A stretch of DNA of 43,008 bases from Thermodesulfovibrionia bacterium (GCA_020057065.1 JAGVGM010000119.1:1-43008); one strand, 5' to 3'; positions 1 to 43,008 are shown, counted from the stretch's first letter. The notes: generated by a model not told the origin, from the sequence alone. Translations and numbers: made by a program.

Positions 1-101
1 AGTGGTCGATTACGATTGAACAGCAATGGAAGGAAGGCGGCGTTTCGCACTTTCAAATGCTGGATATCGTGACCGGTAAGTTGCAGGAGTCGGTGCTATG
101 A
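1..101 (+). CDS. C-terminal end of an unidentified protein (partial)
   Basis: An open frame runs from the window edge (first full codon at base 3) to a TGA at 99-101 and encodes the last 32 residues of a protein, ending KLQESVL. Its stop overlaps the ATG of the next gene (ATGA), which is typical of translational coupling, so I treat it as a real gene end. Too little remains to name a family. The compact small genes that follow suggest an operon of phage or plasmid type. Confidence 0.5.
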   Translation, partial: WSITIEQQWKEGGVSHFQMLDIVTGKLQESVL

Positions 102-277
102 GAAAAGAAATCGGCGGAGTGAATCAGTATGTCTTTACGCACGGCAAGCGTCCGTCCGGCAAAGGCGCATGGGCGTTCAAAGGTGCTGATGGCAAGATCA
201 CGTTCATTAACGGCCTGTATTCGGAAGCGAAGAAACAGGCGCTTAAGACGATCAAGAACCCTGTTTTGCAAACATAA
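98..277 (+). CDS. Small hypothetical protein, 59 aa
   Basis: The ATG at 98 overlaps the upstream stop (ATGA) and the frame ends in TAA at 275-277. The 59-residue product is basic and soluble-looking, with a central GAWAFKGADGKITFING stretch that could form a small beta-hairpin unit. I recognise no family. It sits 13 nt before the next gene, whose SD (AAGGAGG) overlaps the end of this frame. That tight packing supports it as a real member of the small-gene operon. Confidence 0.5.
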   Translation: MRKEIGGVNQYVFTHGKRPSGKGAWAFKGADGKITFINGLYSEAKKQALKTIKNPVLQT

Positions 278-290
278 GGAGGACATCGAG

Positions 291-587
291 ATGGGTAAGA
301 AATCCAAAAAACAAAAAGTCGTGGAGAATAAAAAGGCACCGGGTGAAAGTTCTCCATCGCCGAAAGAAGGCATCGTTATGCACGCCGGGGCCTCGCGCAA
401 TGAGCTTATGCTCGCGGCCAAGGAACGCGGGGTCAAAAACTTCCGTGTTCTCAATAAACAGGAGCTGGCTGAGGTATTGAAGAATATCGGGGATCAGAAG
501 GTCGTTGATGCGATCGTGGCCGGTGCGGTTGCCAGATGGAAGTCCGGATGGGGAAAGGAAAAGGCAAAGAATGAAAGTCAAAGCTGA
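291..587 (+). CDS. Small hypothetical protein with a SAP/Rho-N-like helical segment, 98 aa
   Basis: The start is the ATG at 291, 6 nt after a strong GGAGG. A longer in-frame start at 129 would swallow the upstream gene and lacks an SD. The N-terminus is a lysine-rich, disordered tail (about residues 1-25). Residues 38-64 (ELMLAAKERGVKNFRVLNKQ and following) show the helix-extended-helix pattern seen in SAP, HeH and Rho-N nucleic-acid-binding domains, which often occur in phage proteins. This is a pattern match, not a verified domain. The 3' end overlaps the next gene by 17 nt. Confidence 0.6.
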   Translation: MGKKSKKQKVVENKKAPGESSPSPKEGIVMHAGASRNELMLAAKERGVKNFRVLNKQELAEVLKNIGDQKVVDAIVAGAVARWKSGWGKEKAKNESQS

Positions 588-882
588 ACTTGATTTGAAG
601 GTCGAGATGGGCGGGGTGTCGCGTGATGGCACAGGGTTGGAGGGTTATTTGCCTGACGGTACGCGATATGAGGACGTCGTTCGGGTGTTCGGTGCACCCC
701 ATCTGGGCATGTCGCTGGACGGCAAGACCAAGGCAGAGTGGATCGGCAGGATCAACGGTCTCGTTTTTACGATCTACGATTACAAGTCGAAGCTGGATCC
801 GGAGCGGAACACCAACTGGCATATCGGCGGCAAGCAGAAATTTGTCGCGGAGCTGGTGAATATTTATTTCAAGGCAAAATAA
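571..882 (+). CDS. Hypothetical protein of phage/plasmid flavour, 103 aa
   Basis: The start at ATG 571 lies inside the upstream gene's last codons and follows GGGGAAAGGAAAAGG. The product contains SKLDPERNTNWHIGG. IYDYK followed by a WHIGG motif is a combination I associate with small hypothetical proteins of phages and plasmids, but I cannot assign a function. There is no signal peptide, transmembrane segment or catalytic motif. It is the last gene before a strong terminator, so it closes the first operon of the window. Confidence 0.6.
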   Translation: MKVKAELDLKVEMGGVSRDGTGLEGYLPDGTRYEDVVRVFGAPHLGMSLDGKTKAEWIGRINGLVFTIYDYKSKLDPERNTNWHIGGKQKFVAELVNIYFKAK

Positions 883-902
883 TAAGAGAGCCGTTACGTC
901 GA

Positions 903-936
903 GCCTCCGCTGGTGTTATGCTGGCGGAGGTTTTTT
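903..936 (+). terminator. Rho-independent terminator of the first small-gene operon
   Basis: CCTCCGC (904-910) pairs perfectly with GCGGAGG (924-930), can extend by three weaker pairs into the loop, and is followed by six T (931-936). It begins about 20 nt after the stop of the 571-882 gene and separates that operon from the restriction-modification operon. Confidence 0.85.
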
Positions 937-960
937 CGAGATTGAATTGATTGAAAACCA

Positions 961-996
961 TTTCCTCTAAAATATTTATGTGATATAATGTATCAC
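961..996 (+). promoter_or_regulatory. Extended -10 promoter with an overlapping palindromic operator
   Basis: A TGATATAAT element (TATAAT at 984-989, extended -10 TG at 981-982) lies 38 bp before the HTH gene. The -35 region at the ideal 17-bp distance (961-966, TTTCCT) is weak, as usual for extended -10 promoters. GTGATA (980-985) and TATCAC (991-996) form a perfect inverted repeat with a 5-nt spacer that straddles the -10. A dimer bound there would block RNA polymerase. The adjacent HTH protein is a plausible ligand, but that is inference. Confidence 0.6.
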
Positions 997-1026
997 AATG
1001 TTAAATCAAATTTCGGAGGGAATTCC

Positions 1027-1200
1027 ATGCTTCTCAAGGGATATTTGACCGTACGTCAAGTTGCCAAAGAATTGGGATTGACTGAATATAGAATTCGGCA
1101 ATTGATCCGCGAAAAACAGATTCGCGCAACGAAAATCGGACAGTGGAGGATCAAGCCGGATGACTTAAAGAATTTTATCAAAAGCAGAAGCAATGTATAG
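1027..1200 (+). CDS. Excisionase/MerR-type helix-turn-helix DNA-binding protein, 57 aa
   Basis: The start is ATG 1027, 6 nt after GGAGGG. A longer in-frame ATG at 988 lies within the promoter -10 and is unlikely. The whole protein is one winged HTH: YLTVRQVAKELGLTEYRIRQ forms the first helices and recognition helix, and the KIGQWRIKPDDLKNFI wing ends the domain. This is the helix_turn_helix_17/excisionase family pattern. Such proteins act as excisionases or as small transcription regulators. It is 19 nt upstream of hsdM in the same direction and downstream of a palindrome-bearing promoter, so I infer a controller role for the restriction operon. Nothing in the sequence proves it. Confidence 0.8.
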   Translation: MLLKGYLTVRQVAKELGLTEYRIRQLIREKQIRATKIGQWRIKPDDLKNFIKSRSNV

Positions 1201-1219
1201 TTTATAGAGAGGAATTTAA

Positions 1220-2767
1220 ATGGCGCAAAATCATATTGCAGAACTTGAAAAACGATTATGGGCAGTAGCCGACGAACTACGAGCCAATTCAGACTTGAAA
1301 GCGTCAGAATATTCCGCGCCGGTTTTAGGGTTGATTTTTTTGAGGTATGCAGATTATCGTTTCACCAAGCAAGAAAAGTTGCTTTCCGATAAATTAACCA
1401 GCCGCAGGAAAGTAAGCAAAACAGATTATCAGGCCGCGGGCGTGATGTATTTGCCGGATGAAGCTCGGTTTTCTTTTTTATTAAATCTACCCGAAGGCGC
1501 TGACATTGGAAAAGCGATCAACGAAGCTATGAAGGCCGTTGAACGCGAGAACGAAGATCTCAAAGGCATTCTTCCGAAAACGTACAATCGGTTCGATAAC
1601 AATCTTCTGGTTGAGTTGATCAAAGTAATGTCATCAATTCCTGAAGATATTGAAGGTGATGCTTTCGGAAAAATCTATGAGTATTTCTTGGGTGAGTTCG
1701 CAATGACCGAAGGACAGCAGGGCGGGGAGTTTTTCACGCCGACATCTATTGTTAAGTTGATTGTTTCAATTATTCAGCCATTTCACGGGAAGATATTTGA
1801 TCCGGCATGCGGATCGGGTGGTATGTTTGTCCAGAGCGCAGAATTTGTCGAAGAGCATAAAATGAAAGCCATTGATGAGATTAGTATCTATGGGCAAGAA
1901 AAAACAAGGGAGACGGTCAATCTTTGTAAAATGAACTTAGCCGTCCATGGATTATCTGGAGATGTTCTGCAGGGAAATTCATATTATGAAGATCTACACA
2001 ATATGGTTGGCGCGTTTGACTTTGTTATGGCTAATCCTCCATTTAACGTCAATCGTATTGATAAGGATCGAATTAAAAACGATCGAAAGAAATTCCCTTA
2101 TGGAATGCCGTCGGTTGATAACGGAAATTATTTATGGATTCAACTTTTTTATAGCGCACTGAATGATAACGGGCGGGCTGGATTTGTGATGGCTAACTCA
2201 GCCAGTGATGCACGTGCGAGCGAACAGGAGCTTCGTAAGAAATTAATTGAAGATAATGCTGTTGATGCGGTGATCTCCATTGGCCCTAATTTTTTCTATA
2301 CAGTGATATTGCCTTGCACATTGTGGTTTCTTGATAAAGGAAAGAAGAAAACCAAACGAAAGGACAGTGTTCTTTTTATAGATGCTCGTAGAATTTACAG
2401 TCAGGTTGATCGGGCACACCGCGAGTTTCGTCCTGACCAGATTGAGTTTCTTGCGAATATTGTCAGATTGTATCGTGGCGAAGCCATCGAAACTGTGCAT
2501 GGAAGTGAAAAACTAATGAAGGAAAATTTTTCAAAAGGAACATATCAAGATGTTGCCGGTCTTTGTAAAATTACCAGCTTGAATGATATTGCGAGTCAGG
2601 GATTAAGTTTGAACCCGGGGCGATATGTTGGCGTTCTTGAGGAGGAAGGGGATGGGTTCGATTTCAAAGAGCGACTCGAAGTATTGAATGAAGAATTGGG
2701 AGTGCTTAATTCTGAGGCCAGAGAATTAGAAAATATGATTGCCACTAATATGGCTAAATTGCTTTGA
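1220..2767 (+). CDS. hsdM: Type I restriction-modification system, DNA N6-adenine methyltransferase subunit (system 1)
   Basis: The 515-residue HsdM is of normal family length. Residues 1-140 are the helical HsdM N-terminal domain ([33 protein letters not shown]). The SAM-binding motif I is [11 protein letters not shown], and the catalytic motif IV is NPPF at N272-F275, as expected for N6-adenine methylation. [12 protein letters not shown] is the usual linker into the methylase fold. The protein pairs with HsdS to methylate the bipartite target and with HsdR to restrict unmodified DNA. An SD (GAGAGGAA) precedes the ATG. Its stop lies just before the hsdS start, and all three hsd genes are intact and contiguous. 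Confidence 0.95.
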
Positions 2768-2787
2768 AGGATAGAACGGAAATTCGA

Positions 2788-4080
2788 ATGAGAAGACAAA
2801 GGATAAAAGATTTATCTAAGAAAATCACAAAAGGAACCACGCCTACAACGGTGGGATATTCTTTTTCTGAATCTGGTGTTAACTATATTAAAGCGGAAGC
2901 GATAACCAGAGAAGGAAGAATTGATAAAAGCGTATTTTGTTTTATCAGTGAAGAAACTCACAATGCTTTAGCTCGATCTCAACTTCAAGCCGATGACATA
3001 TTAGTTTCGATTGCAGGTGTGTATTTGGGCAAGTCCGCTGTCATGAAGAAAGAGTATCTACCGGCTAATGTTAACCAAGCAGTAGGGATAGTTCGGATTG
3101 ATCAAAGTAAGGCGCATCCAAAATTTGTACATTATACTTTTCAAACACCTAAAGTTAATCAACTGCTAAATAGCCTGTGCCCTCAAGCCGCCCAACCAAA
3201 TCTTAATTTGACTTCGTTAGGTTTATTTGAAATCGAGGTTCCAGAATTATCAGTTCAAAAAAAAGTTTCTGGAATATTATCTACATATGATGACCTTATC
3301 GAAAATAACCGTGTCCGTATTCAGATTCTTGAAGAAATTGTTCAGAGAATTTACCGAGAGTGGTTTGTTGATTATCGATTCCCGGGGCATGAAAAGGTAA
3401 AGTTTATTGATTCTGAAATGGGCAAAGTACCAATTGGGTGGCAAGTTGTAACTATCGGCGATGTCATTGATAGCATTGAATCCGGGTCACGGCCCAAAGG
3501 TGGGATTGATCCAAACGAAACAGGCATACCTAGTATAGGGGCGGAGAACGTTTTGGGTCTTGGGCAATATGAATTTGAGAAAGAAAAATATGTTTCTAAG
3601 AATTTCTTTAATGGTATGAAGAGAGGCGTTATTAAGAACGGAGATGTTCTTTTATACAAGGACGGTGCAAAAATTGGAAGAAAATCAATGTTCCGTGATG
3701 GGTTTCCTCATGAGATATGTTGCATTAATGAGCATGCATTCATATTAAGAACAAATTCAAGGTGCTCGCAAAACTATTTATATTTTTATTTGGATCGTCC
3801 AGATACAACGCAGAAGATTATTGGATTGAATGCAAACGCCGCTCAACCGGGAATTAATCAGCCAGGAGTTAAAGGATTGCCTTTTATGTTGCCTGAGAAG
3901 TGGCTGATCGATTTATTTGATACACAGGCTGAACCTATACTTAGGTTATTGTTCAATTTGGCAAAGAAAAACAAGTGTCTGAGAGAAAAGAGAGAAATGC
4001 TTCTTCCGAGGTTGATCTCCGGAGAGGTGGATGTTTCCATGATGGATATAGCAATGAGGGAGCAAGCGGATGTCGCCTAA
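2788..4080 (+). CDS. hsdS: Type I restriction-modification system, DNA specificity subunit (system 1)
   Basis: This is an HsdS with two target-recognition domains, roughly residues 1-160 and 210-370, separated by conserved helices (SVQKKVSGILSTYDDLIENN, EEIVQRIYREWFVDYRFPG). The C-terminal helix ends with the family's typical MLLPRLISGEVDV. The two domains together determine the bipartite DNA target, which cannot be read from sequence. I chose the ATG at 2788, 7 nt after a weak GGA. A TTG at 2764 that overlaps the hsdM stop would add eight residues and is possible. The gene's last 11 nt overlap hsdR. Confidence 0.9.
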   Translation: MRRQRIKDLSKKITKGTTPTTVGYSFSESGVNYIKAEAITREGRIDKSVFCFISEETHNALARSQLQADDILVSIAGVYLGKSAVMKKEYLPANVNQAVGIVRIDQSKAHPKFVHYTFQTPKVNQLLNSLCPQAAQPNLNLTSLGLFEIEVPELSVQKKVSGILSTYDDLIENNRVRIQILEEIVQRIYREWFVDYRFPGHEKVKFIDSEMGKVPIGWQVVTIGDVIDSIESGSRPKGGIDPNETGIPSIGAENVLGLGQYEFEKEKYVSKNFFNGMKRGVIKNGDVLLYKDGAKIGRKSMFRDGFPHEICCINEHAFILRTNSRCSQNYLYFYLDRPDTTQKIIGLNANAAQPGINQPGVKGLPFMLPEKWLIDLFDTQAEPILRLLFNLAKKNKCLREKREMLLPRLISGEVDVSMMDIAMREQADVA

Positions 4081-7000
4081 AGACGGAAAATATTCAGAAG
4101 ACGCTTTGGTAGAGAGACCGGCAATCGAATTGTTCGATCAGCTGAAATGGTCGGTTCAAAATTGCTTCCATGAATTTGATGAAAACGGAAAAAGCTCGCT
4201 CGGTCGTGAAACGAAGGCAGATGTCGTTATAGTTTCCAAACTCAAACCGATATTGAGGGAGCTTAATTTTGATGTTTCTGCTACGGCAATCGATGAGGCA
4301 ATTAAAATATTAACTGCTGATCGTAGCTTGATGAGTATGGTTGCGGCGAATCGAGAGGTTTACGAGCTACTTAAAAACGGGATACTGGTTTCGTATTTGA
4401 ATGATAGACATGAGCAGGTATCGGAGAGGGTCAAAGTTATCGATTGGGTCAATATTGATAACAACGACTTCTTCCTCGCTTCCCAGTTTTGGATCACTGG
4501 CGAAATGTATACACGAAGGGCGGATCTTATAGGGTTTGTTAACGGAATTCCGCTTTTATTCATAGAGCTTAAGGCGTCTCATAAAAACCTCAAGAAGGCT
4601 TTTGATGATAACTTGCGGGACTATAAAACTGCAATCCCGCAGGTGTTTTGGTTTAACGGATTGATTCTCTTGTCTAATGGAAGCAAAAGCCGGGTCGGGA
4701 CTCTATCGGCTGAATGGGATCATTTTGGCGAGTGGAAGCGTATCAATAGCGAAGGCGAAAAGGGGATAGTATCTCTTGAGACGATAATCAGAGGCATTGG
4801 CGCGCGGGATCGACTCTTAGATCTGGTCGAGAACTATGTCGTATTTAAGGAAGAGAAGAACGGGCCCATAAAGGTATTTGCCAAGAACCATCAATATTTG
4901 GGCGTTGAAAATGCTATACGCGCCTTTCACTCGATGAAAGAAAATCAGGGGCGACTGGGCGTTTTCTGGCATACGCAAGGATCAGGCAAATCAATATCTA
5001 TGATTTTCTTTTCTCAGAAGATATTACGCAAAGTGCCCGGGAATTGGACTTTCGTTGTAGTGACAGACCGTACGGATTTAGATGATCAAATTTATAAAAA
5101 CTTTGTCCGATGCGGAGCCATAAAAGGTAAGCAGGAGCGGGCGGAGTCGGGAGCTGATTTGGTTCAGCTACTAACCGAAGATCATCGGTATGTATTTACT
5201 ACGATTCAAAAGTTTAGAACGGAGAAAGGTAAACCACATCCAGTTATCTCTAATCGTCAGGATATCATCGTAATGACCGATGAGGCGCACAGAACCCAGT
5301 ACGACACTTTCGCTTTGAATATGCGGAATGCCTTACCGAAGGCTGGATTTATCGGCTTTACCGGCACACCCCTGATTTCCGGTGAAGAGAAAACCAAAGA
5401 GGTTTTTGGCGATTATGTTAGCGTTTATAACTTCAAACAGGCAGTGGATGACAAGGCAACTGTTCGGCTCTTTTATGAGAACCGTAAACCAAAAGTTCAA
5501 CTTGTGAATTTAAGTTTGAATGAGGATATTCAGCAGATATTGGAAGATGCAGAGCTTGACGAGGCCGAGCAACGTAAATTTGAACGAGAGTTTTCCAAGG
5601 AATATCAGCTTATCACCACAGAAGATCGACTTGATGACGTAGCGCAGGATATTGTAGTTCATTTTATGAACCGTGGTTTCATGGGCAAGGCGATGGTGGT
5701 GTCAGTCGATAAAGCGACCGCTGTCAAAATGTATAACAAGGTCAAGCGGTTTTGGGATGAATACGCCGTTAAACTTCAAAAGGACTATGAGAAGGCGACT
5801 GATGTCGAGAAGGATGAGCTTGGCGATAAGCTCATCTATATGAATCAAACCGATATGGCGGTGGTCGTGTCGCAGTCACAAAATGAAATTGAGGATCTAA
5901 AAGCCAAAGGCGTAGATATTGCACCGCATCGCAAACGAATGAATAAAGAGGACTTGGACGAAAAGTTCAAGGATCCAGATGATCGTCTGCGCATCGTATT
6001 CGTCTGCGCCATGTGGATGACGGGATTTGATGTGCCGTCATGTTCTACGATTTACCTCGATAAGCCAATGAAGAATCACACTTTGATGCAAACCATTGCG
6101 CGAGTCAACCGCGTGTTTGGTGAATATAAGACGGTCGGGTTGATCGTTGATTATATTGGCGTTCTGCATAATTTGAATAAGGCATTGGCTATCTACGCGG
6201 CACCGACTGCTGATGGTGGGATTGATACGCCAATTGTCGAAAAATCAGAACTTATCACACAGCTTCGCAAAGATATTCAAGAGATGGTGGAGTTATGCGA
6301 TGAATGGGATATTTCTTTGCCCGAAATCATGACAGCAGAAGGTCTGGCATGTGTTGGGCTGATAGATGATGCGGTTGAATGTATTTTGGAGAATGACGAG
6401 CGGCCAGCGCAGTTTCGCGAGAAGAACGCTTATATTCAAAACACATACCGGGCAATTCTTCCGGATGTTTCAGCAAGCGAGTTTCAGCCGGTAGTCAAAT
6501 TATTGCAGGTACTGGCAGAGAAGCTTGCTTCAATCTCGCCAACGGTTGATATTTCCGACGTGCTTGAGCAGATCTCTGATCTTCTTGATAGATCGGTTAA
6601 GGTTACGGCAAGGCATGTTTCAGATCAGCGTGGTGAATATAAGGCAGGACGTATTCTTGATCTTGGGAATCTGGATTTCGACAAGTTGCAAGAACAGTTC
6701 AAAAAGGGTCGAAAGCGCATATTAGCGGAGCAACTCAGAAAAGCGATCGAGGTCAGGTTACATGCCTTGTATATGCTCAATAAGATGCGGATTAACTACA
6801 TGGAAAAATTCCAGCAGTTAATTGATGACTATAACGCCGGGTCAATGAACGTCGAAGAATACTACCGCAGGTTACTTGAGTTCGTGAAAGGCTTAAATGA
6901 TGAAGAGAAGCGGTCGCTTTCTGAAAATTTGACTGAAGAGGAGCTGGCCATTTATGACTTACTGGTGAACCCGCCAGTCAAAATGACGCAGAAAGAAGTA

Positions 7001-7243
7001 CTTGCGGTTAAAAAGATCGCTCATGAGTTATTGGAAAAAATTAAAAGAGATAAGTTGGTTTTGGATTGGCGTAAGAAACAACAATCTCGTGCGGCAGTTA
7101 AGCTTTGCATTGAAGAAACTCTTGGAGAGTTGCCGCCCGCATTTAACGATGACTTATACCACCAGAAGTGCGGGCTTGTTTATCAGCATGTATATGAAGC
7201 CTACGTAGGGTGCGGGAAGAGCGTTTATGCTCATGAGGCATGA
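4070..7243 (+). CDS. hsdR: Type I restriction-modification system, restriction/translocase subunit (system 1)
   Basis: The 1057-residue HsdR resembles the EcoR124I (type IC) group. An N-terminal PD-(D/E)xK endonuclease site is visible as RADLIGFVNG followed by LLFIELKA. The motor follows: Walker A TQGSGKS with K307, DEAH box at D404, GFTGTPL as motif III, and a second RecA lobe ending in QTIARVNRVFG. A long helical C-terminus (about 800-1057) would dock to the methylase. It hydrolyses ATP to pull DNA and cuts distant unmodified DNA. The start ATG at 4070 overlaps hsdS and has GAGGGAG upstream. All motifs are intact, so the system is probably active. Confidence 0.95.
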   Translation: MSPKDGKYSEDALVERPAIELFDQLKWSVQNCFHEFDENGKSSLGRETKADVVIVSKLKPILRELNFDVSATAIDEAIKILTADRSLMSMVAANREVYELLKNGILVSYLNDRHEQVSERVKVIDWVNIDNNDFFLASQFWITGEMYTRRADLIGFVNGIPLLFIELKASHKNLKKAFDDNLRDYKTAIPQVFWFNGLILLSNGSKSRVGTLSAEWDHFGEWKRINSEGEKGIVSLETIIRGIGARDRLLDLVENYVVFKEEKNGPIKVFAKNHQYLGVENAIRAFHSMKENQGRLGVFWHTQGSGKSISMIFFSQKILRKVPGNWTFVVVTDRTDLDDQIYKNFVRCGAIKGKQERAESGADLVQLLTEDHRYVFTTIQKFRTEKGKPHPVISNRQDIIVMTDEAHRTQYDTFALNMRNALPKAGFIGFTGTPLISGEEKTKEVFGDYVSVYNFKQAVDDKATVRLFYENRKPKVQLVNLSLNEDIQQILEDAELDEAEQRKFEREFSKEYQLITTEDRLDDVAQDIVVHFMNRGFMGKAMVVSVDKATAVKMYNKVKRFWDEYAVKLQKDYEKATDVEKDELGDKLIYMNQTDMAVVVSQSQNEIEDLKAKGVDIAPHRKRMNKEDLDEKFKDPDDRLRIVFVCAMWMTGFDVPSCSTIYLDKPMKNHTLMQTIARVNRVFGEYKTVGLIVDYIGVLHNLNKALAIYAAPTADGGIDTPIVEKSELITQLRKDIQEMVELCDEWDISLPEIMTAEGLACVGLIDDAVECILENDERPAQFREKNAYIQNTYRAILPDVSASEFQPVVKLLQVLAEKLASISPTVDISDVLEQISDLLDRSVKVTARHVSDQRGEYKAGRILDLGNLDFDKLQEQFKKGRKRILAEQLRKAIEVRLHALYMLNKMRINYMEKFQQLIDDYNAGSMNVEEYYRRLLEFVKGLNDEEKRSLSENLTEEELAIYDLLVNPPVKMTQKEVLAVKKIAHELLEKIKRDKLVLDWRKKQQSRAAVKLCIEETLGELPPAFNDDLYHQKCGLVYQHVYEAYVGCGKSVYAHEA

Positions 7244-7278
7244 TTCTTTATTTGAAATAATACGGGAGGAGAATACCG

Positions 7279-9993
7279 ATGAATAAAAGAAATTGTTTCG
7301 TCATTCTGCAAAATAGGGAGGAATCCCAATATAATGATTTCATAGGGAAGTTTTATCATTTTCCAAAGAAATATATTAAGCAGCTATCGCAGGATAATAT
7401 CGAGTTTGTTTATTACGAACCGAAGAAAAAAGGTGAAGGGGTGTATTTTGGCTTTGGGAAAATAGGGAAAATCTTTGAAGATAAAAAAGAGCCGGAACAT
7501 TACTTCGCCGAGATCGTTGACTATAATTCGTTTTCCATAGAGGTTCCTTTTTTAGATGGTCAGGGGAATCGCCGAGAAACTGGTCCAGGGTTTAACATTC
7601 AAAATTCCGTGCGATCGATAGATTCGGGACTATTGGATGAACTATGCTTGGATGGCGGAATAATTTTAAATATTGAGTCCGATGCGCATTTAATAAAGGT
7701 TTTGGGAGAACAGCTTATCGGTTCGGAACGGGTCGGTATTCTTGAGTTAGTTAAGAATGCGATCGATGCTCAAGCTTCTTACTGTCGTGTTCGATTAGAA
7801 AAAATAAACACTCTGGAAGATGTGGACGCGGATCAATATAAATTCAGTGGTTATGACGGGCCTGTCATAGTAATTGAAGATGACGGTATCGGTATGACGC
7901 AAGAAGTAATCCGAAACGGTTGGCTGAGACCGGCATCTCCGATTAAAACAAGAATAAAAGAACGATTACGAAAAGAACGAGCGAGCGCATTGGAAAAAGG
8001 GAATTTAGGGTCTTACGATGCATTGCTTAAACAAATAAAAAAGGAACATGGAGGTAGAATCCCCCTTGGAGAGAAAGGGGTTGGCCGCTTTGCGACGCAT
8101 CGACTAGGAAGGTTTCTGGAGTTGAGAACTAAAGCAAAAGATATGCCTTATGAATTGGTCTTGAAAATAGATTGGGATAAATTTGACAATTTAACAGAGC
8201 AATTTGTGAATTTAAACAGCATCGGCGTTAGTCTTTGTAGAGAAAAGCCACAGCGAGATTATGGAAAGAATCAATCCGGTACTCGTCTGATCATTTATGG
8301 CGGTCGTGAAGGTTTTAAATGGGATGCAAAAGAAATCCAAGATCTTAACAAATCGATCTTGAATATCAATTCGCCACGCTATAAATCAAAAATAATACCT
8401 GTCGAAGGTAATGCTCCAACTCTTGTTACGCTTGAATGCCCGCAGCTGAAGTCAGAATTGCCTAACTTCTTGCCCTATCAAGAGGCGACGCCAAATTTCA
8501 CTTTTGATGCTTTAATAAGTGCAAATGGCACCGTTGATGAGTATGAGTTAAAGTTTAAGCACCCTGAAGATAAAGTTCCTGAAGATTCATGGAATGGTAA
8601 AAATATTGATTTACGAGTTCATAAAGATCCGAAGTTCTGGCTTGAAGCAGGCGAAATTCGTAAGCCGACTTGTGGAGCTTTTTATATTCATTTGGATGTT
8701 TGGTATAGAAAGAAAGAATGGATCAACATAGAAAATTGGAAAGATTTAACGGATTATTTAGACGATTTCGGTGGGGTTGCTGTTTATCGTGACAACGTTC
8801 TCATGGTTGATACTAAGATTGGAGCAGAACACGATTGGCTGAAGCTTAATGAAGAACGGATTAAGCAAGCATTTAAAATATCTTACCGTGATTTCATCGG
8901 TAGTATTGAAATTGAGCAGTCAAAGAATTTCGAATTAATTGATAAAACCAATCGAGAAGGATTAATTGAAAACCAGGCGTTTAAAGATCTTTCTTGCCTG
9001 GCAAAGAATGCCGTAAATCAGTTGCTGTTGCCTAGATATATGGCAAAGCGTGATGACTTTGAAAAATTAACTAAAGGGGTAATTACCGATACGTCAACGT
9101 TATCAAAAGTAGCCAAGACCTCCGCTACGTTTTTTGATAACGTTTCGAAGAGCAAATACGCTTTGGATTCGGATCCTTATGGTTTCTTCTCTGAATTGTG
9201 GCAAAAGACAGAAGATCGGCGGGGTGGTTTAGTTAATTTGAGGGATTCGATGAAAGAGCTTCAAAAAAGCGTAAAAATGATTGAAGACACTCAAGAATTA
9301 TTTGTCGAACAGGCAGGGTTCGGTATTGCGATTGCGATTTCACTCCATGAGATCAATAAAATCACATCTAATTTTTATCATGGCATTGCCAGTTTAATAA
9401 AAAGCGGGGACTTTAATAAGGTGAAACTTGAGGATTTGCAAGAGACCTCGGCTTCACTTCGAACCGAATTGAAAAGACTTGGGCCTCTTAGGGCGATAAG
9501 GAATGAGGATCCGACCGAATTTAATATTGTTAAGGTAATCAAATATGTCTCCGAGATTTATAAATTAAAAATGAAAATTGATGGGATTTCGTTTCAGATT
9601 ATGAATCCTGATGACGATTTTGTTTTGTTCGGTCAGTGTTCAAGAATAAATCAAGTGTTCGGAAACCTTTTCGATAATAGCATTTATTGGATTGACCGGT
9701 CACGTAACAAAGATAAAAGAATTGCCGTTCTGTTGGACAAAAAACATAGAACCGTTGTGTTTTCCGATTCGGGAACCGACGTTAGCGAAATAATTCGGCC
9801 TTATTTATTTCAAGCGAGTTATAGTTTAAAGACGCCTCCGAGTGGCCTAGGTCTTTATATCTGTAGAACTTATTTGAATTCTTTAAAGGGGCGGATTTAT
9901 GAAACACCTTCTAAGGATCGGATTAACGGATTGGTTGGTGCGCATTTTACCGTAGATTTCGCTAAATCGCCGGATAAGAGAGGACAATTATGA
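7279..9993 (+). CDS. Protein with two GHKL ATPase domains (MORC/Hsp90-like plus histidine-kinase-like)
   Basis: This 904-residue protein has two separate GHKL sites. The first resembles MORC/Hsp90/MutL ATPases: ELVKNAIDA (E156, N160), DDGIGM (D202-M206) and GEKGVGRF (G264-F271). The second, at the C-terminus, is kinase-like: NLFDNS (N796-S801), SDSGT (D830) and SGLGLYICR (S855 on). An ISLHEINKI segment with H690 sits where a histidine kinase carries its phospho-acceptor helix. No transmembrane segment is seen, so it is cytosolic. GGGAGGAG precedes the ATG. It lies 35 nt after hsdR and overlaps the receiver-like gene by 4 nt. Bacterial MORC-type ATPases are known from predicted restriction systems that also carry methylases and Vsr nucleases. 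I infer an ATP-driven sensor or DNA-clamp role. Confidence 0.8.
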   Translation: MNKRNCFVILQNREESQYNDFIGKFYHFPKKYIKQLSQDNIEFVYYEPKKKGEGVYFGFGKIGKIFEDKKEPEHYFAEIVDYNSFSIEVPFLDGQGNRRETGPGFNIQNSVRSIDSGLLDELCLDGGIILNIESDAHLIKVLGEQLIGSERVGILELVKNAIDAQASYCRVRLEKINTLEDVDADQYKFSGYDGPVIVIEDDGIGMTQEVIRNGWLRPASPIKTRIKERLRKERASALEKGNLGSYDALLKQIKKEHGGRIPLGEKGVGRFATHRLGRFLELRTKAKDMPYELVLKIDWDKFDNLTEQFVNLNSIGVSLCREKPQRDYGKNQSGTRLIIYGGREGFKWDAKEIQDLNKSILNINSPRYKSKIIPVEGNAPTLVTLECPQLKSELPNFLPYQEATPNFTFDALISANGTVDEYELKFKHPEDKVPEDSWNGKNIDLRVHKDPKFWLEAGEIRKPTCGAFYIHLDVWYRKKEWINIENWKDLTDYLDDFGGVAVYRDNVLMVDTKIGAEHDWLKLNEERIKQAFKISYRDFIGSIEIEQSKNFELIDKTNREGLIENQAFKDLSCLAKNAVNQLLLPRYMAKRDDFEKLTKGVITDTSTLSKVAKTSATFFDNVSKSKYALDSDPYGFFSELWQKTEDRRGGLVNLRDSMKELQKSVKMIEDTQELFVEQAGFGIAIAISLHEINKITSNFYHGIASLIKSGDFNKVKLEDLQETSASLRTELKRLGPLRAIRNEDPTEFNIVKVIKYVSEIYKLKMKIDGISFQIMNPDDDFVLFGQCSRINQVFGNLFDNSIYWIDRSRNKDKRIAVLLDKKHRTVVFSDSGTDVSEIIRPYLFQASYSLKTPPSGLGLYICRTYLNSLKGRIYETPSKDRINGLVGAHFTVDFAKSPDKRGQL

Positions 9994-11354
9994 CGCAAGC
10001 CCGCAGGTTTTCTATATGTCTTTTAGACGACAAAATACCTTTATCGTTGGATTCAGGGTTGATTGATCATCGCGAGTTGAGTAGTTTGATTTTAGACGAT
10101 ACTAAATGGAAAGATGCCGAGTTGTTATCGCTTGTTAAACAATTGGATTCCAAGAAAGACAGCTACATTCTTTCCGGTTTTTTGCATTGCGATCACTTTC
10201 TTAATTATATCGATGAGGTGATTTTTAGTCCGGACATTATTATTTTTGATTGGGATTATCCCGCAGGGTCGTCACCGGAAGATGCATTGTTTAAAATATT
10301 GGAGTCTCAATTTTCCCAGGTCTTCATTTTTACAGGAGTTGATGCGGAAGGTGCCGTGGATAATGTGATCGCCAAAGAAAAATTTAAGCAGTATGAAAAC
10401 AGAATTAAATTAATAAAAAAGAGCGATACAAATAGCGTTGATGATTTAAAAAACAAAATTGAATCTTCGCTGAACATATTTTCCTTTAAATACAGTAACG
10501 AGCTAAAACGAAAAACCCTTAGAGGGGTGGATTTGATTTTAAGTTCATTGGAGCAATTGTCTTTCGATGAGTTTATAAGGTTTTTTGGTGAGAAAATAAC
10601 TGAAAATGGGGTGACGTCTCACAGGCTGTCTTCTTTCGAATTTACCGAGATTATCGCAGATAAACTAAAAGCAAGATTAATCGACATCGGAATGGATGAG
10701 GATCCCGCACCTGTGCCGGATGGCGCGCACGCGATGAGCGAAAATCTTATGCGTGAAATATGGGGTTTCCGACTTTATCATCAGCCGAAGGACGGGGTGG
10801 TCAGAAGAGGGGATATTGTAGAAATAGCGGGGCGCAAAGTATTGATTATGTCCTCAGACTGTGATTTATCGCGATTCTGGCAAAAAAACATGGGATGCCT
10901 AATGGTAACGCCACTTTTAAGAATAGATGACGTAAGCTTTAAAAGTGATTTGAACGTCTTTAACAATAGAAGCATTGACAATTTTAGCATATCTTCTCTT
11001 ACTAATCCTCGAGGAATTGAATGTTTTACTGTGTTGCCAGGTCTTGAGATTGAAGATAATGCCGGGGTGAGAAAATATTTAGATTACATTGTTGCAGCCA
11101 AAGCAACGTATTCGATTGCCATCAAAAAACCTGATACGGTTACCGATGTTAAGAGCGCTCTTAGATATGAACATATAGATGGGATTGGAGATTCCTTTGA
11201 GACGCGAAAAAGAGTAGCAGATCCGTTTTTAACGCCATTGATTCAGTTCATCGTGGAAAATTTGACGGGGCTGGGTGTTCCAGATTTCCCCAAAAGTCTT
11301 AGCGATGACTTAAAAACAAAAATTATAGGACTTAAGAATAATGCCGGAACATAA
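9990..11354 (+). CDS. Receiver-like (response-regulator-type) protein with an uncharacterised C-terminal domain
   Basis: The first ~150 residues follow the receiver-domain layout: an acidic pair (LLDDK, D13-D14), a strand with a candidate phospho-acceptor (DIIIFDWDYP, D87), a threonine after the next strand (IFTG, T115), and a lysine in LIKKSD. The spacing is stretched by an insertion near residues 20-60. Residues 240-454 form a second domain with GDIVEIAGRKVLIMSSDCDL around residue 285. I cannot place this domain in a named family, and it is not a standard DNA-binding output domain. Start overlaps the GHKL gene (ATGA) and the end overlaps the methyltransferase, so the three are translationally coupled. 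The kinase-like domain upstream is the obvious phosphodonor candidate; this is inference. Confidence 0.7.
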   Translation: MTQARRFSICLLDDKIPLSLDSGLIDHRELSSLILDDTKWKDAELLSLVKQLDSKKDSYILSGFLHCDHFLNYIDEVIFSPDIIIFDWDYPAGSSPEDALFKILESQFSQVFIFTGVDAEGAVDNVIAKEKFKQYENRIKLIKKSDTNSVDDLKNKIESSLNIFSFKYSNELKRKTLRGVDLILSSLEQLSFDEFIRFFGEKITENGVTSHRLSSFEFTEIIADKLKARLIDIGMDEDPAPVPDGAHAMSENLMREIWGFRLYHQPKDGVVRRGDIVEIAGRKVLIMSSDCDLSRFWQKNMGCLMVTPLLRIDDVSFKSDLNVFNNRSIDNFSISSLTNPRGIECFTVLPGLEIEDNAGVRKYLDYIVAAKATYSIAIKKPDTVTDVKSALRYEHIDGIGDSFETRKRVADPFLTPLIQFIVENLTGLGVPDFPKSLSDDLKTKIIGLKNNAGT

Positions 11355-12372
11355 GTTTAATGCCATTGATTTATTTGCTGGATGTGGAGGCTTGTCAGAA
11401 GGACTACGACAAGCGGGTTTCCGTACAATAGCGGCATGTGAAATAGATCCGGTTGCCGTAGCGACATATAGAATTAACCATCCGGATGTTTTTGTCTTTG
11501 AGAAGGATATTAAACAAGTGGATCCTTCTGAAATAAAGAAAATTTTGAAAGATGAGCCGCTTCATTTGTTAGCTGGCTGTCCTCCATGTCAGGGCTTTTC
11601 TTCTTTGAGAAGGTTGAATAAAAAAAGGTCGGTGCGAGATGGACGCAATTCATTGGTCGATGAGTATTACCGATTTATAGAAAAACTTAGGCCGTTAACT
11701 ATCATGATGGAGAATGTGCCAGGGTTGCAAAATTATTTCAAATTTCAGGATATGATTAAGAAATTAGGAAGAATGGGGTATCGACTTGATACTGCGGTTG
11801 TTAACGTAGCCGATTACGGAGTGCCTCAGCGGAGGAAAAGATTGATTGTTGTAGGTTCTTTGCTTAATGAAATAAAAATTGCACCCGGTGTAAATATTAA
11901 GAAAACGGTAGCAATGTGTATCGGTTCCATTGAATCTATACAGGAAACGAAAGATCCGCTGCATAAAATAGTAGCGAAACATACTGATAAGATAATGGAG
12001 ATGATTAGATTAATACCTAAGAACGGCGGTAGTCGAACTGAATTGCCGAAAAAATATATTCTGGAATGTCATAAGAGAGAAAATGTCGGATTCAATGATG
12101 TCTACGGTCGGCTTAAATGGGATGATTATTCATCTACTATAACTGGCGGTTGTCTTAATCCTTCGAAGGGGAGATTTTTACATCCGTCTGAGCATCGAGC
12201 TATTACTGCGCGTGAGGCGGCGCTGTTGCAAACTTTTCCTATGGATTATGAGTTTTCGACAAATGCAACCAAAACTAAAATTGCATTAATGATAGGGAAT
12301 GCATTGCCTCCGGAATTTTGTCGTTTGCAAGCGAAGAATATACTGGATCACTTGGTTGTTAATTATGGCTGA
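11341..12372 (+). CDS. DNA (cytosine-5)-methyltransferase
   Basis: A complete 343-residue C5-cytosine methylase. Motif I is DLFAGCGGLSEG near the N-terminus. Motif IV is GCPPCQGFSS with catalytic C83. Motif VI is MMENVPG (E124-N125-V126). Motif VIII is VPQRRKR (Q163-R165). Motifs IX-X appear as AREAALLQTFP and IGNALPP. The target-recognition region between VIII and IX is short (about residues 180-280), typical of a single-specificity enzyme. It adds a methyl group to C5 of cytosine in a site that cannot be read here. Start overlaps the receiver-like gene by 14 nt. The following vsr gene overlaps its stop, matching the common dcm-vsr pairing. Confidence 0.95.
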   Translation: MPEHKFNAIDLFAGCGGLSEGLRQAGFRTIAACEIDPVAVATYRINHPDVFVFEKDIKQVDPSEIKKILKDEPLHLLAGCPPCQGFSSLRRLNKKRSVRDGRNSLVDEYYRFIEKLRPLTIMMENVPGLQNYFKFQDMIKKLGRMGYRLDTAVVNVADYGVPQRRKRLIVVGSLLNEIKIAPGVNIKKTVAMCIGSIESIQETKDPLHKIVAKHTDKIMEMIRLIPKNGGSRTELPKKYILECHKRENVGFNDVYGRLKWDDYSSTITGGCLNPSKGRFLHPSEHRAITAREAALLQTFPMDYEFSTNATKTKIALMIGNALPPEFCRLQAKNILDHLVVNYG

Positions 12373-12781
12373 TATCTTTTCTCCGAGCAAAAGAACCGAA
12401 ATAATGAAGAATATTCGCACGAAGGATACCGGATGCGAATTAGTTGTTAGGAAAATGATTTATGCCATGGGGTATCGCTATCGTTTAAATAAAAGAAATT
12501 TACCCGGGAAGCCGGATATTGTATTTGGTGTACGCAAAAAAGTAATATTCGTTAACGGTTGTTTCTGGCACGGTCATTCGAGATGCTCAAGAGGAAAATT
12601 GCCCGAATCAAATGCATCTTTTTGGCAAAAAAAGATTACCGGAAATGTGGTTCGTGACGGCAAGATATTGAGATCATTGAAGAAATTGGGGTGGAAGAGT
12701 CTCGTTGTTTGGCAGTGTCAAACAAGTCCAAAGGGCGACTCTAAGTTAAAGCGTCGGATTGAGAGATTCTTAGAGAAATAA
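12365..12781 (+). CDS. vsr: Very short patch repair (Vsr-type) DNA mismatch endonuclease
   Basis: The 138-residue product is full length for the family. It opens with MADIFSPSKRTEIMKNIRTK, the usual Vsr N-terminus, then GKPDIVF with the catalytic D51 and NGCFWHGH with H69 and zinc-ligand residues. E. coli Vsr has His at position 64; here the aligned residue is Asn. Vsr nicks at T:G mismatches made by deamination of 5-methylcytosine, although Vsr-fold proteins beside orphan methylases can also act as the restriction nuclease. I chose ATG 12365, which overlaps the methylase stop. A longer frame from 12299 lies wholly inside the methylase. Confidence 0.9.
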   Translation: MADIFSPSKRTEIMKNIRTKDTGCELVVRKMIYAMGYRYRLNKRNLPGKPDIVFGVRKKVIFVNGCFWHGHSRCSRGKLPESNASFWQKKITGNVVRDGKILRSLKKLGWKSLVVWQCQTSPKGDSKLKRRIERFLEK

Positions 12782-12905
12782 ATTATGGGTGGCAGAAGCG
12801 CAAAAGATAATTTTAAGACACGATTCGGGGAGCCAATTGAAAATCCGAACTTTTTTCACGTTTGCGCAACGGTTCGTGAGCCGCCTCTATAACAATGGAG
12901 AGAAC

Positions 12906-13817
12906 ATGAGACAAAAGAGCGTTTTAAAATTATTTACGATAATGTTTTTAATTCTCGGGATCGGGTTTTCGTCCGTTTTTGCGCAAAGCGACGCTCAACA
13001 GAACGTCGAGGTGATCAGAACTGCGACCTCCGCTGACGGCACAGTGATCAATTATTACGAGCATGGGCAAGAGGGGCCGGTACTCGTGTTCGTTCACGGA
13101 TGGAGTTGTGACGCGAGCTACTGGAGAGAACAGGTCGAATATTTCATGCATAAGTATCACATGGTTCTGATCGATCTGGCTGGGCATGGTCGTTCTGGGA
13201 GTGAGCGTGAGAATTACACCATGGAAGCTTTTGGTCAGGATGTGAAGGCTGTTGTCGAGAGTATTGGGGCAGAGAAGGTGGTCTTGATCGGTCATTCCAT
13301 GGGTGCCCTTGTGATCGCAGAGGCGGCCCACTTTATGCCAGAGAAGGTTATTGGATTGGTTGCGGTTGATGATCTTCAGAATGTGGAATATCCTTTAGGC
13401 AAAGAACAGTTCAAGGAGATGACCACGCCATTCAAAGAAGATTTCAAACATGGTGTCAGAGGTTTTGTTACAGGGATGTTGCGTTCTGATAACTCGCCGG
13501 TCAATGAATGGGTGATTTCTGATATGTCTTTGGCTGAACCCAGAGTTGCGCTCAGTGCAATAAACGGGTCATTGGTCGGATATCTGACAGGTGACGTGGC
13601 CAAGCTGTTTGATGGATTAGATGTCCCGGTCGTGGCCGTGAATGCCGATCTTTGGCCAACTGATGTCGAAGCGAACAGACGACACATAAGGGATTTTGAA
13701 CTGATTGAGTTGGACGGACTGGATCATTTTCTGATGCTTAAAGCACCTGAGCGTTTTAACCCTGCACTTGAGCAAGCTGTTAAAATGATACTTAAGAAAA
13801 ATAAGTCCGCACCCTAA
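12906..13817 (+). CDS. Secreted alpha/beta hydrolase
   Basis: The 303-residue product begins with a classic signal peptide (about residues 1-27; basic MRQK, hydrophobic LFTIMFLILGIGF, cleavage after SSVFA). The mature part is a single alpha/beta hydrolase fold: oxyanion-hole region FVHGWSCD, nucleophile elbow GHSMG, and a late histidine in LDGLDHFL. The acid is probably D in the NADLWPTD region. The substrate is unknown; esterase, lipase or lactonase activity in the periplasm is possible. I chose ATG 12906 after GGAG because a frame from 12789 would bury the signal peptide. It follows vsr by 124 nt and is probably not part of the defence operon. Confidence 0.85.
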   Translation: MRQKSVLKLFTIMFLILGIGFSSVFAQSDAQQNVEVIRTATSADGTVINYYEHGQEGPVLVFVHGWSCDASYWREQVEYFMHKYHMVLIDLAGHGRSGSERENYTMEAFGQDVKAVVESIGAEKVVLIGHSMGALVIAEAAHFMPEKVIGLVAVDDLQNVEYPLGKEQFKEMTTPFKEDFKHGVRGFVTGMLRSDNSPVNEWVISDMSLAEPRVALSAINGSLVGYLTGDVAKLFDGLDVPVVAVNADLWPTDVEANRRHIRDFELIELDGLDHFLMLKAPERFNPALEQAVKMILKKNKSAP

Positions 13818-13849
13818 TAAGCTTCAAAAACAATCTTATTTCTATCGCT

Positions 13850-13912
13850 GTTCTTTTTATTCGAGCAGTTTTAATATAAGGCTGGCGTTATTCGGGGGTG
13901 CTCAGGCTGGGT
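13850..13912 (-). pseudogene. Degenerate fragment of a serine recombinase C-terminal tail
   Basis: Read on the minus strand, this stretch encodes LSTPE-stop-RQPYIKT, which aligns with the last residues of the recombinase at 16247-18295 (LSTPEQRQSYIKT). At the DNA level roughly four of five bases agree over about 45 bp, and most differences are transitions at third codon positions, so the copies diverged as coding sequence before this one decayed. An in-frame TAA replaces a glutamine codon. The remainder of the recombinase is absent. It lies between the hydrolase and the receiver gene and marks an earlier insertion of a related element. Confidence 0.6.
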
Positions 13913-13932
13913 ATGAGGTTAGATGGGATGTT

Positions 13933-14286
13933 TTATTTATTGGTCTCAATAAGATCAATCAATGCCTGTCCATCAACAGGTTTTTGTAGAAACCCCACAG
14001 CCCCTACTTTTAAAGCACGGTTGGCATTGTCTTGGTTGTCGGCAGAAATAAAAATAATCGGACGTTTTGATCCAGAATCAAGAATTTTTTTCTGTACTGC
14101 CCAACCGTCTAATACCGGCATACGAATGTCCAGAATTAAACAACCGGGCGCATCACTGGGTACGGCATCAAAAAAGCTTTTTGCGGAATTAAAAGTTTTT
14201 ACGTTAAACTCATAAGTCATTAAGAAAGTCTTGAGGGCGCGGCATATGGACTCGTCGTCATCCAGAATATAAATATCGTAAGGCAA
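13933..14286 (-). CDS. Single-domain response regulator (receiver domain only), 117 aa
   Basis: This is a stand-alone CheY-like receiver: acidic pocket ILDDDE (D9-D11), phospho-acceptor D53 in LILDIRMPVLDGW, S81 in FISAD and K102 in LQKPV. It lacks an output domain, so it would act by protein-protein contact or in a phosphorelay. I place the start at a TTG (14286), exactly 6 nt after a perfect GGAGGTG. The alternative ATG at 14301 would put that SD inside the coding region. No kinase gene is adjacent. It is divergent from the methyltransferase at 14533, with a palindromic promoter between them. Confidence 0.85.
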   Translation of the reverse strand: MPYDIYILDDDESICRALKTFLMTYEFNVKTFNSAKSFFDAVPSDAPGCLILDIRMPVLDGWAVQKKILDSGSKRPIIFISADNQDNANRALKVGAVGFLQKPVDGQALIDLIETNK

Positions 14287-14342
14287 TTTCAGCACCTCCA
14301 TAAATGATTTTATGTTATTATCATTTAAATGCTAAATTCAGT

Positions 14343-14364
14343 CAATTATACCTTGGTATAATTG
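14343..14364. promoter_or_regulatory. Perfect palindrome carrying divergent -10 boxes
   Basis: CAATTATACC (14343-14352) and GGTATAATTG (14355-14364) are a perfect 10-bp inverted repeat with a 2-nt centre. Each arm contains a TATAAT (plus strand 14357-14362, minus strand 14345-14350), so one element can serve both the receiver gene on the left and the methyltransferase on the right. The plus copy has a TTGG extension fitting an extended -10. Both -35 regions are weak. It may be a symmetrical promoter, an operator, or both. Confidence 0.5.
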
Positions 14365-14532
14365 TATTGTTGTTGCGGTTTAATTAAGTTCTTTGCACTG
14401 GTTCTTTAGCGGTAAGTTTTAACAAGTTCTTAATACGGATTTGCCGATCGTTAGTGGTTGGCATGCCAGTAATTCGAGCAGGTGGGGTTGGCTCCGATAA
14501 AGGTGGACATTGGGAAGTGTTGGATTAGCGTT

Positions 14533-15111
14533 ATGAAGATACGAGACAGTGGTATGCCGGACAAAGGTATGTGGGAAGGGTTTTTCTCTCCCAGCAAGAT
14601 ATTGGAGACGCTCGGGTTCAATAGCGGCGTTAGCGATGCTGTGGAATTCGGATGCGGTTATGGGACGTTTACGATTCCGGCCGCCAAGATGATCTCCGGC
14701 AAGTTGTTTGCGTTAGATATAGAGACGGAGATGGTTGAGGCGACAAAAGGCGCGGCGGCTAAAGACGGGATTAAGAATTTGGAAGCCATCATCCGTGATT
14801 TTATGGCAGAGGGAACCGGTCTGAAAACCGAAAGTGTGGATTACGCGATGCTTTTTAATATCTTGCATCTTGAGGATCCTGTCAGCCTGTTGTTGGAGGC
14901 CAATAGAATCTTAAGAAAAGGCGGCAGGGTCGGCATCATTCACTGGAATTATGATCTGGCAACGCCGCGCGGGCCTTCAATGGATATCCGGCCTAAGCCG
15001 GAAAATTGCATTGAATGGGCAACGACGGCCGGTTTTGTAGATCCGAAACGATTTGATTTAAAGCCGCATCATTATGGGATAGTCATGACAAAAAAAGGAC
15101 AAAAGAAATGA
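14533..15111 (+). CDS. Class I SAM-dependent methyltransferase
   Basis: A 192-residue Rossmann methyltransferase. Motif I is AVEFGCGYGTF, the acidic end of strand 2 is LFALDIETEM, and post-motif II is YAMLFNILHLEDP; a RILRKGGRVGIIHW strand follows. This is the Methyltransf_11/25 pattern of UbiE-like enzymes, which methylate small molecules; the substrate is unknown. I selected ATG 14533 (GGA 9 nt upstream) over a GTG at 14482, since residues before MKIRDSG look non-domain. Its stop overlaps the next start (ATGA), so it is co-expressed with the DsrE-like protein. Confidence 0.8.
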   Translation: MKIRDSGMPDKGMWEGFFSPSKILETLGFNSGVSDAVEFGCGYGTFTIPAAKMISGKLFALDIETEMVEATKGAAAKDGIKNLEAIIRDFMAEGTGLKTESVDYAMLFNILHLEDPVSLLLEANRILRKGGRVGIIHWNYDLATPRGPSMDIRPKPENCIEWATTAGFVDPKRFDLKPHHYGIVMTKKGQKK

Positions 15112-15428
15112 AGATAGGAGTCATAATTTCGAGCAATGACGCGGAGACGTCTTGGAACGCGCTTCGATACGCAAACTTTTGTCTTGGGCAAAAAGACGAG
15201 GTGAAGGTATTTTTAACCGGTAAGGGCGTTGAATATCAAAAGATCAGTACTGAGAAGTTCAACACGGTTGAGCAGGCAGAGAAATTGCTTCAGGCCGGAG
15301 GCAAGATACTGGCGTGTGGAACGTGTATTAAGTCCCGGAATCAGGAAGGCACCGAAATGTGCCCGATCAATACGATGAAGGACATGTACGAGATTATCAG
15401 GGAGAGTGATAAAGTCGTTACGTTTTAG
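15108..15428 (+). CDS. DsrE-family protein, 106 aa
   Basis: A small alpha/beta protein of the DsrE/DsrF-like superfamily: MKIGVIISSNDAETSWNALR opens the fold, EVKVFLTGKGV is the second strand, and ILACGTCIKSR carries the cysteine pair typical of the sulfur-relay branch (compare TusD/DsrE). Cys residues in ACGTC and EMCPI could carry persulfide. It overlaps the methyltransferase by 4 nt and ends 10 nt before the fluoride riboswitch. A methyltransferase plus DsrE pair suggests sulfur or metalloid chemistry, but the sequence does not show which. Confidence 0.8.
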   Translation: MKIGVIISSNDAETSWNALRYANFCLGQKDEVKVFLTGKGVEYQKISTEKFNTVEQAEKLLQAGGKILACGTCIKSRNQEGTEMCPINTMKDMYEIIRESDKVVTF

Positions 15429-15435
15429 TAAAAAA

Positions 15436-15501
15436 TTGGCGATGGAGTTCGCCGTTAACCGCCTCAGCAGGCTAATAACTCCTACTTTAAACAAAAGGAG
15501 G
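15436..15501 (+). promoter_or_regulatory. Fluoride riboswitch (crcB RNA) with SD-sequestering expression platform
   Basis: The aptamer matches the crcB motif: stem-loop GGCGATGGAGTTCGCC (15438-15453), the conserved AAC, a second stem GCCT/AGGC (15461-15464 with 15469-15472), then CTAATAACTCCTACT. The pseudoknot pairs GGAGT (15444-15448) with ACTCC (15478-15482). Four of those same bases, in CTCCT (15479-15483), can instead pair with the SD AGGAG (15496-15500) of crcB. Fluoride binding would stabilise the pseudoknot, release the SD and turn translation on. Fluoride riboswitches upstream of crcB are well established; the mutually exclusive pairing is read directly from this sequence. Confidence 0.95.
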
Positions 15502-15510
15502 TATTAGATT

Positions 15511-15897
15511 ATGTTGAGGCTTTTTGTTATTGCGGTTGGCGGTGCGATCGGCACGCTTTTGCGTTACCTCATGGGCGGGCTTGATTACCGGTTTTCAAGC
15601 GGAGTTTTTCCGGTAAGTACGTTGGTTGTGAATGTAACCGGATCCTTGGCGATAGGTTTCTTATGGAGTATCGTTGATCGTTTCAATTTTTCGCCGAACG
15701 TGAGGATGTTTGTCTTCATAGGCATTCTTGGCGGCTATACAACATTCTCCACGTTCAGTCTTGAAACTTTTAACCTGATGAGAGACGGTGAGTATCGGAT
15801 TGCTCTTATGAATGTGATTCTTTCGGTCATCTTGAGCATCGGTGCCGTATTCTTGGGATACTTTGCTTCCAAAGTGCTGTTGAATATATATAAATGA
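15511..15897 (+). CDS. crcB: Fluoride channel/exporter CrcB (FluC)
   Basis: The 128-residue product has four transmembrane helices and the family signatures GGAIGTLLRYLMG in helix 1, VNVTGSLAIGFLW in helix 2 with the pore asparagine, and GGYTTFSTFSLET in helix 3 with the phenylalanine box and sodium-site residues. FluC works as an antiparallel dimer in the inner membrane and lets cytoplasmic fluoride leave. AAGGAGG sits 9 nt before the ATG and is the SD controlled by the riboswitch. It is followed 13 nt later by a DUF190 gene. Confidence 0.97.
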   Translation: MLRLFVIAVGGAIGTLLRYLMGGLDYRFSSGVFPVSTLVVNVTGSLAIGFLWSIVDRFNFSPNVRMFVFIGILGGYTTFSTFSLETFNLMRDGEYRIALMNVILSVILSIGAVFLGYFASKVLLNIYK

Positions 15898-15910
15898 AGG
15901 GGGTGGCAAA

Positions 15911-16243
15911 ATGAAATTGCCTGAAGAAGGAATGCTTTTGCGGATATTTATTGGTGAATCAGATAACTATAAGGGCAAAGCTCTTTACGAGCAAATTGTT
16001 ATTAAAGCGAGAGAGATGAATCTTGCGGGGGCAACTGTGACACGAGGCATTATGGGGTTTGGGGCAGATAGCCGAATGCACACGGCGAAGCTATTGCGTC
16101 TTTCCGAAGATCTTCCCGTGGTGATCGAATTGGTTGATACTGAAGAGAATCTTAATAAGTTACGGCCTTTTCTTGATGAGGTGGTAGAGGAGGGATTAAT
16201 TACGCTCGAAAAGGTTAGGGTGATTAAATATCGGCATAAATAA
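15911..16243 (+). CDS. DUF190 domain protein, 110 aa
   Basis: The single DUF190 domain (GlnB/PII-like ferredoxin fold) covers the protein: LLRIFIGESDNYKGKALYEQ, GATVTRGIMGFGADSR and PVVIELVDTEE are the family's conserved blocks. DUF190 proteins are very often encoded beside crcB, so a link to fluoride sensing or FluC regulation is likely but unproven. It is 13 nt behind crcB with GGGGGTGG as SD and should share the riboswitch. Its stop is only 3 nt from the stop of the converging recombinase gene, so a mobile element's edge abuts it almost exactly. Confidence 0.92.
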   Translation: MKLPEEGMLLRIFIGESDNYKGKALYEQIVIKAREMNLAGATVTRGIMGFGADSRMHTAKLLRLSEDLPVVIELVDTEENLNKLRPFLDEVVEEGLITLEKVRVIKYRHK

Positions 16244-16246
16244 TTG

Positions 16247-18295
16247 TCACCGGTTGTGGATGGTTTTGATATAAGATTGACGTTGTTCAGGGGTGCTTAG
16301 TCCGGCAATTCGTAGCAGGGTTTTACCGGAAAATCGTTTGATTAAGGATTGATCTTCAGTGGTTTTCATGATAGAAATAAAGTCATCCGGGAGCTTTTCG
16401 ATGATGGTCATCAGCTGGGATACCCTGGCCCGGGTTACACCGAAATGGTTGCCAGCGGCAGTTTGTGTTCTTTGAGGGTTTTCGACCAGATATTCCTGAA
16501 CTCGGATGGCCATGGCTACGATATTCTTGTAGACTGGCGGGGGCGGCAGGGGCCGGGAGGGCAAGGGATCGTATAAACTGATGGAAGTGCCTCGGCCGCG
16601 GTGCCGGTACATCTTCACAAGTATATGTATTTCCTTGCACTTAGAGAGGTGTCTCTTGTAGTGTTCTGCGTCCAGCGTGGGGAGCCAGTTAGACGTCTGA
16701 CAGCGGATTTCTTCGTTGTCAGATTTACATAGTTCAAGTAGCCCTGTGTCGGGTTGACGCCCATACAGGGCTATTTGTATTTTGGTGGGGCTTAATATGG
16801 CTTTGTGTAGGACAAGCCGCATCATATCCTTCTGGCGGTATGGCTTTATCTTGTCAAAAAGGTCTGTAAAACGGTTAAGAGCCAGCATTATCAGCTCTTT
16901 ATTGATTGATTCCCGCTCGATTTCTTTGATCATGGTCTCAAGCGAGGCAATACCGGTTTCTATTTCTTTCCTGCGCTGGCCAAGCTCATTCAGTTTCTCA
17001 TTTAAGAAAATACTGCTCTCATCTGTGGCCATAGCAGTCCATTTATTCATTATCCCATCAGCAAAGGCCTTTACTTCGGCCAGTTCTTTTTGGAGATGGG
17101 TTTTTCTATGTTTAAGCTGCGGTAGTTCTTTCATTAGCTTATCATTGGTATGAGCTATGAGTTTTTCCATAAGCCCTGAGTCTGACGATAAGTACTTAAT
17201 GCGCTCAATGATGACACGTTCTATCTCTTCAGCCGGGAGTTTAAACCTGCAGTCTTTGTTTTTGCAGATATAGTAAAAGTATTTACTGCCCCGCTTCCCG
17301 GTTCCGCAGGTCCCTTCCATTTGAGCACTACATTTACCACACCACAAAAGCCCGCCGTTAAGAATATAAGAGTGTTTTATTATCTTTGTGCCGTTATGCT
17401 TGGTTTTGGTGTTTTGTTTGAGAAGCTTATGGACATTATAGAAGGTCTCTTCATCTATCACTGGCTCCCATACAGCTTTGACTGTTCTGTAGCGTTCTTT
17501 TTCCGTGAGCTTGGCCTGATCCTGTAGTTTTCTTTTTTTGTTTATCTCTTTCAGGCCGATATAAGCGCAATTAACTAATAGTTGTTTCATGGATGATCGG
17601 CCGAATTTCTCAGGGGTGCGAAATTTACCCCTTCGCGAGGTATAGCCTTTGGTGCGATAACCGTTATCATTAAGGGCCCGGGCTGTTCCCATAAGCGAGC
17701 CGCATTCAAGGTATTTTTTAAAGGCGAATTGAACGAGTGATTTTTCTTTCTCACTTACGATTGGGTAGCCTTTACGGTTAGGATCAAGGTCAAAGCCTAA
17801 CAAATGCCCGCCATTCCATAGGCCGCGTTCGGCTCTTGCGAGCGTGGCTTCTTTGTTGCGCTCGGAGGTCTGCGTCCGCTCAAATTCAGCCAGAGCCATC
17901 ATTATCGTTATAAACAGTTTTCCTTGCGATGATGTGGTGTCATAGTTCTGCTTCAAGCAGACAAATTCCACGTCATACTTATTGAGTATCTCAAAGAAAT
18001 TCAAGAAGTCTCTGACAGAGCGACTTATGCGGTCAAGGGCAGTGCATATGATAGTGTTTACCTTGCCTGATTTTATGTCCTCAAGGAGTTGGGCAAATTC
18101 AATGCTTCGGAAGGAGTCTTTACCGGATATGCCTTTAAGGACATATCTTCCAGTTTCAATCCAGTGCTCCTCGCAGGCAGTCTTTTTATATTCGATATGG
18201 GCTTGTAGCCGCTGGAGCTGGTTGGTAAGCGAGCCCTCAGGGTTCCGGGCCTGCTTATCTGTGCTTACCCTTATCACAAATCCGCATTTTTTCAT
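16247..18295 (-). CDS. Large serine recombinase with an extra C-terminal helix-turn-helix tail
   Basis: A resolvase catalytic domain (about residues 1-150) carries the nucleophile S11 in FVIRVSTDKQ and ALDRISRSVRDFL. The recombinase domain (about 180-310) follows, then a zinc ribbon with CGKC and CKNKDC near 340-370 and a coiled coil (about 390-480). This is the large serine integrase layout, which joins attP and attB without a host factor. Beyond it lies a tail with VQEYLVENPQRTQTAAGNHF, a ParB/KorB-like HTH. Start: ATG 18295 after GGAAG; ATG 18310 or a TTG at 18349 that overlaps the upstream stop are alternatives. It is the likely integrase of the island to its right. Confidence 0.9.
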   Translation of the reverse strand: MKKCGFVIRVSTDKQARNPEGSLTNQLQRLQAHIEYKKTACEEHWIETGRYVLKGISGKDSFRSIEFAQLLEDIKSGKVNTIICTALDRISRSVRDFLNFFEILNKYDVEFVCLKQNYDTTSSQGKLFITIMMALAEFERTQTSERNKEATLARAERGLWNGGHLLGFDLDPNRKGYPIVSEKEKSLVQFAFKKYLECGSLMGTARALNDNGYRTKGYTSRRGKFRTPEKFGRSSMKQLLVNCAYIGLKEINKKRKLQDQAKLTEKERYRTVKAVWEPVIDEETFYNVHKLLKQNTKTKHNGTKIIKHSYILNGGLLWCGKCSAQMEGTCGTGKRGSKYFYYICKNKDCRFKLPAEEIERVIIERIKYLSSDSGLMEKLIAHTNDKLMKELPQLKHRKTHLQKELAEVKAFADGIMNKWTAMATDESSIFLNEKLNELGQRRKEIETGIASLETMIKEIERESINKELIMLALNRFTDLFDKIKPYRQKDMMRLVLHKAILSPTKIQIALYGRQPDTGLLELCKSDNEEIRCQTSNWLPTLDAEHYKRHLSKCKEIHILVKMYRHRGRGTSISLYDPLPSRPLPPPPVYKNIVAMAIRVQEYLVENPQRTQTAAGNHFGVTRARVSQLMTIIEKLPDDFISIMKTTEDQSLIKRFSGKTLLRIAGLSTPEQRQSYIKTIHNR

Positions 18296-18345
18296 TATCT
18301 TATCTTCCATATCAACACAAACCCTATAATATGAAGGGCAACAAG

Positions 18346-18561
18346 TCAAGCTGAATCAACCTGCTCGACGGGTGGTTCTGTAAGCGCCTTTGTCTCCTCA
18401 AGAAGGGCCTCAGCCTGCCTTTTTCGCTCCGGGCACTCTTTTAAAAGCCCCTGGTCCTTCAAATATGCGTATAAGCCATCGGAGAGGATGTCAATAAATG
18501 CCTCGTTCCATTTGGCTTCGTCCTCAATCGGTATATAGGATATTTCGATTTTCTCCATCAT
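18346..18561 (-). CDS. Small recombinase-associated protein, 71 aa
   Basis: This acidic 71-residue protein (YIPIEDEAKWNEAFIDIL near the start) lies immediately upstream of the recombinase, and its stop touches the recombinase's possible TTG start. Small acidic genes in this position are common beside large serine recombinases and may be directionality factors or repressors, but I recognise no named family. GAGAGAAG precedes tandem ATG codons at 18561/18558. It is transcribed away from a long inverted repeat that separates it from the replication genes. Confidence 0.65.
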   Translation of the reverse strand: MMEKIEISYIPIEDEAKWNEAFIDILSDGLYAYLKDQGLLKECPERKRQAEALLEETKALTEPPVEQVDSA

Positions 18562-18576
18562 TTACTTCTCTCTATT

Positions 18577-18650
18577 GCGTGTATATCGGATTTTTTTGAG
18601 ATTTGTCACAGTTAGGTGTGACAGTTTGAGAAAAAACCCGATATACATGC
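18577..18650. repeat. Long imperfect inverted repeat between the divergent recombinase and replication genes
   Basis: TGTATATCGG (18580-18589) matches the reverse complement of CCGATATACA (18638-18647), and the pairing continues as T7 against A6 with one mismatch. A second, inner pair TGTCACA (18604-18610) / TGTGACA (18617-18623) sits around a 6-nt centre. The two are separated by unpaired bases. It occupies the whole intergenic space next to the serine recombinase. It could be a divergent operator, an attachment-type site, or a cruciform. I see no convincing -35/-10 pair within it. Confidence 0.65.
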
Positions 18651-18682
18651 TTTGAGGGGGAGCATAGCGAAAGGTAAGACAA

Positions 18683-18913
18683 ATGAAGGATAAATATTTT
18701 GAAGCAGGCAATATCTACCTTGCAACCTATCTTGTGTCTCAGGGGTTTGTGATGCGCGGGATTTCTGGATCAGGCAGATACAAGCGGGTTTTATTTGATA
18801 ATACCTCTGAGGTAAAATCAGCCTCAGATAAATTTTTCAGTGATTCGGAGGTGCAAAAGATTTTTAATTGCTACCGAAGAGTAAAGGACTTTATATTTCA
18901 GAACGGAGTGTAA
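18683..18913 (+). CDS. DUF5659-like small protein, 76 aa
   Basis: The sequence reads KYFEAGNIYLATYLVSQGFV, then a central GSGRYKRVLFDNTSEV, then a helical FFSDSEVQKIFNCYRRVKDF. This resembles DUF5659 proteins, which are small, and are common in phage, plasmid and integrative elements next to replication genes. The function is unknown. SD AAAGGTAAG precedes the ATG. The stop is 2 nt before the ATPase gene, so they form one operon reading away from the recombinase. Confidence 0.6.
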   Translation: MKDKYFEAGNIYLATYLVSQGFVMRGISGSGRYKRVLFDNTSEVKSASDKFFSDSEVQKIFNCYRRVKDFIFQNGV

Positions 18914-18915
18914 CT

Positions 18916-20529
18916 ATGAGAGAGAAGAGAAGAATAGAGAAGGAAAATCTTGCCACAGATATTCCCACCCAAGTTAAGCCCATCATTGAAAATGTAATTA
19001 ATGGTTGCCATGAGGCCTATCGTCGTGCGTACCCTACCCAAGGCGAAGTCCTTACGCGAGACTGCGAAGAAACCATAAAAGACTACTATCGCGACCAGCA
19101 GGGAAATTCTTTTCTGGTACTCCCTATTGATGACCATCTGGAAGTATGCGCGACTAATAGTTCACGCTTCAGGAACTGGCTTGCCAAACGATACCGGCAT
19201 AAATACAAAAGCCCGCCGGGTAATGAGGCCTTAAAACAGGCGCGTATTCAGGCAGAGGCAAAATGCGAGGATGCGCCTCAAGTCGAGCTTTATAACCGTG
19301 TAGGCTGGTATCACGGCGTGATTTGTTACGATTTAACCACGCCTGACTGGCGAGGCGTAATGATTACAAAAGACGGATGGGAGATTGTTCCTCTTCCCCC
19401 GATATTCAGGCGCTACAATCATCAGGCTGAGCAGGTCATTCCTGTCAAAGGTTATGACGCGAAAAAGATTCTGGGATTTTGTAATATCAGTGAATCTGAC
19501 CACTGCTTATTCATGACTGCCTTAGCTTCATTTTTGATTCCGGATATACCTCATGTTATACCGGTGCAGGTTGGCGAACAAGGCACAGGCAAGTCCAACA
19601 ATTCCCGGATGATTAAGAGCTTATGCGATCCTTCCAAGGTTATGCTTATCTCAAGCCCAAAGGATTTAGAGCAGGCGCAGATGATAGCGGATAAACACTG
19701 GATAAACACATTCGATAATCTTTCCAGGATTCCCGAATGGTTCAGTGATTTCTTGTGCCGGGCCGTAACCGGCGAGGGCGACATGAAACGCTCCCTTTAC
19801 ACCAATGACAAGGAGTTCATAAGGACATATCGCAGATGCTTTGTATTAAACGGTATAGGAAACTCTGTAGGCAGGCCCGACCTTTTGGATAGAGCCATTA
19901 TCATCGATATCCCGCCTCTAAAAGAGACTCGGCCTGAAAAGCAGATAATTGATGAATGGAAAGCACATCTCCCCGGAATATTAGGTGGTTTCTTTACAGC
20001 TATATCAGGCGCAATGGCTATTGTCAGCACAGTAAAAGGCCATGAAAGATTCAGGATGGCTGATTTCGCCCAGTGGGGCGCGGCATTGGCCGAGGCCCTG
20101 GGATATTCCCGAGATGAATTCTTTAAGAAATATCAGGAGTCGGTTGCATATAAATGGGAAGATACGGCTGAGGAAAATCCTATCATTCAGAAGCTGACCT
20201 ATCTTGTGGAATCAAACAAAGGCAAGTGGTGTGGCTCAGCCACGACACTGCTTGAGTATATTAAGCCGGAAACCAGCGGTTTCGCCGCTAGGCGAGTAGG
20301 ATATGGGAAGCGCATTATAGATAACCCCAAGGCTCTTGCATCGGAGCTTATGAGGATAGCGCCGGTTATGCGTAGCATTGGGATCGATATTGTGCGGAAT
20401 AAAAAACGTGAAGCCGGAACCGGAAGAAAACTCTTTATTCTGCAAAAGGTTAAAGGCAATCCACTCTTTGGGAAGGATGTGAATGAAGGTGTGAATGTCT
20501 GTGAACGTCGCGAAGAAAGGCAGTTCTGA
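18916..20529 (+). CDS. P-loop replication ATPase (primase/helicase-like) of a mobile element
   Basis: The 537-residue product has a central ATPase: Walker A GEQGTGKSN (K226, S227), then a Walker-B-like HWINTFDNLS, an arginine-rich GDMKRSLYTNDKEF and GRPDLLDRAIIIDIPP. This arrangement is that of the D5/primase-associated helicases encoded by phages and integrative elements, which unwind their own origin. The N-terminal 190 residues show no certain primase motif. I chose ATG 18916, 2 nt after the upstream stop, since a frame from 18868 runs inside that gene. Repeats of GTGAAC begin in its last codons and continue downstream, as in self-regulated replicons. Confidence 0.75.
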   Translation: MREKRRIEKENLATDIPTQVKPIIENVINGCHEAYRRAYPTQGEVLTRDCEETIKDYYRDQQGNSFLVLPIDDHLEVCATNSSRFRNWLAKRYRHKYKSPPGNEALKQARIQAEAKCEDAPQVELYNRVGWYHGVICYDLTTPDWRGVMITKDGWEIVPLPPIFRRYNHQAEQVIPVKGYDAKKILGFCNISESDHCLFMTALASFLIPDIPHVIPVQVGEQGTGKSNNSRMIKSLCDPSKVMLISSPKDLEQAQMIADKHWINTFDNLSRIPEWFSDFLCRAVTGEGDMKRSLYTNDKEFIRTYRRCFVLNGIGNSVGRPDLLDRAIIIDIPPLKETRPEKQIIDEWKAHLPGILGGFFTAISGAMAIVSTVKGHERFRMADFAQWGAALAEALGYSRDEFFKKYQESVAYKWEDTAEENPIIQKLTYLVESNKGKWCGSATTLLEYIKPETSGFAARRVGYGKRIIDNPKALASELMRIAPVMRSIGIDIVRNKKREAGTGRKLFILQKVKGNPLFGKDVNEGVNVCERREERQF

Positions 20530-20742
20530 GTCTGTGAACGTTGTGAACGTCGGAGTTTTATGCTCACACTTCTACTTACAGGTTAAGCCCTGAATCTACA
20601 ATAAGCTACAGAACTTGTGAACATCGTGAACGTATTTTTCTCTCTTTTAAAACTGGAAGGAATAAGAAAGAAAATTCAGGAAACTACATAAAAAAACACA
20701 AACAAAGAGGCATTTAGAAAACAAGGGAATTTACGTTCACAA
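20479..20742. repeat. Iteron-like GTGAACG repeats
   Basis: Heptamers of the type GTGAAYG/GTGAACA occur at 20479, 20491, 20501, 20534, 20543, 20617 and 20626 on the plus strand and at 20736-20742 on the minus strand. Two pairs (20534/20543 and 20617/20626) have the same 9-nt spacing. The first three are inside the ATPase gene. The rest lie in non-coding DNA. Clustered short direct repeats next to a replication ATPase are typical of plasmid-like origins; an origin here is inference. Confidence 0.55.
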
Positions 20743-21197
20743 CGCTCATCTTCATCAAGCGGCCGGGAACTATGGGTCCTTCCAGGGGCGGGATGGGCTG
20801 AGGGTCGGGCGAGGCGCACTTTGTGAGTGATTTCAGGTTCGTTTTTTTTGGATGTCGGTGTCGGTCTGGTCAGGGTCAAAAGAGCCTATTTTAAGCACAA
20901 AATCGGGCTAAACCGGGGCAAACAGACCGACATTTGCTCCCTTGGATGTCGGTATGGAATGTCGGTTTTTTGGAAGGCGTATTTTGGGGTTTTTCAACGG
21001 TATCTACCCCGTTCTTTCAAGGCACATCAGGGGCTGTGGCGGGCTTATACATTTATCTTAACTTTGAGTCAGTTCATAGTAAAATGTCCACTAATAGCAA
21101 GTGTCCACTAAATACTGGACATTTAATGTTCACTTTATGCTAATGTTCACTAAATAGCGAACATTACGTTATGCGGGTTTTACCGTTAAAAAATAGC
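20530..21197. other. Non-coding replication/regulatory spacer
   Basis: There is no convincing gene in these 668 nt. Open frames present (for example 20827-21111) have no SD and no protein-like composition. The stretch holds the GTGAACG repeats at its left end, a GC-rich patch at 20756-20820, a TTTTAAGC-rich middle and the AATGTYCAC repeats at its right end. It separates the integration/replication genes from the AbiE-restriction operon. Confidence 0.5.
21083..21166. repeat. Four spaced AATGTYCACTAA repeats with inverted partners
   Basis: Copies begin at 21083, 21100, 21125 and 21142, spaced 17, 25 and 17 nt. The last copy is part of TAATGTTC (21141-21148) / GAACATTA (21159-21166), a perfect 8-bp inverted repeat. 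The second copy has TGTCCA (21102-21107) / TGGACA (21116-21121). The GTTCAC core is the reverse complement of the GTGAAC repeats 500 nt upstream. The regular spacing suggests binding sites for a replication or partition protein. Confidence 0.55.
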
Positions 21198-21238
21198 TTG
21201 ACTTCTTGTCACAAAAAATATATACTTTTTGTGACAAG
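21198..21238 (+). promoter_or_regulatory. AbiE-type promoter inside a 13-bp-arm palindromic operator
   Basis: TTGACT (21198-21203), a 17-nt spacer and TATACT (21221-21226) make a strong sigma-70 promoter. CTTGTCACAAAAA (21205-21217) and TTTTTGTGACAAG (21226-21238) are perfect inverted repeats that flank the -10. AbiEi antitoxins are known to repress their own operons by binding inverted repeats, and the abiEi gene begins 16 nt later, so this is most likely its operator. Confidence 0.85.
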
Positions 21239-21253
21239 GAAGAGGTGATTTAT

Positions 21254-21853
21254 ATGGCTCAAAGCATTGAAAATAAAATAGCTAGCAGGATTTATAGCAA
21301 GGACGCGGGTTGGGTCTTTACACCAAATCACTTTATTGATCTTGGGAGTCGTACCGCCGTGGCTCAAGCTTTGGTGCGGTTGGTAAGAGTCGGTACTATT
21401 CGCCGGTTAGCGCATGGTCTCTATGATTATCCTGAAAAGCATCCTACTTTAGGAGAGCTTCCGGCAAATTATGAGCGCATCGCCCAAGCGTTGGCAGGGC
21501 GGGATAATTTAAGGATCCAGCCTTCCGGGGCGTATGCCGCGAATCTGCTTGGTTTAACCGAGCAGGTGCCAGCAAGGATTGTCTTTTTGACAGATGGGTC
21601 TAACAGGACAGTACAAATCAATAAACAGCAGCTCGTGCTAAAAAGAACAACGCCCAAAAATATGGCGACTGCAGGACGCGTGAGTGGTCTGGTTATTCAA
21701 GCCTTGCGTTATTTAGGACAAAATAATGTTGATGATAAAATCATCGGGATCCTCAAGAAAAAATTATCTTCCAATGACAAACGTCAGCTTATTAATGACC
21801 TGCGTTTTGCTCCTGTGTGGATAGGTATAATATTCAGAAAATTACAAGGATGA
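21254..21853 (+). CDS. abiEi: Type IV toxin-antitoxin system antitoxin, AbiEi family (DUF6088)
   Basis: The 199-residue product has an N-terminal winged helix (ENKIASRIYSKDAGWVFTPN, then RLVRVGTIRRLAHGLYDYP), followed by the DUF6088/AbiEi C-terminal domain with LRIQPSGAYAANLLGLTEQ and RIVFLTDGSNRTVQI. AbiEi neutralises the AbiEii nucleotidyltransferase without stable contact and represses the operon. The start is ATG 21254, after GGAAGAGGTG; an earlier frame start at 21206 lies inside the operator. The toxin gene follows after 6 nt. Confidence 0.92.
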   Translation: MAQSIENKIASRIYSKDAGWVFTPNHFIDLGSRTAVAQALVRLVRVGTIRRLAHGLYDYPEKHPTLGELPANYERIAQALAGRDNLRIQPSGAYAANLLGLTEQVPARIVFLTDGSNRTVQINKQQLVLKRTTPKNMATAGRVSGLVIQALRYLGQNNVDDKIIGILKKKLSSNDKRQLINDLRFAPVWIGIIFRKLQG

Positions 21854-21859
21854 GATTCT

Positions 21860-22885
21860 ATGGATAAATTCGTATCACTTGACGCGAAAGATAAACGCGC
21901 CTACTTCGAAGTGGCCGCGGCCAACTTAAACATAATGCCGCAACTGGTTGAAAAGGACTTTTGGGTCTGCTGGATTCTAAAAGTCCTTTTTTCATTGCCG
22001 GAGGTTGGTTCGCATTTGACCTTCAAGGGAGGAACATCGCTTTCGAAGTGCTACAACGTCATAAAGCGATTTTCGGAAGACATTGATATTTCCATAGAGA
22101 GACCGTTTTTGTCCAAGACAAAGGCAATTGAGCCGGGTAAAGATAAGAGCAACAAAGAAAATCAAAAACGGCTTAAAGAATTGCAATCGGCATGCAAGAC
22201 GAAGATTGATGAGGTTATTGTTCCAAGTTTAAAACAAGCAGTCGCGGTGGCACTACCTAATAAGAAAGAATGGAGTCTTGCGTTGGATGAGGAGGCCCCA
22301 GACGGCCAAACGGTTCTATTCACTTTTCCTCATGCCATGATGAGTACTGTGGAAAGCTATGTGAAATCATCCGTTAAAATCGAGTTTGGCGCCCGCGCCG
22401 ATCACTGGCCGGTCGAAACAGCGACAATTGTTCCATATATCGTGAATGTTCCAGGAGAACGCGTTGTTGAAGGGGTTGCTGTGCGTGTTTTAGCCGCGGA
22501 GAGGACTTTTTGGGAGAAGGCGACGATTTTGCATATGATCTATTATTATCCGTCTGAAAAGAATGCGCCTCCGCGAATGTCACGGCATTATTATGACATA
22601 TACGCGATGGCGGATTCTCCAATATATAAGCGGGCTTTGGAGAATATTTCACTGCTAAAAACTGTTGCCGAGCATAAGGCTTTATTTTTCAAGGCTAATT
22701 GGGCACATTACGAGGAAGCAACGCCGTCAGGTCTGCGGCTATTGCCTCGCGATGATCAAATGAATTCATTAAAGAACGATTATCGACAGATGCAACAGAT
22801 GTTTTTTGAGGAACCGCCCTCATTCGACCAGATCATAGAAAAATTGCGGGGCATAGAAAAACAAATCAATAGGATTTCAGTATGA
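21860..22885 (+). CDS. abiEii: AbiEii-type nucleotidyltransferase toxin
   Basis: The 341-residue product belongs to the AbiEii/AbiGii family of DNA polymerase-beta-like nucleotidyltransferases. Motif I is LTFKGGTSLSKCYNVIKRFS followed by the metal-binding acidic pair EDIDIS. A later VRVLAAERTFWEKATILHMI and RHYYDIYAM are the conserved helical motifs of the family. Related toxins add nucleotides to tRNA or other acceptors and stop growth during phage attack. It is 6 nt after abiEi and overlaps the phosphoesterase gene by 4 nt, so expression is coupled to the genes behind it. Confidence 0.93.
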   Translation: MDKFVSLDAKDKRAYFEVAAANLNIMPQLVEKDFWVCWILKVLFSLPEVGSHLTFKGGTSLSKCYNVIKRFSEDIDISIERPFLSKTKAIEPGKDKSNKENQKRLKELQSACKTKIDEVIVPSLKQAVAVALPNKKEWSLALDEEAPDGQTVLFTFPHAMMSTVESYVKSSVKIEFGARADHWPVETATIVPYIVNVPGERVVEGVAVRVLAAERTFWEKATILHMIYYYPSEKNAPPRMSRHYYDIYAMADSPIYKRALENISLLKTVAEHKALFFKANWAHYEEATPSGLRLLPRDDQMNSLKNDYRQMQQMFFEEPPSFDQIIEKLRGIEKQINRISV

Positions 22886-23445
22886 ATTATTGGTGGACAT
22901 CAGATTATCACTTTTCGCATTTCAATATCATTCGCTATTGCAAAAGGCCTTTTGAGACGGCCGATGAAATGAATGAAACGATCATCCGAAAGCATAACGA
23001 GAGAGTTAAGCCAAACGATACGGTCTTTTTTCTGGGCGACTTCATTTTTAAAGGTGGGAAAGAAGGTGGAGTAGAGAAATACCGGCAGTTCGAAAAGCGG
23101 CTGAATGGCAAGTTCATTTTTATAAAAGGTAACCACGACCGGCACAACAGCCTCAATACGATTATTTCGAAGGTCTACATTCATTATGGTTCTAAGGATA
23201 TTTGCATGACGCACCGGGTCGAGGATGCCGATCCAACTGTGCCTTGGAATTTTTGCGGCCATGTTCATGAAAAGTACAAAGTGAAACGATTGAATGAGAA
23301 TTCAATAATAGTAAACCTTTGTGTCGAGGTCTGGGATTATTATCCGGTTGCGTTTAAACAGATCAGTTCTGCGATTGCCACATTTTTAAAAGAAGAGAAG
23401 AAATTTAGTGTGCAAGAGGGTGTAACCGGTTCAAACGGCTCGTAA
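22882..23445 (+). CDS. Calcineurin-like metallophosphoesterase, 187 aa
   Basis: The bimetal site is complete: TSDYHFSH (DxH), FLGDF (GD), KGNHDRH (GNHD), MTHR and CGHVHEKY (GHxH). Proteins of this short form hydrolyse phosphomonoesters, phosphodiesters or cyclic nucleotides; several occur in toxin or nucleic-acid repair contexts. The start overlaps abiEii (ATGA). The substrate is not evident. Its position between a nucleotidyltransferase toxin and radC makes an RNA or nucleotide end-processing role conceivable. Confidence 0.9.
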   Translation: MNYWWTSDYHFSHFNIIRYCKRPFETADEMNETIIRKHNERVKPNDTVFFLGDFIFKGGKEGGVEKYRQFEKRLNGKFIFIKGNHDRHNSLNTIISKVYIHYGSKDICMTHRVEDADPTVPWNFCGHVHEKYKVKRLNENSIIVNLCVEVWDYYPVAFKQISSAIATFLKEEKKFSVQEGVTGSNGS

Positions 23446-23484
23446 AGGGCTCAGAATTTTAAGAGAAGAACAGAGAAGGGAAGA

Positions 23485-24195
23485 ATGGTGAAGGAAAGAA
23501 AAGCGACAGGAATCAAGACTTGGCCGGAGGACGACCGGCCACGCGAGAAGTTGCTCAAAAAGGGCGCAGGGGCTTTGAGTAATTCAGAGCTTCTGGCGAT
23601 TCTTCTTCGCACCGGCACCCATGGCACCAGCGCAATTGACCTCGCCCGCAAGATTCTTAAAAAATTCAATACATTCCGCAATATGGCGCATACGGACGCC
23701 CGCGACTGGAAGGAATTCAAAGGCTTAGGAGGGGCTAAGATAGCCCATATTCAGGCCGCGCTTGAAATCGGGCGGCGCTATCGCGAGGACGATGTGTCCA
23801 CCGGGAAACAGAAGATAGCCTCTACCAAGGATGTCGTGGATATCGTCATGCCTCAGCTTCGCGATCTTAAAACAGAGGTTTTTAAGGTCGTTTGTCTCGA
23901 CTCAAATAATCGGATTATAGATATAACAGATGCGGCTTGCGGAACAGTCAACCGTGCAATGCCGATAGTAAGGGAAATTATTCATTCCGCTTTACAGAAA
24001 TTCGCAGTGTCAGTTATCTGCGTTCACAATCATCCCTCAGGCGATCCTAAACCTAGCAAAGAGGACAGGGATTTTACTCGTGAGCTCTGTCAAGCAGGGA
24101 ATGTTATGCAGGTCAAGATTTTAGATCATCTCATTATTGGAGATAACCAGCATCACAGTTTTGCTGATAGCGGTGAACTTGTAGCGTACAAATAA
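23485..24195 (+). CDS. radC: RadC-family JAB/MPN-domain protein
   Basis: The 236-residue product has an N-terminal UPF0758 helical part with helix-hairpin-helix (LLAILLRTGTHGTSAIDLAR, FKGLGGAKIAHIQAALEIGR) and a C-terminal JAMM metalloprotease-like domain with HNHPSGDPKPSKEDRD, the zinc motif. RadC's biochemical role is unresolved. Copies are frequent in genomic islands and near restriction or antirestriction genes. SD AGAGAAGGGAAG precedes ATG 23485. It is 39 nt after the phosphoesterase and 8 nt before hsdR, so it is embedded in the defence operon. Confidence 0.93.
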   Translation: MVKERKATGIKTWPEDDRPREKLLKKGAGALSNSELLAILLRTGTHGTSAIDLARKILKKFNTFRNMAHTDARDWKEFKGLGGAKIAHIQAALEIGRRYREDDVSTGKQKIASTKDVVDIVMPQLRDLKTEVFKVVCLDSNNRIIDITDAACGTVNRAMPIVREIIHSALQKFAVSVICVHNHPSGDPKPSKEDRDFTRELCQAGNVMQVKILDHLIIGDNQHHSFADSGELVAYK

Positions 24196-24203
24196 GAGGA
24201 AGT

Positions 24204-26891
24204 ATGCCGGAACAGAATTGGAACGAACACAAAACAAGAAAACAATATATAGACAAGCTCCTGTTTAATTCAAAGTGGGGGCCTATCGTTTCTTTTGATG
24301 ACGGCAAGGCTTATGGCCATGCTTCTGTAGAGGAATATCCTACGCAGACAGGACCTTGTGATTACGTGCTTTTTCATGCGAAACGCCCTCTGGCGGCTGT
24401 CGAAGGAAAGAAAGTTTCGGTCGGGCCTCAAAACGTGCTTCAGCAAGCACAGCGTTACGCCCGCGGATTTCAGAAAAGTCCGTTTACTTTCGGTGAATAT
24501 CATCTCCCGTTTATTTACTCAACTAATGGCAAGATTATTTGGTTTCAGGATTTACGTCATCCCTTGAACCGTTCAAGAGAAATAACCGCAATCCATACAC
24601 CCAATGCTTTAGAGGAATTGCTCTCAAGGGACGAAGAAACCGCTAAGGCGTGGCTTAGGAACAATGCCATCGACAATCCGGTTTTACGCCCGTATCAGAA
24701 AGAAGCTATTGCGGCCATAGAACAGGCTATAGCTGATAGAAAACGCAACATGCTTGTTGCTATGGCAACCGGAACAGGAAAAACATTCACGATCATCAAT
24801 TTGATATACCGGCTTATGAAATCAGGACTTGCCAAACGTGTTTTATTCTTGGTGGATCGGCGCGCCCTCGCAGCGCAGGCGGTTACTGCGCTGGCAAGCT
24901 TTGAGGCAGAACCTGGTCTTAAATTCGATAAATGCTATGAGGTATACAGCCAGCGTTTCAGGCGCGAGGATTTAGATGAGGATATAAAGTTTGACCCAAA
25001 GGTCCTACCTACTGAATACTTAACAGATCCGAAAAGTCGCGATAGTTTTATGTATGTTTGTACTATTCAAAGGATGCGAATTAATCTTTTTGGTCAAGAA
25101 GGTATGTTCGGCGTTGCCTCGGGAGACCTTGAAGAAGATGAAGAAGCAGAAAAACTGGATATTCCCATCCACGCCTTTGATGTTGTCATAGCCGATGAAT
25201 GCCATCGCGGCTATACTGCCCAAGAGGAAAGCAAATGGCGCGAAGTCCTAAAACACTTTGACGGTATACGAATAGGCCTTACAGCTACGCCTGCTGCGCA
25301 TACAATGGCATTCTTCAAAGAAGTTGCCTTTCGTTATGAATATGAACGCGCCGTTAAAGAGGGATATTTGGTTGATTATGACGCAGTATCAATAAAATCA
25401 GATATAACGGTCAATGGCGCTTTCTTAAAAGAAGGTGAAGAAGTTGGTCTTAAAGATACCAAAACTGGGCAGTTAGTTTTTGATATCTTGGAAGATGAAC
25501 GCCTTCTTGAGCCGGAAAGCAACGAAGCTGAATGGACTGCCCCGGACCGCAATAAGAAAATCGTAAAAGAACTTAAAAAATATTTGCTCAGCCAGGAAGA
25601 ATCTTTGGGGCATTTCCCGAAGACACTAATTTTTGCTGATAATGACCTGCCCCATACCTCCCATTCCGACCAGTTGGTTGATATTTTAAGGGATGAATTT
25701 AATAGAGGCGATGCCTTTGTCCAGAAAATAACCGGAAGCCCTACGGTTGACAGGCCTCTTCAAAGGATACGAGAATTCAGAAACAGGCAAAACCCTGGGA
25801 TTGTGGTTACGGTTGATATGCTTTCTACTGGAGTAGATGTGCCTAAGATTGAGAACATAGTCTTTTTACGGTCAGTAAAATCAAGGATTCTCTTTGAGCA
25901 AATGATGGGCCGGGGCACGCGTCTGTGCCCGGAAATTAATAAGACTCACTTTACAGTCTTTGATTGTTTTGGCGGGACACTCTTAGAATACTTCAAGCAG
26001 ACAACCAGCATAACAGCCGAAGCGCCTGTAAAACCCACTAAAACGATTCAGGAGATAGTCCAGGCAATCGCCAATAATCAAAGCAGAGCTTATAACATTA
26101 GGGTCTTGTCAAAGAGGCTTCAGCGTATTTCAAAAAACATAACGCAAGAAAGCAGAAATGAGTTTAACTATATTCTTGGGGAAGATATTGCAGATTTTGC
26201 GATGAAGCTTGATGAAAAGCTTTCAAAGGACTGGGCTGGCACGATGAAGATTCTCCAAGGTGAGGCATTCTTACATTTATGCGAGAATTACCAAAGGCCG
26301 AAGCGCGAATTTATCATTGCTGAGTCAGCTGAGGACTATGTGGCTTCCGAAGTGATTTTTAGGGCGGCTGACGGTAAAGAGCTTAAGCCAGCGGATTACC
26401 TGAAAATGTTTGAGGAGTTTGTCAAAAAGAACCCGGAGCATATTGACGCAATCGACATTTTACTCAATAGGCCCCGGGATTTTCATACTGATGAGCTTAA
26501 GGCTTTGCGCGAAAAACTTGCAACTAAACCAGACAACCTGATAGACAAATTTAATGAGCGCAATTTGCGCAGGGCATACAACAAGGAATTAGCAGATATA
26601 GTTTCTATTATTCGGCATGCTGCCAAAAACGAAGACCTTTTAACTGTGGAAACCCGCATTGAACGAGCTTTGGCCACGGTGAAAGCAAGACATCATTTTA
26701 CCGATGGGCAGGAAAAGTGGCTTGAGCTGATTCAGCGCCATTTAGTCGCGAATCTGTTGATTGAAAAAGACGACATTGATTCCTTGCCAATCTTTACAAG
26801 GCAAGGAATGAATTATACAAAGCTAAATCGGATATTTGAAGGTAAGCTTGATGAACTCTTAAAAGAGATAAATGAGGCGGTGTTGACATGA
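24204..26891 (+). CDS. hsdR: Type I restriction-modification system, restriction/translocase subunit (system 2)
   Basis: The 895-residue HsdR is of the shorter EcoEI-like type. The nuclease region holds CDYVLFHAKRPLAAVEGKK (D and ExK of PD-(D/E)xK). The motor has Walker A ATGTGKT (K193), ADECHRGY as a DEAD-box variant, GLTATPA and QMMGRGTRLC. The C-terminal ~300 residues match the EcoEI_R_C helical region. It differs clearly from the 1057-residue HsdR at 4070, so the two systems are not recent duplicates. SD AGAGGAAG precedes the ATG. It overlaps hsdM by 4 nt. Confidence 0.95.
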   Translation: MPEQNWNEHKTRKQYIDKLLFNSKWGPIVSFDDGKAYGHASVEEYPTQTGPCDYVLFHAKRPLAAVEGKKVSVGPQNVLQQAQRYARGFQKSPFTFGEYHLPFIYSTNGKIIWFQDLRHPLNRSREITAIHTPNALEELLSRDEETAKAWLRNNAIDNPVLRPYQKEAIAAIEQAIADRKRNMLVAMATGTGKTFTIINLIYRLMKSGLAKRVLFLVDRRALAAQAVTALASFEAEPGLKFDKCYEVYSQRFRREDLDEDIKFDPKVLPTEYLTDPKSRDSFMYVCTIQRMRINLFGQEGMFGVASGDLEEDEEAEKLDIPIHAFDVVIADECHRGYTAQEESKWREVLKHFDGIRIGLTATPAAHTMAFFKEVAFRYEYERAVKEGYLVDYDAVSIKSDITVNGAFLKEGEEVGLKDTKTGQLVFDILEDERLLEPESNEAEWTAPDRNKKIVKELKKYLLSQEESLGHFPKTLIFADNDLPHTSHSDQLVDILRDEFNRGDAFVQKITGSPTVDRPLQRIREFRNRQNPGIVVTVDMLSTGVDVPKIENIVFLRSVKSRILFEQMMGRGTRLCPEINKTHFTVFDCFGGTLLEYFKQTTSITAEAPVKPTKTIQEIVQAIANNQSRAYNIRVLSKRLQRISKNITQESRNEFNYILGEDIADFAMKLDEKLSKDWAGTMKILQGEAFLHLCENYQRPKREFIIAESAEDYVASEVIFRAADGKELKPADYLKMFEEFVKKNPEHIDAIDILLNRPRDFHTDELKALREKLATKPDNLIDKFNERNLRRAYNKELADIVSIIRHAAKNEDLLTVETRIERALATVKARHHFTDGQEKWLELIQRHLVANLLIEKDDIDSLPIFTRQGMNYTKLNRIFEGKLDELLKEINEAVLT

Positions 26892-28303
26892 GTGACGTTG
26901 TCGGTAAATTATGGGGTTTTTGCCATACTCTTCGCCATGACGGAATTGATTACGGCGATTATATTGAACAGCTAACCTATCTTCTTTTTTTGAAGATGGC
27001 TGAGGAAAAAGGCGCCAATATTCCTAAGGAGTATTCTTGGCCGGTGTTACGCGAAAAGTCCGGGACAGAATTAACGGAATTTTATGTGGACGCTCTGCGC
27101 GGCCTTGGGAAACAAAAAGGCACGCTTGGCGATATCTATGCTGGAGCTATTTCAAAGTTTTCTAACCCGATTAATCTCAAGAGACTGATTAATCTCATTG
27201 ATGAGATCGAATGGACAAGCCTTAACGTGGATATCAAGGCAGCTGCTTATGAGGGCCTGCTTGAGAAATCCGCATCCGAAGGTAAAAAAGGCGCTGGCCA
27301 GTACTTTACGCCTCGGGTTCTCATCCAATCAATTGTCAGGTGCATGAAGCCGGATCCGCGTAAGTCAAAGGATTTTGTTATTCATGACCCGGCTGCTGGC
27401 ACAGGAGGTTTCTTAGTTTGTGCTTATGAGTGGTTGATAGAACATACTAAAGGTGGTCTTGAGCGAGACGATGCCAGGCGGATTACCAATAAGGTTTATA
27501 CCGGCACCGAGCTTGTAGCCAGGCCTCGTCGTCTTGCGCTTATGAATTTATATTTACATGGGATACATGCGAATATCTATCTCGGAGACTCAATTTACGA
27601 ACCGTTAAAAAGCACGCGATATGATTGTGTGCTTACTAATCCGCCCTTTGGCACCAAAGGCGCAAACCAGGCACCTGAGCGAGATGATTTCACAATTTCA
27701 ACCAGCAATAAACAACTCAATTTTATACAGCACGTTGTAAATATTCTAAAGCCTGGTGGACGTGCAGCTATGGTTTTGCCGGACAACTGTTTATTTGAGG
27801 ATAAAGCAACGGAGGTTATTGAAATTCTTACGCAGGATTGTGGTTTGCATACAATTCTGCGTCTGCCACGCGGGACATTTACGCCTTACAGTCAAGGAGT
27901 AAAAGCGAATGTGGTCTTCTTCCAGAGAGGGCTGCCAACTGAAAATGTCTGGATTTTTGACGCCCGCTCTAACGTACCCGGAATTACCAAAAAAGACAGG
28001 CCACTTTCTCCGGAACATTTTAAAGAATTTGAGAAATGTTTTGGCACGGATCCGAACGGACAGGGCAAGCGGACAGATCTGGGTGTTGAAGGCCGGTTCC
28101 GCAGATTTAATATTCAAGAAATCAAAGATCGTGGTTATAAGCTCGATATAACCTGGCTTAAGGATGAATCATCGGAAGACAGCGATGAGTTACCTGAGCC
28201 GCAAGATTTGGCAAGTGAAGCCATAACTGAACTTGAAGCGGTCGTTGATGACCTTCGGGAAATCGTGGAGCTTGTCGAAAAAGAAGAAGGCGTAGACAGA
28301 TGA
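26888..28303 (+). CDS. hsdM: Type I restriction-modification system, DNA N6-adenine methyltransferase subunit (system 2)
   Basis: The 471-residue HsdM has the helical N-terminal domain (LTYLLFLKMAEEKG), the linker GKKGAGQYFTPR, motif I DPAAGTGGFLVCAYEW and motif IV NPPF at N251. It is intact and translationally coupled on both sides (ATGA overlaps with hsdR and hsdS). Sequence blocks differ from the first HsdM, so the two methylases probably belong to different type I families and modify different targets. Confidence 0.95.
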   Translation: MSDVVGKLWGFCHTLRHDGIDYGDYIEQLTYLLFLKMAEEKGANIPKEYSWPVLREKSGTELTEFYVDALRGLGKQKGTLGDIYAGAISKFSNPINLKRLINLIDEIEWTSLNVDIKAAAYEGLLEKSASEGKKGAGQYFTPRVLIQSIVRCMKPDPRKSKDFVIHDPAAGTGGFLVCAYEWLIEHTKGGLERDDARRITNKVYTGTELVARPRRLALMNLYLHGIHANIYLGDSIYEPLKSTRYDCVLTNPPFGTKGANQAPERDDFTISTSNKQLNFIQHVVNILKPGGRAAMVLPDNCLFEDKATEVIEILTQDCGLHTILRLPRGTFTPYSQGVKANVVFFQRGLPTENVWIFDARSNVPGITKKDRPLSPEHFKEFEKCFGTDPNGQGKRTDLGVEGRFRRFNIQEIKDRGYKLDITWLKDESSEDSDELPEPQDLASEAITELEAVVDDLREIVELVEKEEGVDR

Positions 28304-29631
28304 GTAACGATTTGCCTCGAGGCTGGATGACTACAACGCTTGGAACAATTAGTTCTAAACCTCAATATGGATGGACGTGTAGGGCCGCTAATGTTGGTCA
28401 AATCAAATACGTTCGGACTACTGATATTTCTAATGGAAAAATTGATTGGCCAAGTGTTCCTTATTGCGAAGAGGTTCCTGAAGACATCGAGAAATATCGG
28501 GTCAAATCGAATGACATTCTTGTATCGCGAGCAGGTTCAGTAGGCGTTAGTTTACGTATCAAGGATGTTCCTTGTGATGCAGTGTTTGCATCGTACTTGA
28601 TTCGATTTAATGCATTGGATTCCATTGAGCCAAAATATATCGAAGCTTTTCTGAAATCGGATGGCTATTGGCGTTCTATCTCTGACTTTACTGCAGGTAT
28701 CGCGGTGCCGAATGTAAATGCTTCCAAATTGGCTTCTCTTGAGCTTCCTTTAGCTCCATTTAATGAACAACGTCGTATAGTATTGAAGCTTGAAAAATTG
28801 CTCAATAAAATCGAATCATCACAGAAACGGCTTACAAAAGTTAAGATCATCCTTAAACGATTCCGTCAATCCGTTCTCGCCGCTGCCTGCTCCGGCCGTC
28901 TTACCGCTGATTGGCGAGAGGAATCAGGCGGAGTGAGTAGCAAATTTAACAATAACAGTGCTGTTAATTTGCTGGATATTCCCGATACTTGGATTTGGAC
29001 AAAGCTTCCACGGACCGGAGAGATGAGTCGTGGGAGATCGCGCCATCGGCCAAGAAATGAACCGTCCTTATTTGGAGGGCAGTATCCATTTATTCAAACT
29101 GGAGATATTGCACAATCGGGTGGTCGAATAACTTCACATAAGCAGAATTACAGTGAAACGGGATTAACACAAAGTCGCCTTTGGCCTAAGGGAACTATTT
29201 GCATCACTATTGCTGCTAACATAGCCGAATCTGCGATTTTGACTTATCCGGCATGTTTCCCTGATAGTGTCGTTGGTATTATTGCGAATCCTAAGATTTG
29301 TGTTGCAGAGTATATTGAGTATTTCATCCGGGTTGCAAAAGCAGACCTTGCTATGTTTGCACCTGCTACTGCACAAAAGAACATTAACATTGCTATACTA
29401 AATGAAGTCTCTGTGCCTCTTCCGCCGTTGCCTGAACAACAGGAAATTGTACGTCGCGTGCGATCGCTTTTCAAGTTGGCTGACAAAATCGAGGCCCGCT
29501 ATACCAAAGCCCAAGCGCAGGTTGATAAGCTCACGCCGTCGATTCTCTCCAAGGCCTTCCGTGGCGAATTAGTTCCGCAGGACCCGAACGACGAGCCAGC
29601 GGAAGAATTATTACGAAGAATCAAAGGTTAG
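28300..29631 (+). CDS. hsdS: Type I restriction-modification system, DNA specificity subunit (system 2)
   Basis: The 443-residue HsdS has two target-recognition domains (about 1-150 and 210-370). After the first comes APFNEQRRIVLKLEKLLNKI, and after the second LPEQQEIVRRVRSLF, equivalent halves that show its internal pseudo-symmetry. It ends with SKAFRGELVPQDPNDEPAEE, a hallmark of the family. It fixes the DNA target of both methylation and cutting. The next gene starts 3 nt after its stop, so an accessory gene pair has been attached directly to the hsd operon. Confidence 0.95.
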   Translation: MSNDLPRGWMTTTLGTISSKPQYGWTCRAANVGQIKYVRTTDISNGKIDWPSVPYCEEVPEDIEKYRVKSNDILVSRAGSVGVSLRIKDVPCDAVFASYLIRFNALDSIEPKYIEAFLKSDGYWRSISDFTAGIAVPNVNASKLASLELPLAPFNEQRRIVLKLEKLLNKIESSQKRLTKVKIILKRFRQSVLAAACSGRLTADWREESGGVSSKFNNNSAVNLLDIPDTWIWTKLPRTGEMSRGRSRHRPRNEPSLFGGQYPFIQTGDIAQSGGRITSHKQNYSETGLTQSRLWPKGTICITIAANIAESAILTYPACFPDSVVGIIANPKICVAEYIEYFIRVAKADLAMFAPATAQKNINIAILNEVSVPLPPLPEQQEIVRRVRSLFKLADKIEARYTKAQAQVDKLTPSILSKAFRGELVPQDPNDEPAEELLRRIKG

Positions 29632-29634
29632 GAT

Positions 29635-30195
29635 ATGGCAGTCAAAGTCACCATAAATACGATTAATATCGATAAATTAAAAACGCTTAATGAGGATGTC
29701 TTAAGAAAGTATATCTTACTTCCTCTACTTGTTCATATAGAAGTTCAAAATATTATAGATATGCATGGTTCAAGTGAAAAGGGTATAGATATTTATTTTG
29801 AAACTTGCGATGCCTTTGGGCACAGGAGACGATTCGGTGTTCAAATAAAAAATAAAGATATTGTCTGTACCAGCCAACCCAATAAAGCAAACATTATCAC
29901 AATTATAAATCAGATAAAGATGGCATTTTCACGGCGTATAAAATTTGGCACCTCAGATAAAGGGAACGATGGAGTTCATATTGACGGATTTTACATTATT
30001 ACTTCTGGTAAAGTAAGCAAAGAGGCCGCCGATTGGATTTTTGAGAATAGGAATACCTATTCATATATTCAAATTGTCGATGGCGGTGAACTTATGGAAA
30101 TTATAAAAAATAAAGATGAATTAAAGAGAAGGAATTCGTCCGGTTTAATATTTTCATCCATAAAAAGTCAAACAGGTGCTGATAAAAATGAGTAA
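29635..30195 (+). CDS. Small PD-(D/E)xK nuclease-like protein (Mrr-type core), 186 aa
   Basis: I see a restriction-endonuclease-like core near residues 42-80: MHGSSEKGIDIYFE supplies the catalytic Asp after a glycine, and RRFGVQIKNKD supplies the QxK form found in Mrr-like and related nucleases. The rest (IIITINQIK, ITSGKVSKEAADWIFEN) fits a compact alpha/beta protein of the Mrr-N type. Activity is predicted from motif only. It begins 3 nt after hsdS and overlaps the large gene behind by 8 nt, so the two are probably made together. Confidence 0.6.
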   Translation: MAVKVTINTINIDKLKTLNEDVLRKYILLPLLVHIEVQNIIDMHGSSEKGIDIYFETCDAFGHRRRFGVQIKNKDIVCTSQPNKANIITIINQIKMAFSRRIKFGTSDKGNDGVHIDGFYIITSGKVSKEAADWIFENRNTYSYIQIVDGGELMEIIKNKDELKRRNSSGLIFSSIKSQTGADKNE

Positions 30196-33100
30196 AGCTG
30201 GGCAGTATACATTCACAGGCATTTCAGACCAAGCAGATATTACATTGCTTTATTTATTGCAAGGTAGCAAACGTAATGATTTTGTCAAAATCGTAGTTGA
30301 GGGAAAGGGCTGGGATGATTTTACTCTTATCTTTAAGGATTTTTTTGAAGACTATGAGGTAAAGTCATACAGCAAGCCTCTGTCTTTTGGCGATATAAAA
30401 AGGATAATTGGTAAGAAATCTAACAAACAATATGGCAAAAAAGACAAATTTAATATTATTGTCAGAAAGCTAAACCAAGACTTTAAAGATTGCCACGAAT
30501 ATGTCCACGAATACATTCATTGGATTGAAGCAAAAAGATTTAAGCGAGATTCTGTTGTTAAGAAACTATTAAAGAAAGGCTGGACAGTCGCGGATATTTC
30601 ATTTCTTGCCAAAACCGAGATTATTGAATTTGGAAAAATTGAGAATATTCACCAGAAAATATCCGAATATTTTGCTTTTAAATATCCTTTTTATTTAGAT
30701 CTGGAAGATCAGAAGAATATAGTTGCGCGTTTTTTCAAAGATATACTCCAGAAGGGCAAATCCGGAGGAGCTATTACGCAGAGCGAATTTAATACTGCGT
30801 TGCTTGCCTTTGAGAATCATATCGCGGATCAGCCCACTTCATTCTCTCCCACATTATCTATTGGCAGAAAAATATTTAATCTAAAAGATGAATTTTTGTG
30901 TGACAGCACGAGATTTAAAAATCTTAATCACAAAACCTATCTCAATCAATTGACCGCACATCCGCGATTGATATTTTATCTCTGCGATGAATTGGAAAAA
31001 AACTCCTTTTCTGTTGATGACTTCTCTTTCTTTATCGAAAAAGTATTGTTAAAAGAATGCTATATTCAATTAGCTATTAGGATATTGAAGAAAAAGTGGA
31101 CTCAGGACAAGGTCACGAGCGATTACCTTATTAATTTTGTGATCAAGAATTATAAGAAAATGTCCTACGATTTTAATTACGATGAGGCGCTTGAGATATT
31201 GAAGGAAATTGCTCAGAAAGATACTCAGGGAAAATATCAAGGCGAGATCATCGCTTTTCTGGAGAAGGACATACTACGCCCTTTTGAGAAAGAAAAGAAA
31301 AGAAAGATTGATAAAGAAAAACGCGGTTGGCGCGAAGATGAACATGTCGCAGGGATATTAAAGGTATTTTTGGAGCGCAGCAAAGATAAACGAGGATTTA
31401 TTGATTTCATTTTTAAATATTTCGATTTCACTAGCGATGATTTTGACAACGTTACTGAGACTCATCCATTGGTTTATTCTTTTGTCAAAGAATTTATTAA
31501 AGACAATTTATCGCGAAATTTTACCTATATTGTTAGAAAAATTTCGGATCAATTCAATGCTGAATATAATGGAAAATATAAAGGCTACGAATGGATTGGT
31601 AGCAGTGTTTCCCAGTGTGGCAGTGATTATTCTATCACGGATAAAGGTGTCGTCCGTCTGTTATTTCAGCCGTTATTTCTCGGTCTCTACAAAAAAAATG
31701 TAAAGGAATCATGGGTTTTTTTTAAAAAAAATATCCTAGAGAAAACGAAAAAGAGCGCTAGTAGAGACAATCCAGCTTATTTAAAACGTGCCTTGATACC
31801 GATTTTATTCGAACGTATTACTGATAAGAATTTGTCAAAAAAGGACGGAGAAAGGGCGTTTTATTATCTCGAGAATATCCTATGGATAAAAAAAGGTATT
31901 CCTGCAACTTCAGAAGTCGTATTTTATGCATTAAGAAATAGCAACTTAGAGCAAATTGGGTTTGATAAAATAATGAGTTTGATAAATATTGATTCGGTAA
32001 AATACAGACGAAGAGGCCATCCAGCAGGATACCCAACTAGCTTGTTTACAATTTCGGTTTTAATTAAATTAATTAAATTAGGCTATCAGCCAGCAAAAAA
32101 TTATTTCTTGGATTTAATCAAGAAACCAAATTTTATCAAGTATGATAATCGCAACTATGATTCATTTGAGCTTCTAGTTGCAGAAGGAATTCCTGAGAGT
32201 GACCCTGATTTTATTGTAGAATTATTTAACGTTTTTGATTTCGAAAAATATTTGAACACATTTGATAGAGATTTTGTGTGGGATAAAAGCGGTCTTATCA
32301 CGGGCTTAATAAAGAGGGATTGGAAAGACAATACCTCTAGAGGTCAAGAGATAGTGGCAGCGTTATTAAAAAATAAGACCCCCGGAGCGAAAGTCCTCGA
32401 GTTCCTGGCTGGACCTATTAGGGATCTATCTCAGACAGACGTAACAAAAGCTTATAATCTATTTTCTCCTTATTTACAAAATAAGAGCATATTTTGGAAT
32501 ACATTTCAGAATAATTCCTATGCTCGGGAAAGCATAGTGGGCATGGCTGAAGATTTGGTTAAAAATAAACAATATGAAGAAGCTAAGAAAATCGTTGAAC
32601 TATGCATTGATGATCCCGATCCAGACACAGATTCAAAAAGCGAATTTAATTACCATTTAAAGATAAAAAAAGGCGAGAAAGAAAGTTTAATTACAAGTGT
32701 CAGGGGAAAATTGGCGTGGGTTTTGCAAAAATTTGTTGTTTCAAATGAGTTGGAACTTATGGTCTATGCTTTTGAAAAAATCAAAATATTAATGGATATT
32801 GATGGTTCTTTGGCAAAAAAGCTGAATTATTCCGAGCCCGATCTATATGTAAGAAAAGAAGCTATAGTACCTTTTATTGAGCTATCTCATCCTTGGAGAC
32901 GAAAAAAATTAAATGAATATCGGACTGGCCTCGGTGACGAAGTCAAAAAGTTAGCGTTTCAGCTTATGCGTGGCTTGGATGAACAATTTCAATCCAGCTC
33001 AACTAATCCGAAGGATCTTGTAGAATATCTCTTGCATGTTTTCTCCCATATAAGAGATTTGAACGTGGACGATGCTAAGGATGTGTTGGGCTTTTTCGAA

Positions 33101-33739
33101 GCTCGAGAAGAAAGCCATGCTCATTTCCTTTTTACGTATTTTGCTGAATTTATTGAAGATGCTGGATTCGATAAGTCATATTTCAAAAATAAATTGAAAG
33201 AGCTATGTTCAAATGATAATCCTTTTAAAGAAACATTTGCCTGGGAATTCTGGAGAATGGCGGATGAGGATAGCGAGAAGAAAACAGATAATTTTCCAAG
33301 AATTGAGCAATATTGGAAACTGCTTTTTGACAAGTACCACGCCAGAACTTTTGATAATATATATAGGGCATTGGACATCACATTAAACTGGCTTAAAAAA
33401 TACAGCGAACATAAGGATTTGTTTAAAAAAGCCCTGGAGACAGAAGTAGCATTTTATTCGACTACTAAGCAACCGGTTCAACTGTGGGAACCCGGTTCAA
33501 AAACTTTCCAGATTTTGTTTGAACATTCAATAGATGATTTTTTGGAAGTACTACTTTTCTTGCTTGAAAAAATTCAGCAGGCCAATAATGCTGGGGCAAG
33601 CGTCCACTATTTCTTTATGCGAAACTGGATTAACATCTTTAAGTCGCTCAAAGGAATGAGCGTAGCTCAACAAGCAATTTCTGATAAAGTTAAAGCCTTA
33701 TTGGATGCACTCTATCCGGAATATGCTGTAGCTACTTAG
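30188..33739 (+). CDS. Giant protein with N-terminal PD-(D/E)xK-like site and long helical array, 1183 aa
   Basis: The N-terminus has a plausible nuclease core: VVEG (E38), WDDFTL (D43/D44) and YEVKSYSKPLSFGDIK (E57-x-K59), a D-x12-E-x-K spacing reminiscent of Cap4/DUF4297-type dsDNA nucleases. From about residue 150 to the end the protein is almost all alpha-helix, with repeating ~40-residue units of HEAT/ARM or TPR appearance. No Walker A or STAND ATPase motif is found. I chose ATG 30188 over a GTG at 30176. It is coupled to the small nuclease gene and behind hsdS. I infer a defence effector whose helical part senses or holds a target. I recognise no named family. Confidence 0.65.
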   Translation: MSKAGQYTFTGISDQADITLLYLLQGSKRNDFVKIVVEGKGWDDFTLIFKDFFEDYEVKSYSKPLSFGDIKRIIGKKSNKQYGKKDKFNIIVRKLNQDFKDCHEYVHEYIHWIEAKRFKRDSVVKKLLKKGWTVADISFLAKTEIIEFGKIENIHQKISEYFAFKYPFYLDLEDQKNIVARFFKDILQKGKSGGAITQSEFNTALLAFENHIADQPTSFSPTLSIGRKIFNLKDEFLCDSTRFKNLNHKTYLNQLTAHPRLIFYLCDELEKNSFSVDDFSFFIEKVLLKECYIQLAIRILKKKWTQDKVTSDYLINFVIKNYKKMSYDFNYDEALEILKEIAQKDTQGKYQGEIIAFLEKDILRPFEKEKKRKIDKEKRGWREDEHVAGILKVFLERSKDKRGFIDFIFKYFDFTSDDFDNVTETHPLVYSFVKEFIKDNLSRNFTYIVRKISDQFNAEYNGKYKGYEWIGSSVSQCGSDYSITDKGVVRLLFQPLFLGLYKKNVKESWVFFKKNILEKTKKSASRDNPAYLKRALIPILFERITDKNLSKKDGERAFYYLENILWIKKGIPATSEVVFYALRNSNLEQIGFDKIMSLINIDSVKYRRRGHPAGYPTSLFTISVLIKLIKLGYQPAKNYFLDLIKKPNFIKYDNRNYDSFELLVAEGIPESDPDFIVELFNVFDFEKYLNTFDRDFVWDKSGLITGLIKRDWKDNTSRGQEIVAALLKNKTPGAKVLEFLAGPIRDLSQTDVTKAYNLFSPYLQNKSIFWNTFQNNSYARESIVGMAEDLVKNKQYEEAKKIVELCIDDPDPDTDSKSEFNYHLKIKKGEKESLITSVRGKLAWVLQKFVVSNELELMVYAFEKIKILMDIDGSLAKKLNYSEPDLYVRKEAIVPFIELSHPWRRKKLNEYRTGLGDEVKKLAFQLMRGLDEQFQSSSTNPKDLVEYLLHVFSHIRDLNVDDAKDVLGFFEAREESHAHFLFTYFAEFIEDAGFDKSYFKNKLKELCSNDNPFKETFAWEFWRMADEDSEKKTDNFPRIEQYWKLLFDKYHARTFDNIYRALDITLNWLKKYSEHKDLFKKALETEVAFYSTTKQPVQLWEPGSKTFQILFEHSIDDFLEVLLFLLEKIQQANNAGASVHYFFMRNWINIFKSLKGMSVAQQAISDKVKALLDALYPEYAVAT

Positions 33740-33887
33740 AAATAGATCTTGCAAATCGGCAAGTAATTTCTTTTTGACGTTTCTCAATTGTAGCTTGACC
33801 GGCTATTCTTAAGAGGGTCTTGCCGAAGAAAGCGTGGGATCCATTTTCTGAAGGATTCATTTTATAAAAATCAGAAGTAATGAGCCA
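33732..33887 (-). pseudogene. Remnant of a serine recombinase C-terminal tail
   Basis: On the minus strand this encodes SDFYKMNPSENGSHAFFGKT then LLRIAGQATIEKRQ. The intact recombinase at 16247-18295 has DDFISIMKTTEDQSLIKRFS then GKTLLRIAGLSTPEQRQ, so the alignment is clear over about 40 residues. The frame is closed by TAG at 33732-33734, and a stop codon lies just upstream at 33888-33890, so only the tail survives. It overlaps the last codons of the 1183-residue protein's gene. It marks a second, decayed element of the same family. Confidence 0.65.
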
Positions 33888-33911
33888 CTAATCAAAAAAG
33901 GATAATAGGTT

Positions 33912-34823
33912 GTGACAAGCAATTCAGACAGGCCAAATGGTAACATAAATTACTATTATTATCTTGTGGCTTTTATTGATGTTCTAGGTCAAAAAGAAGC
34001 TTTTCAGAATCTTGAAGGCCAATCTCTTGAGGATAATCATCCCAAATTAATAGAAGCACACAAGCAAACGGTTTGGTTCGTCGAGAATTTACGCAATGGA
34101 TTTAAAGATTTCTTCGATGCTTATACAGAAGAAAGGGAGCCTTCAGTAAAAGTAGCCCCTGAAAAAATGGATCAATTCAAAGCAATGCTGAAAAGCAATT
34201 TGAAACATCAGCGTTTTTCGGATTGCATACAAGCATATGTCTGCCTGCACACAGATAAATACCATTCACACGCCATCAATGGCGTATTTGGGACTTTGTT
34301 AGCTTGCGGAGGTATGCTGTTACTATCATTGGCGATGAAAAAAGCTTTCCGTGCAGGCATCGAGGTAGGCCTGGGAACGGAATTAGATAACGGAGAAATC
34401 TACGGGCCCGTGTTGTATAAAGCATATGAGCTAGAGCACAAAGTTGCTGAATATCCGCGTATAGTTATAGGTCGGGAATTGGTAAATTATTTGACTGCAT
34501 TAGCAAATAAACACCAGCAACTACCTGCGCAAACAAATGAAGATGTTGAGCTGTGTAAAGTTATGGCAACTAGTTGCCTAAAAATGATAGTCCGGGATTT
34601 AGATGGTGTACCGATATTGGATTATCTAGGCAGCGATTTCCTACAGAGCATAAATGAAAACCCAGAGCAGGCAAAGAAATTCGAAGAAGTACTTAATCAG
34701 GCATTTCAATTTGTCGAATCAGAATACAAAAAGAGAAAACAATCTGGTGATAGAAAGTTGGCACTACGTTATTATTTACTTTTGAATTATTTTAAAGCAA
34801 AAAATCCTTTCCCTAAGAAATAA
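33912..34823 (+). CDS. Nucleotide-cyclase-like fold protein, 303 aa
   Basis: The protein shows a pattern reminiscent of class III cyclase folds: LVAFIDVLGQ (D23), RFSDCIQAY (D104) as second acidic position, FRAGIEVGLG (R147 on), then IYGPVLYKAYELE and AEYPRIVIG. Many bacterial proteins with FIDxLG...FSD...YPRI exist as hypotheticals, often in defence islands. Whether this one makes a cyclic nucleotide is unknown; canonical purine-specifying residues are not obvious. The start is a GTG (33912), since no ATG precedes the conserved core. It is 28 nt before the next gene, which carries an RNase-like motif. Confidence 0.55.
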   Translation: MTSNSDRPNGNINYYYYLVAFIDVLGQKEAFQNLEGQSLEDNHPKLIEAHKQTVWFVENLRNGFKDFFDAYTEEREPSVKVAPEKMDQFKAMLKSNLKHQRFSDCIQAYVCLHTDKYHSHAINGVFGTLLACGGMLLLSLAMKKAFRAGIEVGLGTELDNGEIYGPVLYKAYELEHKVAEYPRIVIGRELVNYLTALANKHQQLPAQTNEDVELCKVMATSCLKMIVRDLDGVPILDYLGSDFLQSINENPEQAKKFEEVLNQAFQFVESEYKKRKQSGDRKLALRYYLLLNYFKAKNPFPKK

Positions 34824-34851
34824 AATGTTATCGGTTGCAAGGCCTTAGTTA

Positions 34852-35550
34852 ATGAAATCAAAGACGGAAGAAATTATAGGACAGTTATTCGCTGCCGAAT
34901 TGCAGTTTCGTTTAGCATCCGCAGTAAGACTTGCAACCACGCTGAAAAAACAGCCGCTTGATTTGCCGGTGGAATGGGTTCATGGGAAACACCGTGTGCG
35001 ATACAACGAAGTGGCCTTGCGTGATGACCAAGCGGATTACGCCTCATGGCATTTACATCAATCAGCTACATTTTTAATGGCTACGGGAATAAAAAATGCT
35101 ATAGTTGCGGTAATTCCAGATCCAATAAACCAGCGAGATAAAAATGTATCTAATGCGTTTCAGATAGCTCGTTTCATCAGAAATGCTTTTACCCATCATC
35201 CATTTAAACCCATTTGGTCAATTGAGAAAAAATATCAGGGCAAAAAATTTACAGTGGCTGATATTATCGAATTAGATACAACTAAGTTGCATGACAAGCC
35301 TTTTGATTGGAGGCATTACGGTGGACCTTTAGCAATACTAAGATTATCACATTTTGTTCGATTTGAAATCTTGAAAGACAAAGGGAAAAAGCCGTCGGAG
35401 AGAACTTTACCAAAGCCTAAGAACGAATATATTCAGCAAGGCAGTCTGATCTTAAAAAAGGTTAAAAAAATTCCGAAGAGCGCAAAAAGAGTAAATATTA
35501 CAGGAAAGACTATTGATTTGGGCGGAGGACACAAGTTAATCGTTAGGTAG
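34852..35550 (+). CDS. HEPN-like protein with Rx4H motif, 232 aa
   Basis: The sequence RFIRNAFTHHPFKPIW contains R110-N-x3-H115, the R(N)x3-4H motif of HEPN ribonucleases, on a predicted helix. The preceding helices (EIIGQLFAAELQFRLASAVR, ASWHLHQSATFLMATGI) fit a helical bundle. Basic C-terminus KKVKKIPKSAKRVNITGK could bind nucleic acid. HEPN proteins usually cut RNA and act as toxins or effectors. I recognise the motif but not a named family. It lies 28 nt behind the cyclase-like gene and 7 nt before the stop of a converging transposase. Confidence 0.5.
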   Translation: MKSKTEEIIGQLFAAELQFRLASAVRLATTLKKQPLDLPVEWVHGKHRVRYNEVALRDDQADYASWHLHQSATFLMATGIKNAIVAVIPDPINQRDKNVSNAFQIARFIRNAFTHHPFKPIWSIEKKYQGKKFTVADIIELDTTKLHDKPFDWRHYGGPLAILRLSHFVRFEILKDKGKKPSERTLPKPKNEYIQQGSLILKKVKKIPKSAKRVNITGKTIDLGGGHKLIVR

Positions 35551-35557
35551 CTTTTAC

Positions 35558-36625
35558 TTATCCCCAATAATAATGCCTGATCATCCCGCCTAGGCGTGAA
35601 TCGCATTTGAGCCTGCCGTTGGTCCTTCTGCTTCGATATTCAAGCGTTTTATTATCCCGGCCTGAATGCGGGCGTTTGGTATTGTAGTATTTGAGGTATT
35701 CCCGCACGAGGTATTCAAAATGCCTTTCCCCGAATACAAAGAAATGCTCCAGGCACTCCCTTTTTATGGTTCCCACAAATCCTTCGGCATAGGGATTAAG
35801 GTTCGGTGAACGGTAAGGTATCTTTTTGACTCTCGTATTGCAGTCTTTGAATAGCTCGTTGAATTCTTTTGGGAATTTTGTGTCACCATCCCGGATAAGG
35901 AGCTTTTTGGTCTTATCCTGAAACAAGAACGACACTGACTTAGAGACGTTCATCACCCATTCCTTGTTGGGCTTTGCGGTCATACCGGCAATATGGACTT
36001 TCCGGGTTCGGATATTTAAGAAGAATAGCACATGAAATAGCTTGGGCCCCATAGCTGTCCAGATGGTCTTGGTAAAGAAATCGCACGCCCAGAGGGTTTC
36101 AAAGTGTCTTTTTATATAGGCATCCCATGAGTCATTGGCCCGTTTCGGAGCTGGATCTAAGCCATTCTGGCGCATAATGGCCTTGATGGTATTGCGGGAT
36201 AGGCTGATGATGTTTAGCTTCTTTAACTCTCCCATTATCCGGCCATAACCCCAGCCAAGGTTCTCCCGGGCAAAGCGCACTATTATGTCTATGATCTCTT
36301 GGGTGGTTTTTCTGGGCCTGCCCTGCTTAGCAAGCTTATATTTATTGCGGATATCGCCATTAACCCAACGCCTGAAGGTAGAATAGCTGACTATTGAGAT
36401 AATGCCTTTAATCTTGCCTCTACAGGCAAGGCCGTATCTGATGAGCCTACGCTTCTCAACCGGGCTTGTGGTTATCCGTTTCGGGCATTTGGCCCTCAGG
36501 ATTTCATTCTCCACTTTTAGGTACTCCATTTGCCGGATCAGGTCACTGTGGACAACTCTTCCTAAAAGCGCCAAAAACTCTTGGAAAATACAGCCGTTTA
36601 TGGTATAAGATTGGGTGTGGTTCAT
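35558..36625 (-). CDS. DDE transposase with integrase core (rve type), 355 aa
   Basis: The N-terminal half has HTH segments (VSYSTFRRWVNG, LGWGYGRIMGELKKLNI), and the catalytic core carries ACDFF (D182), RDGDTKF (D246 or D248) and NPYAEGFVGTIKRE (E281), followed by YYNTKRPHS. This is an intact integrase-type DDE transposase similar to those of IS481/IS3-like groups. I could not find terminal inverted repeats or a target duplication, so the element's limits are unknown. The ATG at 36625 is preceded by GAAAGGAGC. It converges with the HEPN-like gene. Confidence 0.9.
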   Translation of the reverse strand: MNHTQSYTINGCIFQEFLALLGRVVHSDLIRQMEYLKVENEILRAKCPKRITTSPVEKRRLIRYGLACRGKIKGIISIVSYSTFRRWVNGDIRNKYKLAKQGRPRKTTQEIIDIIVRFARENLGWGYGRIMGELKKLNIISLSRNTIKAIMRQNGLDPAPKRANDSWDAYIKRHFETLWACDFFTKTIWTAMGPKLFHVLFFLNIRTRKVHIAGMTAKPNKEWVMNVSKSVSFLFQDKTKKLLIRDGDTKFPKEFNELFKDCNTRVKKIPYRSPNLNPYAEGFVGTIKRECLEHFFVFGERHFEYLVREYLKYYNTKRPHSGRDNKTLEYRSRRTNGRLKCDSRLGGMIRHYYWG

Positions 36626-36788
36626 AGGTCAATTGCTCCTTTCATAGCCAAAACCGTTGTTTTCGATAAGTCTGTAGTATACCGCAAGTTAGGCGTTTCT
36701 TCCTTCCTTAAAAACAGGTCTCATATTTACTGCACCCCGCTAAAAGCCAAACAGGCCATTTCAGGCTAAAACCCCTCAAAAATTCTCA
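36626..36788. other. Spacer upstream of the transposase with no gene visible
   Basis: These 163 nt contain no plausible coding frame. They include the transposase SD and an unremarkable AT-rich stretch. With the two gene fragments to the right (to 37174) they give a 549-nt region without an intact gene, which is what one expects at the edge of an insertion. Confidence 0.4.
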
Positions 36789-36935
36789 TTATTTTAAGGC
36801 GTATTCTAAGCGATTTTGGGGCCCTTGGGCTACAAGGACAAAGGCAGGGGTTTCTCTTGGTTCTTCGTATTCCGTCGTTATTACGTGGATTCTGGTGTGA
36901 TTCTTGGCGGCTTTTTGGACTTCTATGCAAAACAC
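36789..36935 (-). pseudogene. Gene fragment, possibly RsmE-like
   Basis: On the minus strand, an open frame ends at 36789 and reads EVQKAAKNHTRIHVITTEYE, EPRETPAFVLVAQGPQNRLE and YALK before TAA. It looks like genuine protein and resembles the middle of an RsmE-type 16S rRNA m3U methyltransferase, where LxxAxxxxxRLEWxLQKGxELG is conserved, but the homology stops at the stop codon. There is no start or partner fragment. I treat it as a broken gene end beside the IS. Confidence 0.3.
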
Positions 36936-36978
36936 GTAGCGAATTGAGCCGCAGTCAGACGTCTGCCCGGGGAGGGCA

Positions 36979-37174
36979 ATATATATATACTTTTTTTGAC
37001 AAAAATCCGGCGTATGTGCTATGGAGTGATTCTGGGACTTCTGCTTTGCCATCTAACCTAAAAGGGACAGTTAAAGTTACAGATTATTTGGGCAATGAGC
37101 AGATTAAATCGGCTTCCGAGATTCTATTGACTGAAAGCCCGATTTTTGTTGAGGAAATAACAAGACTGCCTTGA
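36979..37174 (+). pseudogene. Orphan C-terminal fragment of a large protein
   Basis: The frame from about 36979 encodes YVLWSDSGTSALPSNLKGTV, KVTDYLGNEQIKSASE and ILLTESPIFVEEITRLP, ending TGA at 37172-37174. WSD...G.V.VTD.LG.....LT.SPIFVE is a common C-terminal beta-domain signature of glycoside-hydrolase-type and related large secreted proteins. No N-terminal part is present upstream, where the sequence degenerates past an AT run at 36980-36989. The parent gene was probably lost when the neighbouring element inserted or rearranged. Confidence 0.5.
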
Positions 37175-37187
37175 TTTAAGAAAGTTC

Positions 37188-37216
37188 TAAACTCGTCCAC
37201 GAAGGAGGCCAATTTT
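37188..37216. repeat. Dispersed intergenic repeat, copy A
   Basis: AAACTCGTCCACGAAGGAGG, then CCAATTTT, recurs with few changes at 38396-38424 (AAACTCGTCCAATAGGGGGA, then GCCAATTT). Both copies are in intergenic DNA. The flanks differ, so it is a short dispersed unit, not a local duplication. Confidence 0.45.
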
Positions 37217-37286
37217 ATAACGCGTTGCAGCAATCTTTGGTGCGACGGGTTCTCGTTTTTGATAAAATATGATTGCAAGGAGGTGG

Positions 37287-37707
37287 ATGAATATGAAAAT
37301 AGGAAAAATACTCATTGCCGCACTGGCAGTTTCACTGTTCAGTGCAATTTTTGCGGGCGGTTACCTGCGGATGGTTGTTTAATTGGGTGTATAAACTCGA
37401 GCCGACGAATGTCTGGAAGCCAATGGATGGCCCTCCTGGCTTAGCGTTTCAAATAGGTGGCTTCTTGTTCAATATAGTTTTCGCCGTTGTTTATGTGTTA
37501 CTCCGCAAAGGCGTTCCTGGGAAAAATAAGCTGGTCAAAGGTCTCGTTTTCGGATTATGCGTTTGGGCCGTTGGCATGCTACCGTGGATGTTTTGTATGT
37601 ATTATTTTATGACGGTGGCTACCGAAGTTATAATTTACTGGACTATTCTTGGTTTGGTTGAAATACCGATTACAGGCGTTATAATCGCTGCTATTTACGG
37701 CGGATAG
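37287..37707 (+). pseudogene. Membrane protein gene interrupted by a frameshift
   Basis: SD AAGGAGGTGG precedes ATG 37287. The frame starts MNMKIGKILIAALAVSLFSA and hits TAA at about 37382. The continuation is in the next frame: VTCGWLFNWVYKLEPTNVW, then FQIGGFLFNIVFAVVYVLLR and a VFGLCVWAVGMLPWMF helix, ending AIYGG and TAG at 37705-37707. Joined, they would give a ~140-residue protein with about four membrane helices. The shift lies near 37340-37365. It could be true decay or an assembly indel. I recognise no named family. Confidence 0.65.
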
Positions 37708-37824
37708 CCGTTTCTGACCGCGTGCTGTCCTTTTAATGAAGAACTCAAAATCATCGGTAAAAGCAGTTTGATTAGAAAGCGTCTTGGTGAACCGCTAATA
37801 CTAGCCATTTGCAATAAGAAAATG

Positions 37825-37853
37825 TTGCGAGGGGTTTTTATTTGTAGTATTAT
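37825..37853 (+). promoter_or_regulatory. Candidate sigma-70 promoter
   Basis: TTGCGA (37825-37830), a 17-nt spacer and TATTAT (37848-37853) stand about 70 bp before the membrane protein gene at 37922. Spacing is ideal and each hexamer matches 4-5 of 6 consensus bases. Confidence 0.45.
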
Positions 37854-37921
37854 ATCTTAAGGCCTAAGCGAAGACTTATGAAATTCGTTCACTAAAATTC
37901 AGAATAAAAGAGGAGGTTCTT

Positions 37922-38296
37922 ATGGACCGGATTTTAGTTTTTTTAGTATTAAGCATTTTTTATCTAATCCCCGCCGTTATTTTAACATTGCAATTTATTT
38001 TATTCGGGAAGAAAAGAGCAGAATGGTCAAAATGCGAAAGTTGTTTCTTGTTTATTCCTCTGCTATCATTTATTTTAATTTTGTTAATTGGGAATTATAG
38101 CAAGGGGTTTAGTAATCTCTTTACCGAATTTTTCTTGTCCGGTATTGCTGGAGGCTTGATACTTGTTCCAAGATTATTGATTAAAAAAGAAGCCTCAGTT
38201 AAATATAAGTATCCAATAACTACTATTAGCACTTTAGTTGTTTGCCTTATTGTATTTCTATTATACTATTACATGCCTATTTTGGGCGATCATTAG
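37922..38296 (+). CDS. Small integral membrane protein, 124 aa
   Basis: AGAGGAGG lies 7 nt before ATG 37922. Four hydrophobic segments are visible: RILVFLVLSIFYLIPAVILT, CFLFIPLLSFILILLIG, FFLSGIAGGLILVPRLLI and TTISTLVVCLIVFLLYYY, with basic loops KKRAEW and IKKEASVKYKY between them. It is probably in the inner membrane. No family or catalytic motif is recognised. It stands alone between a frameshifted gene and an intergenic region with two promoters. Confidence 0.7.
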   Translation: MDRILVFLVLSIFYLIPAVILTLQFILFGKKRAEWSKCESCFLFIPLLSFILILLIGNYSKGFSNLFTEFFLSGIAGGLILVPRLLIKKEASVKYKYPITTISTLVVCLIVFLLYYYMPILGDH

Positions 38297-38345
38297 TTAG
38301 TTCTTTATACAATCTCTCTATTTTTTCCGTCATAAGCCAGTTGCG

Positions 38346-38366
38346 TCCCGCAAAAATTAAGCGGGA
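38346..38366. repeat. Short perfect hairpin
   Basis: TCCCGC (38346-38351) and GCGGGA (38361-38366) pair around a 9-nt AT loop. No T-run follows, so it is not a standard terminator. It lies in the 327-nt gap 38297-38623, which otherwise holds a dispersed repeat and two promoters and no gene. Confidence 0.45.
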
Positions 38367-38395
38367 TCTCGCTAGATAAATGATCGGTGTGCTCA

Positions 38396-38424
38396 AAAAC
38401 TCGTCCAATAGGGGGAGCCAATTT
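38396..38424. repeat. Dispersed intergenic repeat, copy B
   Basis: Second copy of the unit at 37188-37216; AAACTCGTCCA and GCCAATTT are conserved and the middle differs. It is located between the membrane protein gene and the promoters of the first CxxC-x17-CxxC gene. Confidence 0.45.
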
Positions 38425-38472
38425 GTATTAGAGAAGGCCATTCGGTTTAATTGTTAATAGTTTTTTATTTGT

Positions 38473-38501
38473 TTGACAATTGCATTAATAAGAGTTATAA
38501 G
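38473..38501 (+). promoter_or_regulatory. Upstream promoter of the first CxxC-x17-CxxC gene
   Basis: A perfect TTGACA (38473-38478), 17-nt spacer and TATAAG (38496-38501) form a strong sigma-70 promoter 122 bp before ATG 38624. It would give a long 5' leader. Confidence 0.65.
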
Positions 38502-38563
38502 TAAATGTTAGTCGCGAGGTTAATATTGCTAAATAGAGGCAGAGTGACTTCGCAAGCAAAGAG

Positions 38564-38592
38564 TTTCAAATATTATTTATTCGTGATATAAT
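38564..38592 (+). promoter_or_regulatory. Proximal promoter of the first CxxC-x17-CxxC gene
   Basis: TATAAT (38587-38592) in the context GTGATATAAT, with TTTCAA (38564-38569) at 17 nt, lies 31 bp before ATG 38624. The same GTGATATAAT context occurs before the restriction operon (near 981) and before the gene at 40434. Confidence 0.6.
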
Positions 38593-38623
38593 AGTACAGA
38601 ATACTTTAAGCAAGAGTGATATT

Positions 38624-39124
38624 ATGAAAAAAATTATTAAACATAAAAGTTCTACTGTTGCTCCGGATGCTGAGTCCGATTTGGCGCTTCAAATCAATAG
38701 GGTACAACAGCAGCTAGTTATTCTGGAGCAGAAGATGGATACTCTGCTTAGTCAATCTTCAGAAAGGCCTTCTGAGGAAAGGCGTTTTGTAAAACCTTTT
38801 CAGCGCTTCGACCGTCATTACCATCATGACAAAGAAGGTCGAGATGATCATCGTAGGGAGAGAAGTTTTACTCAGGCAATTTGCGCAGACTGCAATAAAG
38901 AGTGCGAAGTCCCTTTTAAACCTAGCGGAGACCGTCCGGTATATTGTAAGGAATGTTTTTCAAAGCGCAAAGGCGGTGGTTCTTTTAAAGCAAAATATGA
39001 TGATAGGCCCAGAGAAGAAGTTTTTACTCAAGAACGCAATTTTGATAAGCAACATGGCAGCGGAAGCCACAGACAAGTAAGAAGGAGTAGGCCAAGTTTC
39101 CGAAGGCGGAAAGATCGCGTTTAA
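38624..39124 (+). CDS. CxxC-x17-CxxC zinc-binding protein with disordered tails, 166 aa
   Basis: Residues ~87-111 hold CADC, 17 residues, then CKEC, the exact CxxC-x17-CxxC pattern, with a further Cys (NKEC) inside. It should bind one zinc. The N-terminal part has a short coiled coil (LALQINRVQQQLVILEQKMD), followed by a His/Arg-rich region and a basic C-terminal tail ending RRSRPSFRRRKDR, which suggests RNA or DNA binding. The family is widespread in candidate phyla, and its function is unknown. It has its own promoters. Its zinc module is nearly identical at DNA level to that in the next gene. Confidence 0.85.
   Translation: MKKIIKHKSSTVAPDAESDLALQINRVQQQLVILEQKMDTLLSQSSERPSEERRFVKPFQRFDRHYHHDKEGRDDHRRERSFTQAICADCNKECEVPFKPSGDRPVYCKECFSKRKGGGSFKAKYDDRPREEVFTQERNFDKQHGSGSHRQVRRSRPSFRRRKDRV
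38881..38974 (+). repeat. 94-bp zinc-finger coding repeat, copy 1
   Basis: This block and 39262-39355 differ at only two positions of 94. It covers exactly the CxxC-x17-CxxC module plus a few residues (to SKRKG), while the flanking coding sequence of the two genes is unrelated. Confidence 0.9.
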
Positions 39125-39202
39125 ATATTTGTATGAGAATTATTGATAATTTACTGTATTAAACTGTTTTTAAATCGTTAGTAAAACTAGAAAGGAGTTA
39201 GT

Positions 39203-39367
39203 ATGGCATTTAGACAAGATGGTGGGTTCGGCATGCGTCCACGAGAGATGCACAAGGCGACTTGCGCAGACTGCAATAAAGAATGCGACGTCCCTTTTAA
39301 ACCTAGCGGAGACCGTCCGGTATATTGTAAGGAATGTTTTTCAAAGCGCAAAGGCAACAGCCGCTAA
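39203..39367 (+). CDS. Minimal CxxC-x17-CxxC zinc-binding protein, 54 aa
   Basis: ATG 39203 follows AAAGGAG. The 54-residue product is a short basic leader (MAFRQDGGFGMRPREMHKAT) and one CADC-x17-CKEC zinc module, ending KRKGNSR. It is essentially the finger of the upstream gene without the long tails. A strong terminator follows 40 nt later, so it is the last gene of its transcript. A role in nucleic-acid binding is likely from composition but not shown. Confidence 0.85.
   Translation: MAFRQDGGFGMRPREMHKATCADCNKECDVPFKPSGDRPVYCKECFSKRKGNSR
39262..39355 (+). repeat. 94-bp zinc-finger coding repeat, copy 2
   Basis: Second copy of the module at 38881-38974, in the same orientation 381 bp downstream. 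Only two substitutions separate them (GAG to GAA, silent; GAA to GAC, Glu to Asp). Confidence 0.9.
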
Positions 39368-39407
39368 AAGTAGAGATTATCAATATGTAGGTTTTGTATT
39401 TGAGTGA

Positions 39408-39442
39408 GCCCTCTGCAAGCATTTTGCTTGCAGAGGGCTTTT
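39408..39442 (+). terminator. Strong rho-independent terminator
   Basis: GCCCTCTGCAAGC (39408-39420) and GCTTGCAGAGGGC (39426-39438) pair perfectly over 13 bp around a 5-nt loop, followed by TTTT. It closes the CxxC gene unit. Confidence 0.92.
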
Positions 39443-39510
39443 GTTTGCAGTAAAATGAATTTATAAAGACTACCCACAAGTGTTTTTTGTTTTAATATTA
39501 CAAGAACAAT

Positions 39511-39864
39511 ATGGACCAAGATTCCGACAAAAGAGAATATAAAAGAATTTCCAGGCATTTTATACTAAGATTTAGAGCTCACCAGGATGATGGCCAAAAG
39601 GGCGGTTGGGAGGTAGTTACAGTTGATGATTTGAGCGCTGGCGGAGCGCTTATAAATTTTGAGAAAGAATTAGAAATAGGTTCGGTTTTGGATATAACGA
39701 TAACAGTCCCTTTAGTAAATGAGCCAATAAGATGTTTGGCTAAAGTATTGCGGGTTCAAAAACCAGCCAACGCTCTTATATGTAGGATAGCAGTGGCTTT
39801 TCTAGAGCTTAGTGAAAAAGATAGAGAAATAATGAAAACATTAGCTGCGAAAATTAATCAATAA
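39511..39864 (+). CDS. PilZ-domain protein, 117 aa
   Basis: The protein is one PilZ domain. The c-di-GMP-binding signatures are R8-E-Y-K-R12 (RxxxR) in the N-terminal loop and D40-L-S-A-G-G45 ((D/N)xSxxG) on the following strand, then a beta-barrel (SVLDITITVPLV, RCLAKVLRVQ). It probably reports the second messenger c-di-GMP to a partner. The stop overlaps the ATG of the next membrane protein by one base, so they are co-expressed and may work together. Confidence 0.9.
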   Translation: MDQDSDKREYKRISRHFILRFRAHQDDGQKGGWEVVTVDDLSAGGALINFEKELEIGSVLDITITVPLVNEPIRCLAKVLRVQKPANALICRIAVAFLELSEKDREIMKTLAAKINQ

Positions 39865-40295
39865 TGATGAAGATACTGACGATTGTAAGAGTGTATATAT
39901 TTAAGGTATTTAATATTATTTTGGGCAAGACAAAGATATTTATTGTGATTCTGGGGTGGTTTTTTGTGATTACGGGATTATTTATGTTGTTTTGGCCGGA
40001 GCGGGCACGTAGAAAATTGATTGGCATTGGATTTTCGCAGGCTAAAGGAGTAATCCTGCTAGTTTCAATTTATTTATTATCCTTATTATTATCGTTAGGC
40101 GGCAAAATCGGTGCAATTTTAACGCTGGCAGGGGTTATTGCGCTAGCTTTTACTTATTTATTGCTGAAGAAGAAAGCATATAATAAGATTAAAGAGTGGC
40201 TTACTAATGTCCCTGTTAAACTTCTAAAGATTTTCTCTTATGTCCAGATCGTAGTGGGCGTATTAATGCTTACCATATTAAATAGGGTTTGGTAA
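39864..40295 (+). CDS. Membrane protein co-expressed with the PilZ protein, 143 aa
   Basis: TAATG links this gene to the PilZ gene; a second ATG follows directly at 39867. Four hydrophobic segments: FIVILGWFFVITGLFMLFW, GVILLVSIYLLSLLLSLGG, GAILTLAGVIALAFTYLLL and FSYVQIVVGVLMLTIL. The first carries the ILGWFFVITGLFMLFWPE signature seen in small bacterial membrane proteins of unknown role. PilZ-coupled membrane proteins can be the effector of c-di-GMP control; this is inference from linkage. Confidence 0.75.
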   Translation: MMKILTIVRVYIFKVFNIILGKTKIFIVILGWFFVITGLFMLFWPERARRKLIGIGFSQAKGVILLVSIYLLSLLLSLGGKIGAILTLAGVIALAFTYLLLKKKAYNKIKEWLTNVPVKLLKIFSYVQIVVGVLMLTILNRVW

Positions 40296-40360
40296 ATCTT
40301 AACTTAACATTTTAGTATAATCTACTAAGGGTATAAAATAGTTTTGCAGATTCAAGAAAA

Positions 40361-40406
40361 TTTGTAAATTCTAACCGTTGTGATATAATAAATCGCAACG
40401 GTTTTT
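40361..40406 (+). promoter_or_regulatory. Promoter whose -10 lies in the loop of a terminator-like hairpin
   Basis: TATAAT (40384-40389, context GTGATATAAT) with TTTGTA (40361-40366) at 17 nt forms a promoter for the gene at 40434. AACCGTTG (40373-40380) and CAACGGTT (40396-40403) flank the -10 as an 8-bp inverted repeat, followed by more T. Reading through from 39864-40295 it could act as a terminator, and as DNA it could be an operator. Confidence 0.55.
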
Positions 40407-40433
40407 GTTTTTTATTTACAACAGGAGCGTTTC

Positions 40434-41108
40434 ATGAATTCGATATCAAAACTTATTATAGCTGTGGTGTTGTCGGTAGTGTTGTTTATTGGGTTCCTAT
40501 TTTTTATAAAATTTAGGAATGAGAATAAGACTCTTCGCGAAATGATTTCTCGCTTGGAAGCGGAGTCACGAATCGCTGAAGTATTGGTCACCAAGGTGGA
40601 GTATGACGAATTAACAAGGAGAAATTTTACCACAATTAAGTTCTTGGAATATGATTCTCAGGATAACTCTTTGGAGCCGCGGTATTTTACCTTCCCAGGG
40701 AATATAATTCAGTTTCAGTCTTTAGTTATTCGTTTTGACGATTTAAACATTAAAAGAGGTGACCGCTTGAAGGGAAAGAGCGCCTATCTTTTCTGGAAAA
40801 TATTTATGTTGGATGGCAAGAATACGCAGGAATATGAAATCACGAAGGCCTATGAAGTCCCCGAGGGCTATAAAATAAACAATGCAAAGAATTCTTTTGA
40901 AAACGGCCTTTGGGAGAAATTTTGGATTTATGCCTTGCATTACGATGTGGCAAAGAGTAAAGGCATAAAGAACGCGCAGATTGAAGCGCCGGGAGTTATC
41001 TTTATTCCTGGTATGTTATATACAATAAAGATCGAACACGACGGCGGCATGCGTATTGATTCGAAACCTTTACCTACGATATTAAGGGGAGAGAAAATAC
41101 CAAAATAA
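40434..41108 (+). CDS. Membrane-anchored hypothetical protein, 224 aa
   Basis: ATG 40434 follows AGGAG by 6 nt. A single N-terminal membrane anchor (LIIAVVLSVVLFIGFLFFI) is followed by a short coiled coil (NENKTLREMISRLEAESR) and a soluble beta-rich domain of about 170 residues (FTFPGNIIQFQSLVIRFDD, YLFWKIFMLDGK, GVIFIPGMLYTIKIE). It probably faces the periplasm. I recognise no named family. Own promoter; the next gene begins 47 nt later. Confidence 0.75.
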   Translation: MNSISKLIIAVVLSVVLFIGFLFFIKFRNENKTLREMISRLEAESRIAEVLVTKVEYDELTRRNFTTIKFLEYDSQDNSLEPRYFTFPGNIIQFQSLVIRFDDLNIKRGDRLKGKSAYLFWKIFMLDGKNTQEYEITKAYEVPEGYKINNAKNSFENGLWEKFWIYALHYDVAKSKGIKNAQIEAPGVIFIPGMLYTIKIEHDGGMRIDSKPLPTILRGEKIPK

Positions 41109-41155
41109 AAGATGAGCTATTGTGGTCTTGACATATTTTTGATAAGGAGCGGTAA

Positions 41156-41740
41156 TTGAGCGACATTCCAATAGGCACAATAATCTTTCAATGGGTGATT
41201 TTACCTTTGTTTATTTTTGTTGCCCGCGTAGCAGATGTGTCCTTGGACACACTGCGCATTTTACTCATATCTAGAGGCAGAAAAGCAATAGCGCCATTAC
41301 TGGGCTTTATCCAGGTTTCAATCTGGCTTTTAGCTATCAGGCAAATCTTTCTTAACATTTCCAATGTTGCGTGTTTTATCGCGTACGCAGGCGGTTTTGC
41401 ATTCGGTACGTGGGTTGGGATGATAATCGAAGAAAAGCTGGCAATAGGTATACAGGTTATCAGGATTATCACACGAAAGGACGCCAGCCAACTCATTGAA
41501 TTTCTCAAGACCCAGCACTATGGCGTAACAAGCGTTGATGGCTTTGGAGCCACGGGAAAGGTGCATATTATATATACGATTGTTAAAAGACATGAAATTC
41601 CGAACGTCATAGGGATTATTGACCGTTTTAATCCAAAGGCTTTTTATACAATTGAAGACGTGCGCTCAATGAGCGGAGTAGAGGCTAATTCAAAAAAGAA
41701 TTTTTTTAATAGGATTTTGCATTTTAAAACTGAGTTCTAA
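41156..41740 (+). CDS. DUF2179/UPF0316-type membrane protein, 194 aa
   Basis: Three N-terminal membrane helices (WVILPLFIFVARVADVSLDT, GFIQVSIWLLAIRQIF, FIAYAGGFAFGTWVGMII) with the conserved RVADVSLDTLRILLISRG are the DUF5698/UPF0316 module. The C-terminal DUF2179 part (QVIRIITRKDASQLIEFL, GKVHIIYTIVKRHEI) is ferredoxin-like and cytosolic. The function of the family is unknown. The start is a TTG (41156) 5 nt after AAGGAG; no ATG fits the conserved N-terminus. Confidence 0.88.
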   Translation: MSDIPIGTIIFQWVILPLFIFVARVADVSLDTLRILLISRGRKAIAPLLGFIQVSIWLLAIRQIFLNISNVACFIAYAGGFAFGTWVGMIIEEKLAIGIQVIRIITRKDASQLIEFLKTQHYGVTSVDGFGATGKVHIIYTIVKRHEIPNVIGIIDRFNPKAFYTIEDVRSMSGVEANSKKNFFNRILHFKTEF

Positions 41741-41753
41741 AAAGGAGGTGCTT

Positions 41754-42869
41754 ATGCGTAAAATTACTATAGAGACACTTATCACCAAAAGCATAACGCG
41801 TACAAAGATTATTTTATTTAAGCCTTTTTCAATAAAAAAGTGGCTATGTCTTTTATTAATAGCTTACCTGGCTGGTTCGTTAGGTGGCGGCAGTTTTAAT
41901 TTTAATGGGTTTAATAACCGCTGTTCCAAGAAAGCAGAGGCAGCAGGCGAAGAACAATCTTCAGCAAGCTTTCAAGAACAAGCTAATATCGGTGAAGCTG
42001 ATAGCGATAATAGCGATGCTCAAACATCAAATACAAAAGGTTTTTGCCCTTTAATGACAAGTATGTCTTATTGGCTTTTAGGTATCTTGGTTATTTTTAT
42101 ACTATCAATTATCATTTTGTTCGCTTGGTTGGGAGCCAGATTTAAATTTGTCTGGTTTAATGCAATGGTCTCTAATGACGTCTCTATTAAAGAACCATTT
42201 GGTCGCTTTAAGACGGAAGGGGATTCTTTATTTAAATTCTCGCTATTGTTTTTGGTGGCGGTAATTGTATTTTTCGCGCTTATCGGGTTCTGGGCATATC
42301 TAAATGGTACTTCGCAAGGGATTTTTGTCAGCAAACCGGATTGGTCTTTCGCAAAGGTTATGAACGTTTTTGCCTTGCCACTGATTACGCTAATTGCCGG
42401 AATAATTTTCATGGCTATTTTGGGAGTATGTTTGGACCATTTTGTTGTTACTATTATGGGCATGGAGCGTTGTACGTTTTGGCCGGCATGGGGTAAATTT
42501 GTCGCGGTGGCAGGAAGCAATAAGAAAGATTTACTGATTTACTTCTTGGTATTAATCGCCTTAGGCATTATTGCAGCAATATTGGCATTTCTTGTAGCCT
42601 TTATCTGTTTTGCCGTAGTATTAATAGCTGCGGCAATATTATTCGGTATCCCATTTTTACTTATAGTTATGCTTTTCAAAGCCAAAATTATGTTTATAAC
42701 ATTTGCCATAATCGCGGGCATACCTTTTGCTGCAGTGACTATTTTATTCTTTATGTGCGTGGGATTGCCTTTTGCTGTGTTTTTTAAGACTTTCTCGTTA
42801 TATTTTATATCCAGCTTAGAATGCGGTTACCAGCCATTGCCTTTAGATGATGCCGTGCAATTAAGCTGA
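41754..42869 (+). CDS. Polytopic membrane protein (DUF7544-like), 371 aa
   Basis: AAAGGAGG places the start at ATG 41754, not the GTG at 41748, which overlaps the SD. The protein begins with a reentrant-type hydrophobic segment after FKPFSIKKWLCLLLIAYLAG, a low-complexity Ser/Glu-rich loop (residues ~65-100), then about six strong membrane helices in a glycine/isoleucine-rich array. KPFSIKKWL...F and KTFSLYFISSLE near the ends are typical of the DUF7544-like family, of unknown function. It is 13 nt after the DUF2179 gene and probably co-transcribed. Confidence 0.75.
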   Translation: MRKITIETLITKSITRTKIILFKPFSIKKWLCLLLIAYLAGSLGGGSFNFNGFNNRCSKKAEAAGEEQSSASFQEQANIGEADSDNSDAQTSNTKGFCPLMTSMSYWLLGILVIFILSIIILFAWLGARFKFVWFNAMVSNDVSIKEPFGRFKTEGDSLFKFSLLFLVAVIVFFALIGFWAYLNGTSQGIFVSKPDWSFAKVMNVFALPLITLIAGIIFMAILGVCLDHFVVTIMGMERCTFWPAWGKFVAVAGSNKKDLLIYFLVLIALGIIAAILAFLVAFICFAVVLIAAAILFGIPFLLIVMLFKAKIMFITFAIIAGIPFAAVTILFFMCVGLPFAVFFKTFSLYFISSLECGYQPLPLDDAVQLS

Positions 42870-43008
42870 ACATAAGCCTAATTTAGAATTAGATATTATT
42901 AGAAAATGAGGTAATGTCAAATGAATTGTGTAAATTGTTCTAAAGGTTTCTCTCGCCATTTGGCATTTAATCTATGAAAAATAGCGTAAATGATTCTGCT
43001 GACGCTAT
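42870..43008 (+). other. Window-end region with a possible leader peptide and hairpin
   Basis: A GAGG-preceded ATG at 42921 opens an 18-codon frame starting MNCVNCSKGF and ending TGA at 42975-42977, overlapped by another ATG (42974) that runs off the window. A CxxC pair in so short a frame is suggestive of a small zinc-type or frame-shifted protein. ATAGCGT (42981-42987) and ACGCTAT (43002-43008) form a hairpin cut off at the edge. None of these can be confirmed. Confidence 0.25.

Follow-up and report, generated by a model that had tools for sequence, protein, structure and literature searches.

The window analysed here is a 43,008-nt stretch of DNA from a Thermodesulfovibrionia bacterium. 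Positions 7279-12781 hold four overlapping genes on the plus strand. These encode a 904-aa fusion of a GHKL/MORC-like ATPase with a histidine kinase (HK, 7279..9993), a 454-aa RR-like receiver protein (RR, 9990..11354), a 343-aa C5-cytosine DNA methylase (11341..12372) and a Vsr mismatch endonuclease (12365..12781). Successive genes overlap by 4, 14 and 8 nt. A ribosome-binding site for the HK (GGGAGGAG, 7264..7271, plus strand) lies within the 36-nt gap that follows hsdR. The Vsr ORF as listed opens at 12299; its match to TIGR00632 begins only at ORF residue 23, and the ATG at 12365 is therefore taken as the start. An initial annotation of this DNA had described the same four genes and overlaps, and its coordinates hold. 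The methylase carries the catalytic cysteine of its PCQ motif (Cys83, codon 11587-11589), which is the C83 of that annotation, and an ENV motif at residue 124. No nuclease gene other than Vsr is present in the module.

The surrounding region is a defence island or hotspot. A complete type I restriction-modification (R-M) operon, hsdM-hsdS-hsdR (1220-7243), ends 36 nt before the HK, and a second set in the order R, M, S occupies 24204-29631, so two type I systems are encoded within 43 kb. Also present are an AbiEii-type nucleotidyltransferase of a type IV toxin-antitoxin system (21860-22885), followed by a small ORF and then a RadC-like gene (23485-24195), and a 700-aa large serine recombinase (16247-18349, minus strand) that could possibly mobilise the island. 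Two other island proteins (1187 aa, 30176-33739; 553 aa, 18868-20529) match nothing in Pfam or PADLOC at the thresholds used. We considered whether the upstream type I genes belong to the module and rejected this, as no HsdM, HsdS or HsdR is found near any close relative. Lying next to two type I systems is not in itself proof that the module serves in defence. A single-domain receiver protein of 122 aa (13933-14301, minus strand) lies 1.1 kb from the module, with no evidence of a link to it.

Domains of the kinase and its receiver partner

The HK combines an N-terminal reader-like domain, a MORC-like GHKL/S5 ATPase, DHp-like helices and a HATPase_c domain. Pfam identifies HATPase_c_3 at residues 153-309 and HATPase_c at residues 788-893, both in one soluble protein; no PADLOC model matches it. 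Residues E156, N160, D163, D201, G203 and G205 of the first GHKL ATPase (7684..8205) are invariant in an alignment of 21 HKs, as are N796, D830, G832, G856 and G858 of the HATPase_c catalytic domain (9511..9963). Between the two lie long DHp-like helices (9208..9498) with the phospho-acceptor candidate H690 (codon 9346-9348). The pair H690-E691 is invariant in 21/21 HKs and has the form of an H-box, a DHp histidine followed by an acidic residue.

An AF2 model of the HK has a mean pLDDT of 76. Its DHp helices are poorly modelled (pLDDT 36-50), and the assignment of a four-helix bundle therefore rests on conservation and homology. By structure search, the C-terminal half resembles HK853 (from HK853-RR468 complexes) and the N-terminal half resembles SMCHD1, MORC and Hsp90 family ATPases. 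The two GHKL regions proposed from the initial reading are thus supported alike by Pfam, model and invariant residues, and its key residues H690 and E156 proved invariant among the HK relatives.

The first 127 residues of the HK (7279..7659, plus strand) form a domain that is beta-rich in the model and is named by no domain library; Pfam, including EVE (PF01878), gives no match. Residues 15-94 match the N-termini of HNH endonucleases. The same domain is found at the head of HNH endonucleases encoded on rhizobial plasmids (38 plasmid records; one pair aligns at E 8e-17), and a profile comparison of the HK head with the HNH nuclease head gives an E of about 1e-10, so this homology is solid. The HNH part of one such rhizobial nuclease has VcaM4I (EVE-HNH) and TagI (SRA-HNH) as its nearest structures in the PDB. 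Both are modification-dependent enzymes whose head is a PUA-superfamily base reader (PMC7897488). A direct profile comparison with EVE proteins keeps the HK head in register, but the match is weak (E 0.006, probability 6%). From these relationships and the beta-rich model, we infer that the head is likely a PUA/EVE-like modified-base reader. Unlike the EVE-HNH and SRA-HNH endonucleases (PMC7897488 for VcaM4I), the HK fuses this domain to a kinase and has no nuclease domain.

An N-terminal extension of this kind is absent from most HK relatives. When the domain is left out of the tree, the HKs that carry it still group as one clade (support 100), and so share a single-clade origin. The reader-like head defines this clade and is new relative to the elements described in PMC8011034.

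The RR has no match in Pfam, NCBIfam or PADLOC. In its model (mean pLDDT 82), a (beta-alpha)5 domain leads into helices and then a mixed domain. The first part (receiver domain, 9990..10484, plus strand) matches receivers in Foldseek (probability 1.00, TM by target 0.7-0.76), and D13, D87 (codon 10248-10250) and K144 are invariant in 18 RRs, which is the receiver quartet minus the Thr/Ser position. Fold and residues thus bear out the earlier description of this gene as receiver-like with D87 as its candidate acceptor, and both phospho-site candidates, H690 and D87, are intact here and invariant in relatives.

The C-terminal output domain (10707..11354, plus strand) is unmatched in fold and has invariant residues W258, R261, Y263, D275 and C291. 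RR partners further removed also carry it, and all except one of these are encoded directly after an HK; many distant RRs have other C-termini. The domain matches no DNA-binding family, Foldseek matches beyond the receiver are poor, and a search of a viral library returned nothing useful. Two candidate likenesses were set aside. The long alignment to LqsR (TM 0.34, rmsd 17.8) is not interpretable. A PemK/MazF-like barrel, prompted by the pattern GDIV...KVLIMSSD...GCLMVTPLL, is unsupported by profile comparison with PemK proteins (E 0.09-0.27).

Relatives and conserved neighbourhood

Relatives were sought with profile guidance across 84,980 species genomes and in viral contigs. Full-length HK relatives at 40-62% identity were identified in L021-L035, L037, L045, L049 and the viral contigs L101 and L102, besides many distant relatives. 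The HK relative in L036 is cut by a contig end, and counts of 20 close relatives refer to loci that keep sequence beyond the HK. Single-protein searches of plasmids (with the RR), viral contigs and E. coli returned no close relatives; alignments are therefore needed to find them.

The close relatives occur in Bacteroidota, Ignavibacteriota, Aminicenantes, Planctomycetes, Alphaproteobacteria, Desulfovibrio and one Lokiarchaeota MAG. Because contigs in MAGs may be binned wrongly, we are unsure of the archaeal occurrence. Six genomes of the same genus carry neither the HK nor the RR, and the module is therefore accessory. The reader-headed clade is highly mobile and widely transferred. L101 and L102 carry the full HK-RR-methylase module and Vsr on contigs classed as viral in IMG/VR, which could be prophage cargo or host flank.

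A C5-methylase is found in the neighbourhood of 20/20 close relatives and a Vsr in 14/20, which answers the question of co-occurrence with the HK/RR pair raised in the initial annotation. The RR is the next gene after the HK in 19/20 by phmmer; the remaining locus, L033, has a DD-bearing ORF there that phmmer does not detect. In L028 and L033 the RR is apparently split into two ORFs. Among distant HKs, at least 46/57 are directly followed by an ORF with the receiver signature under a strict pattern. Chance is excluded for the gene set because the same set recurs in relatives across many phyla. With family counts as the neighbourhood control, a methylase would be expected by chance within about 15 kb at roughly 0.3-2% of places (the phylum sample averages about 0.5 C5-methylases per genome; this genome has five); one lies near the HK in 18/19 close and 36/61 distant genome loci.

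The pairwise distances of all four proteins are correlated (r 0.52-0.83), with Mantel r values of 0.83 for HK-RR and 0.61 for HK-methylase (permutation P about 0.0005). HK, RR and methylase thus stay together and co-diversify. The gene overlaps support co-transcription of the ATPase and receiver genes with the C5-methylase, as had been proposed.

Some loci depart from this layout. In L038 (Streptomyces) and L039 (Schekmanbacteria), a double-GHKL HK is followed by a very long ORF (1302 and 1876 aa) where a receiver protein would otherwise stand. In L029, a 650-aa ORF (14016-15968, minus strand) joins a TraG/T4SS coupling protein to an in-frame partial Vsr domain, possibly a recombination joint.

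Placement among known systems

Soluble proteins with HATPase_c_3, HEF_HK and HATPase_c domains, encoded beside Response_reg_2 proteins, have been described in more than 600 strains (PMC8011034; Bellieny-Rabelo 2021). C5-methylases are enriched around these elements, and Vsr accompanies them in 20 genera. The pairs were predicted to form a two-component-like system; the suggestion was that they control R-M systems and derive from paraMORC (PMC8011034). The phospho-signalling character of the locus, which the initial annotation took to be undescribed, was therefore already on record in 2021 for such pairs beside C5-methylases and Vsr. In the later literature searched, we found no functional use of the names HEF_HK or Response_reg_2. 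We know of no input or output for the published elements.

The window pair shares with these elements a soluble HATPase_c_3, DHp-like and HATPase_c protein beside a receiver-like protein and the link to C5-methylase and Vsr; it differs in its extra reader-like head, undescribed in PMC8011034, and in lying outside both Pfam models. The window HK does not match PF19191 (HEF_HK), which 6/21 clade members match weakly (best E 0.0038). Likewise, the window RR does not match PF19192 (Response_reg_2), which 8/18 clade members match weakly (best 25.5 bits vs a cut-off of 27). In a profile comparison, both ATPase halves of the window HK align with those of a Pantoea HK from a PF19192-type pair (E 1e-30). 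The direct comparison of the window RR with the Pantoea Response_reg_2 protein is weak. The window pair is homologous yet outside both models, and we are therefore highly confident that it belongs to a divergent sister clade of the HEF_HK/Response_reg_2 type rather than being a strict member.

GHKL ATPases of the MORC and paraMORC type have been linked to C5-methylases and Vsr-type nucleases (PMC2292703; Iyer 2008). The window module resembles these R-M operons in its N-terminal GHKL+S5 ATPase with C5-methylase and Vsr-family nuclease. It lacks their SF2 helicase or novel restriction endonuclease. Its histidine-kinase half is complete and comes with a receiver partner; neither is mentioned in PMC2292703. 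The Shedu type I-D protein VcSduA, a paraMORC3-type GHKL protein, is experimentally confirmed as anti-phage without a phosphorelay (PMC12137116). There, too, a GHKL ATPase controls an antiviral output, a role that would be parallel here, but VcSduA carries a PD-(D/E)XK nuclease in the same polypeptide, whereas the window module has a separate receiver partner.

On four plasmids (L007, L008, L010 and L014), a double-GHKL HK is followed by a partner of 670-715 aa that has a receiver-like start. These pairs adjoin genes of the phosphorothioation kind (PAPS reductase, cysteine desulfurase, DUF4007 or FtsK). Two recent surveys of phosphorothioation systems, in the parts reached by a term search, make no mention of an HK/receiver pair. 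With HK/RR beside C5-methylases in some loci and phosphorothioation-type genes in others, the kind of DNA mark that accompanies the pair varies. Detocs is a defensive two-component system in which histidine kinase and receiver proteins are used for defence. The window module differs from it in sensor architecture and in having a methylase, and no nucleosidase effector was recognised in the RR. New here are the reader-like head, the apparent dispensability of Vsr and the broader HK/RR family beside phosphorothioation genes.

A possible signalling route and its alternatives

We put the chances at about even that these genes form a methylation-coupled cytosolic two-component module, in which a phosphorelay reads the modification state of DNA and switches the RR output domain. 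The reader head and the MORC-like GHKL+S5 ATPase of the HK, probably closing on DNA as a dimeric clamp, would sample DNA. Self would carry the mark written by the partner C5-methylase, and an invader would show a wrong or absent modification state. The sampled state, via ATP-dependent closure, would set autophosphorylation of H690; the phosphoryl group would pass to D87 of the RR, and the phosphorylated RR would switch its C-terminal domain, which may act on either the invader or the cell itself. Vsr would travel with the methylase and repair T:G mismatches from deaminated 5mC. The defence-island setting is suggestive of a defence role for the module.

A stronger form of this proposal is possible, if doubtful. 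The HK input would be the DNA modification state directly, with a PUA/EVE reader and MORC clamp driving a His-Asp relay whose receiver bears a novel output domain. Two-component signalling, not a nuclease, would then act on self/non-self marking, and the marks would be C5-methyl or phosphorothioate, depending on the member. If true, one module would link two-component signalling with epigenetic marks on DNA and with MORC-type ATPases. The reader-like head gives elements of the HEF_HK/Response_reg_2 type a specific input to test, either 5mC or some other mark on the bases. The invariant H690 and D87 allow clean mutants, and the compact set of methylase, HK, RR and optional Vsr could be transferred to a laboratory strain.

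The initial annotation had read the locus as phospho-licensed restriction, a MutL/Vsr-like type II variant in which HK and RR license Vsr to cut unmethylated DNA. The 8-nt overlap in the operon, the presence of Vsr in most close relatives and its co-diversification with the HK (r 0.62) are in keeping with this, as is the proposal that Vsr-family nucleases with MORC/paraMORC proteins are restriction enzymes (PMC2292703). However, no Vsr was found within the available sequence of 6/20 close relatives (L025, L030, L031, L033, L035 and L049). In L030 and L031 that sequence covers 10 kb on each side; the L033 contig ends, and L025 has a partial match about 7.5 kb away. Where Vsr is present, it may lie downstream, upstream or on the opposite strand. 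In this genome 5/5 C5-methylases adjoin a Vsr, with or without HK/RR, so that the arrangement typical of very-short-patch repair occurs in the window and at the other four C5-methylases alike. Across 61 genomes of the phylum, 21/23 Vsr matches are close to a C5-methylase. E. coli Vsr serves Dcm by mismatch repair. In the present case, the place of Vsr beside all five methylases of the genome, its variable position and its absence from six relatives argue for a methylase-serving repair function and not for a dedicated cutter. We consider the licensed-cutting reading unlikely: judged by gene content and order, Vsr looks dispensable in the module and appears to be a repair companion of the methylase. 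What stands of the earlier interpretation is the soluble HK/receiver pair with intact phospho-sites, the MORC-type GHKL ATPase and the C5-methylase linkage; its novelty and the role given to Vsr are not supported. Neither observation that it had named as refuting was made, since the neighbourhood is conserved and both the receiver fold and the two GHKL regions are present.

We regard as similarly improbable a classical regulatory function, close to the suggestion in PMC8011034 that such pairs control R-M systems. HK and RR would respond to the state of DNA or nucleotides by regulating transcription, either of the methylase operon or of host genes, without direct antiviral action. The canonical HK and receiver signatures would fit, and small Xre-like HTH ORFs, reminiscent of R-M controller proteins, lie close upstream of the HK in L021, L028, L030, L031 and L032. 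Yet the C-terminal domain of the RR has no match among DNA-binding families, and the reader-headed clade is highly mobile and found in defence islands or viral contigs. It is very unlikely that the HK is instead a MORC-like structural ATPase, an ATP-driven DNA clamp whose kinase half and receiver partner are allosteric dimerisation parts without phosphotransfer. The MORC/SMCHD1/Hsp90-like half of the HK model would suit such a function, and both the paraMORC proteins (PMC2292703) and VcSduA, which is anti-phage without a phosphorelay (PMC12137116), provide precedent. A purely structural role, however, would not require H690-E691, N796 and D830 of the HK and D13, D87 and K144 of the RR, all of which are invariant.
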